The notes beneath the pieces were generated by a model. The model was not told the DNA's origin. It made no database searches and was given only the letters and a program-made list of their open reading frames with translations. Of a stretch of 64,000 nucleotides of DNA, positions 1 to 64,000 are shown in pieces. Origin of the DNA: Streptomyces sp. NBC_01241 (GTDB lineage: Bacteria > Actinomycetota > Actinomycetes > Streptomycetales > Streptomycetaceae). The stretch is from the NCBI RefSeq assembly GCF_041435435.1, contig NZ_CP108494.1:558001-622000 (forward strand), written 5' to 3'. The position numbers were made by a program, and so were the translations under genes. How positions within the stretch are numbered: position 1 is the stretch's first letter; every line of letters begins with the position of its first letter.

Positions 1-87
1 ATACCTCGCACCCTGCGGACCGCGGCATCGAGCCGCGGTTGTTGCGCGGGCCACCACCACCATGCGTGGGGTGCGGAGGAAAGACCG

Positions 88-2925
88 GTGGCCACAGGTG
101 AGCTCACGGGGAGAGTGTCCATGGTCCGTGTCGAATGGGATGCCGAACTCGCGGTACTGCGCGCGTCTCTCGCCGCTTGCGTCCGCGGCACCGGAGGGTC
201 GGTGGTCATCCGCGGCCCGGTAGGGGTCGGCAAGACCGAACTCCTGCGCAGTCTGGTGCGCGAGGCGGCCGTCGCCGGTGGCGCCCACGTGGGCGCCACC
301 GGGTCCCAGGCCGAGCAGACCAATCCGATGGGGGCGATGACCCAGATCTTCGCCGGCCTGGACCTGCGGGGCGAGGAGGCCGCCCGCGCCCAGCGGCTGC
401 TGGAGGCCGGCGCGCTCACCTCGATGCTGCAGGACAGCGACGACGAGTCGCGGGCCCAGGTCGACGTGGCGGTCCTGCACGGCCTGACCGGCATCATCCT
501 GGCCGCGGCCCAACGGGCGCCGCTGCTGATCGGGGTCGACGACGCCCACTTCGTGGACGCGGACTCCCTGGAGTGTCTGCGCTATCTGGTGCGCCGTATC
601 GACCACGCGCCCGTCCTCGTCGTGCTCAACGACAACACCACCGTCCGGCCGGCGCGGCCGATGATCTGGGCCGAGCTGCTCAGCCAGCCGCACCGCCAGC
701 TCATCCGCCTCAACATGCTGTCCCCGGTGGGCGTCGCCGCGGTACTGCGGGCCGAGGCCGTCGACCTCCGGGACAACACCCCGGCGAGCCTGTACGAGGC
801 GACCGGCGGCAGCCCTCTGCTGCTCATGGCGCTCGTCGAGGAGCTGCGGGCTGCGCAGGTGCGCCGGCAGGCCGGTCACCCCGAGACGTCGCTCCCTGCC
901 TCCGGGCACGTCTTCGGGCAGGCGGTGCTGAACTGCCTGATGCGCAGCGACCCGAGCCTGCTGCCGGTGGTGCGCGCCGTCGCCGCGCTGGACGAGGCGG
1001 TGCCCGTCGCCTTCCTGGCCGAACTACTGGACTGGACGACGTCGGCCACCGAGTGGGCCGTGGAGGCCGCCACGGAGGCGGGTCTGATCGCCGACGGCCG
1101 TCTGCGTCACCGGCGTTCCCGCGACGTGGTGCTGGAGCTGATGGAGCCGCGGGAGCGCGTCGCGCTGCACGCCCGGCTCGCCGGACTGCTGGACCGGGTC
1201 GGCGCCGCGCCGGTGCGTGTGGCGCGGCACTGGGTGGCCGCACGCCGGCCCACGCCGCCCGGGTCGGTGCCGGTACTGCTGAAGGCGGCCGAGCAGGCGC
1301 TGGCGCAGGACGACAGCGGCCTGGCCCTCGACTGCCTGCGGCTGGCCACCCGCGTGAAGGCCGAACCCTGTTCGCGCGTGGGCATCGACGCTCTGCTGGC
1401 GCGTGCGAAGTGGCGGCTCGACCCCGTCTTCGCGGAGCACCATGTGGACAGGCTTCTGGACGCCTTCCGGTCCGGGCAGCTTCCCTCCGAGGACGCGCTG
1501 AGGCTGGTCGCCCCGCTGGAGTGGTACGGCCGGCCCGCCGAGGCGGAGGCGGTGCTGACCCGGGTCGAGGCGTCGGCCGGATCGGGGAGCCCCGGCGTCC
1601 CCTCGGTTCCGCTGTACAACGCCCGCATGGCGCTGGCCTACTGGTACCCGGGAGTGGTCGAGCCGGTGAAGGAGCCGCCGGCCGCCTCGTCGGCGCGGTC
1701 CGTCACCGCGGCCGAGCCCAAGTCCCTGGCGGCGGGCATCGTCCACACCGTGTACGCGTCCGGGTACACCGACACCGTCGTGGCCGACGCCAAGGCGCTG
1801 CTGCACAGCTGCCGCCTGGAGGACCACACCCTCTACCCCATCATGATCGCCCTCGAGACGCTGGTCTTCGCGGACTGTCTGGACGCGGCGGCGTCCTGGT
1901 GCGACCGTCTGCTCGACGAGGCACGACGGCGGTCGGCGCCCGCCTGGCGGGCCATGCTCTACGGGCTGCGGGCGATGGTGAGTTACCGTCAGGGCGACCT
2001 GGCCGCGGCGGAGCGTTGTGCCCGCACGTGTCTGCGGCAGATTCTGCCCAGGGGTCTGGGCATTCTGATCGGCATCCCGCTGTCCGTCCTGATCATGACC
2101 GCCACCCGGGCGGGCGAGAACGAACAGGCCCTCAGCCATCTGAACATGGCGGTGCCGGACGCCATGTTCCAGACCACCGTCGGACTGCACTACCGGCGTG
2201 CCCGCGGCCACTACTACCTCGCCTGCGGCAGACACGAGGCCGCGATGGAGGACTTCGAGGCCTGCGGCGACCTGATGCGCCGCTGGGGCTCGGATTTTCC
2301 GGGACTGGTGCCGTGGCGCACCGACCTCGCCGCGGCCCGGCTGGCGGGCGGGCTGTCCGCGGGCACCCTGGCCGCCGACCAGACGGCGCGGCTGGGCACC
2401 CAGAACGCCCGCACTCGGGGCATCACGCTGCGGGTGCTCGCCGCCTCCAGCGAGCTGCGCAGCCGGCCCCCGATGCTGCGGGAGGCGGTCGATCTACTGC
2501 AGGCCTCCGGGGACCGGTTGGAGCTGGCCGAGACCCTGGCGGCGCTCAGCCACGCCCAGCACGCCCTCGGCGAGTACTCCCACGCCCAGGTGATCGGCCG
2601 CCGGGCGGAGCAGTTCACCGGCCAGATGCTGGTGGCCCTGCCGGGGCAGCGGCAGGGTCCCCCCTCGGAGACGGGCCCGGCGGACGTCCCCCCGGGAGAG
2701 GTCTCGCCGGCGGACGATCCGGCCATCGTGGACCTCAGCGACGCCGAGCGCCGGGTCGCCTCGCTCGCGGCGCGGGGGTGCACCAACCGGGAGATCTCCA
2801 GGAAGCTGTTCGTCACGGTGAGCACCGTCGAGCAGCATCTGACCCGGGTCTACCGCAAGTTGCGGATCAACAGCCGCTCGGATCTGCCGACCAGCCTGCT
2901 CTCCTGTGCGGGCAACCCTCCCTGA
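88..2925 (+). CDS. LAL-type LuxR family transcriptional regulator
   Basis: Large ATP-binding regulator of the LuxR family, 945 aa, a type that usually activates secondary-metabolite genes. The N-terminal AAA-type ATPase shows a Walker A motif GPVGVGKT (residues 43-50) and a Walker B-like LLIGVDDAH near residue 147. A long helical middle follows, and a LuxR helix-turn-helix lies at about residues 885-930 (TNREISRKLFVTVSTVEQHL). The GTG start is preceded by GGAGGA at 75-80; an ATG at 121 is a weaker alternative. A terminator hairpin follows the stop. Its HTH closely resembles that of the opposing regulator at 4292-6010, suggesting related promoters. With the P450 between them, the pair suggests the edge of a biosynthetic cluster; that context is inferred. 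Confidence 0.9.
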   Translation: MATGELTGRVSMVRVEWDAELAVLRASLAACVRGTGGSVVIRGPVGVGKTELLRSLVREAAVAGGAHVGATGSQAEQTNPMGAMTQIFAGLDLRGEEAARAQRLLEAGALTSMLQDSDDESRAQVDVAVLHGLTGIILAAAQRAPLLIGVDDAHFVDADSLECLRYLVRRIDHAPVLVVLNDNTTVRPARPMIWAELLSQPHRQLIRLNMLSPVGVAAVLRAEAVDLRDNTPASLYEATGGSPLLLMALVEELRAAQVRRQAGHPETSLPASGHVFGQAVLNCLMRSDPSLLPVVRAVAALDEAVPVAFLAELLDWTTSATEWAVEAATEAGLIADGRLRHRRSRDVVLELMEPRERVALHARLAGLLDRVGAAPVRVARHWVAARRPTPPGSVPVLLKAAEQALAQDDSGLALDCLRLATRVKAEPCSRVGIDALLARAKWRLDPVFAEHHVDRLLDAFRSGQLPSEDALRLVAPLEWYGRPAEAEAVLTRVEASAGSGSPGVPSVPLYNARMALAYWYPGVVEPVKEPPAASSARSVTAAEPKSLAAGIVHTVYASGYTDTVVADAKALLHSCRLEDHTLYPIMIALETLVFADCLDAAASWCDRLLDEARRRSAPAWRAMLYGLRAMVSYRQGDLAAAERCARTCLRQILPRGLGILIGIPLSVLIMTATRAGENEQALSHLNMAVPDAMFQTTVGLHYRRARGHYYLACGRHEAAMEDFEACGDLMRRWGSDFPGLVPWRTDLAAARLAGGLSAGTLAADQTARLGTQNARTRGITLRVLAASSELRSRPPMLREAVDLLQASGDRLELAETLAALSHAQHALGEYSHAQVIGRRAEQFTGQMLVALPGQRQGPPSETGPADVPPGEVSPADDPAIVDLSDAERRVASLAARGCTNREISRKLFVTVSTVEQHLTRVYRKLRINSRSDLPTSLLSCAGNPP

Positions 2926-2949
2926 ACCCTCCCCCGTCCTCCGTCACGG

Positions 2950-2982
2950 CCCCGTCGGCCAGCCGGATGCCGGCCGACGGGG
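2950..2982. terminator. Intrinsic-type hairpin after the LAL regulator
   Basis: An 11-bp perfect stem (CCCCGTCGGCC / GGCCGACGGGG) lies 25 bases after the regulator stop codon. There is no T-run, as is usual in Streptomyces terminators. Confidence 0.6.
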
Positions 2983-3093
2983 CGGGGGACGGCGGACGAC
3001 CGGGTCGAAGTTAGGGGTGTCCGGTAGGGGGCGGCCGTCATTACGTTCTCGAAGCGGGACGCCATGGCAGGACGGGGTTAGGAGCGGGCACCG

Positions 3094-4332
3094 ATGCGGC
3101 CGAGCGAACGACAGCTGCGGGCGCAGCTCGCCTTCTTCCATGACTTCATCCGCGTCCAGGCCGAGCGGGGCGACCCGTACGCCAAGGTGCTGAGCGTGCC
3201 GGAGAGTCCGTATCCCCACTTCGAGGAGATCCGGGCCCGGGGTCCTCTCCACCAGAGCTCCATCGGCGCCTGGGTGACGGCGGACCACGCGCTCGCCAAC
3301 CAGATCCTGCGGGACCGGCGCTTCGGGGTCCGGAAGGCGAGCGGGGAGCGGCTCCCGGAGTTCATCGGCTTCGACAACTCGATGCTCGGCGCCGATCCGC
3401 CCGACCACACGAGGCTGCGCCGTATCGCGACGCCCACCCTCAACCCGCGCATGGCCGAGGGCTGGCGGACCCGTATCGAGGAGATCTGCGACCGGCTGAT
3501 CGACGAGATCCTCGCCGAGGCCGGTCCGTTCGACCTGATGACGGCCTTCGCGCAACGGCTGCCCGTCGCGCTGATCGCCGACCTCGTCGGGATCCCGGAC
3601 GGCCATCGTGACGACTTCCACCGCATCAGCCGCCGGATGACGCCCCTGCTGGAGGGTGTGGTCACCTACGAGCAGACGCAGAGCACCGAGACGGCGATCC
3701 GGGAGATCACGGACCTTCTCGTCGACGTCATCGCGCAGAGCAAGGCCGATCCGCGGGACGACATGATCACGCGCCTGCTGGGGCTGGTCGACGAGGGCAC
3801 CATGACCATGGCGGAGCTGGTGCCGATGGTGACCTTCGTGCCGCTGGCGGGCAGTGAGACCACCGTCAACCTGATCGGCAACGGTGTCCTCGCGCTGCTG
3901 TCCCACCCCGAGCAGTGGCGGCTCCTGGTCGAGCGGCCCGAGCTCGCGGCCGGAGTGGCCGAGGAGACCCTGCGCTTCGACCCGCCGGTCCAGCAGTACC
4001 GGCGCATCGTGCACGAGCGGCTTGAGCTGGCCGGCTGCACGCTGCCCGTCGACGGTGAGCTGGCGATCATGGTCGGTGGGGCCAACCGCGACCCGAAGGT
4101 CTTCCCCGACCCGAACACCTTCGACATCACGCGCAGCGTCGGCGCCGACACCCTGGCGTTCTCCGCGGGCATCCACTACTGCATGGGCGCCAACCTGGCG
4201 AAGCTGGAGGCGGAGATCGCGTTCCGGGCGCTGGCCACCCGGATGCCGGGGCTGCGCCGGGCGGGCCGGATACGGCGCGGCAGCTCGTTCATCATCCGCG
4301 GGATGGCGGAGTTCCCGGTGGCGGCCCGCTGA
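3094..4332 (+). CDS. Cytochrome P450
   Basis: Soluble bacterial cytochrome P450 (412 aa, usual length), a haem monooxygenase that needs a separate ferredoxin and reductase. The I-helix oxygen-activation motif AGSETT is at residues 252-257, the K-helix ExxR (EETLR) at 290-294, and the haem-binding loop FSAGIHYCMG has the ligand Cys363. There are no membrane segments. The ATG follows AGGAG at about 3080-3084. The 3' end overlaps the convergent LuxR gene by 41 bp. Lying between two LAL-like regulators it is probably a tailoring enzyme of a pathway outside the window; the substrate cannot be read from sequence. Family certain, role inferred. Confidence 0.95.
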   Translation: MRPSERQLRAQLAFFHDFIRVQAERGDPYAKVLSVPESPYPHFEEIRARGPLHQSSIGAWVTADHALANQILRDRRFGVRKASGERLPEFIGFDNSMLGADPPDHTRLRRIATPTLNPRMAEGWRTRIEEICDRLIDEILAEAGPFDLMTAFAQRLPVALIADLVGIPDGHRDDFHRISRRMTPLLEGVVTYEQTQSTETAIREITDLLVDVIAQSKADPRDDMITRLLGLVDEGTMTMAELVPMVTFVPLAGSETTVNLIGNGVLALLSHPEQWRLLVERPELAAGVAEETLRFDPPVQQYRRIVHERLELAGCTLPVDGELAIMVGGANRDPKVFPDPNTFDITRSVGADTLAFSAGIHYCMGANLAKLEAEIAFRALATRMPGLRRAGRIRRGSSFIIRGMAEFPVAAR

Positions 4333-6010
4333 TCCGGGGCGGTGGGGCGAGCGGGCCCGGGGCATGCTCCCGGGTCGGCTCCTGCGGGCGGCTGCGGCAG
4401 GCGTTCAGCCGCTCGGCCAGGTCGGTCCGCCGCTTGACGTCGAGCTTCCGGTACACCCTGGTCAGATGCTGTTCGACCGTGCTCACGGTGATGAACAGCC
4501 GGCGGGAGATCTGCCGGTTGGTGTGCCCCAGGGCGGCCAGCTCGGCGACGCGCCGCTCCGCCTCGCTGAGCACGTCGCCGTCCCCGTCACCGTCCCCCGG
4601 CGGCCGCCCGGTGTGGCGGGTCGGCTCCGGGGCCGGGCCGGACCGGTCGTGGGACACCGGCTCGTCGGCGGTCTCCGACGGCGTGGGCGCCCTCCACAGG
4701 GCATCGGTCCAGGCGGCGGCACGGCGGTGCCGGGCGACCTCGCCGGCCGCCGCGCCCCGTTCGTCGAGCGTCTCTCCGGCCAGTCGGTGCAGCCGCTGCC
4801 GCTCCTCGGCCGTCATGTCGGAGACGATCAGGTCCAGGATCCGCGGATGGCGGAAGCGTCCCGCCTCGGTGAGGCCGGCGCCGCGCAGCAGCCGCATCGC
4901 CTGTGCGGTGAAGTCCGGCGGGATGCCGAGGAGGCGGCCGATCAGTTCGGCGGACGCCCTCCGGTCGAGTAAGGCCACGGCGCGCGCCACCTGACGGACG
5001 ACGGGCTCGTGCCGGTACAGGCAGCGCAGCACCGCCTGGTCGAAGGCGTCGCCGGGCACCGGCCCGTACGTGCTGTCCCGTCCCGTACCACCGGCGTTTT
5101 CGTCCAGGAGGGCGCGCAGCAGGAGCGGATTGCCGCCGGTGACGCCGAGGAGGCCGCTGGCCGTCTCGCGCGCCGAGGTTCCGCCCCGGCAGTCGGCGTC
5201 GCGCGGGACGAGTCGGGCGACGGCGTCGGCGGTGAGCAGCGGCAGGGTGTAGCGCCGGAAGAAGGGCTGGCTGAACAGCTCCGCCCTTAACAGGGGATGG
5301 GCCGGGCGCAGCGTGGTGGTCTCGGCCAGCACGATCATGACGGGTGCCCGACGGAACCGCCGGACCACGTACAGCAGGCAGTGGAGCGAGGCCGCGTCCA
5401 CGTGGTGGAGGTCGTCCACGGCGACGGCCACGGGGACCTCGTCCCCCAGGCCGGTCAGCGAGGTGAACACGGCGTGCAGGGCCCGTCCCCAGAGGCCGTC
5501 GCCCGGGGGCAGTTGCTCGACGACCCCTGCGGTCCGGGTGAGGCGGTCGAAGGCGGTGCCGATGAGTTCGTCGGCCTGGGCGAGGGCCTCGGGTTCCAGC
5601 GGGGCGCTGTGCAGGAGCTGCCAGATCACGCCCAGGGGAATGTCGCGCTCGGCGCGGGATCCGGCGGCGCGCAGCACCTGCCCGCCCACCATGGCCGCCC
5701 ACTCGCCGAAGACCTCCAGCACCTCGGTCTTGCCACTGCCCACGTGCCCGCTCAGAAGGGCCACTTGGCCCCGTCCCTGCTCCCGGCAGGCGCGGTACAT
5801 CCCCCGCAGTCCGGCCAGTTGTTCCTCGCGTTGCACGAGCACTGTGCGTGTCAGCCTCTCCACCCGCGGCTCCGAGACCGGATGCCTCGTCGCGCGGTGT
5901 CCCCGTTGGTCAGCCTGTTCACCGGCCGGCGCACGGGAGCGCGTCACGCGCCGTTGCCGCGTCGGCCCTTCTGTCGATCTTCCCCGTCCGGTCTTTGCCA
6001 AGTCTTTCAT
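4292..6010 (-). CDS. LuxR family regulator with AAA-type ATPase domain
   Basis: A 572-aa regulator, shorter than a classic LAL because the long middle region is missing. An AAA-type ATPase domain carries Walker A GHVGSGKT and a Walker B-like VPVAVAVDDLHHVD, followed directly by a LuxR helix-turn-helix with TNRQISRRLFITVSTVEQHL. The start used is the ATG at 6008-6010; the first ~50 residues are basic and low-complexity, so a later start such as the RVERLTRT region is possible. The tail overlaps the 3' end of the P450 gene by 41 bp, tail to tail. HTH similarity to the 88-2925 regulator suggests duplication and perhaps shared operators. Confidence 0.88.
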   Translation of the reverse strand: MKDLAKTGRGRSTEGPTRQRRVTRSRAPAGEQADQRGHRATRHPVSEPRVERLTRTVLVQREEQLAGLRGMYRACREQGRGQVALLSGHVGSGKTEVLEVFGEWAAMVGGQVLRAAGSRAERDIPLGVIWQLLHSAPLEPEALAQADELIGTAFDRLTRTAGVVEQLPPGDGLWGRALHAVFTSLTGLGDEVPVAVAVDDLHHVDAASLHCLLYVVRRFRRAPVMIVLAETTTLRPAHPLLRAELFSQPFFRRYTLPLLTADAVARLVPRDADCRGGTSARETASGLLGVTGGNPLLLRALLDENAGGTGRDSTYGPVPGDAFDQAVLRCLYRHEPVVRQVARAVALLDRRASAELIGRLLGIPPDFTAQAMRLLRGAGLTEAGRFRHPRILDLIVSDMTAEERQRLHRLAGETLDERGAAAGEVARHRRAAAWTDALWRAPTPSETADEPVSHDRSGPAPEPTRHTGRPPGDGDGDGDVLSEAERRVAELAALGHTNRQISRRLFITVSTVEQHLTRVYRKLDVKRRTDLAERLNACRSRPQEPTREHAPGPLAPPPRISGPPPGTPPSRG

Positions 6011-6131
6011 CTGTTCGCGTCGCGCGACAATGGCGGTCGGGGCCCTGGCCGGGGCGCGGCCCGGCGGAGGGTCTCCCGGGCGGTGGGCGCGGCATCAAGG
6101 CGGCCGGTGGAGCCGCCCGGCCCGGGTGTTG

Positions 6132-6989
6132 TCAGGAGGGCTGGGCGACCGGTGCGGGCAGCACCGGGCGGAGCCGGGCGGGCGGGCCGGAGCGGCGTCG
6201 CCATTCACGCGGGTAGCCGACCGACACCTCCTCGAACCGCACGCCGTCGTGCCAGGTGGTCCGGGGGATGTGGAGGTGGCCGTAGACGACGGTGCGGGCC
6301 TCGTAGCGCATGTGCCAGTCGGCGGTCAGGTCGGTGCCGCACCACAGGGCGAACTCGGGGTGCCGGAGGATCCTGGTCGGCTCCCTCACCAGCGGATAGT
6401 GGTTGACCAGCACGGTGGGCAGCCCGTCGCGCTCCGCGTCGAGCCGCCGCTTCGTCGACGCGGCGCGGGCCCGGCACCAGTCGTCGCGGCGCGCGTGCGG
6501 GTCGGGGTGGAGGAAGAACTCGTCGGTGCAGACGACGCCCCGCTCCTCCGCCACGGCCAGCGCCTCGTCCCTGGTACGGGCGCCGGCCGGTCGCCAGCTG
6601 TAGTCGTAGCCGACGAACAGGGGCGCGATCAGGACCGGATCGCCTCCGGCGTCCCACACGGGGTACGGGTCCTCGGGGGTCACCACACCGAGGCGGCGGC
6701 ACAGCGCCACCAGATGCTGATAGCGCGCCTCGCCGCGCAGTTGCACCACGTCGTCGCGGGGCATCCAGAGTTCGTGGTTGCCGGGCGCCCAGATCACCTT
6801 GGCGAAGCGGCGCCGCAGCAGGTCGAGGGCCCATTCGACGTCGGCGACGTACTCGCCGACGTCGCCCGCGACGACGAGCCAGTCGCCTTCGTTCTGCGGA
6901 CGCAGCCCCTCGACGAGGGCACGGTTCTCGGCGTACACCACGTGCAGATCGCTGATCGCCAGCAGCCGGCGGACCTCGGACCCGGCCAC
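6132..6989 (-). CDS. Metallophosphoesterase
   Basis: Calcineurin-like phosphoesterase, 285 aa, a two-metal phosphohydrolase of unknown substrate. The signature blocks are in order: LAISDLH near the N-terminus, VVAGDVGE, APGNHELW, VLVNHYP and VYGHLHIP, supplying the Asp, Asn and His metal ligands. The GTG start at 6989 was chosen because GGAGG lies six bases upstream and the core begins right after it; the frame stays open further upstream to 7094 but that extension has no ribosome-binding site. No signal peptide, so cytoplasmic. Confidence 0.9.
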   Translation of the reverse strand: MAGSEVRRLLAISDLHVVYAENRALVEGLRPQNEGDWLVVAGDVGEYVADVEWALDLLRRRFAKVIWAPGNHELWMPRDDVVQLRGEARYQHLVALCRRLGVVTPEDPYPVWDAGGDPVLIAPLFVGYDYSWRPAGARTRDEALAVAEERGVVCTDEFFLHPDPHARRDDWCRARAASTKRRLDAERDGLPTVLVNHYPLVREPTRILRHPEFALWCGTDLTADWHMRYEARTVVYGHLHIPRTTWHDGVRFEEVSVGYPREWRRRSGPPARLRPVLPAPVAQPS

Positions 6990-7295
6990 CTGTAACCTCC
7001 CGCGCTCCCACGACGGCCGCCCGCGGCACATCGTGTCCGTGTCACCGGCACACGGCCGGGCGACCGACGCTACCGACCGGCGGGCATCCGGCACACCCCT
7101 AGCGGGAAGCCAGCACCCCTACGCCCGGCAGGGCCCGGAGCGTTCGGCACGGCCGCGGGCGCCCGGGGCGTCTCGCGGACTTCTTCACTCCTTCCGGTGC
7201 CGGAGGCGGACGGACCGTCACGTTCCGCCGCCGGTGCGGTTGTGCAGGGAGCACTCATCGAGCCAGGCCCGGGATCGACGGACCGCAGGAGACAG

Positions 7296-7838
7296 GTGAC
7301 GGACATGCGAACCGAGGCTGCAGAGCGGGCCGAGCTGGTCTTCTCCCTCTTCGACGCCAACGGCAACGGAGTCCTCGACTCCGAGGACTCCGACCTGATG
7401 ACGGGACGTGTTCTTCAGGCGGCGGTCGCTTCGGACGACGGCGCCAAGGAGGCCCTGCGGGCCTCGTTCCGCCGCTGGTGGACGACGCTGGCCACGGAGC
7501 TGCACGCCAACGGCGACGGTGTGATCAGCGTTGAGGAGTTCCGTCCGTTCGTGCTCGACCCCGAGCGCTTCGGGCCCACGGTCGAGGAGTTCGCCCGGGC
7601 GCTCTCCGCCCTCGGCGACCCGGACGGGGACGGCCTGATCGAGCGTCCGCTCTTCGTGTCGCTGATGACGGCGATCGGCTTCGCCGAGGCGAACATCCAC
7701 GCGCTCTTCGACGCGTTCGGCCCGGACGCCGACGACCGCGTCACCGTGACCACCTGGGCCTCCGGCATCAAGGACTACTACGCGCCGGACCTGGCCGGGA
7801 TCCCGGGTGACCAGTTGGTGGCCGTCCGGGCCGTCTGA
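7296..7838 (+). CDS. EF-hand calcium-binding protein (calerythrin-like)
   Basis: Small (180 aa) cytoplasmic protein with four EF-hand-type segments, the size and arrangement of actinobacterial calerythrin. Canonical loops include DANGNGVLDSED, HANGDGVISVEE and GDPDGDGLIERP; the fourth (GPDADDRVTVTT) is degenerate. The GTG at 7296 was chosen over the upstream open frame because AGGAGA sits just before it; an ATG at 7305 is possible. It is convergent with the methyltransferase gene and separated from it by a strong hairpin. Likely a calcium buffer or sensor; physiological role unknown. Confidence 0.9.
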   Translation: MTDMRTEAAERAELVFSLFDANGNGVLDSEDSDLMTGRVLQAAVASDDGAKEALRASFRRWWTTLATELHANGDGVISVEEFRPFVLDPERFGPTVEEFARALSALGDPDGDGLIERPLFVSLMTAIGFAEANIHALFDAFGPDADDRVTVTTWASGIKDYYAPDLAGIPGDQLVAVRAV

Positions 7839-7848
7839 CACGGCCGGG

Positions 7849-7879
7849 GGGACGGACGGCCGCGGCGGCCGTCCGTCCC
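7849..7879. terminator. Bidirectional terminator hairpin
   Basis: A 13-bp perfect stem (GGGACGGACGGCC / GGCCGTCCGTCCC) with a 5-base loop lies between the convergent EF-hand and methyltransferase genes. Confidence 0.75.
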
Positions 7880-7888
7880 GTGGCGACG

Positions 7889-8806
7889 TCAGGCCCGGGG
7901 CTTGTACGCGAAGACCCAGCGGTTCCCCTCCAGCGCGTCGTCCGGCTCGGGAAGGGGACTGCGTCCCAGCCGGCGGGTGAAGTCGAAGGGCGTGTGCATC
8001 GCGGTGGACCAGCCCTTGGCCGCCAGGTCGCCCGCTGAGTCCGGGCGCGGCCCCTTGTCGAAGAGGTCGAGCAGGTCGATGCCGATCCGTTGCCGCGTCG
8101 CCGTGTAGATCGCGCTGTCGCGGTACGCCAGCAGGTCCTTCTCCAGCTTGGCCTCGAAGGCCAGGGCGCTGCCCGGGACGGTGAGCCGGTCCACGGCGTC
8201 GACGCGGTACGTCTCGACGGGGCCCGGCAGGTAGAAGAGCAGTCCCTCGGCCAGCCAGACGCTCGGGGCGGCCGGGTCGAAGTCGGCGGAGGTCAGCGCG
8301 GTGACCCAGTCGGCGCGCAGGTCGACCGGTACGGGGACGTGCTTCGCCTTGGGGGCGGCCGCGAGTTCCGTGAGCACCCGCTGCTTGAAGTCCAGCACGC
8401 CCGCCCTGTCGACCTCGAAGACGACGCAGTGGGACGGCAGGTCCAGCCGGAAGGCGCGGGTGTCCAGCCCCGCTCCCAGCAGCACCACCTGGCGGGCGTC
8501 CGCACCGACCGACCGGGCGACGAAGTCGTCGAGGACCCTCGTCCGCAGGCCGAAGTAGCGGGCGAACCTCCCCCACAACGGATCGCCGTCCCCGTCCGGG
8601 ACCTGCTCGATGCGCACCGGCCAGTCCGCGCAGGCCCCGGCCGCGTGCACGAAGTGTTCCGCGTGGCCGTCCCGGGCCAGGCTGTCGTGACGGTAGGTCT
8701 CGATCGCCCGTGCGGCGGCGACCAGGAGGGCGGTCAGTCCCACGCCCGAGTCCACGCCGTCCGTGTCGGGACGGCGGGGGTCGCGGGCGGTGGTCGTGTC
8801 GGTCAT
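7889..8806 (-). CDS. SAM-dependent methyltransferase (leucine carboxyl methyltransferase-like family)
   Basis: Class I methyltransferase, 305 aa, of the actinobacterial group related to leucine carboxyl/PPM methyltransferases. The SAM-binding block VVLLGAGLDTRAFRLD, the acidic VFEVDR after it, and VWLAEGLLFYLP are diagnostic. The ATG overlaps the stop of the upstream dehydrogenase (ATGA), so the two were co-translated; a GGAG-type site lies just before it. With the dehydrogenase truncated, its original promoter is probably lost. Substrate unknown; many members act on small secondary metabolites. Confidence 0.88.
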   Translation of the reverse strand: MTDTTTARDPRRPDTDGVDSGVGLTALLVAAARAIETYRHDSLARDGHAEHFVHAAGACADWPVRIEQVPDGDGDPLWGRFARYFGLRTRVLDDFVARSVGADARQVVLLGAGLDTRAFRLDLPSHCVVFEVDRAGVLDFKQRVLTELAAAPKAKHVPVPVDLRADWVTALTSADFDPAAPSVWLAEGLLFYLPGPVETYRVDAVDRLTVPGSALAFEAKLEKDLLAYRDSAIYTATRQRIGIDLLDLFDKGPRPDSAGDLAAKGWSTAMHTPFDFTRRLGRSPLPEPDDALEGNRWVFAYKPRA

Positions 8807-9456
8807 CGGTCTCCTCTTTCCGGCAGCAGGACGGCCTTGACCACGCGTCCGGCGTCGCAGTCGCGTTCGGCCTCGTCGATGTCGGCCAGCGGATAGGTGC
8901 GGATCAGTTCGTCGAAGGGGAGGCGGCCGGCCTGCCACAGGCCGATCAGCCGGGGTATGAGCAGTCCCGGTACGGCGTCCCCTTCGCAGATGTGCCGGAT
9001 GCCGCGGCCCCGGTCGAGCGTGTCCGGTTCGAGCGGCAGCGCGGTGCGGAGGCGTGCCACGAGGCCGAGCAGGCCGGTGGGGCGCAGTGCGCGGAGTGCG
9101 TCGTTGATCAGCGGGGCCGAGGCGGTGGTGTCCAGGGCGTACTGGGCGCCGCCGTCGGTCCGCCGTCGGATGCGCTCGGCCAGACCGGCCGTCGTGGCGG
9201 GCAGGGGGATCGCGCCGTACCGTTCGGCCAGGGCCAGTCGCGCCGGATTCCCGTCGACGGCCACGGTCCGTACGCCGGCGGCGCCGGCCGCCATCACCGC
9301 GGCCAGGCCCACGCCTCCCGCGCCGAGGACGACGAGGGTGTCGCCGGGACCGGCGCGGAAGGTGTTCAGCACGGCTCCGGCGCCGGTGAGGACAGAGCAG
9401 CCGAGCGGGCCGAGCAGTTCGAGCGGCAGTGCCGAGTCGACCCGGACGGCGTTGCC
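8803..9456 (-). pseudogene. Zinc-type alcohol dehydrogenase, N-terminal half missing
   Basis: Only the C-terminal ~215 residues of a medium-chain zinc alcohol dehydrogenase remain. The nucleotide-binding fold is clear (LLGPLGCSVLTGAGAVLNTF, then VVLGAGGVGLAAV) and the C-terminal dimer region is complete. The catalytic zinc domain of ~140-150 residues, which should precede NAVRVD, is absent: sequence identity to the family ends near 9456. The stop overlaps the methyltransferase start. The break is at the left edge of the insertion-rich region, so a mobile element or deletion probably removed the 5' half. Confidence 0.85.
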
Positions 9457-9771
9457 CGCTATTACCAACCATTGCCGTAGTACCCCGATATGCCCAACGT
9501 CGAGTCAGGGGCTCACCTCTTGCAAGAAGTCGGAATTATCGAAGATCCGCTGGATGGTCGTATATAGCTCCAGCAGCGCCTCCTCACGCTCCTCCATGAG
9601 GAGGACCAGAAGCTTCCATTTCCGTTGTTGCCGACCCTCCGTATCGGCGACCAGCGCCTCGAGCTGCCTCCTGATGGTCTTGAGACTCCTCTCATGCACT
9701 CGGGACTGCGTGAGAACCCGGTCCTTGTCCACCGAGACCGGGTTCATGAAGTCCTTTGTGACAGTTCCTAG

Positions 9772-11205
9772 TAGGGCTTTGTTAGGTACCCCGAATGTTC
9801 GGCCAGGGGTAGGGTTGTGATCTTCTTTCAGGTGTGACACCTGAGGAGATGGAGACGGTCCGCCCGCGCTTGGAGGCGTTCGCGGCGGAGATGCTCGGTT
9901 CACTGGCGCGGCGGGACCAGCGGGCCAAGGGTGAGTTGTACCTGCGCGGGCTGATGCTGGACGGTAAGCGCAAGTCGATGCAGCCGATGGCCGAGCGTCT
10001 GGGTGTGGACCATCAGCAGCTCCAGCAGTTCGTCTCCTCTTCCACCTGGAACTGGGGCAAGGTCCGTGAGCGGCTGGCCCGTTGGGCTGCGGCTCACATC
10101 TCGCCCGAGGCGTACGCGATCGATGACGTGGGCTTCCCCAAGGACGGCTACGACTCGCCGGGGGTGGCGCGGATGTACTGCGGCGCGCTGGGCAAGCGCG
10201 GAAACTGCCAGGTCGGGGTCAGTGTCAACCTGGTGTCCGACCGTGCCTCCTCGGCGGTCGACTGGCGTCTGTTCCTGCCCGAGAGCTGGGACGACGCCAA
10301 GAACGCGGACGATGCGCTGCTGGCCGAGGCGATCCGCCGCCGCCGGACGAAGGCCGGCATCCCCGACAGCGAGCGGCACCGGGAGAAGTGGCGCCTGGCC
10401 CTGGACATGCTGGACGAGGTTCGCGGGGACTGGGAGCTGCCCGACCTGCCGGTGGTCGCCGACGCCGGCTACGGGGACGCGACAGGCTTTCGCGAGGGCC
10501 TGAGCGAACGTGGGCTGGCCTACGCGGTCGCGGTCAAGGGCAGCACCACCGCCTACCCGGGTGACGCCGTCCCCCGGCGCCCGCCCTACAGCGGCCAGGG
10601 CCGCCCGCCCGGCCCGGCGTACCCCGACCCCCACACCACCTTGCGCCAACTCGCCCTGGACGAAGGACGATCCACGCTACGGACGGTGACCTGGCGCCAG
10701 GGCAGCAAGACCACCAGGAACAACCCCCGCGCCGAGATGCGCTCACGATTCCTCGCACTGCGCGTCCGCCCGGCCAACCGCACGATCCGCCGCGCCGTGG
10801 ACGGTTCCCTGCCCGAGTGCTGGCTGCTGGCCGAGTGGCCGCCCGGCGCCGCCGAGCCCACCGACTACTGGCTGTCCACCCTGCCCGCCGACACCCCACT
10901 GCGCGAGCTGGTCCGCATCTGCAAGATCCGCTGGCGCATCGAGCACGACTACCGCGAACTCAAGGACGGCCTGGGCCTGGACCACTTCGAGGGCCGCAAC
11001 TTCCCCGGCTGGCACCGCCACACCACCCTCGCCTCCCTCGCCCAAGCCTTCTGCACCCTGCTCAGACTCGACCCAAAAGCCCCTGCGCCGGCCTGACCCT
11101 CTACGCGGTCCTCCGCGAACTCCAAGCCCTCCTGGCCACCTGGACCGGCGCCTGCTCCATATGCGGCCAACCCGCCCCGGCACCCGAACCTAGAAGCGCA
11201 GCTGC
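9772..11205 (+). mobile_element. IS701-family insertion sequence
   Basis: Bounded on the left by the sequence TAGGGCTTTGTTAGGTACC, which has an imperfect inverted counterpart near 11190-11205 (AACCTAGAAGCGCA). CTAG is present at both edges and could be a target duplication, but the exact right end is uncertain. Contains one transposase gene with a frameshift near its 3' end. Confidence 0.7.
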
Positions 11206-11209
11206 CTGA
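9834..11209 (+). pseudogene. IS701 family transposase, frameshifted near the C-terminus
   Basis: DDE transposase of the IS701 family. Recognisable stretches include AIDDVGFPKDG, VVADAGYGD and the C-terminal ICKIRWRIEHDYRELKDGLG. The reading frame stops at 11096, but the expected tail (GLTLYAVLRELQALLATW) is present in the next frame up to 11209, so one base has been gained or lost around the CCCAAAAGCCCC run near 11078. The DDE core is intact; the copy may have reduced or no activity. Confidence 0.85.
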
Positions 11210-11293
11210 CTGCGCGCGTGAGGCGAAGCTTGCCGACCTCCTGACGGACCTCAAGGGCTACGATCCTCTCCCTGAATACACCTTGAATTCGAT

Positions 11294-12499
11294 CGGTGGT
11301 TGCGAACATCCAAGGGGAGATGGTTCGCATGCCTCGTGGAGGAGCCAATCGCATGCCGTCGTCGGCCAGACGGCGGTACTTCGAGCTGCGGCGCAAGGGC
11401 CTGAAGGGGGCAGCGGCCGCCCGCCAAGTGGGCGTATCGGTGAGCTGCGGGTCCAACTGGTTCATCGATGCTGGAAGCATGATCATTCCTGACCCTCCCA
11501 TCTCGCCACGCTTCCTGACCCAGGACGACCGGATCGCCATCGCCGACGGTCTGCGCGCCGGGCGGAGCCCGGTCGTCATCGCCGCCGAGATCGGCAAGAG
11601 CGTTTCGACGGTCTACCGGGAGATTGGACGCGGCCGGAAGGAGAACGGGGAGTACGAACCCTGGTGGGCACACAACCAGGCGCTCCTGCGTCGCCAACGC
11701 CCCAAAGAAGAGAAACTCCGCGACCACGGACCCCTGCGCGCGGCAGTGCGCGAGAAGCTCGACGAGAAGTGGTCCCCGCAGCAGATTGCTCGACACCTCG
11801 CACGCGAGCACCCGAACAACCCTCGCATGCGGGCCTGTCCGGAGACGATCTACCGTGGCCTGTTCGCTGGCCTTCTGGGCAAGCGTGAGGGCCGACTGCG
11901 CACCGGACGCACCCGCCGCAAGCGGCAACGCCGTGGCGTCGTCTCACCCAACAAGATCAAGAACATGACGCTCGTCCATGACCGACCCGCCACGGTCAAC
12001 GATCGTGAAACGCCCGGCGATTGGGAGGGAGACCTCATCATCGGACGCGCTCAGCGGTCCGCTATAGGCACCCTCGTCGACCGCACGACCCGCTTCGTTC
12101 GCCTGATCCACCTGCCGCACGGCTGGAAGGCCCAGCCGATGCGCGACGCCCTGGTCTCGCAGACCGCCGATCTGCCACGAGCGTTGCGGCGGACCCTGAC
12201 CTGGGACCAGGGGCGCGAGCTCGTCCTCCATGAAGAGATAGAGGCCCTCTCCGGCTTCCGGATCTATTTCTGCGATCCTCATTCTCCCTGGCAGCGCGGC
12301 ACCAACGAGAACATCAACGGGCTGCTGCGGCAGTACTTCCCCAAGGGCACCGACCTTACGGTCCACTCCCTGCGCAACCTGACGGCCGTGGCCCGTCAGC
12401 TCAACGAGCGCCCCCGAATGGTCCTGGGAGACCGTACTCCGTCCGAGGTCATGCAAGACTGGGGCATAGCATCACAGTTTCCGTGATTCGCAATCACCG
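11294..12499 (+). mobile_element. IS30-family insertion sequence
   Basis: About 1.2 kb, ending in 13-bp inverted repeats with one mismatch (CGGTGGTTGCGAA at 11294-11306; TTCGCAATCACCG at 12487-12499). Removing exactly this interval restores an open frame in the interrupted minus-strand gene. No clear target duplication is visible. Confidence 0.85.
11329..12486 (+). CDS. IS30 family transposase
   Basis: Intact IS30-type DDE transposase, 385 aa. The N-terminal region has a helix-turn-helix (VVIAAEIGKSVSTVYREI), followed by the catalytic core with GDWEGDLIIG, LTWDQGREL and the C-terminal glutamate block WQRGTNENINGLLRQYFPKG. The ATG at 11329 is preferred because AAGGGGA is correctly spaced; an in-frame ATG at 11320 and a GTG inside the left inverted repeat are less likely. 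The gene runs nearly from end to end of the element and appears functional. Confidence 0.92.
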   Translation: MPRGGANRMPSSARRRYFELRRKGLKGAAAARQVGVSVSCGSNWFIDAGSMIIPDPPISPRFLTQDDRIAIADGLRAGRSPVVIAAEIGKSVSTVYREIGRGRKENGEYEPWWAHNQALLRRQRPKEEKLRDHGPLRAAVREKLDEKWSPQQIARHLAREHPNNPRMRACPETIYRGLFAGLLGKREGRLRTGRTRRKRQRRGVVSPNKIKNMTLVHDRPATVNDRETPGDWEGDLIIGRAQRSAIGTLVDRTTRFVRLIHLPHGWKAQPMRDALVSQTADLPRALRRTLTWDQGRELVLHEEIEALSGFRIYFCDPHSPWQRGTNENINGLLRQYFPKGTDLTVHSLRNLTAVARQLNERPRMVLGDRTPSEVMQDWGIASQFP

Positions 12500-12812
12500 C
12501 TAGAAACCGCCCACGGACCTGGCGCCGCTCCTTCGTCAGGGTGGTAAGAAGCTCTCGAACCGCGTGGCCCTCGGCCACGCTGCCCGGTTCACTCGACTCC
12601 TTGACCTCGACGGAACTCACTACCACAGGCCTGACCTGATATACGTGAGCGTCATCCTTACGCCTCAGCGCTTGGAGGTTCGCCAGCCCGGCCTGGACGT
12701 TGAGGGCGTGGCCGATCGTGTTTCGCAGCTCGCCAACGTGTGCAAGGAGAAAAGCGTCGAGGATGTCATCGGCCTCACCCTGGCTGTCCAGCCGGTCACT
12801 CACCCGAAGCAC

Positions 12813-13261
12813 CTCCCTCGTTCTGTCCGACTCCTTCGACCAATAGAAGCTTCTTCAGCATTGCCCTTCGCCGCTTGGCATTTGTGCGCAGGGCCGTCTC
12901 GGTCGGAGACCCGGCTGACCGTCCTGCGCGCACTCAAGGCGCTGCGTAACCAGCGTGTGACACTGCCGCCCCGCAAACACAGCAACATCCCGCTGTAGGA
13001 AGCGGGATGTCGCTGAGGAGGTGCGCGGAGCCGACTACCGCAGGCTCCGCGCGAAGGCCCGTGCGGCCCACGTCACGCACCCGCGGCCGGCACGAGTACC
13101 CCCACCCCCGCGCACACCAGCCACATGGCCGGCAACTTCACGATGCACAGTGCTCAAGGGCACGCTCGGGACGCAGCAGGTGACTGGTGATCGAGCAGCG
13201 GGTCCTGTTTGACCTTGACACGGTGACAGGGCCTTCACTGCTTGCCAAGGAGGTGGTCTCG
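12813..13261. other. Intergenic region with two hairpins
   Basis: No convincing gene. Two stem-loops are visible: ACATCCCGCT/AGCGGGATGT around 12985-13011 and GCGCGGAGCC/GGCTCCGCGC around 13023-13052. They may be terminators or old IS ends. The promoter for the HEAT-repeat operon should lie just before 13262. Confidence 0.4.
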
Positions 13262-13933
13262 ATGACGATCACGAGACAGGACATGGATGCGATACGAGCG
13301 CTCCAGGGGCTGGAGGACAGTCGTTCGTCCGTGCGACTGCGGGCGGCTCTGGCGGTCGGCACGACGCCTGACCCGAGCTTCGTCGACAAGCTCATCGAGC
13401 GATGCGCGATCGAGCCCGAGTTTTTCGTCCGCGACATGCTGACCTGGGCGCTCACCCGCCACCCGGTGTCCATGACGCTTCCCGAGCTGCTCCGCGAAGT
13501 CCGCTCGGAGCGTGCGCAGGCACGGAGCCAGGCGCTGCACACGCTGTCCAAGATTGGGGACCGGCAGGCGTGGCCGTCGATCACACGGGCGCTGCTGTCC
13601 GACGCCGACGACGAGGTGGCGCGGAGCGCCTGGCGGGCCGCGGTAATACTCGTACCGGAAGGCGAGGCGTCCGCGCTGGCCACGGTGTTGGCGACGCAGC
13701 TCGGGCGCGGTGAGCGGGAGACGCAGCTGAGTCTCAGCCGGGCGCTGGTCGCGCTGGGTGAAGTGATTGTGCCGGCTCTGCGTGCTGCGACGACGGCCCC
13801 TGACCCGCGCGTGTGCGCGCACGCGCTCGCCACACAACGGCTACTGCGTGAGCCGGACGCCGGATTCGAGTGCGCGATCGAGGAGGCCAAGCGCATCGTG
13901 GCCCTCGGCGGGTCCGGTCAGGAGGGACGATAG
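13262..13933 (+). CDS. HEAT-repeat protein
   Basis: A 223-aa soluble protein made of alpha-helical HEAT-like repeats, for example VRLRAALAVGTTPDPSFVDK, ARSQALHTLSKIGDRQAWPS and VARSAWRAAVILVPEGEASA. No catalytic motif. The ATG follows AAGGAGG with ideal spacing; longer open frame upstream was rejected for lack of a ribosome-binding site. The MerR-HEAT regulator begins four bases after its stop, so the two form an operon and the HEAT surfaces may pair. Probably a binding partner or co-regulator; function unknown. Confidence 0.8.
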   Translation: MTITRQDMDAIRALQGLEDSRSSVRLRAALAVGTTPDPSFVDKLIERCAIEPEFFVRDMLTWALTRHPVSMTLPELLREVRSERAQARSQALHTLSKIGDRQAWPSITRALLSDADDEVARSAWRAAVILVPEGEASALATVLATQLGRGERETQLSLSRALVALGEVIVPALRAATTAPDPRVCAHALATQRLLREPDAGFECAIEEAKRIVALGGSGQEGR

Positions 13934-13936
13934 GAC

Positions 13937-14941
13937 GTGTTGATCGGTGAGGTGGCACGACGGTCCGGGGTCAGTGCCCGCATGCTCAGGCATTACGAGT
14001 CGCTCGGCCTGGTGCGGCCTTCGGGCCGTACGGGCTCCGGCTATCGGGAGTACTCCGGGAAGGACCTCCGGCGGATCTTCCATATCGAGAGCCTGCGGTC
14101 GCTGGGGCTGTCGCTGCGTGAGATCGGGCGCGCGCTCGAAGATCCCGGCTTCACGCCCTCGGCTCTCGTCGGCGACCTCATCCGTCAGACGCGCGAACGC
14201 ATCGAGGCGGAGACCGAGCTGCTCACGCGGCTGCGCCGGATCGATGCCACGGACCCCGCCGACTGGGAGGACGTCCTCCAGGTCGTTGCGCTCCTCCAGG
14301 CACTGGGGGCGAAGAGCGCCAACGCGCGCCAACGCGCGGCCCTTTCCTCGGTCGACGAGGTTCCGGTGCCGGTGGAGGCCCTGGTCGAGGCGGCACTGAG
14401 CGAGACGGAGCCGAACGTCGCCGGGGCTCTTCGATGGGCGCTGGCGCGATCGGGCGACGGCGGCCCGGCGCTGCTGGCGAAGGGCCTCGGCTCACCGGTG
14501 GCCGCGGTGCGGGAACGTGCCGTTCAGTCCCTCGCCGAGATGCCCGGTGATGAGGCTACCGCGCAGCTGCGGGACGCTCTCGCGAACCCCGACGTCGTGG
14601 TCCGCGGGTATGCGGCTTTGACTCTCGGGACACGTGGAGTGGTCAATGCGGTTCCGACGCTCATCGACATGATCGTGGAGGGAAGGAACGACACCGATGC
14701 AGCCGATGCACTGAGCGTGCTGGCGAGTGACAAGGCGACGGCGGACCAGATCGCGACCGGGCTCGTCGACCGCCTCGCCCACGACACCACCAAAGCGCCT
14801 GCACGCGGACGGCTGACCCAAGCGTTGGCGGGCATCCCGGGGACGACGGCCTCACGTGCCCTCATGGAGCTGTCGCATGACGGGGAGCGTGCCGTTGCGC
14901 TGACTGCGGCGTACCTTCTCCAGCTACGCGACACACGGTGA
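13937..14941 (+). CDS. MerR family regulator with C-terminal HEAT repeats
   Basis: A 334-aa protein whose first ~70 residues are a MerR helix-turn-helix (LIGEVARRSGVSARMLRHYE...GYREYS) followed by a coiled-coil helix (about 85-110). Instead of a short effector domain it carries ~200 residues of HEAT-like repeats (AVRERAVQSLAEMPGDEATA, VVRGYAALTLGTRGVVNAVP). The GTG start lies four bases after the HEAT-protein stop, with AGGAGG inside the end of that gene. The effector domain suggests sensing through protein contact rather than a metal or small drug; this is inference. Confidence 0.9.
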   Translation: MLIGEVARRSGVSARMLRHYESLGLVRPSGRTGSGYREYSGKDLRRIFHIESLRSLGLSLREIGRALEDPGFTPSALVGDLIRQTRERIEAETELLTRLRRIDATDPADWEDVLQVVALLQALGAKSANARQRAALSSVDEVPVPVEALVEAALSETEPNVAGALRWALARSGDGGPALLAKGLGSPVAAVRERAVQSLAEMPGDEATAQLRDALANPDVVVRGYAALTLGTRGVVNAVPTLIDMIVEGRNDTDAADALSVLASDKATADQIATGLVDRLAHDTTKAPARGRLTQALAGIPGTTASRALMELSHDGERAVALTAAYLLQLRDTR

Positions 14942-15053
14942 CGGATCTCTCCTGGGGTGCCGCGTACGCGGACCAGCCCCGAAATGCCCCGGTCGGCAGC
15001 GCCCAACCCATCTGGCGGGCCAACCGCGACGCTCAACCGGGCCAACTCGGGCG

Positions 15054-15512
15054 CTAACGGGGCCGGCTGAGCCGCTCAGTTGGCCGATCGCGTGGGTGAC
15101 TGCACCGCCCGTCGGCCGTCAGTCCTGCGCCTGGCACGCCGGGCCCGTCGCGGCGTGCCAGGCGGGAGAGGCCTTTGGCGTACACCGTTGTCGCCGCCGC
15201 AGAAGCGGTCACCATAACCGCCAGCGCGAGGATGCCCAGCAGCGCGGGCCACTGGCGCAGCGGGTCGCGGCACAGGATGTCCTCGGACAACGGGCCGACC
15301 AGCAGGCCTCGGCACATGGGCCTGTCCCCGGACTCGGGGCCGTAGTCGGCGAGCGTCAGGAAGGCGAACCATCCCCAGATCACCAGGGTCAGGAGGGTCC
15401 ACGCGATCGACCACGCGCCGAGACGGCGTGCTTGCTGACGCTCCTGTTCGGCCTGCGTTGGTGCGGCGTTTACGGGATCAGGCGGTCGCCGGGCCGGCGC
15501 GTCGGCGGTCAT
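15054..15512 (-). CDS. Small membrane protein of unknown function
   Basis: A 152-aa protein with two predicted transmembrane helices, about residues 33-55 (AWSIAWTLLTLVIWGWFAFL) and 88-112 (PALLGILALAVMVTASAAAT), joined by a loop containing two cysteines. Both tails are basic and proline- or arginine-rich. The ATG at 15512 follows a GAGGGGAG sequence. No family recognised and no operon partner; neighbours are mobile-element debris. Confidence 0.6.
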   Translation of the reverse strand: MTADAPARRPPDPVNAAPTQAEQERQQARRLGAWSIAWTLLTLVIWGWFAFLTLADYGPESGDRPMCRGLLVGPLSEDILCRDPLRQWPALLGILALAVMVTASAAATTVYAKGLSRLARRDGPGVPGAGLTADGRCSHPRDRPTERLSRPR

Positions 15513-15647
15513 GTCTCCCCTCTTGGCCCACGGTGAACGGACGGCAGTTCATCACACCGCGCGGGCCCAGTGCGGTATCGCCCCGTCCATCACCATCCCA
15601 GCTACAGCGACTGCGTTGCTCCCCCAGCCGGGCTGCTCGGACATGAG

Positions 15648-15682
15648 AGTGGCGTCCAGCAGAAAACTGGCTGGACGCCACT
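15648..15682 (-). terminator. Strong terminator hairpin
   Basis: A perfect 13-bp stem (AGTGGCGTCCAGC / GCTGGACGCCACT) with a 9-base loop lies 19 bases past the stop of the minus-strand remnant ending at 15702. Confidence 0.7.
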
Positions 15683-15701
15683 GCGGTTGGAACAGAGAAG
15701 G

Positions 15702-15842
15702 TCAGCTTTCGTTCCTCGCGTGGAGGAGCGAAGCGAGCTTGTTTCGGTTGTCGGCGGACATGTAGGTGCGCAGTTGCTCGGCGAACCACACGGGGTCGTC
15801 CCCTGGCAACGACCCAAGGTCGAGGCCTCGTGACTGATGAGA
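15702..15842 (-). pseudogene. C-terminal remnant of an unknown gene
   Basis: About 47 codons ending LASLLHARNES, with a genuine stop followed by a strong terminator. It is in a different frame from the adjacent IS3 fragment and so appears to be the tail of a native gene cut by that insertion. No family recognised. Confidence 0.35.
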
Positions 15843-15854
15843 AAGCGGGGTAGA

Positions 15855-16408
15855 GGGACGCGTGCTGTTGTCCGCGGACAACGTGGGGGGCGTATCCGGG
15901 GCGGCGACCGAAGCGTTCGGGGTGGCGGGCGAACGCTTCGGCGAGCGTGACGGCTCGCTGGTCGCGGACCTTTTCGGCGGTGCCGAAGTGGACGCTGGCG
16001 GGCGTGTGCCATCCAATGCCCGAGTGCCGGTGCTCGTAGTTGTAGTACGCGATGAACGCGTCGAACCACTCGCGGGCGTGGGCCAGGGAATCGAACCGCT
16101 CGGGGTAGTCGGACATGTACTTGGTGGTCTTGAAATGGGCTTCGCTGTAGGGGTTGTCATTGGAGACTTTCGGCCGGGAATGGCTGCGGGTGACGCCGAG
16201 GTCGATCAGCAGCTGAGAGACCTTCTTGCTGGTCATGGAGGTGCCCCGGTCGGCATGGACGGTCTCGGGCACGATGCCGTTGCGCTCGATGGTGTCCCGG
16301 ATCAACCCCTCGGCACGCTCTGCTGATTCGGCGCGTTCGACGGTGTGGCCGACGATGTAGCGGCTGAAGATGTCGATGACGACGTAAGCGTGGTACCAGG
16401 TGCCCCGC
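15855..16408 (-). pseudogene. IS3 family transposase (OrfB) fragment
   Basis: Catalytic core of an IS3-type DDE transposase without its N-terminus. It starts inside the integrase core (WYHAYVVIDIFSRYIVG), continues through HADRGTSMTSKKVSQLL and reaches the glutamate block near NDNPYSEAHFKTTKYM, then loses its frame after RRPGYAP. Both ends are cut; no inverted repeats seen. The sequence abruptly changes at 16408. Confidence 0.8.
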
Positions 16409-16493
16409 TACCGCAGGGCCGCCCTCGGAACAGGCCGCCCTCAAGCGCCTGTACCTGCACGCCTTCCGCTACGTCCACGCGGGCTGAGTGTTG

Positions 16494-16900
16494 TCAGTGG
16501 TCGTGGCGATCGCAGTGATCATGACGTCCGTCGTGGCCGTCGTGCCCGTCGCCGTCGTGCCCGTGGTGCTTGATCGTGGTGCTGTCGGTGGCGGTGTGGG
16601 TGCTGGTGTCACCGCCTCCAGTGACGGTGGCGGTGTTGGTGACCCGTGTACGGGCGTTGCAGGAGACGTCGACCTTCAGGGTGACGGGCGGGTAGCTGTG
16701 CCCGGCAGGCAAGACGGCGCTGCGTGTACAGGTGAGGGTGGCCAGAATGCAGTGCCATCCCCTGCCGGTGATCCTGTCGGCCCGAAGGCCTGCGGGGAGA
16801 ATGTCGTGGACGATGACCGTGGTGCCATTGGTCGGGCCGGCCGCGGTGACGTTACCCACAGTGATGGCGTAAACGCCGTACTCGCCCCGGGTGAAGATGC
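16494..16900 (-). pseudogene. C-terminal fragment of a DUF11 repeat protein
   Basis: The fragment encodes one DUF11-type beta-sandwich repeat (YAITVGNVTAAGPTNGTTV, then VTNTATVTGGGDTSTHTATD) and ends in a His-Asp-Gly-rich tail. Such repeats occur in secreted or surface proteins. The frame is open upstream only to the junction near 16900, so the N-terminus with the signal peptide is missing. A metal-binding role for the HDGHDG-type tail is possible but unproven. Confidence 0.6.
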
Positions 16901-16904
16901 CCGC

Positions 16905-17111
16905 CGGCTGGTGAACAGCCTCGCCAAGAACAACGAGTCCTTGGGTCGGCCACGGTCCGCCGTCAGCGGGCTCTTCGGAAAGTGGGGCCGTTCACTCCGT
17001 CCATGGCCGCCCGCCCTGGAGAGGTCGTGCAGATCGACTCCACGCGGCTGGACGTGATGGCGGTGCTGGACGACGAGGTCGTGGCCCGCTCGGAGTTGAC
17101 GATCGCGGTTG
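16905..17111 (+). pseudogene. Mu/TniA-type transposase core fragment
   Basis: A plus-strand frame encodes PGEVVQIDSTRLDVMAVLDD followed by SELTIAVD, the first-aspartate region of rve-fold transposases of the TniA/TnsB/Mu class. About 60 residues survive, cut on both sides. No partner genes (TniB, TniQ) are intact nearby. Confidence 0.55.
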
Positions 17112-17290
17112 ATGTCCCGCCGCTTCGACCGCACATTCGCCATCCTTGAATGGAATCCCTGACCGGGCCGGGCGGGCCCGCGACCGACAGGCCCGGCCGC
17201 CCGGTTTCGTGGCGCCGCAGGTCCGCGCGCGCCGCGACAGAGAGTTGGGAGACACGCCCTGGCCAGGCAGCGAGATCCGCCGGACGGGGC

Positions 17291-17545
17291 CTACTCCTGT
17301 CCGCCACCGTCGTCGTCCTCGTCCAGCTCCGGCGCGTCCGGGGCGCGCAGCGGGCGCAGGGCGCCGGCGGCCGGGGTGGAGGCGGTGAAGCTGTAGCGGC
17401 CGAGCAGGTTCAGGTTGCGGTGCTTGAGCGGGGAGAGTCGGGCGACGTCCGCGTCGCGGATCTCGTGGCCCTTGGCCTGGAGCTGTTCGACGGCGGCGTC
17501 GATGGAGCGGGTCGTCCAGGGAGTATCCGGGGCAAACGGGTGAAC
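17291..17545 (-). pseudogene. Tn3 family transposase, C-terminal remnant
   Basis: About 80 codons with a genuine stop. The sequence (WTTRSIDAAVEQLQAKGHEI, then ARLSPLKHRNLNLLGRYSF) is the characteristic C-terminus of Tn3-family transposases. The catalytic domain is absent. It lies directly downstream of the DUF6262 gene tail. Confidence 0.8.
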
Positions 17546-17599
17546 TGTGGCTGTTTGTGCGGGTAGAACGCTTGCGGTCGCGTCTGTAAGAGATCGGTG

Positions 17600-17860
17600 T
17601 CAGGGGGTCTCGGGGCGGGCGGCATGCCGGGGACCGAGGCGGCGTCGCAGTTCGAGGTTCTCGCTCTGGGCGGCTTCGAGCGCCTGCCGAAGAGCCTGGA
17701 CCTCGTCGCGGTGCCGCTGCTTGAGCACGGCGAGTTGGGCGGTGAGGGTGCGCGCGACGCTGCTCGGCGAGTCGTCGGGCGGTGGCACCGACGGCCGCGG
17801 TGGGCGGCTTTGCTGTTGTGCCCTCAGCTGCTCGACGCGACGCCGGATGTCGGTGTTCCG
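17600..17860 (-). pseudogene. DUF6262 protein, C-terminal part (split gene)
   Basis: Encodes the second part of a DUF6262-like protein, starting at codon CGG and running through a coiled coil (QLAVLKQRHRDEVQALRQAL) to the stop. Its N-terminal part is 13.4 kb away at 31301-31462. Removing everything between, the frame is exact: DFLY joins RNTDIRRRVEQLRAQ. DUF6262 proteins usually follow tyrosine-recombinase genes in Tn554-like units. The rebuilt protein is about 140 aa. Confidence 0.82.
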
Positions 17861-17870
17861 TTGAAGTGCT

Positions 17871-17890
17871 CTCCCGGCTGAAGCCGGGAG
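17871..17890 (-). repeat. IS605 right-end hairpin
   Basis: An 8-bp stem with a TTCA loop (on the minus strand) lies just past the tnpB stop. It is the right-end recognition hairpin and, by analogy with known TnpB systems, part of the omega (right-end) guide RNA; the guide would be the flanking DUF6262 sequence beginning CGGAACACCGACATCC. Confidence 0.75.
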
Positions 17891-17898
17891 ATTCCTGC

Positions 17899-19191
17899 TT
17901 ACCTTGCGGCAGCGGGCTTGACGCGCTTCGCACGTCTGACGACTGCCCTCCCGGCAGCCGGGATGAGCGCGAGGCCCATCCGGTACAGGTGCAAGACGTT
18001 CCGGGCTGCGTTGTGGTCGGCATTGCCCGACCAGCCGCAGTCGGGGTTCTTGCACACGAACACGGCCTGGCTCTCCCGGTTGCCAGGCGTGGTGAAGCCG
18101 CACGCTGAGCAGCGTTGGGAGGTGCCGGGGGCGGGGACCTTGTGCAGGGTGCCGCCGAGCCGGGCGGTCTTGTACGTCAGCATGGTGACCGTGCGGCCCC
18201 ATGCCTCCTTGCTGATGGAGCGGTTCAGCCCGGACTTCTGGGCGACGTTCTTCCCTGGCTCCTCGATGGTTCCCCTGGCCGACTTGACCATGTTCGTGAT
18301 GGTGAGTGCTTCGACCACGACGGTGCCGTATGTGCGGGCGATGGCGGTGGTCGTCTGGTGCTGCCAGTCCAGGGCCCTGCGCTTGGCTTTCGCGCGGAGT
18401 CCTGCGATCCGGTCGTAAGTGCGGTGCAGCCGGCGGCTGGTGCGCTCGCCGGGCTTGCGGTGCCGCTTGCGCTGCGCGGCGCGCCGCTCCAGGTGCAGAA
18501 GCCTGGCCTTCTCCTTCTCCGTCAGCCATTCGCCGTGCTCGTACGTCTCGCCGTCCGAGAGGGCGATGGGCACGGTGACGCCCACGTCGATGCCGACTTC
18601 CGGCCCCTGGTGGGGCTCGGGCTTGACCTCAACGCTCTGGACACGGAAGGCGATGTGCCAGCCGAGCACGTCCTTGACCAGCCGTGCCCCGGTGATCCGG
18701 TTCTCCGCGCCTGCGTGCTTGCCCACGGGCAGGTCTTTGGTCCACCGGAAGCGGACCCGGCCCACCTTGGGAATGTTGGCCATGCCCCAGCGGCGGTGCA
18801 CGCGCACGATGTTCAGGTCCCGGCCCTGAGGGACGTCCACGGACATCACCGTGCGGAACCGGCCCTTGAAGTTCGGGGCGTCGGCGCGGCCCTCCCAGCA
18901 GTTCTTCCACGCCTGGAAGTACGTCTTGAGTACCGCTTGCGCGGCCTGCGCGGGAAGGACAGCAAGGAAGTCGATGTCCTTGCGGGCCTGTCGTACGGCG
19001 GCATCCGCGTGTCCGAGAGTCCGCTTTTCCTTCGGCATCATCTGCCACCAGGCGTGCAGCAGGTTCCACATGGTGCGGGCCGCGTGCGCCTGGCTATCAG
19101 TCCTCAACGCCTCGGCGGGCGACAGCGTAAGCCGGGCACGATGCCCGAACTGCCGCTTGACCATGGTGTCTTGACTCACGATCGAGACCAT
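17899..19191 (-). CDS. tnpB: TnpB RNA-guided endonuclease
   Basis: Full-length TnpB (430 aa), ancestor-like relative of Cas12, which cuts DNA next to a transposon-adjacent motif using an RNA made from the element's right end. The RuvC residues are present: Asp202 (GIDVGV), Glu294 (VVEALTI) and Asp392 (GNADHNAARN). The zinc ribbon has four cysteines (361, 364, 380, 385). The start may be the ATG at 19191 or an internal ATG at 19164 (MVKRQFGH). The gene is divergent from tnpA with 11 bp between them, so promoters overlap. All catalytic residues being intact, it may still be active even though transposition of the enlarged element is doubtful. Confidence 0.93.
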   Translation of the reverse strand: MVSIVSQDTMVKRQFGHRARLTLSPAEALRTDSQAHAARTMWNLLHAWWQMMPKEKRTLGHADAAVRQARKDIDFLAVLPAQAAQAVLKTYFQAWKNCWEGRADAPNFKGRFRTVMSVDVPQGRDLNIVRVHRRWGMANIPKVGRVRFRWTKDLPVGKHAGAENRITGARLVKDVLGWHIAFRVQSVEVKPEPHQGPEVGIDVGVTVPIALSDGETYEHGEWLTEKEKARLLHLERRAAQRKRHRKPGERTSRRLHRTYDRIAGLRAKAKRRALDWQHQTTTAIARTYGTVVVEALTITNMVKSARGTIEEPGKNVAQKSGLNRSISKEAWGRTVTMLTYKTARLGGTLHKVPAPGTSQRCSACGFTTPGNRESQAVFVCKNPDCGWSGNADHNAARNVLHLYRMGLALIPAAGRAVVRRAKRVKPAAAR

Positions 19192-19202
19192 AGCATTGGT
19201 TT

Positions 19203-19631
19203 ATGTCACCGCGCTGGAACCCTCATCCCGATGTCAGAACCGGTCGCCATGTTGTCTACAACCTGCATGTTCATTTGGTTTTTGTCACAAAGTACCGGCG
19301 TGAAGCGTTCACCGACGCCATGCTGACCCGCACCGAAGAGATCATGCGGGAGGTCTGCACGGACTTCGAGGCCGAGCTGAAACAGTTCAACGGCGAACAG
19401 GACCACGTCCACCTGCTCGTGCACTACCCGCCGAAGGTCCAGCTCTCCAAACTGGTCAACTCGCTCAAGGGCGTCAGTTCCCGCAGGCTCCGCCAGGAGT
19501 ACACCACGCATGTCCGCCGGTACCTGTGGGGCGGACACTTCTGGTCCGGCTCCTACTTCGCAGGATCATGCGGCGGCGCACCCCTGACCGTCGTCAAGCA
19601 GTACATCGAAAACCAACAGCGTCCCGTCTGA
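19203..19631 (+). CDS. tnpA: IS200/IS605 Y1 transposase TnpA
   Basis: Single-strand HUH transposase of 142 aa. The metal-binding HUH motif is DHVHLL (His68, His70) and the nucleophile is Tyr134 in VVKQYIENQ. The N-terminal HLVFVTKYRRE and the WGGHFWSGSYF block are typical. It acts as a dimer on hairpins at the element's ends. It is divergently arranged with tnpB, an IS605/IS608-like layout. The coding sequence is intact; its cognate left end is disrupted. Confidence 0.93.
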   Translation: MSPRWNPHPDVRTGRHVVYNLHVHLVFVTKYRREAFTDAMLTRTEEIMREVCTDFEAELKQFNGEQDHVHLLVHYPPKVQLSKLVNSLKGVSSRRLRQEYTTHVRRYLWGGHFWSGSYFAGSCGGAPLTVVKQYIENQQRPV

Positions 19632-19706
19632 CCTCACCCCAAAGGCGCAGAGCACTCCGGCGCTCCGCGCCTCCGGGCCAAGGATGACCTTCACCCCCGC
19701 CCTGAA

Positions 19707-19733
19707 GGACTCTGCTGAGGAATGCGTGATTCG
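19707..19733 (+). repeat. IS1182 left terminal inverted repeat
   Basis: A 27-bp sequence whose exact inverse complement is at 31244-31270. TGAA immediately precedes it at 19703-19706. Confidence 0.92.
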
Positions 19734-19792
19734 AGCAGGGCTGGGTCGTTGGTCCTCCACGATTGTTATGGCGTGAGCGGGAGGGCCGAGAG

Positions 19793-21269
19793 ATGTCACT
19801 GGAGCCACGGGCTGATCATGGGGTGCCGGAGCTGACGGCCCGGGTGGTGCGGGCAGCGTTCCCGAAGGGGACGATGGCGGTGCGGATCCGGGAGGCGTTG
19901 GGCCCGCTGTTTGAGGACGAGGCGTTCGCAGGGGCGTTTGCCGTCCGGGGACGCCCGGCTGTCTCGCCGGGGGCGTTGGCTTTGGTGTCGGTGTTGCAGT
20001 ACGCGGAGGGGCTGACCGATCGGCAGGCCGCTGACCAGGTGCGGGCCCGGATGGACTGGAAGTTTCTGCTCGGCCTGGAGCTGGACGATCCCGGGTTCGA
20101 TGCCTCCGTGCTGAGCCTGTTCCGTTCCCGTCTCATCGAGCACGGACTGGAACAGACGACGCTGGAGCTGGTGCTGGAACGCCTGCGCGGGCTGGACCTG
20201 CTGAAGGCCGGTGGCCGGCAGCGGACCGATTCCACGCACGTGCTGGCGGCGGTGCGGACGCTGAACAGGATGGAGTTCGTCGGCGAGACGCTGCGGGCCG
20301 CACTGGAAGCGCTGGCGGTCGCCGCCCCGGCATGGCTGTCCGGCCTGGTCACACCCGAGTGGGCCGAGCGCTACGGGCCGCGCGTGGACGCCTACCGCTT
20401 CCCCAAGGGCGAAGAGGTCCGTGAACAGTGGTCTGAGCAGGTCGGACGGGACGGGTTCGTCCTGCTGGACGCGGTCTACGCCCCCGCGGCTCCGGACTGG
20501 CTGCGCGAGATCGAGGCGGTGCAGGTCCTGCGGGTCTCCTGGGTCCAGCAGTACCACCGCGACGAGAGGGGGTGCGCTGGCGGGAGGGCAAGGATCTCCC
20601 GCCGGTTCATCACCGGTTGTGCTCGCCCTATGACACCGATGCCCGTTACGGGATCAAGCGCGGCTCGGGCTGGACCGGCTACAAGGCGCATCTGACCGAG
20701 ACCTGCGAGCCGGATGCGCCGCACGTGATCACGCAGGTGGCCACCACCGATGCCGTGGTGGCCGACACGGAGATGACCGAACCGGTCCACCAGGCGCTCG
20801 CGGAACGGGAGTTGCTGCCGCACGTGCATGTCGTGGATGCCGGCTACACCACTGCCGCCCTGTTCCTGTCCGCGACCGAGCGGGGTATGGAACTGCTCGG
20901 CCCGGCCCCGCACGACAGCAGCCGCCAGTCCCGAGAGGATCAGGGCTTCTCCCGCGCCGACTTCACCATCGACTGGGACAACGAGAGCGCCACCTGTCCC
21001 GGCGGGCACCGAAGTTTCGAGTGGTGGGAACAGAAACACCACCGCAACGGCACTCCGGTCCTCAAGGTGTTCTTCTCCGCCGAGCACTGCCGCCCCTGCC
21101 CGAAGCAGACGGCATGCACCAAGCCCCCGTCCGGCCGCCGGGGCAAGGGGCATCACCTTCCTGCCCCGCGAACGGCACGAGGCCCTCGAAGCCGTCCGCC
21201 AGGCCAAGGAGACCGACAATTGGAAGAACCGTTACGCGATCCGGGCCGGGGTCGAAGGAACGATCTCCC
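19793..21269 (+). pseudogene. IS1182 family transposase, 5' part with two frameshifts
   Basis: DDE transposase beginning at ATG 19793 (MSLEPRADHGVPEL). Family features: the N-terminal domain with SPGALALVSVLQYAEGLTDR, the RTDSTHVLAAVRTLNR aspartate region, and a cysteine block ending CTKPPSGRRGKG. The frame shifts near 20565 (GGGGG run, DERG) and back near 21143 (AAGGGGCA), so two compensating single-base changes are needed to read it. The exon ends at ...EGTIS inside a codon; the remainder is at 31060-31238. Pseudogene unless the shifts are sequencing errors. Confidence 0.88.
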
Positions 21270-21973
21270 GTGCGACACGAGGGCGCACGATACGAGTGAA
21301 CACACCGAGTGGAGGTTCGATGTTGAAGGTGTAGTTCCGGGCCAGTGTCCAGGGTCTGTCCCCACCCTGACGTGCGTTGCGGGTAACCGCGGGGTGCGGA
21401 GCTCAGGGGGTCAAGCCCAAGGGTGCCCGTGCCATCCGGGGACCACAGGCGAAGGGGAAGACTGGACGGGCGAACGACGAGTGAACCCCTGGTTGATGTC
21501 TCGTCAGGTATCAGCTCCGGATGATGGATCGCTCTGCCGGAGTCCAGGAACCGGCCGTTGAGAGGCGGCAAGCGGCGACTGTAAGAGGTGAGTTGCAGTC
21601 GTAGGACACCGCTGTTCCCGGGGCATAGGGGGCGCCCACCCCAGTCGGATCTCGTACGTGTGCAACGCGGAAACCCCGTCGGGGTCCGGGGCCGGTTATC
21701 CGGTGCCCGGTTGGCCGACCGCGAGGAGAGCTCAACTCCCCGGCGGGAACAGGAGGACCCAAGAAGCGAACGCCGGCGGCCGAAAGGCAGCGGGAAAGCG
21801 GGACACGATGACCGGCCCCTCCGCCGGTCGTCTCGTATAACCGGCCGGATACGGGCAGCTGCCCGGACCCGAAAGGGTGCTGACGTGGGTCTGGTGGGCC
21901 TGTGAAGTGACGATGACCGAAGGCGATGGAACCGAGGGACAAGTTGGACACCAAGGCGGTGAAGGAGGCCGGG

Positions 21974-22847
21974 ATGGCAGATGCCGCTCCGGCTGTGATC
22001 GCGGTGGTGAACGGACCCGAGGACGATGCCACCGACTGGCTGTCGATCGACTGGCAGCGGGTGGATGACGACGTACGGCGGCTGCGGCAGAGGATCTTCA
22101 CGGCGTCACAGGCAGGGGACCTGAAGAGGGTCCGCAATTTGCAGAAGCTGATGCTCCGTTCCCGCGCCAACGCACTGCATGCGGTGCGGCGGGTGACGGA
22201 GGTCAACGCTGGCCGCGAGACGGCGGGCGTCGACGGCAAGGTGGTGCTGACCGCGCCCGGCAAGGCCGAGGTGGCCGACTGGGTGCAGCACCGCTCCGAG
22301 TCGTGGACGGCCCGGCCCGTCAGACGGGTGTATGTGCCGAAGCCCGACGGGCGTCGGCGTCCGCTCGGCATTCCCGTGATCTTGGACCGCTGTCTTCAGG
22401 CTGTGGTCCTTGGTGCTCTGGAGCCCGAGTGGGAGGCACGGTTCGAGCCGAGGTCCTACGGATTCAGGCCCGGCCGTGGCTGTCATGACGCGATCGAGTC
22501 CATCTTTCTGACCTGCCGGGGCCCCAACCCTGGTCGGCCATGGGTACTTGACGCGGACCTGGCGGCGGCATTCGACCGGATCGACCATGATCACTTGCTC
22601 CGGCGGCTCGGCACGTTTCCCGCGCGGGAACTGGTCGCGCAGTGGCTGCGGGCCGGTGTGGTCGAGGACGGTCGGCTCACCGAGACCGGGGAGGGAACTC
22701 CCCAGGGCGGTGTGATCAGCCCCGCGCTGATGAACGTGGCTCTGCACGGAATGGAGGAGGCCGCCGGGGTGCGGTATCACGCGAGCGGCATCCACGCCGG
22801 GAGCGTGATGCGCAAGAGCCCCGTGCTGGTGAGGTACGCAGACGATC
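21974..22847 (+). pseudogene. Intron 1 reverse transcriptase/maturase, N-terminal part
   Basis: N-terminal half of the intron-encoded protein. It contains the N-terminal RT extension, the fingers with RPLGIPVILDRCLQ, the conserved YGFRPGRGCHDAI, the catalytic LDADLAAAFDRIDHD, GTPQGGVISPALMN, and stops in YADD, the polymerase box. ATG 21974 is preferred (AAGGAGG upstream) over 21926. The coding sequence is cut after GAC GAT C by intron 2 and resumes at about 30076, giving a ~590-aa protein when joined. Confidence 0.9.
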
Positions 22848-23437
22848 GTGCGCCACGAACACAACGGGAGGTTTCGATGTAGACGGAATCTTCCGACGTG
22901 ATGCTGCACCGGTGATGGAGGTGGGCCCTCCGAGACCGCCCACGCAGGGGGAGGTCTCAAACCGCCGCAGGTTGCTCCGGTGAATGAGCCGGGGTGATGA
23001 GCACTGCGGAAAAGGCGCACAAGATGCGTCAGGTGTGAGCCGAGAAGGCGAACGCGAGTGAACCACTGATGAAGTGTCGAAAGCGTATGAACGGTTACCG
23101 AAACCGGGGTCCAGTTGTTGCCCCGGGATGAATCTGGCGGGTTCCTGTATCTCTGGCCAGGTGGTGCCCGGCATAAAGGTGGCGCGAGCTCGGTTCAGGC
23201 GCTGGTGCGGAACGTGGGAACCCCTCGCCGCGATGCTGCCACCGGTCAGGTTGAGGCCGGTTGGCGATAAGGGAGAACCTCAAGCAGCTGAAACTGTGAG
23301 GGGCAGAGTACCGATGCGTGGCAGGGGGACGGATCGCCTCGTAGTAGTGATGATGCCTCTGTAATGGGGGCGGAGCGAAGGGGGCGAGTTGTCCCGATCT
23401 AGTTTGGTGGTCAACCGGAGTTCCCGGGAGGAGCCAG

Positions 23438-24051
23438 GTGAACGGATCAAGGCCGCAGGCCGAGGTCAAGTCGTTTTACATCTCCAAGTTGATGGTGTGG
23501 GAGGCATTTCAGCGAGTCAAGGCCAACAAGGGTGCGCCCGGAACGGATGGCGTGACGATCGAGCGATACGAACAGAACCTTTCGAGGAATCTGTTCAAAT
23601 TGTGGAATCGGATGTCGTCCGGTTCGTATTTCCCTCCGGCGGTGAAGGCCGTGGAGATCCCCAAAGCAGGCGGGAAAGGCATCCGCGTGCTCGGGGTGCC
23701 CACCGTGGACGACCGGATCGCTCAGACGGTGGCCGCGATGTATCTGGAGCGTCGGGTGGAGCCTGTGTTCCACCCGGACTCCTACGGCTACCGGCCCCGG
23801 CGATCGGCGTTGGACGCGGTGGAGCAGTGCCGGCAGCGCTGTTGGCGGAGTGACTGGGTGGTCGATCTCGACATCCGGGCATTCTTCGACAGCGTGGACC
23901 ACGAGCTGATGCTCAAGGCGGTCGAGCGGCATATCGACGCAGACGGGAAATGGGTCCTGCTCTACGTCAAGCGGTGGCTGGTCGCTCCGCTGGCGAAGGC
24001 GGACGGATCGGTGCAGCAACGGGATCGCGGAACTCCCCAGGGGTCGGCGAT
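23438..24051 (+). pseudogene. Intron 2 reverse transcriptase/maturase, part 1 of 3
   Basis: GTG start after GGGAGGAG. Encodes RT fingers and palm: ANKGAPGTDGVTIERYEQNL, GVPTVDDRIAQTVAAMYLE, DSYGYRPRRSALDAVEQC, and the first catalytic aspartate in VVDLDIRAFFDSVDHEL, then RGTPQGSAI. It is cut in the Ile codon of SAISP by the serine-recombinase element. Parts 2 and 3 are 26308-26708 and 29738-30012; joined they form a 429-aa protein without any stop. Confidence 0.9.
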
Positions 24052-25708
24052 CACGCCCCCAACGCAATGGGTAACTCGGGCATGAGTCACCCTCCGTAGC
24101 GTCTTGATCTTGATGCTGGTCGTCGGCGGTGCGCTCACGCACGGGTATGCGGTGCCGGATGGTGATCTTCTCGGGGCCGACGAGGACGTCCTTGACGAGG
24201 AGCCTCAGGACGCGCTGGCGCTCGGGGACCTCGGCTGTCCCAGCGTTCTCGCGGAGCTGGGCGAGGAAGCCTTCGAGGTCGTCAGCGAGCTTGAGGTAGG
24301 CGTCGCGGTCGGCGAGCTGGGCTTCCAGCGCGTCGAGTTGGCCACGCAGGTTACTCTCCCGGGCCCGCAGGCCGGGCATCCGGGCCCGCAGTTCATCGAT
24401 GGTGACGAGCTGTTCCTGGAACGCCTCGATCATGCGCGTGATCGCTGCGGTGGCCTTGGCCAGGGCCAGTTCGAGACGGCTGCGCTGGCGGGTGGCGGGG
24501 TCGGAGGTGCGGGCACGGTCCAGCCGCTTGTCGATCTCGGACCGGATCAGGTGCGGGTCGGCGATCATGCCGATGATGTGGTCCCAGACGACGGTGTCGA
24601 GGTAGTCGGCGCGGACGGGCTTGTTGGTGCAGACCCGGCCGCCCGCGTAGCGGTAGTCGTCGGAGCCCAGGCACCGGTAGTAGTAGATCTTCTTGCCGGA
24701 GGAAGTAGTGGTCGAGGTGCGGTAGTAGCCGTATCCGCAGCTCACACACGCCGACAGCCCCTGAAGCAGGGAGGGGACCTTGCTGTTGCGCGAAGCGAAG
24801 CGCTTGTTGTCGGCGAGCCGCTGGGCGGCGCGCTCGAAGGTGGCCGGGGTGACGAGCGCGGGAACGGGGATGGTGATCCACTCCTCGCGGGGGCGGTCGG
24901 CGGTCTTGACGGCGCGCGGAGTACTGCGGCCCTCCAGGCGGGCCCGGCGGTTCAGGCCCGGGGACTCGTGGAGGATCTGGGTCTTGCCGAAGGCTGCCTG
25001 CCCTTGGTAGGCGGGGTTTTTGAGCATGCCCCAGACCACGCTGCGGTCCCAGCGGGTCTTGCCGGTGCGGGTGGGAGTGCCGCTGTCGGTGAGCCAGCGG
25101 GTCAGGTCCGCGATGGAGACCCCGTCGTCGGTATAGCGGCGGAACAGCTCGACCACCAGCGCCGCCTCGGACTCGACGATCTCGTAGGTGGCCCCGCACT
25201 CGGGGGTCTTGCGCAGGTAGCGGTAGCCGAACGGGGCTCCGCCCAGCACGTTCACCGCCCCCGAGCGGGCCCGGTAGGTCTTCCCGCGCCGGTAGCGTTC
25301 CATCAGCTGGGCCTTCTCGTACTCGGCGAACATGCCCTGGAACTGGACCATCAGCTGGTCCTCGGGGCTGTCGCCGCGTGGGCCGCGGACGAACTCCACC
25401 CGGGTGCCTGCCCGGGCGAACTCCTCGACCAGCAGGGCCTGGTAAGCGAACTTGCGGGCGAGGCGGTCGGGCGCATAGCACAGCACCACATCCACGCCGA
25501 CCTGGGCGACCAGGTCGCGCAACCGCTCCAGCGCGGGCCGCACCAGGGTCGCCCCGGAGTGCCCCTCGTCCTCGAACACCCACTCCTCGGGCAGCTCAAG
25601 ACGCTGTTCTGCGACGTGCGCGCGCAGGGCCGCGGTCTGCGAGCTGATCGTCTGGTCCTTCTTCTGCCGGGCCGAGGACACCCGGGCGTAGATCGCCACG
25701 CTGGTCAT
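23447..25708 (-). CDS. Large serine recombinase
   Basis: Serine recombinase/transposase. The resolvase domain starts at once (AIYARVSSARQKKDQT, nucleophile Ser11), with LCYAPDRLARK and the long E-helix QGMFAEYEKAQLMERYRRGK. Then come the recombinase DNA-binding domain (GGAPFGYRYLRK), a zinc ribbon (LSACVSCGYGYYRT ... CLGSDDYRYAGGRVC) and a long coiled coil (about 395-480). About 552 residues are encoded inside the element; the frame runs through the terminal repeat into the antisense of the interrupted RT gene and stops only at 23447 (753 aa), so the last ~200 residues are accidental. It is the likely mobilising enzyme. Small genes upstream overlap it. Confidence 0.9.
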   Translation of the reverse strand: MTSVAIYARVSSARQKKDQTISSQTAALRAHVAEQRLELPEEWVFEDEGHSGATLVRPALERLRDLVAQVGVDVVLCYAPDRLARKFAYQALLVEEFARAGTRVEFVRGPRGDSPEDQLMVQFQGMFAEYEKAQLMERYRRGKTYRARSGAVNVLGGAPFGYRYLRKTPECGATYEIVESEAALVVELFRRYTDDGVSIADLTRWLTDSGTPTRTGKTRWDRSVVWGMLKNPAYQGQAAFGKTQILHESPGLNRRARLEGRSTPRAVKTADRPREEWITIPVPALVTPATFERAAQRLADNKRFASRNSKVPSLLQGLSACVSCGYGYYRTSTTTSSGKKIYYYRCLGSDDYRYAGGRVCTNKPVRADYLDTVVWDHIIGMIADPHLIRSEIDKRLDRARTSDPATRQRSRLELALAKATAAITRMIEAFQEQLVTIDELRARMPGLRARESNLRGQLDALEAQLADRDAYLKLADDLEGFLAQLRENAGTAEVPERQRVLRLLVKDVLVGPEKITIRHRIPVRERTADDQHQDQDATEGDSCPSYPLRWGRDRRPLGSSAIPLLHRSVRLRQRSDQPPLDVEQDPFPVCVDMPLDRLEHQLVVHAVEECPDVEIDHPVTPPTALPALLHRVQRRSPGPVAVGVRVEHRLHPTLQIHRGHRLSDPVVHGGHPEHADAFPACFGDLHGLHRRREIRTGRHPIPQFEQIPRKVLFVSLDRHAIRSGRTLVGLDSLKCLPHHQLGDVKRLDLGLRP
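24052..24076 (+). repeat. Terminal inverted repeat, left
   Basis: 25 bp, matching the inverse complement of 26281-26305 in 24 positions (mismatch at position 21). The recombinase frame reads through it. Confidence 0.9.
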
Positions 25709-25844
25709 CGCTCACTCCTGCCTGCTCCAGGCGATCCCGTATCCGGGCCCGCCGCTGCGGAACCAACGCCGCATAGGCCGCGGACAAGTCCGCCGCCGCA
25801 TGACGGTCGAAGACCGCCTCCACCTCCACCGGCCGGCCGCTCAC
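25596..25844 (-). CDS. Small accessory protein of the recombinase element
   Basis: An 82-aa frame starting at GTG 25844, overlapping the stop of the upstream gene (GTGA). The first ~50 residues (EAVFDRHAAADLSAAYAALV ...RARIRDRLEQAG) have normal coding character; the rest overlaps the recombinase start region and is arginine-rich, so the functional part may be only the first half. No family recognised. Its position between a DNA-binding protein and the recombinase suggests a role in control or directionality (inference). Confidence 0.5.
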   Translation of the reverse strand: MSGRPVEVEAVFDRHAAADLSAAYAALVPQRRARIRDRLEQAGVSDDQRGDLRPGVLGPAEEGPDDQLADRGPARARRRTAS

Positions 25845-26188
25845 CTGCCCGGCCGCCCCTCCGGGGCACCCCGCTCAAGGAATTCGGCCAGGGCCTGGGC
25901 CACCACCGCGGAGATCGCCCGGTCGCTCTCGTGGGCACGGGCGCGGATCTGTCCTGCCAGCGATTCCGGCAGCTTGACAGTGAACACCACGCTCGACTCG
26001 GGGACTTCGAGATGTCCAGCGGCCATGGCCTGCTCCAGATACCGGCGTGCCTGACGCACCGACACCCCGTACCTACTCGCCAACGTGCGGGCGGCTGCGG
26101 CCACGGGCGCACCCGCCCCGACCAGATCCGCGGCGGCGTTGACCCGCCGGGCGTACTCGACGCTATCGACACGATCACCACGCACCAT
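25841..26188 (-). CDS. Small DNA-binding protein (helix-turn-helix plus ribbon-like)
   Basis: A 115-aa protein, first gene of the recombinase operon. Its first half resembles a helix-turn-helix (AAARTLASRYGVSVRQARRY); the second half (VVFTVKLPESLAGQIRARAH) has the look of a ribbon-helix-helix domain. It could be a repressor or a recombination accessory factor. The ATG at 26188 lies directly at the edge of a 7-bp inverted repeat (26189-26214), which is a good candidate for an autoregulatory operator. Confidence 0.65.
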   Translation of the reverse strand: MVRGDRVDSVEYARRVNAAADLVGAGAPVAAAARTLASRYGVSVRQARRYLEQAMAAGHLEVPESSVVFTVKLPESLAGQIRARAHESDRAISAVVAQALAEFLERGAPEGRPGR

Positions 26189-26214
26189 GTCACAAACCTA
26201 CTACCCATTGTGAC
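26189..26214 (-). promoter_or_regulatory. Candidate operator of the recombinase operon
   Basis: Perfect inverted repeat GTCACAA - 12 bp - TTGTGAC immediately upstream of the start codon at 26188. The spacer contains a TAGTAG that could serve as a -10 element. Placement suggests repression by the adjacent DNA-binding protein. Confidence 0.5.
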
Positions 26215-26280
26215 GCTCCTTACCCTCCGCGCGAGGAAGGAGTTCCAAGCGCCGGTAGCCGAGCGTCACCTCGAAGCAGA

Positions 26281-26305
26281 AGTTGCCCATTGCGTTGGGG
26301 GCGTG
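26281..26305 (-). repeat. Terminal inverted repeat, right
   Basis: Partner of 24052-24076; followed directly by the duplicated AT. Confidence 0.9.
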
Positions 26306-26307
26306 AT

Positions 26308-26708
26308 TTCGCCCGTGCTGGCGAATCTGTATCTCCACTACGCGTTCGATCTGTGGCTGGCTCGGGAGTTCCCGCAGGTCACCTTCGAACGGTACTGCGA
26401 TGATGCGGTGATTCACTGCGGCAGTGAGAGGCAGGCCCGCCACGTGCGGGACGCTCTCACGCAGCGATTGGCGCAGGTCGGTTTGGAATTGCATCCGGAC
26501 AAGACGCGCATCGTCTATTGCAAGGACGCTGATCGGCGAGGCTCGTACGAGCACACGGCGTTCACGTTTCTTGGATACACGTTCCGACCCAGACTGGCCA
26601 AGAACCGGTACGGGAAGCACTTTGTGAGCTTCCTGCCCGCGGTCAGCAAGGCGGCGATCAAGGCGATGGGCAAGGTAATGCGTTCCTGGCGCATCGCCCA
26701 ACGCAGTG
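26308..26708 (+). pseudogene. Intron 2 reverse transcriptase/maturase, part 2 of 3
   Basis: Continues from 24051 in frame: SPVLANLYLHYAFDLWLARE, then the RT active-site box FERYCDDAVIHCGS (a YCDD variant of YxDD), DKTRIVYCKDAD and FTFLGYTFRPR. The coding is interrupted in the Asp codon of QRSDKSL by the IS5-like element (duplication CAGTG). Confidence 0.9.
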
Positions 26709-26769
26709 AGGTCTTCTCGGCAACGTGACAGTTGCGGAGTGTGACGGGGTGCGGGTGCCCGCTCGCGGC

Positions 26770-27165
26770 CTAGTTCTGCGGTGCCAGGGTGCGCAGGACG
26801 TCGAACTCGTTGCCCTCGGGGTCTGCCATGACCACCCAGTTTCGGTCTGAGCCCTGGCCCACATCAGTCTTGGTGGCGCCGAGGCCGAGCAATCTGGTCA
26901 CCTCGTCCTCGGTGCTACCGTCGATCGGGCTGACGTCGAGGTGAAGCCGGTTCTTCACGGTCTTGCCCTCGGGCACCTGGATGAACAGCAGGGTGGGCGG
27001 CATCTGGCGGGCCCGAACATCCTCGACGGTCGGCACCCAGGAGCCGATCTCGACCTTGCCCTCGCTCCGGTCGATCACCTTGAAGTCCAGGACCTCGCAC
27101 CAAAAGGCCGCGAGCCTCTCCGGATCGTGGCAGTCAACGGCCAACTCGGTGAACCTACTTGTCAT
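26770..27165 (-). CDS. VOC (glyoxalase/bleomycin-resistance-like) family protein
   Basis: A 131-aa single-domain protein of the vicinal-oxygen-chelate superfamily. It has the paired beta-alpha-beta-beta-beta pattern: FTELAVDCHDPERLAAFWCE at the start, LLFIQVPEGKTVKNRLHLDV in the middle and NWVVMADPEGNEFDVL at the end. Possible metal ligands are His13 and His in RLHLDV; similar proteins bind drugs or act as small enzymes. The ATG follows GGGAGAG. It lies between the left end and the transposase of an insertion sequence, so it is cargo, perhaps a resistance function. Confidence 0.85.
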   Translation of the reverse strand: MTSRFTELAVDCHDPERLAAFWCEVLDFKVIDRSEGKVEIGSWVPTVEDVRARQMPPTLLFIQVPEGKTVKNRLHLDVSPIDGSTEDEVTRLLGLGATKTDVGQGSDRNWVVMADPEGNEFDVLRTLAPQN

Positions 27166-27281
27166 GACTCTCCCAGATAGTGCGGACAGGGCTCAGAGTA
27201 TGCCGCCCGTCCGACAGATCCGAGATCTTCCTGACTAGGGTGCGTTTCAGAAGTGGATCTCGATGTGTCAAGATCCACTTC

Positions 27282-28156
27282 ATGGGGAGGCATGATCTGA
27301 CGAATGCACAGTGGGCGAAGCTGGAGCCGCTGCTCCCGGTCGGAAGCAAGCCTGGACGGCCGCCGGTCCGCACCAAGCGACAGTTGATAGACGGCATACG
27401 CTGGCGCACTCGCGCCGGTGCTCCCTGGCGGGACGTGCCTGAGCGGTATGGCCCGTGGGAGACGGTGTACGGACTGTTCCGGCGTTGGCAGCGGGACGGC
27501 ACCTGGCATCGCATCTTCGAGCAACTGCAGGCCCGGGCCGACGCCGAGGGGTTGATCACCTGGGACGTCTCGGTGGACTCGACTATCGCCCGTGCCCACC
27601 AGCATGCGGCGGGTGCCCGCAAAAAGGGGATCTGCAGGTCGAGCCGCCGGGTGGCGTCTTCACCGAGCCTGACGACCATGGGCTCGGACGTTCCCGGGGC
27701 GGCCTGACGACCAAGCTCCACCTGGCGGTCGAGCAGGCGCAGAAGCCGATGTCACTGGTGATCACGGCCGGGCAGCGCGGTGACTCCCCGCAGTTCCAGG
27801 TGGTCCTGGACCGTATCCGGGTGCCCAGGCTCGGGCCGGGCCGGCCTCGCACCCGGCCGGACAAGGTTCGTGCCGACAAGGCGTACGGCTCCCGCGCGAA
27901 CCGCGCCTACCTGCGCAAGCGCGGTATCCGCTGCACGATCCCGGAGAAGCGTGACCAGATCGCCAACCGCAAGAAACGCGGCCCTCACGGCGGTCGGCCG
28001 CCGAAGTTCGACAAGGCCGACTACAAAGAGCGCCACGCGGTGGAGTGCGGAATCAACCGCCTCAAGCGGCACCGCGCGGTCGCCACGAGATACGACAAGC
28101 TCGCCGTCCGCTACGAAGCGACCGTTCTGGTCGCAGCTATCAACGAGTGGCTGTGA
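27282..28156 (+). CDS. IS5 family (IS427 group) transposase, read by -1 frameshift
   Basis: Two overlapping frames make one ~290-aa DDE transposase. The first (from ATG 27282, [20 protein letters not shown]) encodes the DNA-binding part and the first aspartate ([19 protein letters not shown]). The second begins around the C-AAA-AAG slippery site near 27619 and continues [51 protein letters not shown] and the final [20 protein letters not shown] programmed -1 shift is the normal expression route in this IS group. Apparently intact. Confidence 0.88.
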
Positions 28157-28186
28157 CCAGCATCCTCATGCTCGTCCTGGTGGCTT

Positions 28187-28630
28187 TCACTGGTCTTCGG
28201 TGTCGAATGCCTGGGCCACGGCGAGGCTGTCCTCGTAGATATGGTGCCGGGTGACCAAGCCGTCTTCGAAGGTGAGGTGCATAGCAAACCGCGCGCGATA
28301 CGCACGTCCGGTGGACCGAGCGGTCTGGCGAATCTCGCCGATCACGACTGCGTCGTTTCCGTCGATGAGGATGCGCTCAACCTCAGTCGCCACCTGCTCC
28401 GGCACGTGGTGCTCGGCAAGTTCGCGATAGTGGGCGGCCGCGTCGGCCCGGGTGGACCGATGACGGATCCAGGGCGTGGCAGTACGACCGTGCTCGGCCT
28501 CCGGCCAGTTCAGCTTCCAATCGCCCCGCTCGGCGTACAGCTCGGCGATGCGCTCGGGGTCGCCCTCACCAATCCTGCGCAGTAACTCCTCAACCGCGGT
28601 CCGTGTGTTCGTAGATGTGGCTACGCACAT
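28187..28630 (-). CDS. SnoaL-like / NTF2-fold protein
   Basis: A 147-aa protein of the nuclear-transport-factor-2/SnoaL-like superfamily: one helix pair (TAVEELLRRIGEGDPERIAE), LYAERGDWKLNWPEAEHG, then strands ending in FAMHLTFEDGLVTRHHIYED. Such folds serve as cyclases, isomerases or binding proteins; catalytic residues cannot be assigned. ATG 28630 follows GGAGGGG. It lies within the inverted repeats of an IS427-like element, hence a passenger gene with no functional partner in view. Confidence 0.82.
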   Translation of the reverse strand: MCVATSTNTRTAVEELLRRIGEGDPERIAELYAERGDWKLNWPEAEHGRTATPWIRHRSTRADAAAHYRELAEHHVPEQVATEVERILIDGNDAVVIGEIRQTARSTGRAYRARFAMHLTFEDGLVTRHHIYEDSLAVAQAFDTEDQ

Positions 28631-28865
28631 GATTGGCCCCTCCGTATGGTCCGCGTCCTGCTCACGCGGCGAGATCACCAACCTAGCCCGCACAGTCCGG
28701 GCGAGACGATTACCTCCTGAGTAAGGCAACGCATCATAAAGATCCACTTTCGAAACGCACCCTAGGGACATCAGACGGGCTTGACCCGGCATCAGATACG
28801 CGAGAAGCCCGTGGTAGGAACAGGTCTGCGGAGAACAGGTTCCGGGGTCCGAGAGGCTTCACGCG

Positions 28866-29690
28866 TTGACCAGTGTCACCTACACCGGCGTGCTCGATGT
28901 CAGCCGGGCCACTGCTGAGGCCCTCGCGAAGCTGCTGCTCGAACACCGTGAGCGTCTCGGGACCCGCAAGGGCACCCGCGCCCTGGGTCCGTTCAAACAG
29001 AGCGTGTTGATCCTGCGCTGGTTCCTGGACGGTGCCCGGCTGACTCAACTTGCCCGCGACAACCGGATCTCCGTCCCGACGGCCTACCGCTACCTCCACG
29101 AAGGGCTGACCGTGCTCGCCGACCAAGCCCCGGACCTGTCCACCGCACTGGAGCGCGCGGCCGCAGCCGGCTTTACACACCTCAACCTCGACGGCACCGT
29201 CATCCGTACCGATCGCGTCGCCGCCCCCGGCCCGAACAAGGCCGACCTGTGGTGGTCGGGCAAGCACAAGCACCACGGCGGCAACGTCCAGGTCATTTCC
29301 GCACCCGACGGCTGGCCGCTCTGGGTCTCGCCGGTCCGGCCCGGCCGCGAGCACGACACCACCTGCGCCCGTACCCACGGCCTGATCGCCGCCCTGAACC
29401 GGCTCGCCGACACCCTCGACATCCCCACCCTGACCGACCTCGGCTACCAGAACGCCGGGGCCGGCCTCCGCCACCCGGTCAAAAAGCCCAAGGGCGGCGA
29501 ACTCACCGATGACGCCAAGGCGTTCAACTCCGTCATCCGAGGCGTCCACGGCGTGGCCGAACGCGCCAACGCCCTGCTCAAGGTGACCTTCAAGGCTCTG
29601 CGCAGGGTCAGCCTCGACCCCAAGGCGATCACCCGGATCACCCGCGCTGCCCTCGTCCTGCTCCAGATGGAACACGGCCGCACCATCTGA
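28866..29690 (+). CDS. IS5-like transposase (HTH plus DDE_4 type)
   Basis: Intact 274-aa transposase of the 'transposase family protein' group. A helix-turn-helix (LTQLARDNRISVPTAYRYLH) precedes the DDE endonuclease core with NLDGTVIRTDRVAAPG, YSGKH-equivalent WWSGKHKHHGGNVQV, LTDLGYQNAGAGLRHPVKKP and the C-terminal glutamate block VAERANALLKVTFKALRRV. The start is a TTG at 28866 without a strong ribosome-binding site. It should mobilise the 26709-29732 element. Confidence 0.85.
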   Translation: MTSVTYTGVLDVSRATAEALAKLLLEHRERLGTRKGTRALGPFKQSVLILRWFLDGARLTQLARDNRISVPTAYRYLHEGLTVLADQAPDLSTALERAAAAGFTHLNLDGTVIRTDRVAAPGPNKADLWWSGKHKHHGGNVQVISAPDGWPLWVSPVRPGREHDTTCARTHGLIAALNRLADTLDIPTLTDLGYQNAGAGLRHPVKKPKGGELTDDAKAFNSVIRGVHGVAERANALLKVTFKALRRVSLDPKAITRITRAALVLLQMEHGRTI

Positions 29691-29737
29691 ACGAAGATCA
29701 CGAACCGTCACGAGACGTTACCGAGAAGGGCTCAGTG

Positions 29738-30012
29738 ACAAGTCGCTGATGGACCTTGCGCGGATGTTCAACAACATCGTGCAGGGATGGATCAACTATT
29801 ACGGGCGATTCTACAAGTCCATGTTGTATCCCCTCCTCCGGCGCATCAACAGAATGTTGGTGGGCTGGGCCTGCCAGAAGTACAAACGACTGCGCCGCCG
29901 GGAGAAACGCGCGGGAGAACTACTGGCAGGCGCGGCCCGCCGGTTTCCCAACATGTTCGCCCACTGGCGGTTCGGCCTCAAGCCTGACGGCTGGGCAATG
30001 GGAGCCGTGTGA
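29738..30012 (+). pseudogene. Intron 2 reverse transcriptase/maturase, part 3 of 3
   Basis: C-terminal maturase segment: KSLMDLARMFNNIVQGWINY, YYGRFYKSMLYPLLRRINRM, and a basic tail, ending MGAV with the TGA inside domain V. Typical of group II intron maturase (thumb/X domain). No HNH endonuclease follows, unlike intron 1. Confidence 0.9.
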
Positions 30013-30075
30013 GCCGAGAGGCTCCCGCACGGTTCTGCGAGCGGCGGCGGGTGCGATTCCCGCCGCCGACTCTCC

Positions 30076-30974
30076 TGGTGGCGATGTGCCACAGCCGTGA
30101 GCAGGCCGAGGAGGTCAAGCAGCGGCTCGCCGCCTGGCTGGAACCCAGAGGGCTCGCCTTCAACGAGGACAAGACGCGCATCGTGCGCCTCACCGAGGGC
30201 TTCTGCTTCCTGGGCTTCCACGTCCGGCTGTATCGCAACCGGAAACTGCTGATCAAACCCAGCAAGGCGTCCGTGAAACGGATCCGGAAACGGCTCGCCG
30301 CCGAGATGTGGGACCTGCGCGGGTCCAATGCCGAGGCGGTGATCAGGACCCTCAACCCGATCATCCGGGGCTGGTCCGCCTACTTCCGGATCGGGGTGTC
30401 CAGCAGGGTCTTCAGCTCGCTGGACTTCTACGTGTGGCAGCTCGCCTACAAGTGGGCCAAGCACGAACACGCGAACAAGCCAAAGGACTGGATCGTGCAC
30501 CGCTACTTCGGAGAGTTCAACCCCCGCCGGGGTGACCGGTGGGTCTTCGGAGACCGCGGCAGCGGACGGTTCCTCACCAAGTTCGCGTGGACGAAGATCG
30601 TCCGGCACCAGCTCGTCAAGTTCGGGGCGTCTCCGGATGACCCGGCACTGACCGAGTACTGGGCCCGGCGGCGGCGCAAGGACGTGATCCCGCTGATCGA
30701 CAAGGCCGACTGGCACCTGCTCAACCGCCAGAACGGCCGCTGTCCGCTCTGCGGGGCTCTTCTGCTGCACGCTGACCATCCGCCGTCCGGCCCCATCGCG
30801 TGGGAGCAGTGGCTGCGGGCGACCCGCAAAGCGATCAGCCGCAAGGCGATCGTCATCACCGGGCCGGGCACACCGGACGCCCCACCCGCCCAACTCCTGC
30901 ACGCCCACTGCCGACAACGGCTTGTCACCGCCACCGGCAAGGGGCCCAGCCTTCTGCCCGCCCGTGAGCCATAG
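30076..30974 (+). pseudogene. Intron 1 reverse transcriptase/maturase, C-terminal part with HNH domain
   Basis: Resumes right after YADD: LVAMCHSREQAEEVKQRLAA, then NEDKTRIVRLTEGFCFLGFH and the maturase domain (TLNPIIRGWSAYFRIGVSS). The C-terminus is an HNH-type endonuclease domain: NGRCPLCGALLLHADHPPSG and LLHAHCRQR, which in related introns nicks the target DNA. The stop at 30974 is ten bases before domain V. As the two halves are on different sides of intron 2, expression needs splicing of that intron. Confidence 0.88.
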
Positions 30975-31059
30975 GGCCTGCTTGAGCCGTGTGCGGGGCC
31001 AACCCGCCCGCACGGTTCTCAGGGGGCGGCGGCGCGGCAACGCGCCGCCGCTACCCGAC

Positions 31060-31238
31060 AGGCCGTCCGTGTCACCGGCCTGCGCCGTACCCGCTACCGC
31101 GATCTACCCGCGACCCGCCTCGGCCACGTCTTCGCCGCCACCGCACTCAACCTCATCCGCATCAACCGATGGCTGACCGGCACCCCACTCGGCGGCACCC
31201 GCACCTCCCACCTCGAAGCCCTGATGCTCGCGGCCTGA
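31060..31238 (+). pseudogene. IS1182 family transposase, 3' exon
   Basis: The last 59 codons of the transposase: QAVRVTGLRRTRYRDLPATR, FAATALNLIRINRWLTG, ending ALMLAA. It joins EGTIS at 21269 across the group II intron. The right inverted repeat follows six bases after the stop. Confidence 0.9.
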
Positions 31239-31243
31239 CCACC

Positions 31244-31270
31244 CGAATCACGCATTCCTCAGCAGAGTCC
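31244..31270 (-). repeat. IS1182 right terminal inverted repeat
   Basis: Perfect 27-bp match to the inverse of 19707-19733, followed by the duplicated TGAA at 31271-31274. Confidence 0.92.
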
Positions 31271-31300
31271 TGAAGGGCGGAGCACTGGCCAAGATCAGAG

Positions 31301-31462
31301 GTAGAGGAAGTCGAGTGAGACGTCGGCGCTCTGCGCCAGGCCGCGGAAGGTGATGGCCTCGCCGCGGCGGATCATCTCCCGTAGCCTCTTCTCGGCGCGA
31401 GCCTGTGCGGCGGCGCTCTTGCGGGCGGCGGCCTGGCGGAGGTTGTCGGGGTTGCGGCGCAT
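31301..31462 (-). pseudogene. DUF6262 protein, N-terminal part (split gene)
   Basis: ATG 31462 with GGGAGG upstream. Encodes MRRNPDNLRQAAARKSAAAQ, a basic helical start, and an HTH-like ITFRGLAQSADVSLDFLY; exactly 54 codons to the insertion of the IS605 element. The C-terminal part is at 17600-17860. The upstream frame on the same strand ends at 31468, six bases before this start, indicating an operon. Confidence 0.82.
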
Positions 31463-32362
31463 GCCGGTCACCTCCCGTCCCGGGTGCGGGTGATCGCGTC
31501 GGTGCGGGCCTCAACACCGGCTCCGCGGACGGCCTGGGGCGGCTCGTCGGCGAGCCGGGTTGCTTCGAGTTTGACGATGATGCGGCCGAGGACGTCCTGT
31601 TCCTGTCGGCGCCCGGGTCGCCGGGCATCGACCCGAGCGGCAAGTTCGTACCGGAGGGTGCGGCGGGCACTGCCGCTGTGGTCACCGCCTCCTGGAACAT
31701 CCTCCGCCAGGAGGACCGCCGTCAGGCCGCCTCCCACATGCGGCACCTCGTGGACGCGTCCGTCGACCGCGGCCAGTGGCTCAGCCCGACCGTGATCCGC
31801 ATCTGGGCGAGGTATGCCAGCCCGTGGCCGCAGGCTGTCCACCTCGCAGCCATCACCCCGACCCTTCGTTCCGTCGACCAGCTCCGCTATAGCACCGCGG
31901 CGCCGGCGCCCTCGCTCCCCTCGGCCACCCCACAGACAGTGACCCGCCGGGCCGCCAAGACACCGGGCGTCATCTGGCCGCTGTGGGAGGAACGCCTGAG
32001 TCCGGTGCCGCACGTCCGGCAGCACCTGGGAGCCGCACTCTCGGTCAGCCTGATGGTGGTGAACAGCCGCACTCCAGTGGCAGCTGAACTCGGCGGCCCT
32101 GCAACGTCGCCCGCGTCGCCGACTGGATCGACACCGCACCCAGAACACGACGCCGGGCCACGCACTTCCGCACTCTGTGCTCAGCCACCGCATGATCTGC
32201 CCGACATCACCAGCAGAGTCGCGTCGTCGGGTTTCGCGTCGAGGGCGCGATGCACGAAGAGAGGGCGCCGTGTCCCGGCGGCGCGGGTAAAAGCCCGTCC
32301 GTAGGGAAAGATGACAAGGCGCGGTCTTTACCCGTGCTGTAGCGGGCTGGAGGGAAGTTCTC
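31463..32362. other. Remnants upstream of the DUF6262 gene
   Basis: On the minus strand an open frame ending at 31468 (ARRTLRYELAARVDARRPGR...) is placed like the recombinase gene that normally precedes DUF6262, but no catalytic motif is visible. On the plus strand 31690-32110 also has good codon bias (MRHLVDASVDRGQWLSPTVI ... PGVIWPLWEERLSPVP) with no clear start or stop context. I cannot tell which strand is real; both look like fragments. Confidence 0.3.
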
Positions 32363-33418
32363 GTGAGACGAACGCCTGCAAACGCAGGCACCGAGATTGC
32401 AGGGTGGGCCATCCCAGGGGACGGCGGGCAATGGTCTGCCCCCCTGCAGTGCACAACCCGGGACCTCTCGCTGCTCAACCCCGGCCTTCCCCACGTAGAG
32501 CCGCACGTCACGGCGTGGGCGCAGAAAGTGGGGCTGCTGTCTGCGGAAGCGGCTGAGCAGGCCCGCAGGGAGCGTCATATTGCCTTCGCCGGACGGGTCT
32601 GGCCATGGGCACCCCCGGAGCGGCTGGCAGAGCTGTCTCGCTTGGCCCTGTGGATGTTCGTCGTCGATGACCGCAGTGACGCCCGCGGGGACGATTCCGG
32701 AGCGGTCGACACAGAGCTGCAAGCCATGATGCGCATCGTCACCTGCGCACAGGACGTTGTGCCCGAAAATGCGCCGGGGACCGTACGCGTACTGGCAGAG
32801 GTCGTGCCCCGATTGGCCGATCAGATGAGCCCCGCATGGAGCGATCGCTTCCGCCGGCATCTGGCGGAATGGATACGCACCAACCAGGACATGATCCGGC
32901 GCCGGGTGGAACGCAGCGTACCCACGCCTCATGCCTACGTCGCCTGGCGCCGGGTCTCCGGAGCGGTCGGCTGGTGCTTCGACCTCACCGAATACGCACA
33001 GGACGCGGAACTCACCGAGCTGGTGTGGTCCTCGCCGGCCTGCCGACAGCTGCGGGATACCGCCGCCGACATCATCTGCTGGACCAACGACCTGTACTCC
33101 CTCGGCAAAGAACTACGCACCGGCGAAACCAGCAACCTCGTCGTGATACTGCAGCACCATCACCACTTGACGCTGCAGGACGCTGTCAACGAGGTGCACC
33201 GCCGGCTCTCCCTGCGAATCATCGAATTGCCTGCCGCAATAGTCAGTCTGCAGACCACCGCCCTCGCCATGAACCTGACGGTGCAGGAACAGGCCGCAGT
33301 TGACCGGTACGTGGACGGGATCCGCGCATGGGCTCGTGGATTTCTCGAATACAGCCAGGAATCGGCACGGTACGCCGAGGCCTCCGTTCCCCCAGCAACG
33401 GCGGGGCTGCGGTTGTGA
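32363..33418 (+). CDS. Class I terpene synthase
   Basis: A 351-aa terpene cyclase that ionises a prenyl diphosphate using three magnesium ions. The aspartate-rich motif is FVVDDRSD (residues 99-106) and the NSE triad is NDLYSLGKE (242-250); both are complete. The Arg about 46 residues before the NSE motif (AWRRVSG) fits the diphosphate sensor. GTG start with GGAGGGAAG upstream. No prenyltransferase or P450 lies nearby, so it is an orphan; the product cannot be predicted. It sits just outside the nested mobile elements and seems intact. Confidence 0.9.
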   Translation: MRRTPANAGTEIAGWAIPGDGGQWSAPLQCTTRDLSLLNPGLPHVEPHVTAWAQKVGLLSAEAAEQARRERHIAFAGRVWPWAPPERLAELSRLALWMFVVDDRSDARGDDSGAVDTELQAMMRIVTCAQDVVPENAPGTVRVLAEVVPRLADQMSPAWSDRFRRHLAEWIRTNQDMIRRRVERSVPTPHAYVAWRRVSGAVGWCFDLTEYAQDAELTELVWSSPACRQLRDTAADIICWTNDLYSLGKELRTGETSNLVVILQHHHHLTLQDAVNEVHRRLSLRIIELPAAIVSLQTTALAMNLTVQEQAAVDRYVDGIRAWARGFLEYSQESARYAEASVPPATAGLRL

Positions 33419-33529
33419 GCCAGGACTACTTTGGAACGGGCGACCGATCGATGTCCGCCCGACCGGCTCGGGAAGCGTCCTGAGCGCACCGGCAGCAGGA
33501 CCGCCCCCGGTCCTGCTGCCGGCCCTTCA

Positions 33530-33990
33530 CCGGCTGGCGGTACGCCCCGGAGAACCCCGAGGCCGACGCCGGGTTCGACGACTCGTCCTGGCGGCTCTGC
33601 GACCTCACCACGTCCCACAGGTGGCGCGCGAAGAGCACCCTCCTGGGCCCACGACGCGTTCAAGTCGGCCCGTGGGCTGACCGCGGCCGGACTCGACGGC
33701 GACGCCACCGTACTTGCCTGGCGCATCCAGGGCGGGACCGGGGACGAAGTCGTCCGCGGACCGCTCAACGCCGGTGGATGTACTAAGAACCGGGCCGGGT
33801 GGTATCTGCCCGGCTTCCCCGACACCAGTGGCAGCCCGTCGACCTGCCGTGGGACTGGACCCGCCAGGGGGTCGCCTGGTACCCCACGACGTTCCGTCTC
33901 GACCCGGACGACAAGGAAAACGGCCGTCGGAGCCGTGGACATGCCCCCGACGGTCCCGCACGCCGTTCTCCCAGGTCAACCCACGAATAC
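33530..33990 (+). pseudogene. GH35 beta-galactosidase fragment, frameshifted
   Basis: Pieces of the C-terminal jelly-roll domains of a glycoside hydrolase family 35 beta-galactosidase occur in changing frames: YAPENPEADAGFDDSSWRL, then LAWRIQGGTGDEVVRGPLN and AGWYLPGFPD, then GVAWYPTTFRLDPDD. At least three frameshifts and a missing catalytic barrel make it non-functional. Confidence 0.6.
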
Positions 33991-34181
33991 GCCGATCATG
34001 TGTGTCTGCCTACCGATGAAGTCGGGAGACCTCGGCGACGATGGGCCGTGAAGCCGAACCCCACGCCGGCGTTGCGAGATCCCACCGCACGATCAACCGC
34101 ATCCAATCCCCCAACATCTCTGCCGTGTATATGCGTGTTTCGCTAGGCTCCCCAGCATGCTGGCAGAGCAGGGAGAATAGA

Positions 34182-36932
34182 GTGTCGGAACGTCACCGCA
34201 CCGAGAGGACCACCGTCGTGGACGGACGCGATCGGGTGGGTAAGCCCCTGTACGAGCGCCAAAACGAGGTGGTCGCTGCTCGGAATGCGGTGGAGGGGAT
34301 CTGCGCAGGCGGCGGGGACCGCGAAGGCAAGCAGGGTGGGCTGCTGTTCTTCAGCGCTGCCGCCGGGCTGGGCAAGACGACCGTGCTGGCCGAGGTCCGG
34401 CGCATCGCCACTGCCCGCGGCTGCACTGTACTGTCTGCCCGAGGCGGCGAGCAGGAGCATACCGTCCCCTTCCATGTCGTACGCCAGCTGCTGCAGCCCA
34501 TCCTCGCTTCCTGCACCGAGGCCGAGCGTCGCGAGATATTCGGCGGGTGGTACGAGATCGCCGGCCCGGCCGTTGGTCTGTTCGCTCAGCAGACCGGTAC
34601 CGCCGCCCCGGACCCGCAGGGCGTCCGGGACGGTCTGGACTGGGTCGTCACCCAGCTGGCCGTGCGACGGGCACCGATAGTGATCGTTCTCGACGACGCC
34701 CACTGGGGTGATCTGGAGTCACTCGCCTGGCTCGCCGCGTTCGCGGTGAGAGCGCAGGAACTTCCCGTGCTGGTGGTCCTCGGCTACCGCCCGGACGAAG
34801 TGCCCACCGAGGCCGCGACGTTCCGCGAACTGATCGACGGCCGCAGCGGACGCCCGATCCCCCTGCACGTTCTCAGCCCGGAGGCAGTGGGCGAACTGGT
34901 GCGAAGTTCGCTCGGAGCGGAAGCCGACGACCTCTTCTGCCGCGAGTGTTGGGCGGTCACCGGCGGTAACCCCTACGAGGCCGTCGAGCTCATCGCCAAG
35001 GTCCAGGACCGCAGCCTCGCCCCGAACGCGGAGTCGGCCTCCCTGCTGCGCGAACTCGCTGCGAGCGCACGCGGCGCCGGACTGGTCAAACGGCTGGAGA
35101 GGCTCGGCCACGCCTCTGTCCGGGTTGCCTGGGCCGCCGCGGTGCTCGGCACCGAGATCTCCCCGGAGCTGGCCGCAGCAGTGGCCGGACTGCCACCGGC
35201 CGAGGCCCAGGACGCCGTGGACCGGCTGCGCGTCGCCCGTATTCTCACCGGCAGCCGGACACTCGAGTTCATCCATCCACTCGTCGCCACCGCTGTGTAC
35301 CAGGCCATCCCGCCGACCACCCGCACCGCGCTGCACGGTCAGGCCGCCTGGGCGGTGGCCGACGCGGGCCTGGGCGTCACAGCCGCCGCTCGGCATCTGC
35401 TCGAGACCCATCCCGAGGACGACCCACACACCGTCCTTCAACTGCGCGCTGCCGCGCGCGAGAATCTCCGTCTTGGCGCGCCCGACGCGGCTCGACGCTG
35501 TCTGGAACGTGCGCTGCGCGAACCGCCGGCGCCCGAGGATCGCGCGGGCGTGCTCTACGAACTCGGCTGCTCTGCCCTGCTCACTGCCCCGGCCGTCACC
35601 GTCAATCACCTCACGGCAGCCCTGGAGCAGCCCTTCCTGGACCCCGCGCTCAGGGAGGACGCCACCTTCCGGCTGGCTCAGGCATTCGCCCACAACGACC
35701 AGCCCGCCAGAGCGGCCGCCGTCGCGGGCGCCGAGGCAGCACAGGCAAAGTCCGCTCGAGCACGGCTGCGCCTGCAGGCAGCGCATTATCTATGGCTGGC
35801 CTTCGACGCGCACGAGGCGCAGGCGTCCGAGCGCTCCCGTCGGCTCGTACGGCTTGCCGAGCACGTGCCCGGAAAGGACATCGAGGAGCGGGCCCTGCTG
35901 TGCGTTCGAACCTGGGACGCGATGTTGCGCGGGGAGCCGACCGCGAACACGCTGGCCATCGCTGCACGTGCCCTGGGACTGAGGTACACCGACCCGGACT
36001 GGGGTTTCGAACTCCCGAGCCTGACCGCGCTCAGCTACATGTACGCCGACGAGTGCGACCGCGCGGAAGAACTGTTCAGTTCGGCCATCGCAGAGTGCGA
36101 ACAGGTCGGGTGGAGTGGTGCCCACCTCTCTTTCGGCTTCACTCTCCTCGGCCTGGTCTGGTTCCGGCGCGGGATGCTCGTCGAAGCCGAGGACTGCGCG
36201 CGTGAGGGAGTGCGCCTGGCCGAGCGGGTGGGCCCCCGGGTGCCCGCCCAATGGTATGCCGTCGGACTGTTGCTGGACGTCCTGCTGTCCCGGGGCCGCG
36301 TCGAGGAGGCGCTTCGCGTCGCCGAGACGTACGACTTCGCGCCCCCCTACCCGAACGCGGTGGCCTTCCCCGACTCCCAAACCGTCTACGGACGACTGCT
36401 TCTCGCCCGTGGTCTGCGCGAGGAGGCCGTGGCACAACTCACCGCGGCCGGGAAACGGCTGGAAGCCAAGGGCATCCTCAACCCGACCTGGTGTCCCTGG
36501 GCGGGATACCTCGCCATCGCCATCGCTGAGGAGGACCCCCAGCGCGCCCGCGCCCTCGCAGCGGAGATGCTGCGTCGGGCAGAGCGATATGGCACGCCCA
36601 CCGCCATCGGTGAGGCGCTGTGCTTCGGCGCGGCGGTGGACGAGGACGGGCAGGCGCTGCCCCAGCGAGAGCGCGCGGTGAAGGTACTGAGCCGGTCCCC
36701 CAATCGGCACGCGTACGCTGAGGCGCTGATTGACCTCGGCGCGGAGCTCAGGCGCGACGGCCGCACCGACAGGGTAGCCGAGCTGCTGTTCGAGGGTATC
36801 GAGCTGGCGGACCGATGTGGTGCCGACCATCTCGCTGAGCGAGGCCGTGCGGAGATGGCCAAGGCTGGGCTGCGGCTGCATCGGCAACGCACTTTGGCGC
36901 AGCGTCGGGTGAGCGCCGCAGAGCAGGGCTGA
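34182..36932 (+). CDS. LAL-like AAA ATPase lacking the LuxR DNA-binding domain
   Basis: A 916-aa protein with the layout of a LAL regulator: N-terminal AAA-type ATPase (Walker A AAAGLGKTT, Walker B IVIVLDDAHWGD) followed by ~600 residues of TPR-like helices. The C-terminus ends at RRVSAAEQG, precisely where a LuxR domain would normally begin (compare LSDAERRVA in the regulator at 88-2925), and no LuxR helix-turn-helix is found in any frame downstream. GTG 34182 was chosen because GGGAGA precedes it; the frame is open further up. A terminator hairpin follows. It may be a truncated regulator or an ATPase working with another DNA-binding protein. Confidence 0.85.
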   Translation: MSERHRTERTTVVDGRDRVGKPLYERQNEVVAARNAVEGICAGGGDREGKQGGLLFFSAAAGLGKTTVLAEVRRIATARGCTVLSARGGEQEHTVPFHVVRQLLQPILASCTEAERREIFGGWYEIAGPAVGLFAQQTGTAAPDPQGVRDGLDWVVTQLAVRRAPIVIVLDDAHWGDLESLAWLAAFAVRAQELPVLVVLGYRPDEVPTEAATFRELIDGRSGRPIPLHVLSPEAVGELVRSSLGAEADDLFCRECWAVTGGNPYEAVELIAKVQDRSLAPNAESASLLRELAASARGAGLVKRLERLGHASVRVAWAAAVLGTEISPELAAAVAGLPPAEAQDAVDRLRVARILTGSRTLEFIHPLVATAVYQAIPPTTRTALHGQAAWAVADAGLGVTAAARHLLETHPEDDPHTVLQLRAAARENLRLGAPDAARRCLERALREPPAPEDRAGVLYELGCSALLTAPAVTVNHLTAALEQPFLDPALREDATFRLAQAFAHNDQPARAAAVAGAEAAQAKSARARLRLQAAHYLWLAFDAHEAQASERSRRLVRLAEHVPGKDIEERALLCVRTWDAMLRGEPTANTLAIAARALGLRYTDPDWGFELPSLTALSYMYADECDRAEELFSSAIAECEQVGWSGAHLSFGFTLLGLVWFRRGMLVEAEDCAREGVRLAERVGPRVPAQWYAVGLLLDVLLSRGRVEEALRVAETYDFAPPYPNAVAFPDSQTVYGRLLLARGLREEAVAQLTAAGKRLEAKGILNPTWCPWAGYLAIAIAEEDPQRARALAAEMLRRAERYGTPTAIGEALCFGAAVDEDGQALPQRERAVKVLSRSPNRHAYAEALIDLGAELRRDGRTDRVAELLFEGIELADRCGADHLAERGRAEMAKAGLRLHRQRTLAQRRVSAAEQG

Positions 36933-36954
36933 CCCCGACCGAGGCAACGGGGTC
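36931..36954 (+). terminator. Terminator hairpin
   Basis: GACCCCG / CGGGGTC stem with a 10-base loop overlapping the stop codon of the LAL-like gene. Confidence 0.5.
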
Positions 36955-37001
36955 GGCCCCCTGAATGGGGCCTGTGTGATGTCGTGATCAATCTTGCAGA
37001 T

Positions 37002-37028
37002 CCGGATCCGCCTGGAAGGCGGATCCGG
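37002..37028. repeat. 11-bp hairpin
   Basis: CCGGATCCGCC / GGCGGATCCGG with a 5-base loop, just before an IS5 remnant. May be a terminator or part of the old IS end. Confidence 0.45.
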
Positions 37029-37039
37029 TGGGAAGACGA

Positions 37040-37200
37040 TCGCGACGCGCAGGCAACTCACCGACGAACAGTGGAAGTTGATCGAGCCGTTCCTGCCGAT
37101 AGCTGAGTACGGCCCGTACCCCGAGCGGCTGCGGGATCAGTTTGAGGGGTGATCCGGCGGTTCAGGACAGGCGCGCAGTGGCGTGAGATGCCGGCCGTGC
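37040..37200 (+). pseudogene. IS5 family transposase N-terminal remnant
   Basis: Encodes RRQLTDEQWKLIEPFLPIAE and, after one missing base at GAGGGGTGA, FEGVIRRFRTGAQWREMPA, the typical beginning of an IS5-type transposase. The rest is missing; the next sequence belongs to a response-regulator fragment on the other strand. Confidence 0.75.
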
Positions 37201-37201
37201 T

Positions 37202-37510
37202 TCACAGGCGGCACCCGCCGCCCGGGACGGTGACGATCACCGGCGGGTTGCCGAGCTTGGCACACAGCTTACTCATCGTGACCTTGACGACGGTGGTGAG
37301 CGGGTCGGTGTTGGCGTCCCACGCCTTCTCCAGGAGCTCCTCGGCGCTGACCACCGTGCCCCGCGCCCGCATCAGCACCTTCAGCACCTCCAGCACGGCG
37401 TACTCCTTGAGGGACAGCGGCAGGTAGCGCCCGTCACGGTGGGTCTGTCGGAGCCCGGTGTCCAGTGTGATCCCGGCGCGTTCCAGCACTGGCGGCAGCG
37501 GCGGACCCGC
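37202..37510 (-). pseudogene. OmpR-type response regulator, C-terminal domain only
   Basis: A winged-helix effector domain with a normal stop: LSLKEYAVLEVLKVLMRARG, SAEELLEKAWD, TTVVKVTMSKLCAKLGNPPV and VPGGGCRL. The receiver domain with its phosphorylatable aspartate is missing: the frame loses similarity at about 37510. No sensor kinase is present nearby. Confidence 0.75.
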
Positions 37511-37632
37511 CCGTCGGCGCCGACGATTCGCGCGGATTTACACCCCCCTCGGAACCCAGGACTGAAGTTCCACCCTGGAGCTGGACAGCCTGATACTGGG
37601 ACGACAGGTTCCGGAGGAAGCAGATCCAGGTA

Positions 37633-37938
37633 GTGAGCAAGAAGAGCAATACGAGCAAGCGGTACACGGCCGAGTTCAAGCGGGACGCGGTCGGGCTGGT
37701 CCGCTCCTCCGGGCGGACGGTGACGGAGGTGGCCCGTGAGCTCGGGGTGAGCTCCGAAGGGCTGCGGGGCTGGGTGAAGCAGGCCGCGATCGACCGGGGC
37801 GAGGGGCCGGCCGGGGTGTTGACCACCGCGGAGCGTGAGGAACTGGTCCGGCTGCGACGCAAGGTCCGCGAGCAGGAACAGACGATCGAGGTGCTGGGAA
37901 AAGCGACCGCCTTCTTCGCGCGGCAGAAGACGAAGTAG
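37633..37938 (+). CDS. IS3 family OrfA (HTH protein)
   Basis: A 101-aa protein with a helix-turn-helix (RYTAEFKRDAVGLVRSSGRT ... VARELGVSSEGLRGWV) and a C-terminal leucine-zipper-like coiled coil (REELVRLRRKVREQEQTIEV). Recognises the element's ends and fuses to OrfB after a -1 shift at GGGAAAAGC (about 37896). Start GTG 37633. Confidence 0.9.
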   Translation: MSKKSNTSKRYTAEFKRDAVGLVRSSGRTVTEVARELGVSSEGLRGWVKQAAIDRGEGPAGVLTTAEREELVRLRRKVREQEQTIEVLGKATAFFARQKTK

Positions 37939-38000
37939 CCGCGCGCTACCGGTTCATCGACGCGGAGAAGGCATCCGAGGACAATCCCGGCGGCTACGGC

Positions 38001-38846
38001 GTGAGTCTGCTGTGCCGGGCGTTGAAGGTGGCGCGATCGGCGTATTACGTCTGGCTTGCCGCGCGGCCCGCCGCCGAGGTGCGCCAGGCGGCCGAGGACG
38101 AGCTCGCCGGGGAGATCCGGCAGATCCACGCCGATTCCCGTGGGGCTTACGGGGCCCCGCGGGTGACCGCGAAACTGCGACGCGGGGGCAGGCGGATCAA
38201 TCGGAAGAAGGTCGAGCGGATCATGCGCGAGCGCGACATCCGCGGGATCACCCGCCGCAAGCGCCGCAGCCTGACCAAGGCCGACACCAAGGCGGCCCCG
38301 TCGCCGGACCTGGTCGGGAGGGACTTCACCGCCGCCGAGCCCGGCACGAAACTGGTCTCGGACATCACATATCTGCCCACACTCGCCGGCTGGTGGTATC
38401 TGGCGACGGTCATCGATCTGGCGACCCGCGAGGTGATCGGGTACGCGATGGCCGACCACCATCGCGCCGAACTTGTTGTCGGCGCCCTGAAGATGGCCGC
38501 CGGCCGCGGCGCCCTGAGGGAGGACTGCATCGCACACTCGGATCGCGGATCGGAGTACACGTCGAGTGAATACCGCAAGCTGATACGGGAGTTGAAGCTG
38601 AGCCAGAGCATGGGACGAACCGGGTCATGTTACGATAACGCCGCGGCTGAAAGCTTTTTCGGTTTGCTGAAAGCGGAGATCGGGACCACCGTCTGGGAGT
38701 CCCACGAGGCTGCTCGCGCGGACGTCTTCCGCTTTATCGAGGTCGAATACAACCGAACCCGTCTGCGCAAGCATCCGGTCTACGGCTACGTCACCCCGAT
38801 CGAGACCAGGGCCCTGGCGGCCCAAGATCTCACCCACGCAGCGTAA
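38001..38846 (+). CDS. IS3 family OrfB (DDE transposase)
   Basis: Catalytic subunit, 281 aa from this start, though in the cell it is probably made as an OrfA-OrfB fusion because the frame is open back to the slippery sequence near 37896. The DDE residues are in LVSDITYLPT, AHSDRGSEYTS and YDNAAAESFFGLLKAE. The HTH_21 segment GAYGAPRVTAKLRRGG precedes the core. Intact. Confidence 0.92.
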   Translation: MSLLCRALKVARSAYYVWLAARPAAEVRQAAEDELAGEIRQIHADSRGAYGAPRVTAKLRRGGRRINRKKVERIMRERDIRGITRRKRRSLTKADTKAAPSPDLVGRDFTAAEPGTKLVSDITYLPTLAGWWYLATVIDLATREVIGYAMADHHRAELVVGALKMAAGRGALREDCIAHSDRGSEYTSSEYRKLIRELKLSQSMGRTGSCYDNAAAESFFGLLKAEIGTTVWESHEAARADVFRFIEVEYNRTRLRKHPVYGYVTPIETRALAAQDLTHAA

Positions 38847-38883
38847 ACATTCGCTGTCCATGATCGTGGGGGAACTTCAGGAC

Positions 38884-39095
38884 CCCCTCTACCGGCGCTT
38901 CTGTCTCTACCGCGAACGAGACTTCCGTGAGGCGCCGGGCCAAGTTCGACTCGTGGACGACACTGAGATCACAATCAAGCTCACCTCCGACGAAGCCCTC
39001 GTCTCGGACTGGCTGGAGCGCGTTCAGATGACCGACCTCAGCCGTCTGGTCGACGACCCAGCCGCATGGGTTCCGATCCACGAGCGTTCCGGTCG
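38884..39095 (+). pseudogene. Unknown gene fragment interrupted by the IS3 element
   Basis: With the IS3 element removed, a plus-strand frame reads IYTPLGTQDPLYRRFCLYRE, REAPGQVRLVDDTEITIKLT and VSDWLERVQMTDLSRLVDDP with good codon bias. Both ends are lost (left at about 37520 against the response-regulator remnant, right near 39095). No family recognised. Confidence 0.4.
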
Positions 39096-39549
39096 TGTGG
39101 GCGGAGAAGGCGGGGCGGTCCACGCAGATGGTCATCGTGCCCGGACAAGTCCTGGCGCTTGCCCGCTCGGATCCTCAAGACGGTCGGCCAGACCGCGACG
39201 GGCAGGCCGTGCCCGCCGGCATTGGTCACCGTCCGGCCTGGACGAACCCTGCCCTGCGCGGTCACGTTCGTCGGACAGTCACCGTTCATGCGACCCCCTG
39301 GAACCTACGACAGGCCACATGTCAAGCAGCGACTTGCCGACACTTCCCAGCGCCCCACCGCCACAGCGGGTGAGTAGACGTCAGAAGATCACCTGCAAGG
39401 GCTAATGGTCTTTCAATCTCCCACGCTCTAATTGAATTTGACGGCCAGTCAGATCTCTTTCGAAGTGGCGTAGAGGAGTTCTGCATACCCGATCAGCCCC
39501 ACAAACCAGGGCTCCCGATTTGCTCGACATGACAGCAATAGGGGGTGTT

Positions 39550-39562
39550 AGTACGTTCAATC
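39550..39562 (+). promoter_or_regulatory. Shared upstream motif of the secreted paralogues (copy 1)
   Basis: AGTACGTTCAATC, 68 bases before the start at 39618. The same 13 bases occur at 52495-52507, 58 bases before the second paralogue, in an AT-richer stretch. Both are followed by a CGGCTG. Probably a promoter or regulator site common to the pair. Confidence 0.5.
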
Positions 39563-39617
39563 GCACCGGCTGTCACAGCGGGACTGTCTCTGAGGTCCAA
39601 GAAGGAGAACAAACGAC

Positions 39618-40250
39618 ATGATCATGACCCGTTCCCACGCGATCGCCACGGCCGTCGCGACCGCCGCAGTACTGACCGCGACCGGCATCACCTACGCCAC
39701 CGCCGTCCCCGCCCCCCAGGCCCAGGCCCAGGCCCAGGTGGCCACGGACACCATCCCCGCCCAGACACTCATGGGCGGGGAAGGCGGCAACAACGGCAAG
39801 GGCAACGAAGGCAACGAGCGCCGGGGCAACGAGCGCGGAGGCAACGAGCGCGAGGGCAGGCGCCATTACGAGGGCCGGATCCACATCAACGAGCGCGAAT
39901 ACTCCGGCCGCCCCGACGGCTGCATCACCGTCGTCAGCGGCCTGGGCGCCAAGAGCTTCAACATCCGCAACGAAAGCCGCAACGAAGTCGAGGTCTTCCG
40001 CGGAGCCGTGTGCGACAACGGCGCCCCCATCGCCACCGTCGGCCCCCGCAGCTCCGCCAACAACGTCCGCCCGGGCAAGGACGAGGACGAGAACTTCGAG
40101 AAGGGCGAGGACCACGGGAAGAAGCACCACGAGGAGATGAATGGCGGTGTGAAGGTCAAGAACGGAGTCATCGCCAGCTTCCGCGTCGTCAAGCGCCACC
40201 ACGGTGAGAGGGGCGAGGGCGGCGAGGGCGGCGACTTCGGCGACTACTAA
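39618..40250 (+). CDS. Secreted protein with Gly-Asn-Glu-rich linker (paralogue A)
   Basis: A 210-aa exported protein. A signal peptide (AIATAVATAAVLTATGITYA, cleavage near AVPAPQA) is followed by a low-complexity linker of NERRGNERGGNERE type, then a conserved ~100-aa domain: HYEGRIHINEREYS, GCITVVSGLGAKSFNIRNES, VEVFRGAVCDNGAPIATVGP, and SFRVVK at the end. Two cysteines could form a disulphide. A charged His/Glu/Lys insert near residue 155 is absent in paralogue B (52553-53161). ATG 39618 has GGAGA upstream. No known family; likely a small cell-wall or extracellular protein. Confidence 0.8.
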   Translation: MIMTRSHAIATAVATAAVLTATGITYATAVPAPQAQAQAQVATDTIPAQTLMGGEGGNNGKGNEGNERRGNERGGNEREGRRHYEGRIHINEREYSGRPDGCITVVSGLGAKSFNIRNESRNEVEVFRGAVCDNGAPIATVGPRSSANNVRPGKDEDENFEKGEDHGKKHHEEMNGGVKVKNGVIASFRVVKRHHGERGEGGEGGDFGDY

Positions 40251-40283
40251 ACCCAGCAACCGCCTGATACGCATGCCGCAGAA

Positions 40284-40310
40284 CCCCGGCCCGCCGTAAT
40301 CGGGCCGGGG
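40284..40310. terminator. Terminator hairpin 1
   Basis: CCCCGGCCCG / CGGGCCGGGG stem after the secreted protein gene. Confidence 0.75.
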
Positions 40311-40334
40311 CCCTCCGGCCAGGCACACAACACA

Positions 40335-40367
40335 GAATCCCGGCCCGCCGTAATCGGGCCGGGATTC
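40335..40367. terminator. Terminator hairpin 2, near-copy of hairpin 1
   Basis: GAATCCCGGCCCG / CGGGCCGGGATTC, 13-bp stem, same loop region (CCGTAAT) as the hairpin at 40284. A third version follows paralogue B at 53182-53216. Confidence 0.75.
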
Positions 40368-40470
40368 CCGTCCGGCCCCCGACCCAACGATATCCCTACT
40401 CGGAACATCCAGCCCGGGACCGCAAAGGCGCACAGAAGCGTCGACGAGGACGGTGCACAGCCGAACCGGC

Positions 40471-40683
40471 ATGCAACCGATCCACTCACAGCACCTCAGC
40501 AAACCCGGACTCGTCGCCCTCGACATCACCACAGCCGACGAAGTAACCACCCACGCAGTCATAACCCCGCGATCGGGGATGTACTGCTGGAACGGTCGCG
40601 GCAGCGTGCGACACCGGTGCTCATCGATGTGCTCTGCCGCTACCCACCCGCGACAAGCGACAGCAGTCGTGTCGCCCGGCTGA
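40471..40683 (+). CDS. Small DUF6207-like protein, possibly frameshifted
   Basis: The first 30 residues (MQPIHSQHLSKPGLVALDIT TADE) resemble the start of Streptomyces DUF6207 proteins, but the remainder (70 aa in all) does not follow the family and a different frame with good bias (VLLERSRQRATPVLIDVLCR) opens here and runs to 40784, overlapping the next gene. It is probably a broken gene or a chimera. Confidence 0.35.
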   Translation: MQPIHSQHLSKPGLVALDITTADEVTTHAVITPRSGMYCWNGRGSVRHRCSSMCSAATHPRQATAVVSPG

Positions 40684-40771
40684 TGAGCACTCTGGATCAT
40701 TCCCTGCGCCAGACGGCTGACCGGCCGCCAGGGCACACCGCAGCGAGTGGCGCCGATGTGCGCAGGAGGGA

Positions 40772-41057
40772 GTGCACGTCATAATCCTCCCGAAGGTCCG
40801 CGACCCTCGCTTCGTGGCGATCCGCCGTCGTGGGACTCTCACTGATGCGGATCACCGTCTCCTCGCTCTATGGGCTGCCTCGTGTGCAGAGCACGTCCTT
40901 GGCCTCTTCGAGTCGGCCCGGCCCGGGGACCCGCGACCGCGCCAGGCGATCGAGCATGCCCGGGCCTGAGTACGTGGCGAGGTCAAGATGATGCAGGCGC
41001 GCACGGCGGGCGGCCATGCGATGGGGGCAGCCAGAGACCTGCATGGGGCAGCTTTGC
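40772..41057 (+). pseudogene. Imm-5-like putative immunity protein, nonsense mutation and truncation
   Basis: The frame reads VRDPRFVAIRRRGTLTDADH, LLALWAASCAEHVLGLFESA and IEHARA then TGA at 40967-40969. Past this stop, the same frame continues VRGEVKMMQARTAGGHAMGA ARDLHGAALHA, as in intact members of the family, so a Trp codon has become a stop. The 3' end is lost at an IS5 fragment near 41057. Confidence 0.65.
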
Positions 41058-41336
41058 ATGCCGTGTCCCGGTGGCGGCGGCAAGGTCCGGGGCGAGTGCC
41101 GCGAGAATCGCGACGGCCTCCGCCAGGTAGCGGTAGACCGTGACGATGCCGACGCCTGCCGCGAGCTGGGTGTAGGTGTGTCCGCAGTGCAGATGGGCCA
41201 GCACGAGTAGGGCCTGCCGGTCCGCCGGAAGCCGGCGCCACCGTGTGCCGCGTTCGCGACGTCGGGCGCTCAGCAGGCCGGACAGGAACCGAAGGGTGGA
41301 ACTGGACAGGTCGAGCCCTGATGGGTAGACAAGCAC
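41040..41336 (-). pseudogene. IS5-type transposase N-terminal fragment
   Basis: From GTG 41336: LVYPSGLDLSSSTLRFLSGL, WRRLPADRQALLVLAHLHCG and VGIVTVYRYLAEAVAILAAL. This is the helix-turn-helix region of an IS5-like transposase; the DDE core is missing. Confidence 0.75.
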
Positions 41337-41555
41337 ACGACGCTCCGGGCGGACAGGTCGATCCGGGTCGAGACCCCCATCTACCGGGAGCTTCACCTCT
41401 TCCCACACTCGGCTCGGCACCAACTCGGCCCGCTGGCCATCAGGTCGGAAACGACTCACTGTACCGACCCCTTGAGAAAGGGCTTCGCTGAAAATCGCGT
41501 GTACCGCGGCGCTCACCTTCACCGTCGTTGGCCCAGCGGTCGAAATGGCCGGCCC

Positions 41556-41870
41556 TTGAGCACCCGCCGGCGGATCATTGCCGTCTGGGCGGGGCTGTGC
41601 CTGGTCGGCATCGCCGCCACCGCCGCCCTCAATGCCGAGCCGTACACGGACAAGCGGGATTCCCCCGCCCAGGAGCCGACACCGACAGGCCCATACGCCG
41701 TCGACTGCCGGGAGATCGCCGACAACATCGAACAAGCCCGCGCCGAGGCCAAGCGCGAGCAGCAGGAAGCGCTCAACCCGTCCGCGACCCCCGCGTACCA
41801 GAGCACAGTGAGGGACGTGGCGGTGACGGAGGAGTGCGCGGACGAACTCGAAGACCGCGGTGCGCACTGA
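41556..41870 (+). CDS. Small membrane-anchored protein
   Basis: About 104 aa starting at a TTG (LSTRRRIIAVWAG). One N-terminal hydrophobic helix (IIAVWAGLCLVGIAATAAL) then a charged extracellular domain with two cysteines (DCREIADNIEQARAEAKREQ ... VAVTEECADELED). No ribosome-binding site is obvious, so the true start is uncertain. It sits between two IS5-type fragments, and could be their passenger or a native gene. Confidence 0.5.
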   Translation: MSTRRRIIAVWAGLCLVGIAATAALNAEPYTDKRDSPAQEPTPTGPYAVDCREIADNIEQARAEAKREQQEALNPSATPAYQSTVRDVAVTEECADELEDRGAH

Positions 41871-42255
41871 GGGCATCGCCGAGCAGTTCCGCCAGCACCC
41901 AGCCGTGAAAGCCGAAGTCGACGACGGCTACCGGGGTCTCGCGAACGAGTTCCCCAGCCAGGTCTCGGCCCCGCCCCGCAAACCGAAGGGCCTCGACGAC
42001 GACACCGCGCCGCTGACCGAACGGTACAGCTGGCGTGAGCACAAACGCCGCCAGTCCTCCCGAAGCATCTGCGTCGAACACGCCAACGCCGAACACCGCC
42101 AGTGGCGCCCGCTCCAGCGGTACACCCAACGCCGCGAGACCTATAGCGAAACCCATCGTGCCATCGCCGCCCTGGTCTCCGACCGCGCCGCCAAACGCAC
42201 CACCCGCCGTCGGCCGGGCACCGAGCTCGTGCACGTCCGCACGACCACCTGCTGA
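41860..42255 (+). pseudogene. IS5-like transposase C-terminal fragment
   Basis: Last ~130 residues of a DDE_4-type transposase: VKAEVDDGYRGLANEFPSQV, SICVEHANAEHRQWRPLQRY (glutamate block) and ETHRAIAALVSDR. The catalytic N-terminal half is absent. It overlaps the end of the preceding small gene by eleven bases. Confidence 0.75.
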
Positions 42256-42497
42256 ACCACCCTTCAGCCAAACCCCCAGGCCAGCACGTCCCAGCTTCAA
42301 TCGCGGGATAGCCCGTAAGACGGCGCTCCCCCGCCCGCCGCGGACCGGCGGGCCCCATGCCGGATCCCCGAGCGTGCGGCGAAGCGCCCGAGCAAGGCAC
42401 AGCAACAAAGACGCCCCGGCCCTACCTGCACGGCTATGCGACGAACAGCCAGAGCGAGGCGGTGGATGTCAGCGAGCAGGGAGGCGACCCGTCCAAC

Positions 42498-42900
42498 ATG
42501 ACCGACACCGCGACCGGCCCGGACCACTTCATCACCGGCCTGTTCCAGGGCCGCCTGCCTGCCCGCCGCACAGCTGAACGAGATGTGCACACTGCCCAAG
42601 GACGACACGGGCAAGCCGGCCCCGTTCGCCGACGGGACCAACTGCGACAAAATGGCCCGCTTCGGCGCCGGTCTGATATCCACCCAGCTACCCAACGCCA
42701 CCGTGCTCCAAGGCAAGACCGGCCACGACGACGGCCACGCCAACGGCATGTCCGCCACCCGCGACCTGCCCTTTTGCGGCGTCCACTCGAATCCCGACAT
42801 GAGCTTCACCTCCGGCCCCCCGACCCCCTGTCCACACGCCTGCCGGCGGCCACCCCTCACGGGTCACCGAACAGACCTGAGCGCCAGGAACGCGAGCAAC
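42498..42900 (+). pseudogene. Unknown gene, frameshifted
   Basis: Two frames seem to be one gene: MTDTATGPDHFITGLFQGRL up to about 42560, then, one base shifted, QLNEMCTLPKDDTGKPAPFA, FGAGLISTQLPNATVLQGKT and FCGVHSNPDMSFTSGPPTPC. Codon bias is coding-like, with several cysteines. No family recognised. Confidence 0.35.
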
Positions 42901-43159
42901 CACAGCCCGGAACCGAAAACAACCGGCCGGGCACGCCGGGCCGAGACGGGCAGCTCCGGCACGAAGCCGGGCACGCACCTCGAAACGCGGTTCCGGATGG
43001 CTCCTTCCTCCTCGGATTTCTCCGCCATGCCGGTCAGCGCCTGCGCGTCGAACTCGGTGTCGACGGCCCTGGACCGACACTGTGCTCGTCGTGGACCTTC
43101 CTGGAAATCTTCATCGAGCAGCACTCCAACAGAACCAGCACGGTAGGACGTTTCCGGGA

Positions 43160-44851
43160 CTACAGCGCCGCGAGATTACCGACCAGGTCGTCGAGCCCGA
43201 ACGAGCCCTGGGAAAGAGCCTTCATGTGCCAGGCCTTGAGGTCGAAGGCAGCACCATGGCGGCGCTTCGCCGCCGCACGGCCCTGGAGCCAGGCGCGTTC
43301 GCCGAGCTTGTAGCCGATGGCCTGGCCCGGCCAGCCGAGGTAGCGGTCGATCTCGCCGCTACGACGAGCAGCCGGGCTGCCGTTGTAGGTGGCCATGAAC
43401 TCCGTGGCGAGCGCCGGGGTCCAGCGCTCACCAGGATGAAAACCCGAGTCGGCGGGAATGGCGAGTTCGAGATGCATACCGATGTCGACGATCACCCGGA
43501 TGGTCCGCAGCATCTGCCCGTCCAGGAAGCCGAGACGGCGCCCGGGTTCAAAGAAGAAGCCCAGGTCGTCCATGAAACGCTCGGCATACAGGGCCCAGCC
43601 CTCGATGTTCGCGCTGACCATGCCCTCGGTGACCTGGTAGCGGCTGAGCCGGTCGGCGACCGCGACCCACTGAGCGAGCTGGAGATGGTGGCCGGGGACG
43701 CCTTCGTGGTACCAGATACTGACGAGCTGCCAGGTCGGAAAGGTGTCCTGGCCAAGGGTCGGCAGATAGGTGCGTCCGGGGCGGCTGAAGTCGAGGCTCG
43801 GGCCCTGGTAGTAGGGCCCGGAGGCGCTGCCCGCGGGCGCAATCCGGGACTCGACCTTGCGGATCGGGCCGGAAAGATCGAAATGGCTGCCGTCGAGAGC
43901 AGCGCTCGCCTCGTCCATCAGCTGCTGCAACCAGTCGCGGACGGCCTCCTCCCCCTTGACCGCGTGGCCGTGCTCATCCAGGTGGTGCATGGCCTCAAGA
44001 AGAGTAGAGCCGGGCAGGACGCGCTCGGCCTCGACGCGCATCTCGGCGAGCGTCCGGTGGAACTCGTCCCAGGCCCAGGCATAAGCCTCGTCCAGATCAA
44101 GCTCGGCACCGGTGTTGTAACGGGCAGCACGCAGATAGCGCTCCCGGCCGACGGCATCCGGGGTGTCCGCCGTAGCGGGAACGTAGGTATCACGCAACCA
44201 GTCGCGGAACTCGGAAACGGCGGTGGTGGCCTGGCGGGCGGCGGCGTCCAGCTCGGGGCGCAGCCGCTCGGTACCGTCCGCGACGAAGTCGGCGAACCAG
44301 CCCGCACCGCTGCCCGCATGCTGTCCGCCAGCCTCCCCGGTCCAGTCGCCGAGCTGGCCGATCACCCCGGCGGCCTGCCGGGGAGCAGCGAGCAGGCCAC
44401 GCGAGATCCCCTCGGTAAGGGTGGCCCGGTAACCATCCAGCGCGCCGGGAACGTTACGCAGCCGCCCCGCCACCGCTGCCCAGTCCTCATCGGTGGTGGT
44501 GGGCATGAAAGCGAAGATCGTCCGTACCTGGTCGACATGCGCACCCACCGTGCGCAACTGCCGGAAATTCTCACCAGAGTCATGCATCGCGAGCTCCGCC
44601 GTAAGACGTTCCCGCAGCAGCCGGGCACAGGCCTGCTCAGCGGGGTCGTCCGATATAGGAGCGGCACCAAGCGCGGCCAGACTACGGCGAGCGAACTCGG
44701 CGTGAGCCTCGAAGCCATCCGGCGAGAGGTCCGGTTGCCGGTCGTCACCTCGGTTCAGACCCAGCCACGCGGAGACCACCGGATTATGTGCGGCCACCCG
44801 GTCGAGATAGCCGTCAGCAATACTGCGCGGAGTGATCAATACATCTGCCAT
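43160..44851 (-). CDS. DUF885 family protein (putative metallopeptidase)
   Basis: A full-length (563 aa) DUF885 protein. The gluzincin-like motif is WYHEGVPGHHLQL and the downstream glutamate motif is NIEGWALYAERFMDDLG, as in zinc carboxypeptidase-like members of this family. N-terminal half helical. ATG 44851 (MADVLITPRS) follows AGGATGG; the frame is open a little further up but that part is repetitive and valine-glycine rich. No signal peptide, so cytoplasmic. It stands alone among broken genes and appears intact. Confidence 0.9.
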   Translation of the reverse strand: MADVLITPRSIADGYLDRVAAHNPVVSAWLGLNRGDDRQPDLSPDGFEAHAEFARRSLAALGAAPISDDPAEQACARLLRERLTAELAMHDSGENFRQLRTVGAHVDQVRTIFAFMPTTTDEDWAAVAGRLRNVPGALDGYRATLTEGISRGLLAAPRQAAGVIGQLGDWTGEAGGQHAGSGAGWFADFVADGTERLRPELDAAARQATTAVSEFRDWLRDTYVPATADTPDAVGRERYLRAARYNTGAELDLDEAYAWAWDEFHRTLAEMRVEAERVLPGSTLLEAMHHLDEHGHAVKGEEAVRDWLQQLMDEASAALDGSHFDLSGPIRKVESRIAPAGSASGPYYQGPSLDFSRPGRTYLPTLGQDTFPTWQLVSIWYHEGVPGHHLQLAQWVAVADRLSRYQVTEGMVSANIEGWALYAERFMDDLGFFFEPGRRLGFLDGQMLRTIRVIVDIGMHLELAIPADSGFHPGERWTPALATEFMATYNGSPAARRSGEIDRYLGWPGQAIGYKLGERAWLQGRAAAKRRHGAAFDLKAWHMKALSQGSFGLDDLVGNLAAL

Positions 44852-45294
44852 ACAACCATCCTGACCCACACCAACAACCCCAACCCCCACAACACCCAAA
44901 TCCACAAAGGCCACGCCGGGCAGAGGCGGTGGTCGGCAAGCATCTCCCGGCTGCAGTCGCGCCCCAGCTCATGTGGTCATGGGAGGCGAGCGGCTGGATC
45001 GTCAACGCTTTCGCGGCGGTCCGGGAAAGGAACCAGATCTGCGGCCTGGGTCCGCTGACCTGTCCCCGTGCTGGACGCGGTCGGTGCGCTGGAGCAGGAG
45101 CTGACGCCGTGTCCGGATGGGGTCGCGGGCTGTTCGTCGCGGCCGCCGGCAACCTGGGACTGACCTCACCCTGCGCCCCCCCATCGCGCTGGGTTTGCCG
45201 GGATGCGGAAGCGAGCCCCTCTCACAGACTGTCGTGCGACCCGGGTGCATTCCTGCCTCTGGCTGATGGAAGCTGGGGCGGAGGGGGGTTGACG
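44852..45294. other. Intergenic, no gene seen
   Basis: No convincing coding frame or known element; some short GC-rich inverted repeats only. Confidence 0.4.
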
Positions 45295-45450
45295 ATGACG
45301 ACAGCGCGGGCGAGGACTCACAGCACGGGCAGACTGTCGAGCAAGGACGGTGCCGACCGGTGGTCGCCGGGTCGTGCGCGGTTCATGGGCGTGCTGCTGG
45401 TCCTGCTGTCCGTGATATCGGCGGCAGCCTGCTACTTGGTGTTCTCCTGT
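45295..45450 (+). pseudogene. N-terminal fragment of a small membrane protein
   Basis: From ATG 45295, ~52 codons: a basic start then one hydrophobic helix (FMGVLLVLLSVISAAACYLV). Similarity to a different protein begins in another frame at about 45455, so this is the remaining front of a gene joined to an MFS fragment. Confidence 0.35.
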
Positions 45451-45454
45451 CGAG

Positions 45455-45840
45455 GCTGGCTTCGCGGTCGTTCCGCTGACCCTGGGCGTCTTCTCTTCCC
45501 GGTGGACCTTCCCCCCGTTGGTGAAGAAGTTCGGCCCGAAGAACCTCGTGATAGCCGCGGCGGCTCTGATCAACATCGGCCTGCTCTGGCTCAGCCAGAC
45601 GACCCCGTCCACTGGCTATGCCTTCATAGTGGTCCCCACGATTTTCTGCGGCGTCGGCATCGGCATCGCCTTCACAGCGGTGAACTTCACCGTCCTCGCC
45701 GGTCTGCCACCGCAGAACACCGGCGTTCCGGCGGGCATGTTGCAGACCATGCAGCAGGTCGGCGGTGCGCTCGGTATCACCGTCCTCAGCACGATCTACA
45801 TCTCCCGGCTGGACGACGCGCTCAAGACCGGCAGCACGTG
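45455..45840 (+). pseudogene. MFS drug transporter fragment
   Basis: Internal-to-C-terminal piece of a DHA2-type major facilitator transporter: GFAVVPLTLGVFSSRWTFPP, KKFGPKNLVIAAAALINIGL, VVPTIFCGVGIGIAFTAVNF and GVPAGMLQTMQQVGGALGIT. About 125 residues and four to five helices survive; it is cut on both sides. Confidence 0.8.
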
Positions 45841-45886
45841 TCCTTCGTCAAGTTCGTGCTGCCGGTTTTGAGGGTTTTCATCCTGG

Positions 45887-46230
45887 TCATGCGGCGAGGG
45901 TGACGGTGGGGGTTCGGAACTCGTAGAAGGTGCCGTCTCGGAGCATGGCGAACAGGACGCTGGTGCGTTGGCGGACGAGGCGGAGGAGGGCCTGGGTGTG
46001 GGTTTTGCCGCGGGCGCGTTGCTTGTCGTAGTAGGTGCGGGAGGCGGGATCGACGTTCATGCAGGCGAAGGCGGAGAGGAACATGGCGCGTTTGAGTTGC
46101 CGGTTGCCGCCCCGGGGTGCGTGCTCGCCGTGGATCGATGTCCCGGACGATTTCGTGGTGGGGGCGAGGCCGGCGTAGGAGGCGAGGTGGGCGGCGGTGG
46201 GGAAGTCGGTGCCGTCTCCGACGGCACCTC
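45887..46230 (-). pseudogene. IS110 family transposase C-terminal fragment
   Basis: The Transposase_20 domain: VGDGTDFPTAAHLASYAGLA, GNRQLKRAMFLSAFACMNVD and YYDKQRARGKTHTQALLRLV with a genuine stop. The N-terminal RuvC-like domain is missing. Its broken edge touches the truncated phosphotransferase gene at about 46235. Confidence 0.85.
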
Positions 46231-46239
46231 CCGGGCCCG

Positions 46240-46966
46240 GGTTGAGTCGGCACGGAGCGCGGTGCCGGTGTTGCCACCGGTCCGTTTCTCCGTGCCGCTC
46301 GCCTCCCCGATCAGCCACGACCGCGCGGCCGACACTTTGGCGGGCTTCCTCAAGGCGCTCCATGTGAACGCGCCCGCCGAGGCACCGCTCAGTCCAGATC
46401 GCGGCGTTCCCCTCAAAACGCTCACGGACGACTTCGGAAAGATACTCGAGGACGTCGCCTCCGAAGGCATTGCCGCCGTCCTCCGGAATGTGCAGGACGT
46501 CTGGGACGAGGCCCTTGGGGCTCCCGACTGGGAGGACCCGCCGGTATGGCTGCACGGCGACCTTCACCCGGCAAATGTTGTCGTCCTGGACGGAACGCTC
46601 TCGGGCGTGATCGACTTCGGTGACATGTGCGCAGGCGATCCGGCGGTCGATCTCGCGGCTGCGTGGGTGCTCCTTCCCGCGGGGACGGCTGCACGGTTCT
46701 TCAACGCGTACGCGCACGCGGACGCGGACGAGGCGACGATCCGGCGCGCACGAGGATTGGCTGCCCTGAAGAGCCTCGCCCTCATCCTCATTGGCCGGGC
46801 CGGGGATCGGGGCCTGCCCGGCGGCAAACCGACGTGGGGACCCGCGGGCCGGGCGGCGCTCGACCGTGTTCTGGCATCAATCCAGGAGACTGGCAGATTT
46901 CCACGTTGCTCAACCCTCGGTGGCCCCGCTCAAGGTTCGTTACCAAGGGGCACCCAGGTCACCTGA
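46240..46966 (+). pseudogene. Aminoglycoside phosphotransferase family protein, 5' truncated
   Basis: The C-terminal two thirds of an APH-type kinase. Catalytic loop WLHGDLHPANVVV and the magnesium-binding VIDFGDMCAGDPAVDLA are intact; the nucleotide-binding N-lobe is missing, replaced by the IS110 fragment. It has no start codon context, so presumed inactive. Original substrate unknown. Confidence 0.8.
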
Positions 46967-47057
46967 GACCGCACTCGACGGAACAGATCACCTGAGACGG
47001 GGACCAGTGTCGGCGTTCGCGTACAAGTGGCTTTGGCAAGATCTTCGTAGCGGGATG

Positions 47058-47264
47058 TCATTCCGGAACGGTGATCGGCCGGTCCGCGTAGCGGCGGCGT
47101 AAGTGGGCGATCACTACGACCCGCTGGCGTAGGAGTGGGACGTCGGCGCGTCCGACCATGATGCGTTTGGGAAGTTTCACGTCAGTTGTGCGACCTTCGT
47201 TGACCCCGGAGTTGCAGGGGGTCGTGATTCCCTGCGCGACGGCCTGCTGGTCTTTGCACAGGGC
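47058..47264 (-). pseudogene. ISL3 family transposase C-terminal remnant
   Basis: About 68 codons with a genuine stop: GITTPCNSGVNEGRTTDVKL, PKRIMVGRADVPLLRQRVVV. The SGVNEGR block is the conserved glutamate region of ISL3 transposases. The rest of the element is absent. Confidence 0.75.
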
Positions 47265-47684
47265 TGTCGCGACACTACCCTACCACCCCGCCCAACGCGT
47301 TCCGTCAGCATCTGTGCCTGCTCCAGGTGGCCCGCTGAACTGACACCGGGCCTGCGTGACGCGCCGCAAGGCGGACCGACCGTCAGCGCACGTCCGGCAT
47401 GGGCGTACGCCTTCTCCTGTTCCGCACAGACCCCGCAGATCAGGCTCGCGCCACCTTCACGCCGGACACCGCCTGGCCAGGAAGCAAAAACCCGCCGGAC
47501 TCATCCCGGAGGAACCTTCAAGCCCCGGTTTCGATGTCGTCCAAGCATTTCGACGCATCAGCAGTGGTTCGCTCGCGCTCGCCTTCCCGATCCCCACCTG
47601 ACGCCCTTTCAAGGTCGCCTTCGACGGGCGACAACTACCGCTGAGGCACACGATCCCTACCCGAGCGCCACCAGCACGTCGTAG
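47265..47684. other. Intergenic, no gene seen
   Basis: About 420 bases without a convincing coding frame, terminator or repeat. Confidence 0.4.
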
Positions 47685-48113
47685 TCAGTGTCGGCTCTCC
47701 AGCAGGTCCTTGAACTTCTCCAGGTCGGTCCGGACTGTGTCTTCGATCGCGTGGACCTGGGCGAATCCCTTCGGACCGCCGAAGGTCGCCCGTACGGTGT
47801 CCGGGTCGTACTCCAGCCGGACTTGCAGCTGGGTGTGCTGGTCATCCAGCGGGTTCACGGCGAAGGCAGCTTTCAGCTCTGGGCTGTCCACCGTCCAGTC
47901 CATCACCTGACCCTTGCCTCGATCGGCAATACGAGTCTCGAAAACCTGCTCGTCATCCCCGATCCGGACGTCGAGATGGGCTCGGCTGCTGCCGTGCCCA
48001 GCGGCGCTCTTCACACCCTCCATGAACATCGGGTACTCGTCGATGCGGTGCAGCTGCGCCCAGACCTCCTGCGCCGGGACATTGACGTCGACCTGTTCTT
48101 CGAGCCTGCTCAT
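47685..48113 (-). CDS. SRPBCC family protein
   Basis: A 142-aa protein of the START/polyketide cyclase-like (SRPBCC) superfamily, which binds hydrophobic ligands in a helix-grip fold. It begins LEEQVDVNVPAQEVWAQLHR with the family's typical start, followed by IDEYPMFMEGVKSAA and VMDWTVDSPELKAAFAVNPL. ATG 48113 follows GAGG. A stand-alone gene; substrate unknown. Confidence 0.82.
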   Translation of the reverse strand: MSRLEEQVDVNVPAQEVWAQLHRIDEYPMFMEGVKSAAGHGSSRAHLDVRIGDDEQVFETRIADRGKGQVMDWTVDSPELKAAFAVNPLDDQHTQLQVRLEYDPDTVRATFGGPKGFAQVHAIEDTVRTDLEKFKDLLESRH

Positions 48114-48483
48114 CGGGAGCCTCGCTTCCCAGCCCGGCCGCCCGGGCCATCGGTACTTCCAGCCTGCTCTGCTTCCCGCCCCTCGGCCACCCAGCCCGGT
48201 TCTGACTCCCCTGGGCCGGCCCTGAGCCCGGAGGAATTCACATGCTGTCCGCCGCCGCTGTCGGTGTTCACCAGGTCGGTTGGCGGCCTTACGACGGCGG
48301 GGAGCAGGGGCTCGCACAGAGGTACTATCTCCAGTCGTACGCCCTGGCCCACGAGCCCCAGACCACCGGGCACGACGCGTTCGTCATGAGGACCACGGCC
48401 CAGCAGGGCATGAAGCTGCTCCGCCCCGAGCGTTGCCTGGCCCTGGTCGCGAGCGCCGTCGGGTGCGCATGGAAGAGATCCGG

Positions 48484-48960
48484 GCCGCGCCCGAGGGCCG
48501 CGACGGCAACGTGAGCGCGGCCGGGGAGCCGGCCCGGCTGCGGGCGGAGAACGCCCGGCTGCTCAAGGCCGAGGAGGAGTGGCAGCCGGAGCGCGAGATC
48601 CTGCGGCGGGCAGCCGCCTATTTCGCGTGGGAGGGGAAGTGAGGCCCCGCCGCTGGGACGTCATCTCCGGCAACCGCGCCGACTTCGGCGTCAAGCGGAT
48701 CTGCCGGGTGCCCGGAGCGTCCCGCGCCGGCTACTACCAGCACCTGGCCACCGGGCAGGCCCGCGCCGAGCGCCGGGCCGAGTGCCGGGCCGAGCGCTGG
48801 GCCGAGGAGAAGCGGACCGTGAGCGAGATCCCCGCCATCCACGCCCGGCGCGACGTAGCTCTACCTCGCCACGGTCATCGACATCTGCTCGAGGACGGCG
48901 GTGGGCTGGTCGATCGCCGAAGCCTTGCCGCTTGCCTTGATCACCCAGGTCGCCTGGGCC
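48484..48960 (+). pseudogene. IS3 family remnant (OrfA tail and OrfB pieces)
   Basis: Three pieces in order: OrfA tail (LRAENARLLKAEEEWQPERE), OrfB start (WDVISGNRADFGVKRICRVP GASRAGYYQHLAT), and then, after an internal deletion at 48858, the core LYLATVIDICSRTAVGWSIA. The remainder is gone. It differs from the complete IS3 at 37563-38879. Confidence 0.75.
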
Positions 48961-49526
48961 CGACGGAGCCGACAGTAGCCGTACTTGTCATCGACCGGGA
49001 CCTGCCGCCGCCAGCCGACGCACTCGCCGACGGTATGTTGCCGGGCCGACCGCATTCCTGTACTTCGTCGGCCGACAGCCCTGACAAACGCGGTGGGGAC
49101 GGAGTGGGGTCGCCCGCCCTGCCCTGGTCCGGCAGCAATCCCCATGGCGCGCTCCATCGGCCGACGACGAACACATCAAGCTCAACCCCCGTGCTACGGA
49201 GGGTCCGCCAGCACTGCGGCTCCGCCCTCGGACAGTTCCGGGCGAGGGCGGACTTCGTCGACTCGGGCACGATGGACATGGGCCGTCCTGCCCGTTCGGC
49301 CTGCCAGGTGCTGCGGCAGACACTCCTCGGTGATCGAACGGCAAGCGGATCTCGGCAGACCGAGGCCGCCCATCCCGCCGTGCGGTCGCTCTCGGCAGCG
49401 GGCCCGGGGTGGCCGGCTCGCCTCGGTACGGGGAGCTCCGGCGTAGAGGCGTGACGGACGGATCCCCGCCGGCGAAGACCGCCCCGGCAACCGGGTCCCG
49501 ACTGCCCCCTCTGCCAGAATCACCAC
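48961..49526. other. No recognisable gene
   Basis: About 570 bases with many overlapping open frames but none with family features or a start context; probably debris or non-coding. Confidence 0.4.
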
Positions 49527-50330
49527 ATGGCTGAACACGACACGGACCCCGGCTACCTGCTGGACAACCAGCAATCGGAGGCGGGGATCCGCTTCGGCGC
49601 CCTCAGCGAGTTGTTCGATCCGGTGACGTTCCGGCATGTCGACCGGCTCGGGATCGCCGCCGGCATGCGGTGCTGGGAGGTCGGTGCCGGCGCTCCGTCC
49701 GTACCACTCGGGCTGGCCGAGCGAGTCGGTCCGACGGGAGCGGTGATCGCCACCGACATCGACGTGTCCTGGACGCGAGACGTCCACGGTGGTGTGATCG
49801 AGGTGCTGCGGCACGACGTGGCGGCCGACCCGCCGCCGCCCGGCGGCTTCGACCTCGTCCACGCCCGACTGGTCCTGGTGCACGTCACCGACCGCGCCGA
49901 GGCACTGCGCCGGATGATCCAGGCGCTGCGGCCCGGCGGCCGGCTGCTCCTGGAGGACGCCGACCCTGGGTTGCAGCCACTGTTGTGTCCGGACGAGTCC
50001 GGTCCCGAACAGCGGCTCGCGAACCGGCTGCGATCCGGCTTCCGCGCCTTGATGGCGGCACGCGGCGCGGACCTCGCGTACGGGCGAACCCTGCCCCGGC
50101 TGCTGCGTGAGGCCGGTCTCGAGGACGTCCAGGCCGACGCGTACTTCCCGATCACCTCGCCGGCTTGTGCCGTCCTCGAGGCCGCGACCGTGCGGCAGAT
50201 CCGCCACCTTCTGGTGGCGGAAGGACTTGCCACCGACACGGAGATCGACCGCCACCTGGCGAACGTCGCCACCGGACGTCTCGACCTTGCCACCGCCCCG
50301 ATGATCTCCGCGTGGGGACGGCGCCCGTAA
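49527..50330 (+). CDS. Class I SAM-dependent methyltransferase
   Basis: A 267-aa methyltransferase. Motif I is CWEVGAGAPSVPLGLAERVG followed by the acidic end of strand 2 (VIATDIDVSW); motif IV region FDLVHARLVLVHV and motif VI ALRPGGRLLLEDAD are clear. The C-terminal half varies and determines the substrate, which is unknown. ATG 49527. It is followed after 312 bases, without an obvious gene, by fabV on the same strand. Confidence 0.87.
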   Translation: MAEHDTDPGYLLDNQQSEAGIRFGALSELFDPVTFRHVDRLGIAAGMRCWEVGAGAPSVPLGLAERVGPTGAVIATDIDVSWTRDVHGGVIEVLRHDVAADPPPPGGFDLVHARLVLVHVTDRAEALRRMIQALRPGGRLLLEDADPGLQPLLCPDESGPEQRLANRLRSGFRALMAARGADLAYGRTLPRLLREAGLEDVQADAYFPITSPACAVLEAATVRQIRHLLVAEGLATDTEIDRHLANVATGRLDLATAPMISAWGRRP

Positions 50331-50642
50331 CCCTCCCCGCTTGTCTCTCACACGCTTCCGTCGTCCAACTGAACCGCTCCTCACCGTGCTGACGAGTTCG
50401 TTCCGGTCCCTTCGTACGATCGGGGCACCCAGGGACCTGCCCGTCGGCCACAGGATGGGCATCCGGTCACGTGCGCGGCTGCCTCGCTCTGCTCGAACTG
50501 GTGGAAACCCTCCAAGGCCGTCTCGCGATCGTTGTGCCGGATGAGATCACCGCCCCTGTCCGTACGGTCGCAGACTTGCAGGATGCGTGGCCCACCTGAT
50601 GGCTGCCGCGCTCTCATCCACGCCGATCCCAAGGACCTGATC

Positions 50643-51845
50643 GTGAGCGAACGCGTCATCTCCCCCCTGAACCGTGGTTTCCTCTTCCTCGACTCCCACC
50701 CGGCCGGCTGCCGCAAAGTGGTGGCCGACATGTGGCGGGCCGTCCCCACCCGGCAGTCCGGCGGGGACGAGCCGGTGGCGCTCGTCATCGGCTCGTCCGC
50801 CGGGTACGGGCTCGCCGCCACGATCGCCGGGCTCGCCCGCGTCGGGATCCGCGGCATCGGGGTGTGCTTCGAGAGGGCACCCGGGCGGCGCACCGGCACG
50901 GCCGGCTGGTACCGCACCGCCGCGACCGCCGAACTGGCCCGCGAGTACGGCCGGGACATGGTCTTCCTCAATGGTGACGCGTTCTCCGATGCGATGAAGG
51001 ACCAGGTCGCCGACCTCCTCAAGCAGCGGTACGGGCGGCTGGACCACCTGATCTACTCGGTGGCTGCCCCGCGACGCACCGACCCGGACACCGGCGTCAC
51101 CTACTCCTCCGTCCTCAAGCCGATCGGCGATCCCTACCGGACCAAGACCCTCACGTTCGACGGCTCCGGCGCCCCGGAGGTCACCGAAGTGGAAACCGCC
51201 CCGGCCGCGGGCGACGACATCGAGCAGACCATCGCGGTGATGGGCGGCACGGACTGGGAGCGGTGGATCGACTCCTTGGCCGGACGCGACCTGCTCGCCG
51301 ACGGGTTCACCACCGCCGCGCTCTCCTACATCGGCTCACCCCTGACCGCGGGCATCTACCGGCAGGGCACCATCGGCGCGGCCAAGGCCCACCTCGAAGC
51401 CACCGCCCGTACCCTGAACGAACGCCTGGGCAAGCTGGTCGGCGGGCGCGCACTCACCTCCGTCAACGGGGCCGCCGTCACCCAGTCCTCCACCGCCATC
51501 CCCGGCATCGCCCTGTACGTCGGCCTGCTGCGTGGCGTCCTCGATGAGGGCATGGTCCCGCCGATCGACCAACTCACCGAGCTGTGGGATCACCTCACCG
51601 GCACCCGCCCCCTCGCTCTCGACGACGACGGCCGAGTCCGCCTCGACACATGGGAGCTCACATCCCCGGTCCAGGAGGCCGTCGCCGACCGCTGGAACAG
51701 CGCGGCCACGAACAGCATCGGTGACCTCGCCGATCTCGACTGGTTCCACTCCGAGGTGCAGCGCCTGTACGGCTTCGCCGTACCCGGCATCGACTACACC
51801 GCCCCCGTCGACACCGACATCCCCTGGCCGGACCCGACCGTCTGA
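50643..51845 (+). CDS. fabV: Trans-2-enoyl-CoA/ACP reductase FabV
   Basis: A 400-aa NADH-dependent enoyl reductase of the FabV type, catalysing the last reduction of fatty-acid elongation and usually insensitive to triclosan. The nucleotide-binding VALVIGSSAGYGLAATIA region and the signature Tyr239-x8-Lys248 (YRQGTIGAAK) are present, as is the FabV start ISPLNRGFLF. Length equals the family. GTG 50643 was chosen because AAGGA is suitably placed and it gives the standard N-terminus. Most Streptomyces rely on FabI, so this may be an additional, perhaps acquired enzyme. Confidence 0.93.
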   Translation: MSERVISPLNRGFLFLDSHPAGCRKVVADMWRAVPTRQSGGDEPVALVIGSSAGYGLAATIAGLARVGIRGIGVCFERAPGRRTGTAGWYRTAATAELAREYGRDMVFLNGDAFSDAMKDQVADLLKQRYGRLDHLIYSVAAPRRTDPDTGVTYSSVLKPIGDPYRTKTLTFDGSGAPEVTEVETAPAAGDDIEQTIAVMGGTDWERWIDSLAGRDLLADGFTTAALSYIGSPLTAGIYRQGTIGAAKAHLEATARTLNERLGKLVGGRALTSVNGAAVTQSSTAIPGIALYVGLLRGVLDEGMVPPIDQLTELWDHLTGTRPLALDDDGRVRLDTWELTSPVQEAVADRWNSAATNSIGDLADLDWFHSEVQRLYGFAVPGIDYTAPVDTDIPWPDPTV

Positions 51846-52552
51846 CCCCACCCTTGGAGGAACGCCGTACGCCTGCCCACCGAGGACACCCTCGTCCTCC
51901 GGCAGCAGGACCTGGAGACCACGTGCGCCGCATGTATCGACCACGAACTGCGCCAGGACACTGCCCGGATCAGCGAACCGGCCGTGCACGACGCGGCCGT
52001 CGCCCTCCTGACCAGGCACGGTTCGGAGAGCCGAAGGACATCGCGGGCGTCGTGCACCAGGTCAGGGCCTCGGGCTTTCGCCTCCGTCCCGGTTGCACAC
52101 GATCTCGGCGCAGAACACCCGACACGAAGCGCGGCATGTCCCGTGTCCGGTGGCGGTGGCGCTGATCAATGGCTGCGGTGTTGGGTTCTGCGGCGACGGG
52201 CACAACCCACCTGAGCAGCCAGGATGGGGGCGGGGCGCGGTCGAGGGGCGTTCGGGGTGGTGGCGTGGAACTGCTGTGTGGGGCGTGTCAATGAATGACA
52301 CGCCGTCGCCGGGGTGAGCGTGTTTCAGCAAGTCGCCTGGACAGGCTAACGACATCTCAAGTGCCCTGAATTCAGGGACTAGTTCACTTTGTCTAAGATT
52401 ATATGAAAATAGCATATGGCGTACATTGCGTACCTCGATCGATATTCCGGCACCTGCACCCAACACGTTCGATATGACAGGTATGGGGACCGTCAGTACG
52501 TTCAATCTCGGGTCGGCTGCTCAGCCGCCCCCTCTGAGACAGGAGAAGTGAC
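51846..52552. other. Intergenic region with AT-rich promoter segment
   Basis: 51866-52020 has a coding-like frame (LPTEDTLVLRQQDLETTCAA) without a proper start or end, perhaps a gene remnant. 52320-52480 is notably AT-rich for this genome and probably holds the promoter for the secreted paralogue B. Confidence 0.4.
52495..52507 (+). promoter_or_regulatory. Shared upstream motif of the secreted paralogues (copy 2)
   Basis: AGTACGTTCAATC, identical to 39550-39562, 58 bases before the start of paralogue B. Confidence 0.5.
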
Positions 52553-53161
52553 ATGGCTACCCGTTCCACCGTTGTTACGGCCGCTGTCGCGGCCGCCGCG
52601 GCCCTGGCCGCAACCGGCATCACCTACGCGTCGGCCGCAACCACCGAGCCGGCCCAGGCCGCCCCCGTCATCCAGCAGGCCGCCCCCGCCGTCCAGCAGG
52701 CTCCCGCCCCCGTCACGGCCCTCGAAGGCGGCGACGGCGGCAAGGGCAACGAGGGCAAGGGCAACGAAGGCAGGGGCAACGAAGGCAGGGGCAACGAAGG
52801 CGGGGGCTACGGCGAGGGTCGTGGCCACGAAGAGGGCCGCCGCCACTACGAGGGCCGCATCCACATCAACGAGCGGACCTACTCCGACGAGCGCGGTGGC
52901 TGCATCACCGTTGTCAGCGGCCTCGGTTCCAAGAGCCTCAACATCCGCAACGACAGCCGCCGGACCGTCGAGGTCTTCCGCGGCGCCACCTGCGACAACG
53001 GCGCCCCCATCGCCACCGTCGGACCCCACAGCTCCAGCGACGGCGTCTTCCCCGGCCACGTCCGGGGCGGCGTGTGGGTCAAGGACGGCGTCGTGGGCAG
53101 CTTCCGCGTGATCGACCACCGCTTCGGCGGAGACCGTGACCGCGGTGACGGAGACTACTGA
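52553..53161 (+). CDS. Secreted protein with Gly-Asn-Glu repeats (paralogue B)
   Basis: A 202-aa exported protein paralogous to 39618-40250. Signal peptide (VTAAVAAAAALAATGITYAS, cleavage near ASAAT), a short Pro-Gln-Ala segment, then a tandem GNEGKGNEG/GNEGRGNEG repeat that is also visible as repeated DNA (about 52740-52805), and the same conserved domain: HYEGRIHINERTYSDE, GCITVVSGLGSKSLNIRNDS, VEVFRGATCDNGAPIATVGP, SFRVIDHRFGG. Ends in DGDY, as A ends in FGDY. ATG follows AGGAGAAG. A strong terminator follows. Function unknown. Confidence 0.82.
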   Translation: MATRSTVVTAAVAAAAALAATGITYASAATTEPAQAAPVIQQAAPAVQQAPAPVTALEGGDGGKGNEGKGNEGRGNEGRGNEGGGYGEGRGHEEGRRHYEGRIHINERTYSDERGGCITVVSGLGSKSLNIRNDSRRTVEVFRGATCDNGAPIATVGPHSSSDGVFPGHVRGGVWVKDGVVGSFRVIDHRFGGDRDRGDGDY

Positions 53162-53181
53162 CCGAGTCATTCGGTCGACGT

Positions 53182-53216
53182 GGAACCCCGGCCCGCCGGA
53201 ATCGGGCCGGGGTTCC
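53182..53216. terminator. Terminator hairpin
   Basis: 14-bp perfect stem GGAACCCCGGCCCG / CGGGCCGGGGTTCC after paralogue B; core identical to the two hairpins after paralogue A. Confidence 0.8.
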
Positions 53217-53751
53217 ACCCCGAACTCACCACATCCCCTGCACGACACACGATCCCCGGCGAACCCGGCCCATCCGGCCGGCACAACGTGGCACCGGCGC
53301 GGCAGACGCCATCCACGACCCAGCCGCCCAGAAGCCCGCCCCACCCCCACCTAGCCACCTTCGATGCCCGCACCTCGGCGACCAACACCTGGAGGACCGA
53401 GGTGCGGTGGTGACGACCGGTTGGTGGTCCGCCGTCTCGGACCGGCGGCTTCCGCGGTTGCCCCGCAGGTCGGCTTCGCCCGGGCAGAGCCGGGCGACGT
53501 CGACGACGCGTTCGGCGCAAGTGACCGGCCCCCGGATCCGAGGGCCGGTTCTGCCTGTCGGTGTCCTGGTCGTCGTTCGACGGTGCGCCGGCGAAAGGCG
53601 CACCCCTCCGGGCCATGTCGAGAACGCACGGTCCATTGACTTCCCCGCGAACCTCTCTCCCGCGGCTACACCATGACCGTCAGCAGGGGCACCCGGCTGA
53701 TGCAGTGGGCGACTGACACCCCGAAAGGACGCACCGGCCCGGACTCCCCGG
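53217..53751. other. Intergenic, no gene seen
   Basis: About 535 bases with frames open on several strands because of the base composition, but no start context or recognisable protein. Confidence 0.4.
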
Positions 53752-54175
53752 TCAGCCGACGTTCACATCGATGCAGGCGTAGAACGCGTGGGCGGTGTCC
53801 GCGATGTTCCACACCGCGAGACCTTCTGCTTGCCCGCCAGGCCGCCGAAGTTCACCTGATGGGTGACGGTGGAGCCGGGTTGCGCACCATTGTCGTGAAT
53901 TCGGCGACCTTCTGCCCGTCGGCGAAGTACTGCCATGTGCTGGTGGCGTGACGGGCTGTCAGGACGCACTGGAACGACGTGGTCCGGCTCACCGGGGTGA
54001 CCTTCCACCCCTTGGAGTCACTGTCGCGTTCGGCGAACCGGCTGTTGCCACCGCTAGAGCTGGTCAGTCCCTTGGGACCTTCCACGCTCTGCGGCTCGTA
54101 CTTGATGTCTCCGCAGCTCACGGTGCCCGCGGCGCACTGGGCCTGGCGGCTCGGAGGCGTCGTTGGCGGTGGTGA
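53752..54175 (-). pseudogene. AA10 lytic polysaccharide monooxygenase (chitin-binding) fragment
   Basis: The C-terminal part of a secreted copper oxygenase of family AA10: CGDIKYEPQSVEGPKGL, GWKVTPVSRTTSFQC, LTARHATSTWQYF, then after a frameshift GAQPGSTVTHQVNFGGLAGK and, after another, VWNIADTAHAFYACIDVNVG. The N-terminal copper-ligand histidine and signal peptide are missing. Two single-base deletions and truncation show a decayed gene. Confidence 0.6.
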
Positions 54176-54345
54176 TCGCCCGCAGCACCCAGCAGGCGAT
54201 CGTCGTCGATCTTCCCGAGCTGTACGTCCTGGGGAGCGAACCCGACGCCGGCCGGCCCACCGCTGTCGTGTCGCCACGCGACCATCACGGCCAACGACGC
54301 CTCCTCCGCGCTCGGTCCGCGGACCGAGCCGTTCTCAGTGAGGCA

Positions 54346-54861
54346 TCACCCGCCGGTCACACCGTCTGTACACTCCCGCAACAGGTCGGCGTGGCCGCTG
54401 TGTCGGGCGTACTCCGCGATCATGTGGATGTGGACCATACGGAGCGAGTACACCTCGCCGGCATGGGTGAAGGTGTCGTCCATCGAGGCATCCGCGACGA
54501 TCGCGTCCGCCAGCCGGCATTCCTCGACCAGGCGCGCATAGTCCTCGGCGGCTCGGGACGGGTCCACGTTCTCGAAGTCCGCGTCCTTGCCCTTCTCGGG
54601 GTCGTACATCGGGTCGAGCGTCTGACCGGCGAACCGCTGCCGGAACCACGCGCGTTCGACCTTGGCCATGTGGCGGATCAGCCCGAGGAGTGTGAGGTTC
54701 GACGGCGAAACCGTCTGCTCGGCGAGTTGCTTCCCGGTCAGACCTGCGCACTTGTGCAACAGGGTGCCGCGGAACCAGGCGAGGTAGCCGGTGAGCATCT
54801 CGCTTTCACCGGCCACGAGCGAACCGGGCGTGCGCTCAACATCAGGTGCTGTCCATGTCAT
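54346..54861 (-). CDS. DinB family protein (DUF664)
   Basis: A 171-aa DinB-like four-helix protein. Typical stretches: MLTGYLAWFRGTLLHKCAGL, TLLGLIRHMAKVERAWFRQR and MVHIHMIAEYARHSGHADLL, which carry the three histidines of the metal site. Relatives are thiol-dependent S-transferases (mycothiol in actinobacteria). The ribosome-binding site before ATG 54861 is weak; a later start is possible. Next gene on the strand (tyrosine phosphatase) is upstream. Confidence 0.85.
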   Translation of the reverse strand: MTWTAPDVERTPGSLVAGESEMLTGYLAWFRGTLLHKCAGLTGKQLAEQTVSPSNLTLLGLIRHMAKVERAWFRQRFAGQTLDPMYDPEKGKDADFENVDPSRAAEDYARLVEECRLADAIVADASMDDTFTHAGEVYSLRMVHIHMIAEYARHSGHADLLRECTDGVTGG

Positions 54862-54950
54862 CCCTTGATCTTGCCTCGTGCCCGCCGGACAGGAACAGGG
54901 TTTTTCCGCTCGGCCGTCGGCGTGACCTGCGCGCGCCGAGGGCGCCGGTT

Positions 54951-55730
54951 TCAGGCACTCCCTACGACCGGGGAGCGCTCGGCCGGTCGCTCTTCGCCGA
55001 CGGGTTCGAGGAAGTTCTCGCGCAGGGCGGCCAGCAATTCCTCGTCGGCACACAGGAGTTCGGCGGCGTACGCGCGGACGGAGCCGTGGGTGGCGGTGAG
55101 ATCCGCCAGAAAGAACCGCATGATATCGGCGGGCGCCCGGCCGTACCCGGGCCAGACCGGTTCCTGACCGTCGTGGTCCGCCCTCCAGTCGGCCAGGAGC
55201 CGTTCGGCGGCGAGTTCGGTGAGGGCGAAGTCGGCGACGATGTCGTCCTCGGCCACACCGAGCAGGGACAGGACGAGTGCGGCGAGCAGCCCGGTGCGGT
55301 CCTTGCCCGATGCGCAGTGGAAGACGACGGGCCCGCTGTCCTCGGCCGCGAGTACGTCCAGGGCGCGGCGGAGTTCCGTGACTCCGTCGTGCGCGACCTC
55401 CGCGTACCGGTCGGCCAGGAAGCGCCCGGTCTCCACGTCCGGGCCGAGTGCCGCCTGATCGTAGGGCCGGTGCTCGATGCTGAGGTGGTGGTAACGCAGC
55501 CCCGGGGCGTCGGGCACCCGGCCCTTGGCCGCGATCTCCCAGTCGTAGCGCAGATCAATGACTGTACGGACGCCGAGGTCCAGGAAGCGGTCCCAGTCCT
55601 TGCCGCGGAGCTTGCCCAGCGAGTCGGATCGGTAGAGCCGCCCCCAGCGGACCGGGCGGCCCTTTTCTCCTCGATATCCGCCCACATCACGGAAGTTGTG
55701 CAGTCGATCGAAGGCTAGGTGCCTGTTCAT
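54951..55730 (-). CDS. Tyrosine-protein phosphatase (Y_phosphatase3 type)
   Basis: A 259-aa PTP-like phosphatase of the bacterial LipA/PtpB-type family. The P-loop is VVFHCASGKDRTGLLAAL with nucleophile Cys139 and Arg145; the N-terminal NFRDVGGYRGEKGRPVRWGR and LYRSDSL are characteristic. It may act on phosphotyrosine or phosphoinositides. ATG 55730 (MNRHLAFDRLHN); the frame is open far upstream but without family features. No signal peptide. Confidence 0.92.
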   Translation of the reverse strand: MNRHLAFDRLHNFRDVGGYRGEKGRPVRWGRLYRSDSLGKLRGKDWDRFLDLGVRTVIDLRYDWEIAAKGRVPDAPGLRYHHLSIEHRPYDQAALGPDVETGRFLADRYAEVAHDGVTELRRALDVLAAEDSGPVVFHCASGKDRTGLLAALVLSLLGVAEDDIVADFALTELAAERLLADWRADHDGQEPVWPGYGRAPADIMRFFLADLTATHGSVRAYAAELLCADEELLAALRENFLEPVGEERPAERSPVVGSA

Positions 55731-55871
55731 ACTGCAGTACCTTAAAACAACGCCGACTCGCGGCCGACCCGGTGCCCCGGCCGGTACCCGGCTATGACCG
55801 GCCGTACCGCTCGCCGCGCCGGGCCGGCCGCGAGTCGGCGTCTTCGGCAGGACTGAGCCGAGAATGCAGGC

Positions 55872-56528
55872 GTGTCTACTCCTGCACTCCCCGCCGGGCG
55901 CGATCCACGGGACGCATGGTCCCTGCTGCTTCTGTCGGCTGCTTCCGGCGCGGCCGATGCGTTCGCCTTCATCTGTGTCGGTCAGGTCTTCGCCGGGGTG
56001 ATGACCGGGAATCTGGTGCTGCTGGGCGCTTCGGCGGCCGGTGTCGGGGAGCACGGGGTGGCCTTGCATGTGATCACCGCTCTCGCTTCGTACGGCGTCG
56101 GTGCCGCATGCGGTGCGCGGATGAGTGAACGGTTGCGGTGGCCGCTGCCGGTGATGCTGCTGATCGAAGTGGTGCTTCTCGGGGCGGGGGCCGTGCTGTG
56201 GGCGCTGGATCCGATCGCCCCGGACGGGGACCGGCTGGGGCTGCTGGCGCTCATTTCCGTGGCCATGGGGATCCAAGGACGTGTCCTCGCCACGCCCACC
56301 AACTACTTCACCGGCACTCTGACGTCCCTCGTCGGCCGCGCGACGCTCCGCTCCTGGAACCGGGGGGACGCCTGGGTGGCCGGCCGGCTGATCGCGGTCG
56401 TGGCGGGTGCGTCCGCGACCGCGCTGGCGGTACGGCTGTGGCCGGGCGCCGCTGCCGTGGTGGCCGTGGTACCGGCGGTCGGTGCGCTGCTGACCGAGAC
56501 CGTGCCCAGGAGGCCGCGGAGGGGCTGA
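55872..56528 (+). CDS. DUF1275 (YoaK) family membrane protein
   Basis: A 218-aa polytopic membrane protein of the YoaK family with about six helices. The family hallmark FAFICVGQVFAGVMTGNLVL is at residues 31-50, followed by ISVAMGIQGRVLATPTNYFT. It may move small molecules, but no substrate is known. Start GTG 55872. Divergent from the tyrosine phosphatase gene, convergent with rpmG. Confidence 0.9.
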   Translation: MSTPALPAGRDPRDAWSLLLLSAASGAADAFAFICVGQVFAGVMTGNLVLLGASAAGVGEHGVALHVITALASYGVGAACGARMSERLRWPLPVMLLIEVVLLGAGAVLWALDPIAPDGDRLGLLALISVAMGIQGRVLATPTNYFTGTLTSLVGRATLRSWNRGDAWVAGRLIAVVAGASATALAVRLWPGAAAVVAVVPAVGALLTETVPRRPRRG

Positions 56529-56662
56529 CCGCACCCGCCCCGTACGGCCCCCAGACACAAGAACAGTCGCAGGCGCAGACGCAGACGCAGCAACGCGGAG
56601 CAGATGCCGGACAGGAACCGCCGCCGGCCGGGGCAGCAGGACGCCCCGGCCCGCGACTGGGC

Positions 56663-56827
56663 TCAGCGTTCCTCGCGGAAGAGGACGTGCCGCCCCGCGA
56701 TGGCGTCGAACTTGCGCAGGACCAGCCGGTCAGGGGTGTTCCGGCGACTCTTGCGCGTCACATAGCTCTGCCCCGTTCCGGCCGTCGACCGGAGCGTCAC
56801 GACGGGGCGGGTCTCACTGCGGGCCAT
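56663..56827 (-). CDS. rpmG: Ribosomal protein bL33, cysteine-free form
   Basis: A 54-aa large-subunit ribosomal protein: [40 protein letters not shown], ending HVLFREER. It lacks the two CxxC pairs that bind zinc in the normal paralogue. Such C-minus forms replace the zinc-containing protein during zinc shortage, usually under Zur. ATG 56827 follows GGAGG. A TCGTTTTCGCA stretch near 56880 weakly resembles half of a Zur box. Other C-minus genes of the regulon are not next to it here. Confidence 0.92.
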
Positions 56828-57172
56828 GGATGCCTCCGGGCTGACTGTCCGACCCCAGCCCCCTTATGGGAATGGGTGTCGTTTTCGCACTGCACCTGTA
56901 ACGCGAGGGGGCACCGCCGCATTCCCGCCCATGCGGAATCCGGCGTGCGTGGGCGCACGGCTGTCCGCACACGCCGGGTGAAGTGTGTCAACGTCCGTCG
57001 ACAGCAAGGCTGTTCGACGGACTGGCGCACCCTGCGCAGCCTGTGGCATATGCCAGAAGCAACAGCGCATCGAGTGTTGCCAAATCCCTTACGGCCCCCC
57101 GCAGCCTGTGCAACAGTCGTCTACGGTCCACCTTTCAGACCTGGTCGCGCCGCGCCTGTATCGGAGTACGAG
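56828..57172. other. Intergenic between divergent rpmG and SpoIIE-phosphatase genes
   Basis: 345 bases without a gene; should hold both promoters. A GTGTCGTTTTCGCAC sequence near 56878-56892 is a weak Zur-box candidate for rpmG. Confidence 0.35.
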
Positions 57173-58618
57173 ATGCCGTCCCATCTGTCTGCGGACCGCC
57201 CCGCCCCTCAGCCACCCGAACGCGATGCCGTCGATGCCCTGATCAACCGGACCCGTCGACTGCGTGGCGATGTGGATGCCGTACGGCGGGAATCGGTGCT
57301 GATCGACGAGGAAGATCCGCAGATGCGCTGGCAGCGCGCGCTCTGCGAGCTGGCGGTCCATCACCTTGATGATCTCGGCGCACAGCTGGGACAGCTCAAG
57401 GAGGGCATCCCGTCGGAGGCGTCGCAACAGCCCACGGGCTGTGCGACGCAGGGCGTCGAGGACATGACCGCCGGCCGGCCGGAGTCCGGTTCGCTCGTCG
57501 GCAGAGTGGGCAGCGCGGAATGGAACCTGCTGACCGATGAAGTCACCTGGTCCGAGGAGCTGTTCGTGATCTTCGGCAGGTCGCCCGACGCGGGGCCTCT
57601 CTCGCTGGACGACCTACCGTCCATGCTCCTGCCCGAGGATCAGCCCCTGCTCACCTCTCTGGTGACGGACTGTCTGGTCGACGGGAAGCCGATAGACGGC
57701 GAATTTCGCATTCTGCGGGCCGACGGCCGGATGCGTACGCTCCACATGATGGGCGAGCCCGTCCTCGACACCGAGGGGCGCACCGCCTCCATGTGGGCGG
57801 TCCTGCGCGATGTCAGTGAGCTGCGGCGCAGCCAGCAGGTGGTGCTTCGTAGCCATGATTCGCTGCGGCGCCGGGAGCACATGGCGCGGACCGAGCACCG
57901 GATGGCGGTCGAACTCCAGGAGGCCGTGCTCCCCCCGTGGCGGGGCTCGCTGCAGCTGCCCTCGAAGGGAGCGGGCGCGCTGGACATCGCGGCCCACTAC
58001 CTTCCGTCGGAGTCGAGTTCCCTGATCGGCGGTGACTGGTACGACGCGCTGGAACTGCCGGACGGCAGGACCGTGCTCACGGTCGGCGATCTGACCGGCC
58101 ACGGCATCCAGGCCACCTCGGCCATGGCGATGCTGCTGGGCGCGCTGCGCGGGATGGCGGTGGCCGGCATCGAGCCGGGGACCCTGATGGGGCATCTCAA
58201 TCAGCTACTGGAATCCTCCGTCCAGCCCGCCCTCGGCAGCGCTGTGTGCTGTCGATTCGATCCGTCCACCGGCATCCTCGCCTGGGCGCAGGCGGGGCAC
58301 CCCGCACCGCTGCTGTTCCGCGACGGTGAAGGGCGCCCGCTGCTGCCACCGGACGGGGTCCTGCTCGGCGCGACCTCCGGGGTCGCGTACGAGCAGGACG
58401 AAGTGCACCTGCTGGCCGGTGACGTGCTGGTGCTGCACACCGACGGCCTGAACCGTCACAGCGACCGGAGGGCGAGCCCGGACGCCCTGCTCGCTCTCGC
58501 ACCGCACTTCGCGCGGGCCCGCACGGCACAGGAGTGCGTACGGACGGTCGTCACGGAGTTCGGCGGCACCGAGCGCCTCGACGACGCATGCGTGCTGATC
58601 GCCCGCATCGGGACGTAA
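57173..58618 (+). CDS. PAS-domain SpoIIE family protein phosphatase
   Basis: A 481-aa PP2C-type serine phosphatase. An N-terminal helical region (to ~110) is followed by a PAS domain (about 125-225; WNLLTDEVTWSEELFVIFGR ... FRILRADGRMRTLHM), a linker helix and a SpoIIE domain (about 250-480) with the metal sites in GGDWYDALELPDG, VGDLTGHGIQATSAM and LHTDGLNRHSD. In Streptomyces such proteins dephosphorylate anti-sigma-factor antagonists. ATG 57173 follows GGAG. No anti-sigma partner adjoins it. Confidence 0.92.
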   Translation: MPSHLSADRPAPQPPERDAVDALINRTRRLRGDVDAVRRESVLIDEEDPQMRWQRALCELAVHHLDDLGAQLGQLKEGIPSEASQQPTGCATQGVEDMTAGRPESGSLVGRVGSAEWNLLTDEVTWSEELFVIFGRSPDAGPLSLDDLPSMLLPEDQPLLTSLVTDCLVDGKPIDGEFRILRADGRMRTLHMMGEPVLDTEGRTASMWAVLRDVSELRRSQQVVLRSHDSLRRREHMARTEHRMAVELQEAVLPPWRGSLQLPSKGAGALDIAAHYLPSESSSLIGGDWYDALELPDGRTVLTVGDLTGHGIQATSAMAMLLGALRGMAVAGIEPGTLMGHLNQLLESSVQPALGSAVCCRFDPSTGILAWAQAGHPAPLLFRDGEGRPLLPPDGVLLGATSGVAYEQDEVHLLAGDVLVLHTDGLNRHSDRRASPDALLALAPHFARARTAQECVRTVVTEFGGTERLDDACVLIARIGT

Positions 58619-58782
58619 GGCACAGCGGCACGTAAGGCGTGCGGCATAACGCGGTGCGCAGGACTACGAGCCGCCTGCAGGTGCGGCGTCCCGATGACCG
58701 GCGCTCCGACAACCGCTGCTCCGACAACGGTCGGTGGTAGGGCAGTTGTTGACCGACGCCCCGTCATCGCGGCGCCCTCATG

Positions 58783-60282
58783 TCAGATCTCGGACGAGCG
58801 CCTGCGCTGCTTGATGACGGAACTCTGCGGCAGCGAGAGCTTGATCTCCTCGCGCAGGTCCTCGATCTTCGCGTAGCCCGCGAACTGGCCCGTCAGCCGG
58901 TACATCTCGCGCAGCCGGTCCCAGGTGCGGTGCGAGGAGGTCTCCCCCATCGACACCAGGGCGAGCCGTGCGTAACGGTCGGCCTGCTCGGGATCGTCGG
59001 CGATGAAGCACGCCGAGGCGAGCGAGATGTAGTCGAAGATCTTGGACCGCTGGCGTCCGTTGGCGCGCAGCTCCAGAGCCTGCTTGGCATGACGTTGAGC
59101 CACGCTCGCCGCCGACGGCTCGTGTTCGGCGAGCGTACGGAACGCCAGCGCCTGCATGCCGTGCAGATCTGCCTCGTCGAACATCTGCATCCAGCTGGGG
59201 GGCGGCACATCGCTCTTGTCCGAGACGAAGAGTTCCTCGGCCTTGCCGAGCGTGCGTCGCATCGCCTGGCCGCGGCCCATGGACGCCTGTGCCCAGGCCT
59301 CGATGGTGTGCAGCATCGCCTGGGTGCGCGGCAGAACCATGTCCCCGGAACCCGACTTGGCGAGCTTCATCAAATCCAGGGCGTCGTCGGGACGGCCCAG
59401 GTGGACCATCTGACGGGCCGCCCTGGAGAGCGCCTCGCCCGCGCGCGGGCGGTCGCCGCCCTCGTGCGCCGCGTGCGCCGCGATGACGAAGTACTTCTGG
59501 GCGGTGGGTTCGAGGCCGATGTCGTGGGACATCCATCCCGCGAGGACAGCGAGGTTGGCGGCGACGCCCCAGAGGCGGCGCTGCAGATGCTCGGGGTGAC
59601 GGTAGGCGAGCATGCCACCCACCTCGTTGAGCTGGCCCACCACGGCCTTGCGCTGCAGTCCGCCGCCCCGGGAGGCGTCCCAGGCGCGGAACACCTCGAC
59701 GGAGTGTTCGAGCGCCTCGATCTCCTCCGAGCCGATGGGCGCGGCCTCGTACCGGTCGAAACCGGCCGGGTCTGCGTACAGCGGGTCGTCGATCCTTGGA
59801 GCATCGGCCGCCAGCACAGGGTCGGTATGCAGCCAGTCGTGCATGGGGCCGGTGATGGTCGATCCTGCGGCGAGCGCGGCGCCCGCGCTCACCAAGCCGC
59901 GTCGGTTGAGCATGAGGTCCATTCCCGTGAATTCGGTGAGGACCGCTGCCGTCCGTTCGGGCGCCCACGGAAGTCCGTCGGGATTGTCCTGCGTCCCGAC
60001 CTCTTGCCGATTCCCCACACGCCCGCGCCGGCCGAACCCGAGGTCCTCGATGGTCACGACACGACCGAGCCGCTCGGTGAACAGGGCAGCCAGCACTTTG
60101 GGCACGGGATCGCGGGGGGACTCCCCCATGTCGATCCAACGCCTCACCCGCGAGGTGTCGGTGGCCAGCTGCGGGTGGCCCATGGCCGCCGCCTGCCGGT
60201 TCACCATTCTCGCGAGTTCGCCCTTGGACCAGCCGGCGAGGCCGAACAGGTCGGACAGGCGGGTGTTGGGTTCTCCGGTCAC
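58783..60282 (-). CDS. nsdA: NsdA-like developmental regulator
   Basis: A 499-aa protein matching NsdA, a negative regulator of sporulation and antibiotic production in Streptomyces. An N-terminal helix-turn-helix-like segment (LSDLFGLAGWSKGELARMVN ... TDTSRVRRWID) is followed by TPR-like helical repeats (for example QKYFVIAAHAAHEGGDRPRA). GTG 60282 was chosen for its purine-rich GGGGG upstream and agreement with the family's length. Identification rests on memory of the family and size; an alignment would confirm it. Confidence 0.85.
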   Translation of the reverse strand: MTGEPNTRLSDLFGLAGWSKGELARMVNRQAAAMGHPQLATDTSRVRRWIDMGESPRDPVPKVLAALFTERLGRVVTIEDLGFGRRGRVGNRQEVGTQDNPDGLPWAPERTAAVLTEFTGMDLMLNRRGLVSAGAALAAGSTITGPMHDWLHTDPVLAADAPRIDDPLYADPAGFDRYEAAPIGSEEIEALEHSVEVFRAWDASRGGGLQRKAVVGQLNEVGGMLAYRHPEHLQRRLWGVAANLAVLAGWMSHDIGLEPTAQKYFVIAAHAAHEGGDRPRAGEALSRAARQMVHLGRPDDALDLMKLAKSGSGDMVLPRTQAMLHTIEAWAQASMGRGQAMRRTLGKAEELFVSDKSDVPPPSWMQMFDEADLHGMQALAFRTLAEHEPSAASVAQRHAKQALELRANGRQRSKIFDYISLASACFIADDPEQADRYARLALVSMGETSSHRTWDRLREMYRLTGQFAGYAKIEDLREEIKLSLPQSSVIKQRRRSSEI

Positions 60283-60513
60283 GTCAAGCCCCCAGGTTCT
60301 CGGCTGTGTTGACAGTAACCCCCTGTCAGGTGCCCAGCGAGTATTCGCCACGGTTCGCCAGGGTCCGCCAGATGGTCTGCCACCCGCGCGCCGGTGTCAG
60401 GTAGGAAAGCGCCACCCCGCCCGGCAGCCCTAGGTACTCCCCAGGGTGCCGAACGGCCGCCGGCCGGGGCGGTGCACGCAACTTGTCGGCGCACGAAGGG
60501 ATCTGTCTCGCTC

Positions 60514-61650
60514 ATGTACACAGCATCGTCCTCCGTGACCGCCCCGCCCCGGCCGCTTCGTCCCCTGGGTGCGGGCGGCGGACCCTACCTCGCTCCGCAT
60601 GCCGCTCCCCTGGCACCCGGCACAGTCCGGCCGCGGCGGCCGGCGGGGCTGGGCGGACCGCCGCTCAGCGGGCGGCTGGACCTCTCCGGGCCGCAGGGCG
60701 CCCAGCTGAGGATGGCGATCGCCTCCGTCCAGCGGATCTGCCCGGAGTTCAACCCGGTGCAGGTGCTGCGCCGCAGCGGCCGCTCGGTGCTCCTCGTCGG
60801 CTCCACCGGACGGGCGACCGCGGTCGCCAAGTGTTTACTGGACCACTCCCCCGCATGGTCGGAGCGGTTCCGTCACGAAATAGCTGCATACCGTGCGTTC
60901 GTCCGGCACCGCCCGCCCGTGCGGGTGCCTCGGCTCATCGCGGCCGACCCGGAGAACTGCACGCTGGTGATCGAGCGGATGCCCGGCCGGGTGGCAGCGC
61001 TGACCCGGCATCCGTCGGAGGCCCCGCCCCGCGCCGATGTGCGGGCCGTACTGGGCGCGATCAGCCGGGTCAATGCCTGGCGGCCGGCGCCGGGGCTCTT
61101 CGAAGCACCGCTGGACTACGCCTCGCGGATCGCCCGTTACCACGAGCTGGGGCTGTTCACGGACCGTGATCTGGGCGATCTGCAGAAGCTGCTGCACGGT
61201 CTGGCGCACGCGGGCGGCCGTCAGGGCATGGGGCAGTTCTGTCACGGTGACGCGCTGCTCTCCAACATCCTGCTGTCGCCCACGGGTCCGGTCCTGGTGG
61301 ACTGGGAGCACGCGGGCTGGTATCTGCCGGGCTACGACCTGGCGACGCTGTGGGCGGTCCTGGGCGACGCTCCCGTGGCGCGGCGTCAGATCAGCCAGCT
61401 GGCCCAGGCCAAGGGGCCCGACCAGCGGGATGCGTTCCTGGTGAACCTGATGCTGGTGCTGACGCGGGAGATCCGTACCTACGAGACGGCCGTCCAGCGG
61501 GCCATGCGCGAGCCGGTGTCCCCGGGCGCCGGTCAGGACCGGCCGGGCGTGCTCTCGTCGAGCGAGGAGCAGCGGCTGCTGCTGCGCCGGCTGCACGACG
61601 ACTGCGCGATGGCCCGCCGGGCCGTACGTGCCGCGGTCGGCACTCGCTGA
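60514..61650 (+). CDS. Phosphotransferase (APH-like) family protein
   Basis: A 378-aa kinase-like protein of the aminoglycoside/choline kinase fold. The catalytic loop appears as [14 protein letters not shown] and the magnesium site as [20 protein letters not shown]. The first ~60 residues are proline-rich and variable. ATG 60514. Divergent from nsdA, which precedes it, so they share a 231-bp promoter region. More likely a metabolic or regulatory kinase than a resistance enzyme. Confidence 0.85.
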
Positions 61651-61752
61651 CCCCGCCGGGGGACGCGCGTTGCGGGTCCGGTGCCGACACACCGGTCCCA
61701 CAGCGCACCCATGTGGTGTCAGGAACCCGGGCCGTGACCGGACGGCTCAAGT

Positions 61753-61789
61753 TACCCCTCCGTGTGCGGAGGCCGCACACGGAGGGGTA
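61753..61789. terminator. Bidirectional terminator
   Basis: A 17-bp perfect stem (TACCCCTCCGTGTGCGG and its complement) with a 3-base loop between convergent phosphotransferase and amidase genes. Confidence 0.88.
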
Positions 61790-61807
61790 CAGGGCGCACC
61801 CGCGGTC

Positions 61808-63139
61808 TCAGTGCGCGCGCACGATGTCCACGTCGGACGCCTTCACGAAGGCGATCCGGTGGCCGATCTGCACCGTCACGTACTTCTCCTTGCCCTGGAA
61901 GTACGCGTGGTCGAGCGGGTACGAGGCGTCGATCGTCGGGGCGTAGAAGAAGCCCGTGGGTGCCTCACCGCCGCCGGGGTAGGACTGACCGGCCTTGACG
62001 GTGTACTGGAGCGGCGAGCCCACCCGCTGGTCCGCGAAGTCCGCGGGGTACTCGGACTTCTCCGGGTACGCCACCCCGTACACCGGCACCTCCGTACGGC
62101 CTGCCTTCGGCTTGACGACGTAACCGGCGGTTGGCGTGGTGGTCCTGGTCGCGGCCGGGGTCTGGAACCAGGCCTTCTGGCCGTACCACCAGATCGCCGT
62201 CCAGCCGGGGGCGTGGTCCGCGACGACGGCCTGCTGGGTGGCGCTGATCTTGCTGCCCCAGTCGGCGGCGCAGTTCGTGCCGGGCGAGCCATCGGTGTGC
62301 AGGCCCGGGTCGGAGAAGAGCGGCGCGTCTGCGGACGGTGCGGTGCGCAGCGGGACGGCGCTGGAGCCCTGGACCGGCAGGTCGACGCCCTTCTCGCAGT
62401 CGCGGAAGGCCTGCTTGTTCTTTTTGAAGTCCGGGCTGACGGTGACGAGTTCGCTGTTCTTCGGGGCGCTCGGCACGGTGGGCTTGCCGAGCAGCGTCAT
62501 GAAGTGGTTCCAGTCCCAGTACGTGCCCGGGTCCCAGTGCATGTTCTTGGTGCCCGCGGCGCTGGTGGGCGGCACACCGTCGTGGCCGATGATGTGCTGG
62601 CGGTCGAGCGGGATGTCGTACTTGGCGGCGAGGTAGCGGACCAGCTTGGCGGTCGAGTGGTACATCTCGGGGGTGTACCACTTGGCGCCGTCGACGGCGA
62701 CGCCCTCCTGCTCGATGCCGATGGAGTGGCTGTTGACGTACCAGTTGCCCGCCTGCCAGGCGACGTCCTTGCCCTTGACCATCTGTGTGACATGGCCGTC
62801 GCCCGAGCGCACCACATAGTGGGCCGAGGTCTGTTTCAGCGGGTTCTGGAAGATCTTCAGGGTGGTGTCGAAGTCTTCCTCGGTGTCGTGCAGAACAATG
62901 AATCTGATCTTATTGGTGTGCGGCCGGTCCGAGGTGTCGTAGTTCCCGTACGTCTTTTTGTCGGCCGGGTCACCCGTCTGCTGGTAGGCCGCCGGTACCC
63001 AGTCGCATTCGAGGCCGCGCGGGCATTCCGGCCGCACCCCGTCCGCACCGGCCTGCGCCGCGGGACTGAGCAGTGCCATGCTCAGTGCGCCGACCGTGGT
63101 CAGCGCGAGTGCGAGTCCGGTCCTCTGCTTGGACGTCAT
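61808..63139 (-). CDS. Secreted N-acetylmuramoyl-L-alanine amidase (Amidase_2)
   Basis: A 443-aa exported peptidoglycan hydrolase. A signal peptide (GLALALTTVGALSMALLSPA, cleavage near AQA) precedes an Amidase_2/PGRP-type domain: IRFIVLHDTEEDFDTTLKIF, SAHYVVRSGDGHVTQMV, SIGIEQEGV and HIIGHDGVPPTSAAGTKNMHWDPG, with zinc ligands His in LHD and HWDPG. The C-terminal ~200 residues resemble SH3-like wall-binding repeats. ATG 63139 follows AAGAAGG. Probably acts in wall remodelling. Divergent from geoA. Confidence 0.92.
   Translation of the reverse strand: MTSKQRTGLALALTTVGALSMALLSPAAQAGADGVRPECPRGLECDWVPAAYQQTGDPADKKTYGNYDTSDRPHTNKIRFIVLHDTEEDFDTTLKIFQNPLKQTSAHYVVRSGDGHVTQMVKGKDVAWQAGNWYVNSHSIGIEQEGVAVDGAKWYTPEMYHSTAKLVRYLAAKYDIPLDRQHIIGHDGVPPTSAAGTKNMHWDPGTYWDWNHFMTLLGKPTVPSAPKNSELVTVSPDFKKNKQAFRDCEKGVDLPVQGSSAVPLRTAPSADAPLFSDPGLHTDGSPGTNCAADWGSKISATQQAVVADHAPGWTAIWWYGQKAWFQTPAATRTTTPTAGYVVKPKAGRTEVPVYGVAYPEKSEYPADFADQRVGSPLQYTVKAGQSYPGGGEAPTGFFYAPTIDASYPLDHAYFQGKEKYVTVQIGHRIAFVKASDVDIVRAH

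Positions 63140-64000
<861 letters not shown>

What the first reader, a model, noticed from the sequence alone, without database searches (positions are those of the whole stretch)
17861..31300. Six-layer nest of mobile elements that can be peeled by reading frame
Order, outside in: DUF6262 gene; IS200/IS605 element; IS1182 element in its left-end hairpin; group II intron in the IS1182 transposase; second group II intron in the first intron's RT; in the second intron's RT a serine-recombinase transposon and, separately, an IS5-like element; inside that an IS427-like element. The joins DFLY|RNTDI, EGTIS|QAVR, YADD|L, SAI|SPVL and QRS|DKSL each give an open frame of the right family, and target duplications (TGAA, AT, CAGTG, CTAG) fit. 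This gives a relative order of arrival.
Basis: partly seen in the sequence, partly recalled or inferred. Interest (0 to 1): 0.93.

Follow-up and report, generated by a model that had tools for sequence, protein, structure and literature searches.

The report
Transposon that targets group II introns
A Streptomyces chromosome holds mobile elements nested six deep, and one element in the nest belongs to a family of small transposons that, in bacteria of at least three phyla, sit at the same codon of the reverse-transcriptase gene of other mobile elements (group II introns), so it likely uses that gene motif as its landing site and would switch the intron's enzyme off while it sits there.

Summary
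The nest is real and its coordinates are right. The joins hold: DUF6262 (aligned to an intact relative, residues 54|55), IS1182 transposase (493|494 of an intact copy), intron-1 RT and intron-2 RT (contiguous profile positions). Partial stages lie elsewhere in the same genome (empty intron-1 and intron-2 sites), and an empty IS427 site lies in a related genome. Nesting does not give the time of arrival at this locus: the IS5-like+IS427 composite exists a second time, and all six close IS605 copies found carry IS1182 in the same hairpin.

The main result goes beyond the finding. The "serine-recombinase transposon" (24052-26305) belongs to a family whose insertions split group II intron RT genes inside GTPQG-x-x|ISP, at the same codon, in about five RT types, in both orientations, in Actinomycetota, Pseudomonadota, Bacteroidota and a "Deltaproteobacteria" MAG. 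In the supported main clade 26 of 33 distinct recombinases are in RTs, 4 are not, 3 are unclear. Three of seven off-target sites closely resemble the RT site. The recombinase frame has no stop inside the element in 25 of 25 copies tested. I infer a site-specific hyperparasite of group II introns; five full-text searches and passages of one recombinase survey showed no earlier description. Nested introns and IS1182 in hairpins are known.

The parts
31301..31462 (-). DUF6262 gene, 5' part (54 aa)
   Evidence: Pfam PF19776 positions 2-51, E 2.7e-5, below its cut-off; aligns to residues 1-54 of intact DUF6262 in L154
17600..17860 (-). DUF6262 gene, 3' part
   Evidence: aligns to residues 55-110 of the same intact protein; no Pfam DUF6262 match on its own
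17861..31300 (.). IS200/IS605 element (with all inserts)
   Evidence: same 5' end at six places, flank TCTAC|, no target duplication
17899..19191 (-). TnpB
   Evidence: NF040570 guided_TnpB 205.8 bits, cut-off 100
19203..19631 (+). TnpA, Y1 transposase
   Evidence: NF033573 159.8 bits; PF01797
19697..19706 (+). left half of IS605 hairpin, CCGCCC + TGAA
   Evidence: sequence
31271..31280 (+). right half of the hairpin, TGAA + GGGCGG
   Evidence: sequence
19707..31270 (+). IS1182-family element in the hairpin loop; 27-bp inverted ends 19707-19733 and 31244-31270
   Evidence: NF033551 pieces 8-240, 245-412, 454-488; intact copy L005
21270..31059 (+). group II intron 1, in the IS1182 transposase gene
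   Evidence: Rfam RF02012 at 21349, RF00029 at 30982-31059; empty sites L004, L005
21926..22847 (+). intron-1 RT, N part (up to YADD)
   Evidence: TIGR04416 3-215
30075..30974 (+). intron-1 RT, C part with GIIM domain
   Evidence: TIGR04416 217-352, PF08388; uninterrupted 609-codon RT1 frame in L016
22848..30075 (+). group II intron 2, inserted at YADD of the intron-1 RT (+-1 nt)
   Evidence: Rfam RF01999 at 22917-23034, RF00029 at 30000-30076; empty site in L002/L025
23438..24051 (+). intron-2 RT, N part, ends in GTPQGSA
   Evidence: TIGR04416 3-186
24052..26305 (.). serine-recombinase transposon, 2,254 bp, inverted ends CACGCCCCCAACGCAATGGG, AT on both sides
   Evidence: eight further places in the genome
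24079..25708 (-). large serine recombinase (543 aa inside the element; its frame runs on through 24052 into the RT)
   Evidence: PF00239, PF07508, PF13408; no stop inside the element
25841..26188 (-). 115-aa protein, predicted HTH plus ribbon-helix-helix
   Evidence: RHH_1 above cut-off in relatives L122 and L124, not in the window copy or L120; invariant S-x-RQA-x-RY in 10 rows
26306..26708 (+). intron-2 RT, middle part (ISPVLANLYL...)
   Evidence: TIGR04416 186-298
26709..29732 (.). IS5-like element (DDE_Tnp_4) with glyoxalase-like passenger; TSD CAGTG 26704-26708 / 29733-29737
26770..27165 (-). glyoxalase-like (VOC) passenger gene
   Evidence: PF18029 94.5 bits; same unit in relatives
28866..29690 (+). 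IS5-like transposase
   Evidence: PF13359 101.9 bits; NF033581 69.3 bits, below cut-off 140
27239..28761 (+). IS427-like element in the IS5-like element; TSD CTAG 27235-27238 / 28762-28765
   Evidence: repeat I4; NF033580 above cut-off in both frames; empty site in L139
28187..28630 (-). SnoaL-like ORF inside the IS427-like element
   Evidence: PF12680 54.9 bits
29738..30012 (+). intron-2 RT, C part (maturase domain)
   Evidence: TIGR04416 306-352, PF08388

Best explanation
The stretch is a six-deep nest of mobile elements in a Streptomyces DUF6262 gene, and one element in it is a 2.25-kb transposon of a serine-recombinase family whose members sit at one codon of group II intron reverse-transcriptase genes in bacteria of at least three phyla, so the recombinase likely recognises the DNA of that conserved RT motif as its attachment site and likely inactivates the intron's RT while inserted. 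Shown: the position inside GTPQG-x-x|ISP; junctions that differ from the empty site by the element plus two bases in the window's genome; both orientations; about five RT types; off-target sites, three of seven of which closely resemble the motif; an element made of one recombinase gene plus one small gene; no stop codon inside the element. Inferred: integration by serine-recombinase strand exchange between the element's joined inverted ends (as a circle) and the RT motif; loss of RT function while inserted; restoration on excision; a role of the small HTH/RHH protein in excision or control. For the rest of the nest (inferred from position and copies): IS1182 inserts into the 4-nt loop of the IS605 end hairpin, intron 1 homes into IS1182-type transposase genes, and intron 2 entered the RT of intron 1.
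For: Own genome: 9 places with the element; 7 of 9 in RTs at the same codon (two of these 7 at the two ends of contig C1), L010 in the other orientation; 2 of 9 elsewhere. Elsewhere (RT queries against DNA outside the element only): of 19 loci with both element ends set (3 of them own), 11 have RT matches on both sides that run to within three residues of RT1 266|267, 4 (L042, L047, L048, L049) have one side weak or read by eye, 4 (L032 = L053, L054, L072) have none; add plasmid loci. Tree of 53 distinct recombinases (17 identical and 13 short rows dropped): main clade, SH-aLRT 99, 33 rows (2 own): 26 RT, 4 other, 3 unclear; a second clade of 10 rows: 4 RT (own subclade, 96), 6 other; 10 outer rows: none RT; the RT label needs 9 changes against 17.4 in shuffles, 6 if unclear rows are left out. 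Of 6 plasmid loci fetched after the tree, L159, L160, L161 (about 50-60% identical) have RT N and C halves on the two sides, L158 (93%) has RT N halves on both sides, L162 and L163 (38-39%) have no RT. Site matrix from 17 RT sites; of 7 non-RT sites, L032, L012 and L011 scored as high as only 2, 3 and 11 of 40,000 background positions. RT types A-E and both orientations. No stop inside the element, 25 of 25.
Against: A recombinase 98% identical to the window's (L117) is not in an RT, and 4 of 33 main-clade rows are off-target. Four of the seven off-target sites resemble the RT site only weakly (L117 130, L046 415, L054 465, L072 1,033 of 40,000). The two junction bases are often not equal left and right (for example CT/AT in L041, GT/CT in L051), which a strict 2-bp core does not predict. 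Several RT labels rest on one readable side (L033, L036, L045, L055, L056, L060, L125). Two of the 17 matrix sites (L006, L010) are the same DNA, which raises their leave-one-out scores. Own-genome copies in intron 1 may be copies of one event that moved with the intron or its IS, and an element could flip in place, so orientation alone does not prove separate insertions. The family is sparse (matches in 7 of 392 genus genomes). No recombination was tested, and no excised circle was seen.
Confidence: 0.85

Rival explanations
1. An ordinary nest: mobile elements pile up in neutral DNA by chance, and the serine-recombinase element is a promiscuous transposon that happens to sit in an RT here.
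For: Mobile DNA is a common target; in this genome 2 of 9 copies are outside RTs, and L117 (98% identical) is too.
Against: The same codon is hit in different RT types and in both orientations across phyla; the DNA of three of seven off-target sites resembles the RT motif closely; the RT label is clustered on the tree.
Confidence: 0.07
2. The RT-element pairs descend from few ancient insertions and spread together by intron retrotransposition or horizontal transfer, so the specificity is an illusion of common descent.
For: Intron 1 is about 99.8-99.9% identical between most own-genome copies, so some intron+element pairs probably multiplied as a unit; L042/L119 and L044/L057 look like such pairs.
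Against: Five RT types by their motifs, with both orientations in types A, B and C, need at least five insertions among the 17 listed loci, eight if no element flipped in place; the window genome has empty and filled copies of the same intron (L016, L017 against L006, L010); elements that differ by one base from the window's sit in RT1 and in an RT that is 71-75% identical to it in DNA (L006, L010, L007).
Confidence: 0.07
3. Domesticated switch: the element is a developmental or conditional excision element (like the fdxN/XisF element) that the host uses to control the retroelement.
For: The recombinase's second-best NCBIfam profile is XisF (92.6 bits against a cut-off of 375); a two-base junction would allow precise excision.
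Against: Multicopy, scattered, off-target insertions in different orientations: selfish behaviour. No excision data. Recombinase far below the XisF cut-off.
Confidence: 0.05

Closest known systems
[quoted passage not shown]
   Same: A mobile element specialised on a conserved sequence of other mobile elements, with accidental off-target insertion at a look-alike sequence (ureC); described as a safe harbour (PMC8269217, passages seen)
   Different: Transposase of another type (IS1111 group, by the cited title in that passage); target is a transposon end, not a protein-coding catalytic motif
Nested group II introns (twintrons) of Methanosarcina acetivorans and Thermosynechococcus elongatus; a Trichodesmium twintron is known to me from a search listing only (PMC4649490)
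   Same: Group II introns inserted in other group II introns, up to five nested introns in Methanosarcina (PMC4424553 and PMC2882425, passages seen)
   Different: There the nest is introns only, as far as the passages say; T. elongatus inner introns sit between two start codons, here intron 2 sits at YADD, and its relatives in other Streptomyces sit at other sites
IS1272/TnSha1 (IS1182 family)
   Same: IS1182-family elements insert into hairpins (PMC4923244, passages seen); here all six copies found sit in one hairpin
   Different: TnSha1 deletes part of the target stem and makes no duplication; here a 4-bp direct repeat flanks four of six copies (window, L002, L004, L019), while L005 and L018 have TGAA on one side and TTCA on the other
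Site-specific large serine recombinases (Durrant et al. 2022 survey, PMC10083194, passages seen)
   Same: Distantly related recombinases that share one target gene family
   Different: The terms 'reverse transcriptase' and 'group II' do not occur in that main text; here the element is about 2.25 kb with two genes
CcrB (SCCmec) and XisF (fdxN element)
   Same: Nearest NCBIfam profiles (99.2 and 92.6 bits); serine recombinases
   Different: Far below the curated cut-offs (900 and 375); different target and element size (the latter recalled)

Membership tests
Large serine recombinase element | N-terminal resolvase domain, Recombinase domain, zinc ribbon | tested here: met
   PF00239, PF07508, PF13408 all above cut-off
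Large serine recombinase element | junctions share a two-base core and no longer target duplication | tested here: inconclusive
   AT/AT in the window and at L006, L007, L008, L009, L010, L013; equal cores in some relatives (L042, L043, L044, L047), unequal in L034, L041, L048, L049, L051, L052, L118, L120
Large serine recombinase element | attP/attB recombination by the enzyme, directionality factor for excision | not testable with these tools
   needs an assay; no excised circle seen
IS607 (serine transposase) | N-terminal DNA-binding domain before the catalytic domain (recalled) | tested here: not met
   catalytic domain is at residues 4-151 of 543; NF033518 35 bits against a cut-off of 110
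Group II intron (intron 1 and intron 2) | RT/maturase ORF plus domain V/VI RNA downstream, 5' GTGYG | tested here: met
   5' ends GTGCG at 21270 and 22848
Group II intron (intron 1 and intron 2) | splicing and retrohoming | not testable with these tools
   empty sites exist; both RTs are interrupted here
IS200/IS605 | Y1 transposase, fixed tetranucleotide on one side, no duplication, end hairpins | tested here: met
   six of six flanks TCTAC|; RE hairpin -18.3 kcal/mol with RNA parameters
IS1182 | IS1182 transposase profile; insertion in palindromes | tested here: met
   pieces match NF033551, none alone reaches the cut-off of 270; six of six copies in one hairpin
IS5 family, IS427-like | IS5 transposase in two frames, CTAG duplication | tested here: met
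   NF033580 127.6 and 132.9 bits, cut-off 110; CTAG on both sides
IS5 family, outer element | curated IS5 profile above cut-off | tested here: not met
   NF033581 69.3 against 140, although DDE_Tnp_4 is clear; called IS5-like only
DUF6262 | alignment to an intact member across the join | tested here: met

The most novel reading that the evidence does not exclude
A lineage of two-gene serine-recombinase transposons has adopted the catalytic-core motif GTPQG-x-x-ISP of group II intron reverse transcriptases as its dedicated, reversible attachment site across bacterial phyla. It is a hyperparasite that switches retroelements off by insertion and can restore them by exact excision, with a recombinase whose reading frame has no stop of its own and is finished by the victim's DNA.
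Probability: 0.45. Interest if true: 0.86.

Novelty: new variant of a known kind. Interest (0 to 1): 0.72.

Why it matters
Group II introns are multicopy retroelements and the likely ancestors of spliceosomal introns; what limits them in bacteria is an open question. A transposon family that lands in their RT motif would be a natural check on them and gives a testable system of a parasite of a parasite. Practically, the RT motif is a conserved candidate attB that many bacteria carry, so these compact recombinases could be site-specific integration tools for unusual laboratory hosts. The nest itself, with partial stages in the same genome, is a clear case of how far nesting can and cannot date insertions.

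Tried and rejected
Intron 2 as a YADD specialist: rejected as a family rule. 72 of 392 genus genomes have a match to the intron-2 query at E <= 0.001, many of them weak. Thirty loci were read (L087 is the window itself); none of the other 29 shows YADD in the 60 bases before the intron start, which had to be extrapolated and is uncertain in several. Examples of their sites look like IS630-type and IS3-type transposase motifs; those names are my reading of the flanking peptides, no call named them. IS1182 in two orientations as proof of two insertions: not claimed, because recombination between its inverted ends could flip it; the case for repeated hits rests on the divergence contrast (IS605 parts 8.94% against IS1182 parts 0.68% for window/L004), which gene conversion could also give. 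The second copy of the IS5-like composite as proof of transposition as a unit: the copy is there, but its two flanks (CAGTG / CAATC) are not an exact duplication, so the mechanism stays inferred. The own-genome list scored 40 of 471 first-look candidates and may be incomplete; it also holds a 60-bp (83%) and a 317-bp (77%) match to IS605 that I did not examine. Phage origin of the recombinase: viral contigs gave no relative in two scans. Class search: 3 foreign loci, which by their flanks look like the insertions already held as L050, L051 and L052, so no new evidence. Rows dropped before counts: 17 identical and 13 short recombinases; of 37 plasmid records 27 were read around the recombinase, 10 were not. 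RT labels were assigned by me (60 was run before, 72 after the tree and agrees); RT types A-E by eye. 'LSR', 'RDF', the IS427 name and general IS lore are recalled.


Full report
1. The window is C1:558001-622000 of a 3-contig, 8.98-Mb genome; the genus Streptomyces is inferred from named near relatives. In it, the DUF6262 gene is split by an IS200/IS605 element at 17861-31300. The two gene pieces align to residues 1-54 and 55-110 of an intact DUF6262 protein from Streptomyces sp. NBC_01727. The IS605 element has no target duplication and lies 3' of TCTAC, as do its other copies whose 5' end was read (six of six places).

2. IS1182 lies in the loop of the IS605 end hairpin: CCGCCC-TGAA-[IS1182]-TGAA-GGGCGG. 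Its transposase is split by intron 1. An intact 551-aa copy at L005 aligns 1-493 to the 5' side and 494-551 to the 3' side. The window copy also has two frameshifts. Intron 1 has its RT split at YADD by intron 2. The RT1 pieces match positions 3-215 and 217-352 of TIGR04416, and an uninterrupted 609-codon RT1 frame exists in L016. Intron 2's RT is in three pieces (3-186, 186-298, 306-352), cut by the serine-recombinase element and by the IS5-like element. Rfam sees both 5' domains and both domain V/VI in nested order.

3. Stages and what they do to the chronology. In the same genome, L002/L025 is IS605+IS1182+intron 1 with an empty intron-2 site, and L004 and L005 are IS605+IS1182 with an empty intron-1 site. 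In another Streptomyces (L139) the IS5-like element with its glyoxalase-like gene has no IS427. None of 14 foreign loci examined carries IS427; 12 of 14 have transposase sequence beyond the left half, and in 6 of them it is nearly full length. But the window's composite, IS427 included, exists a second time at C1:7901634 (3,031 bp), and all six close IS605 copies found carry IS1182. So who hit whom is clear; the order of arrival at this locus is not.

4. IS1182 and the hairpin. Between copies the IS605 parts differ by 0.27-8.94% while the IS1182 parts differ by 0.28-1.75%. That is expected if IS1182 entered an already dispersed hairpin more than once, or if conversion evened it out. The flanking four bases are a direct repeat in four of six copies; in L005 and L018 they are TGAA on one side and TTCA on the other. 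Hairpin targeting is known for the IS1182 family (PMC4923244 passages). Intron-1 copies elsewhere in the genome lie beside exon sequence that matches the window's in only 32, 24 and 24 of 40 bases, counted without gaps (seven of seven copies read), near matches of about 67% to this IS1182. I take that as another IS1182-type transposase. Intron 1 itself is 99.8-99.9% identical in most copies.

5. The serine-recombinase element. It is 2,254 bp (24052-26305) with inverted ends. It encodes a recombinase with resolvase, recombinase and zinc-ribbon domains and a 115-aa protein whose relatives L122 and L124 carry a ribbon-helix-helix domain above cut-off. Nine places in the genome have it. Seven lie in group II RTs at the codon after GTPQGG-V or GTPQGS-A: the window's RT2, RT1 copies, and in L007 an RT 71-75% identical in DNA. 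One of the seven (L010) is in the opposite orientation. Two (L011, L012) are elsewhere.

6. The family. A genome scan gave 36 loci. Genus, phylum and class searches gave hits in 7 of 392, 8 of 396 and 4 of 394 genomes at their thresholds, the own genome included each time. A plasmid search gave 37 records, 27 of them read. With RT queries searched only against DNA outside the element, 11 of 19 loci with both ends set have matches on both sides to within three residues of RT1 266|267; 4 more have one side weak or read by eye; 4 have none. The wider set agrees. RT-split cases include Streptomyces, Actinacidiphila, Rhodococcus, Kibdelosporangium, Nocardia, Frankia, Parafrankia, Embleya, Mesorhizobium, Rhizobium, Bradyrhizobium, Stutzerimonas, Pseudomonas, Cupriavidus, Chitinophaga (contig ends, one side per contig), a Flavobacteriales MAG and a 'Deltaproteobacteria' MAG. 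On several plasmids the deposited annotation itself names the RT or maturase fragments and the CopG-type gene (for example).

7. Tree. Of 53 distinct recombinases, the main clade (SH-aLRT 99) has 33 rows, two of them own: 26 RT, 4 other, 3 unclear. A second clade of 10 has 4 RT rows (Flavobacteriales, Cupriavidus, Stutzerimonas, P. putida) and 6 other; the 10 outer rows are all other (quick method, no bootstrap, midpoint root). RT targeting thus marks one deep clade and one more subclade; whether it arose once or twice is open. After the tree I read six more plasmid loci: L159, L160 and L161 have RT halves on the two sides; L162 and L163 (38-39%) have no RT; L158 has RT N-halves on both sides, as if two insertions had recombined.

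8. Site recognition. From 17 RT sites (20 bases each side of the core; L006 and L010 are the same DNA) leave-one-out scores were 15.0 to 40.8, while the top 1 in 10,000 of background was 7.8 (background maximum 39.4; its pool holds RT genes). The seven non-RT sites, each in its better orientation, scored as high as 2 (L032), 3 (L012), 11 (L011), 130 (L117), 415 (L046), 465 (L054) and 1,033 (L072) of 40,000 background positions. So three off-targets are look-alikes of the RT motif, and the others resemble it weakly. About five RT types are hit, judged by eye from the peptides after the break, with both orientations in three.

9. A recombinase gene without a stop. In the 25 copies for which I set both a start and an element end, the recombinase frame runs through the element end in the same phase. 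In 23 it stops 8 to 1,544 bases beyond; in two (L046, L158) no stop was reached in the DNA held. In five alphaproteobacterial copies the annotated recombinase likewise ends past the point where the RT resumes (with 60 and 108). Whether the target-encoded tail matters is unknown.

10. Literature. Nested introns are known (PMC4424553, PMC2882425; passages), as are elements specialised on other elements (IS5075 in Tn21 ends, PMC8269217, passages). Five full-text searches and passages of a survey of large serine recombinases (PMC10083194) gave nothing on recombinases that target group II intron RTs. Only open-licence papers were searchable.

11. Verdict. The larger result is a transposon family whose usual address, in its main clade, is the RT motif of group II introns. 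I file it as a new variant of site-specific large-serine-recombinase elements, with the enzymatic steps untested.

Noticed in passing
window 26709-27234 and 28766-29732; L139-L150: The IS5-like element carries a glyoxalase-like gene as passenger; left end plus this gene recurs at 92-98% in 12 foreign loci read (L139-L150), with a nearly full transposase half adjoining in 6 of them. Matches to the gene without the IS end also exist.
   Followed up: partly
window 28187-28630: A SnoaL-like ORF lies between the IS427-like transposase and the right inverted end; possible second passenger gene.
   Followed up: no
L065 (same recombinase as L036, L039) 3927-8670, Streptomyces luteolifulvus: The recombinase match ends at residue about 498 and an intron-2-like element (88% DNA identity) follows: apparently an intron inside a recombinase element beside an RT fragment.
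   Followed up: partly
L158, Streptomyces sp. NBC_01340 plasmid: The element is flanked by two RT N-halves in opposite orientation, as after recombination between two RT-sited copies.
   Followed up: no
L008 and L013 (C1:8853343 and C1:1311 of 8856951): Two copies of the recombinase element, each in an intron-1 RT, lie within 4 kb of the two ends of contig C1.
   Followed up: no
L034, L041, L048, L049, L051, L052, L118, L120: The two junction bases vary between insertions and differ between left and right side in these, which is unexplained for a serine recombinase with a fixed core.
   Followed up: partly
L117, Streptomyces sp. NBC_00842 plasmid: Off-target copy of a 98% identical recombinase next to a gene annotated DUF4158.
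   Followed up: no
window 55304-55394: tRNA-Asp call of 91 bases, long for that tRNA.
   Followed up: no
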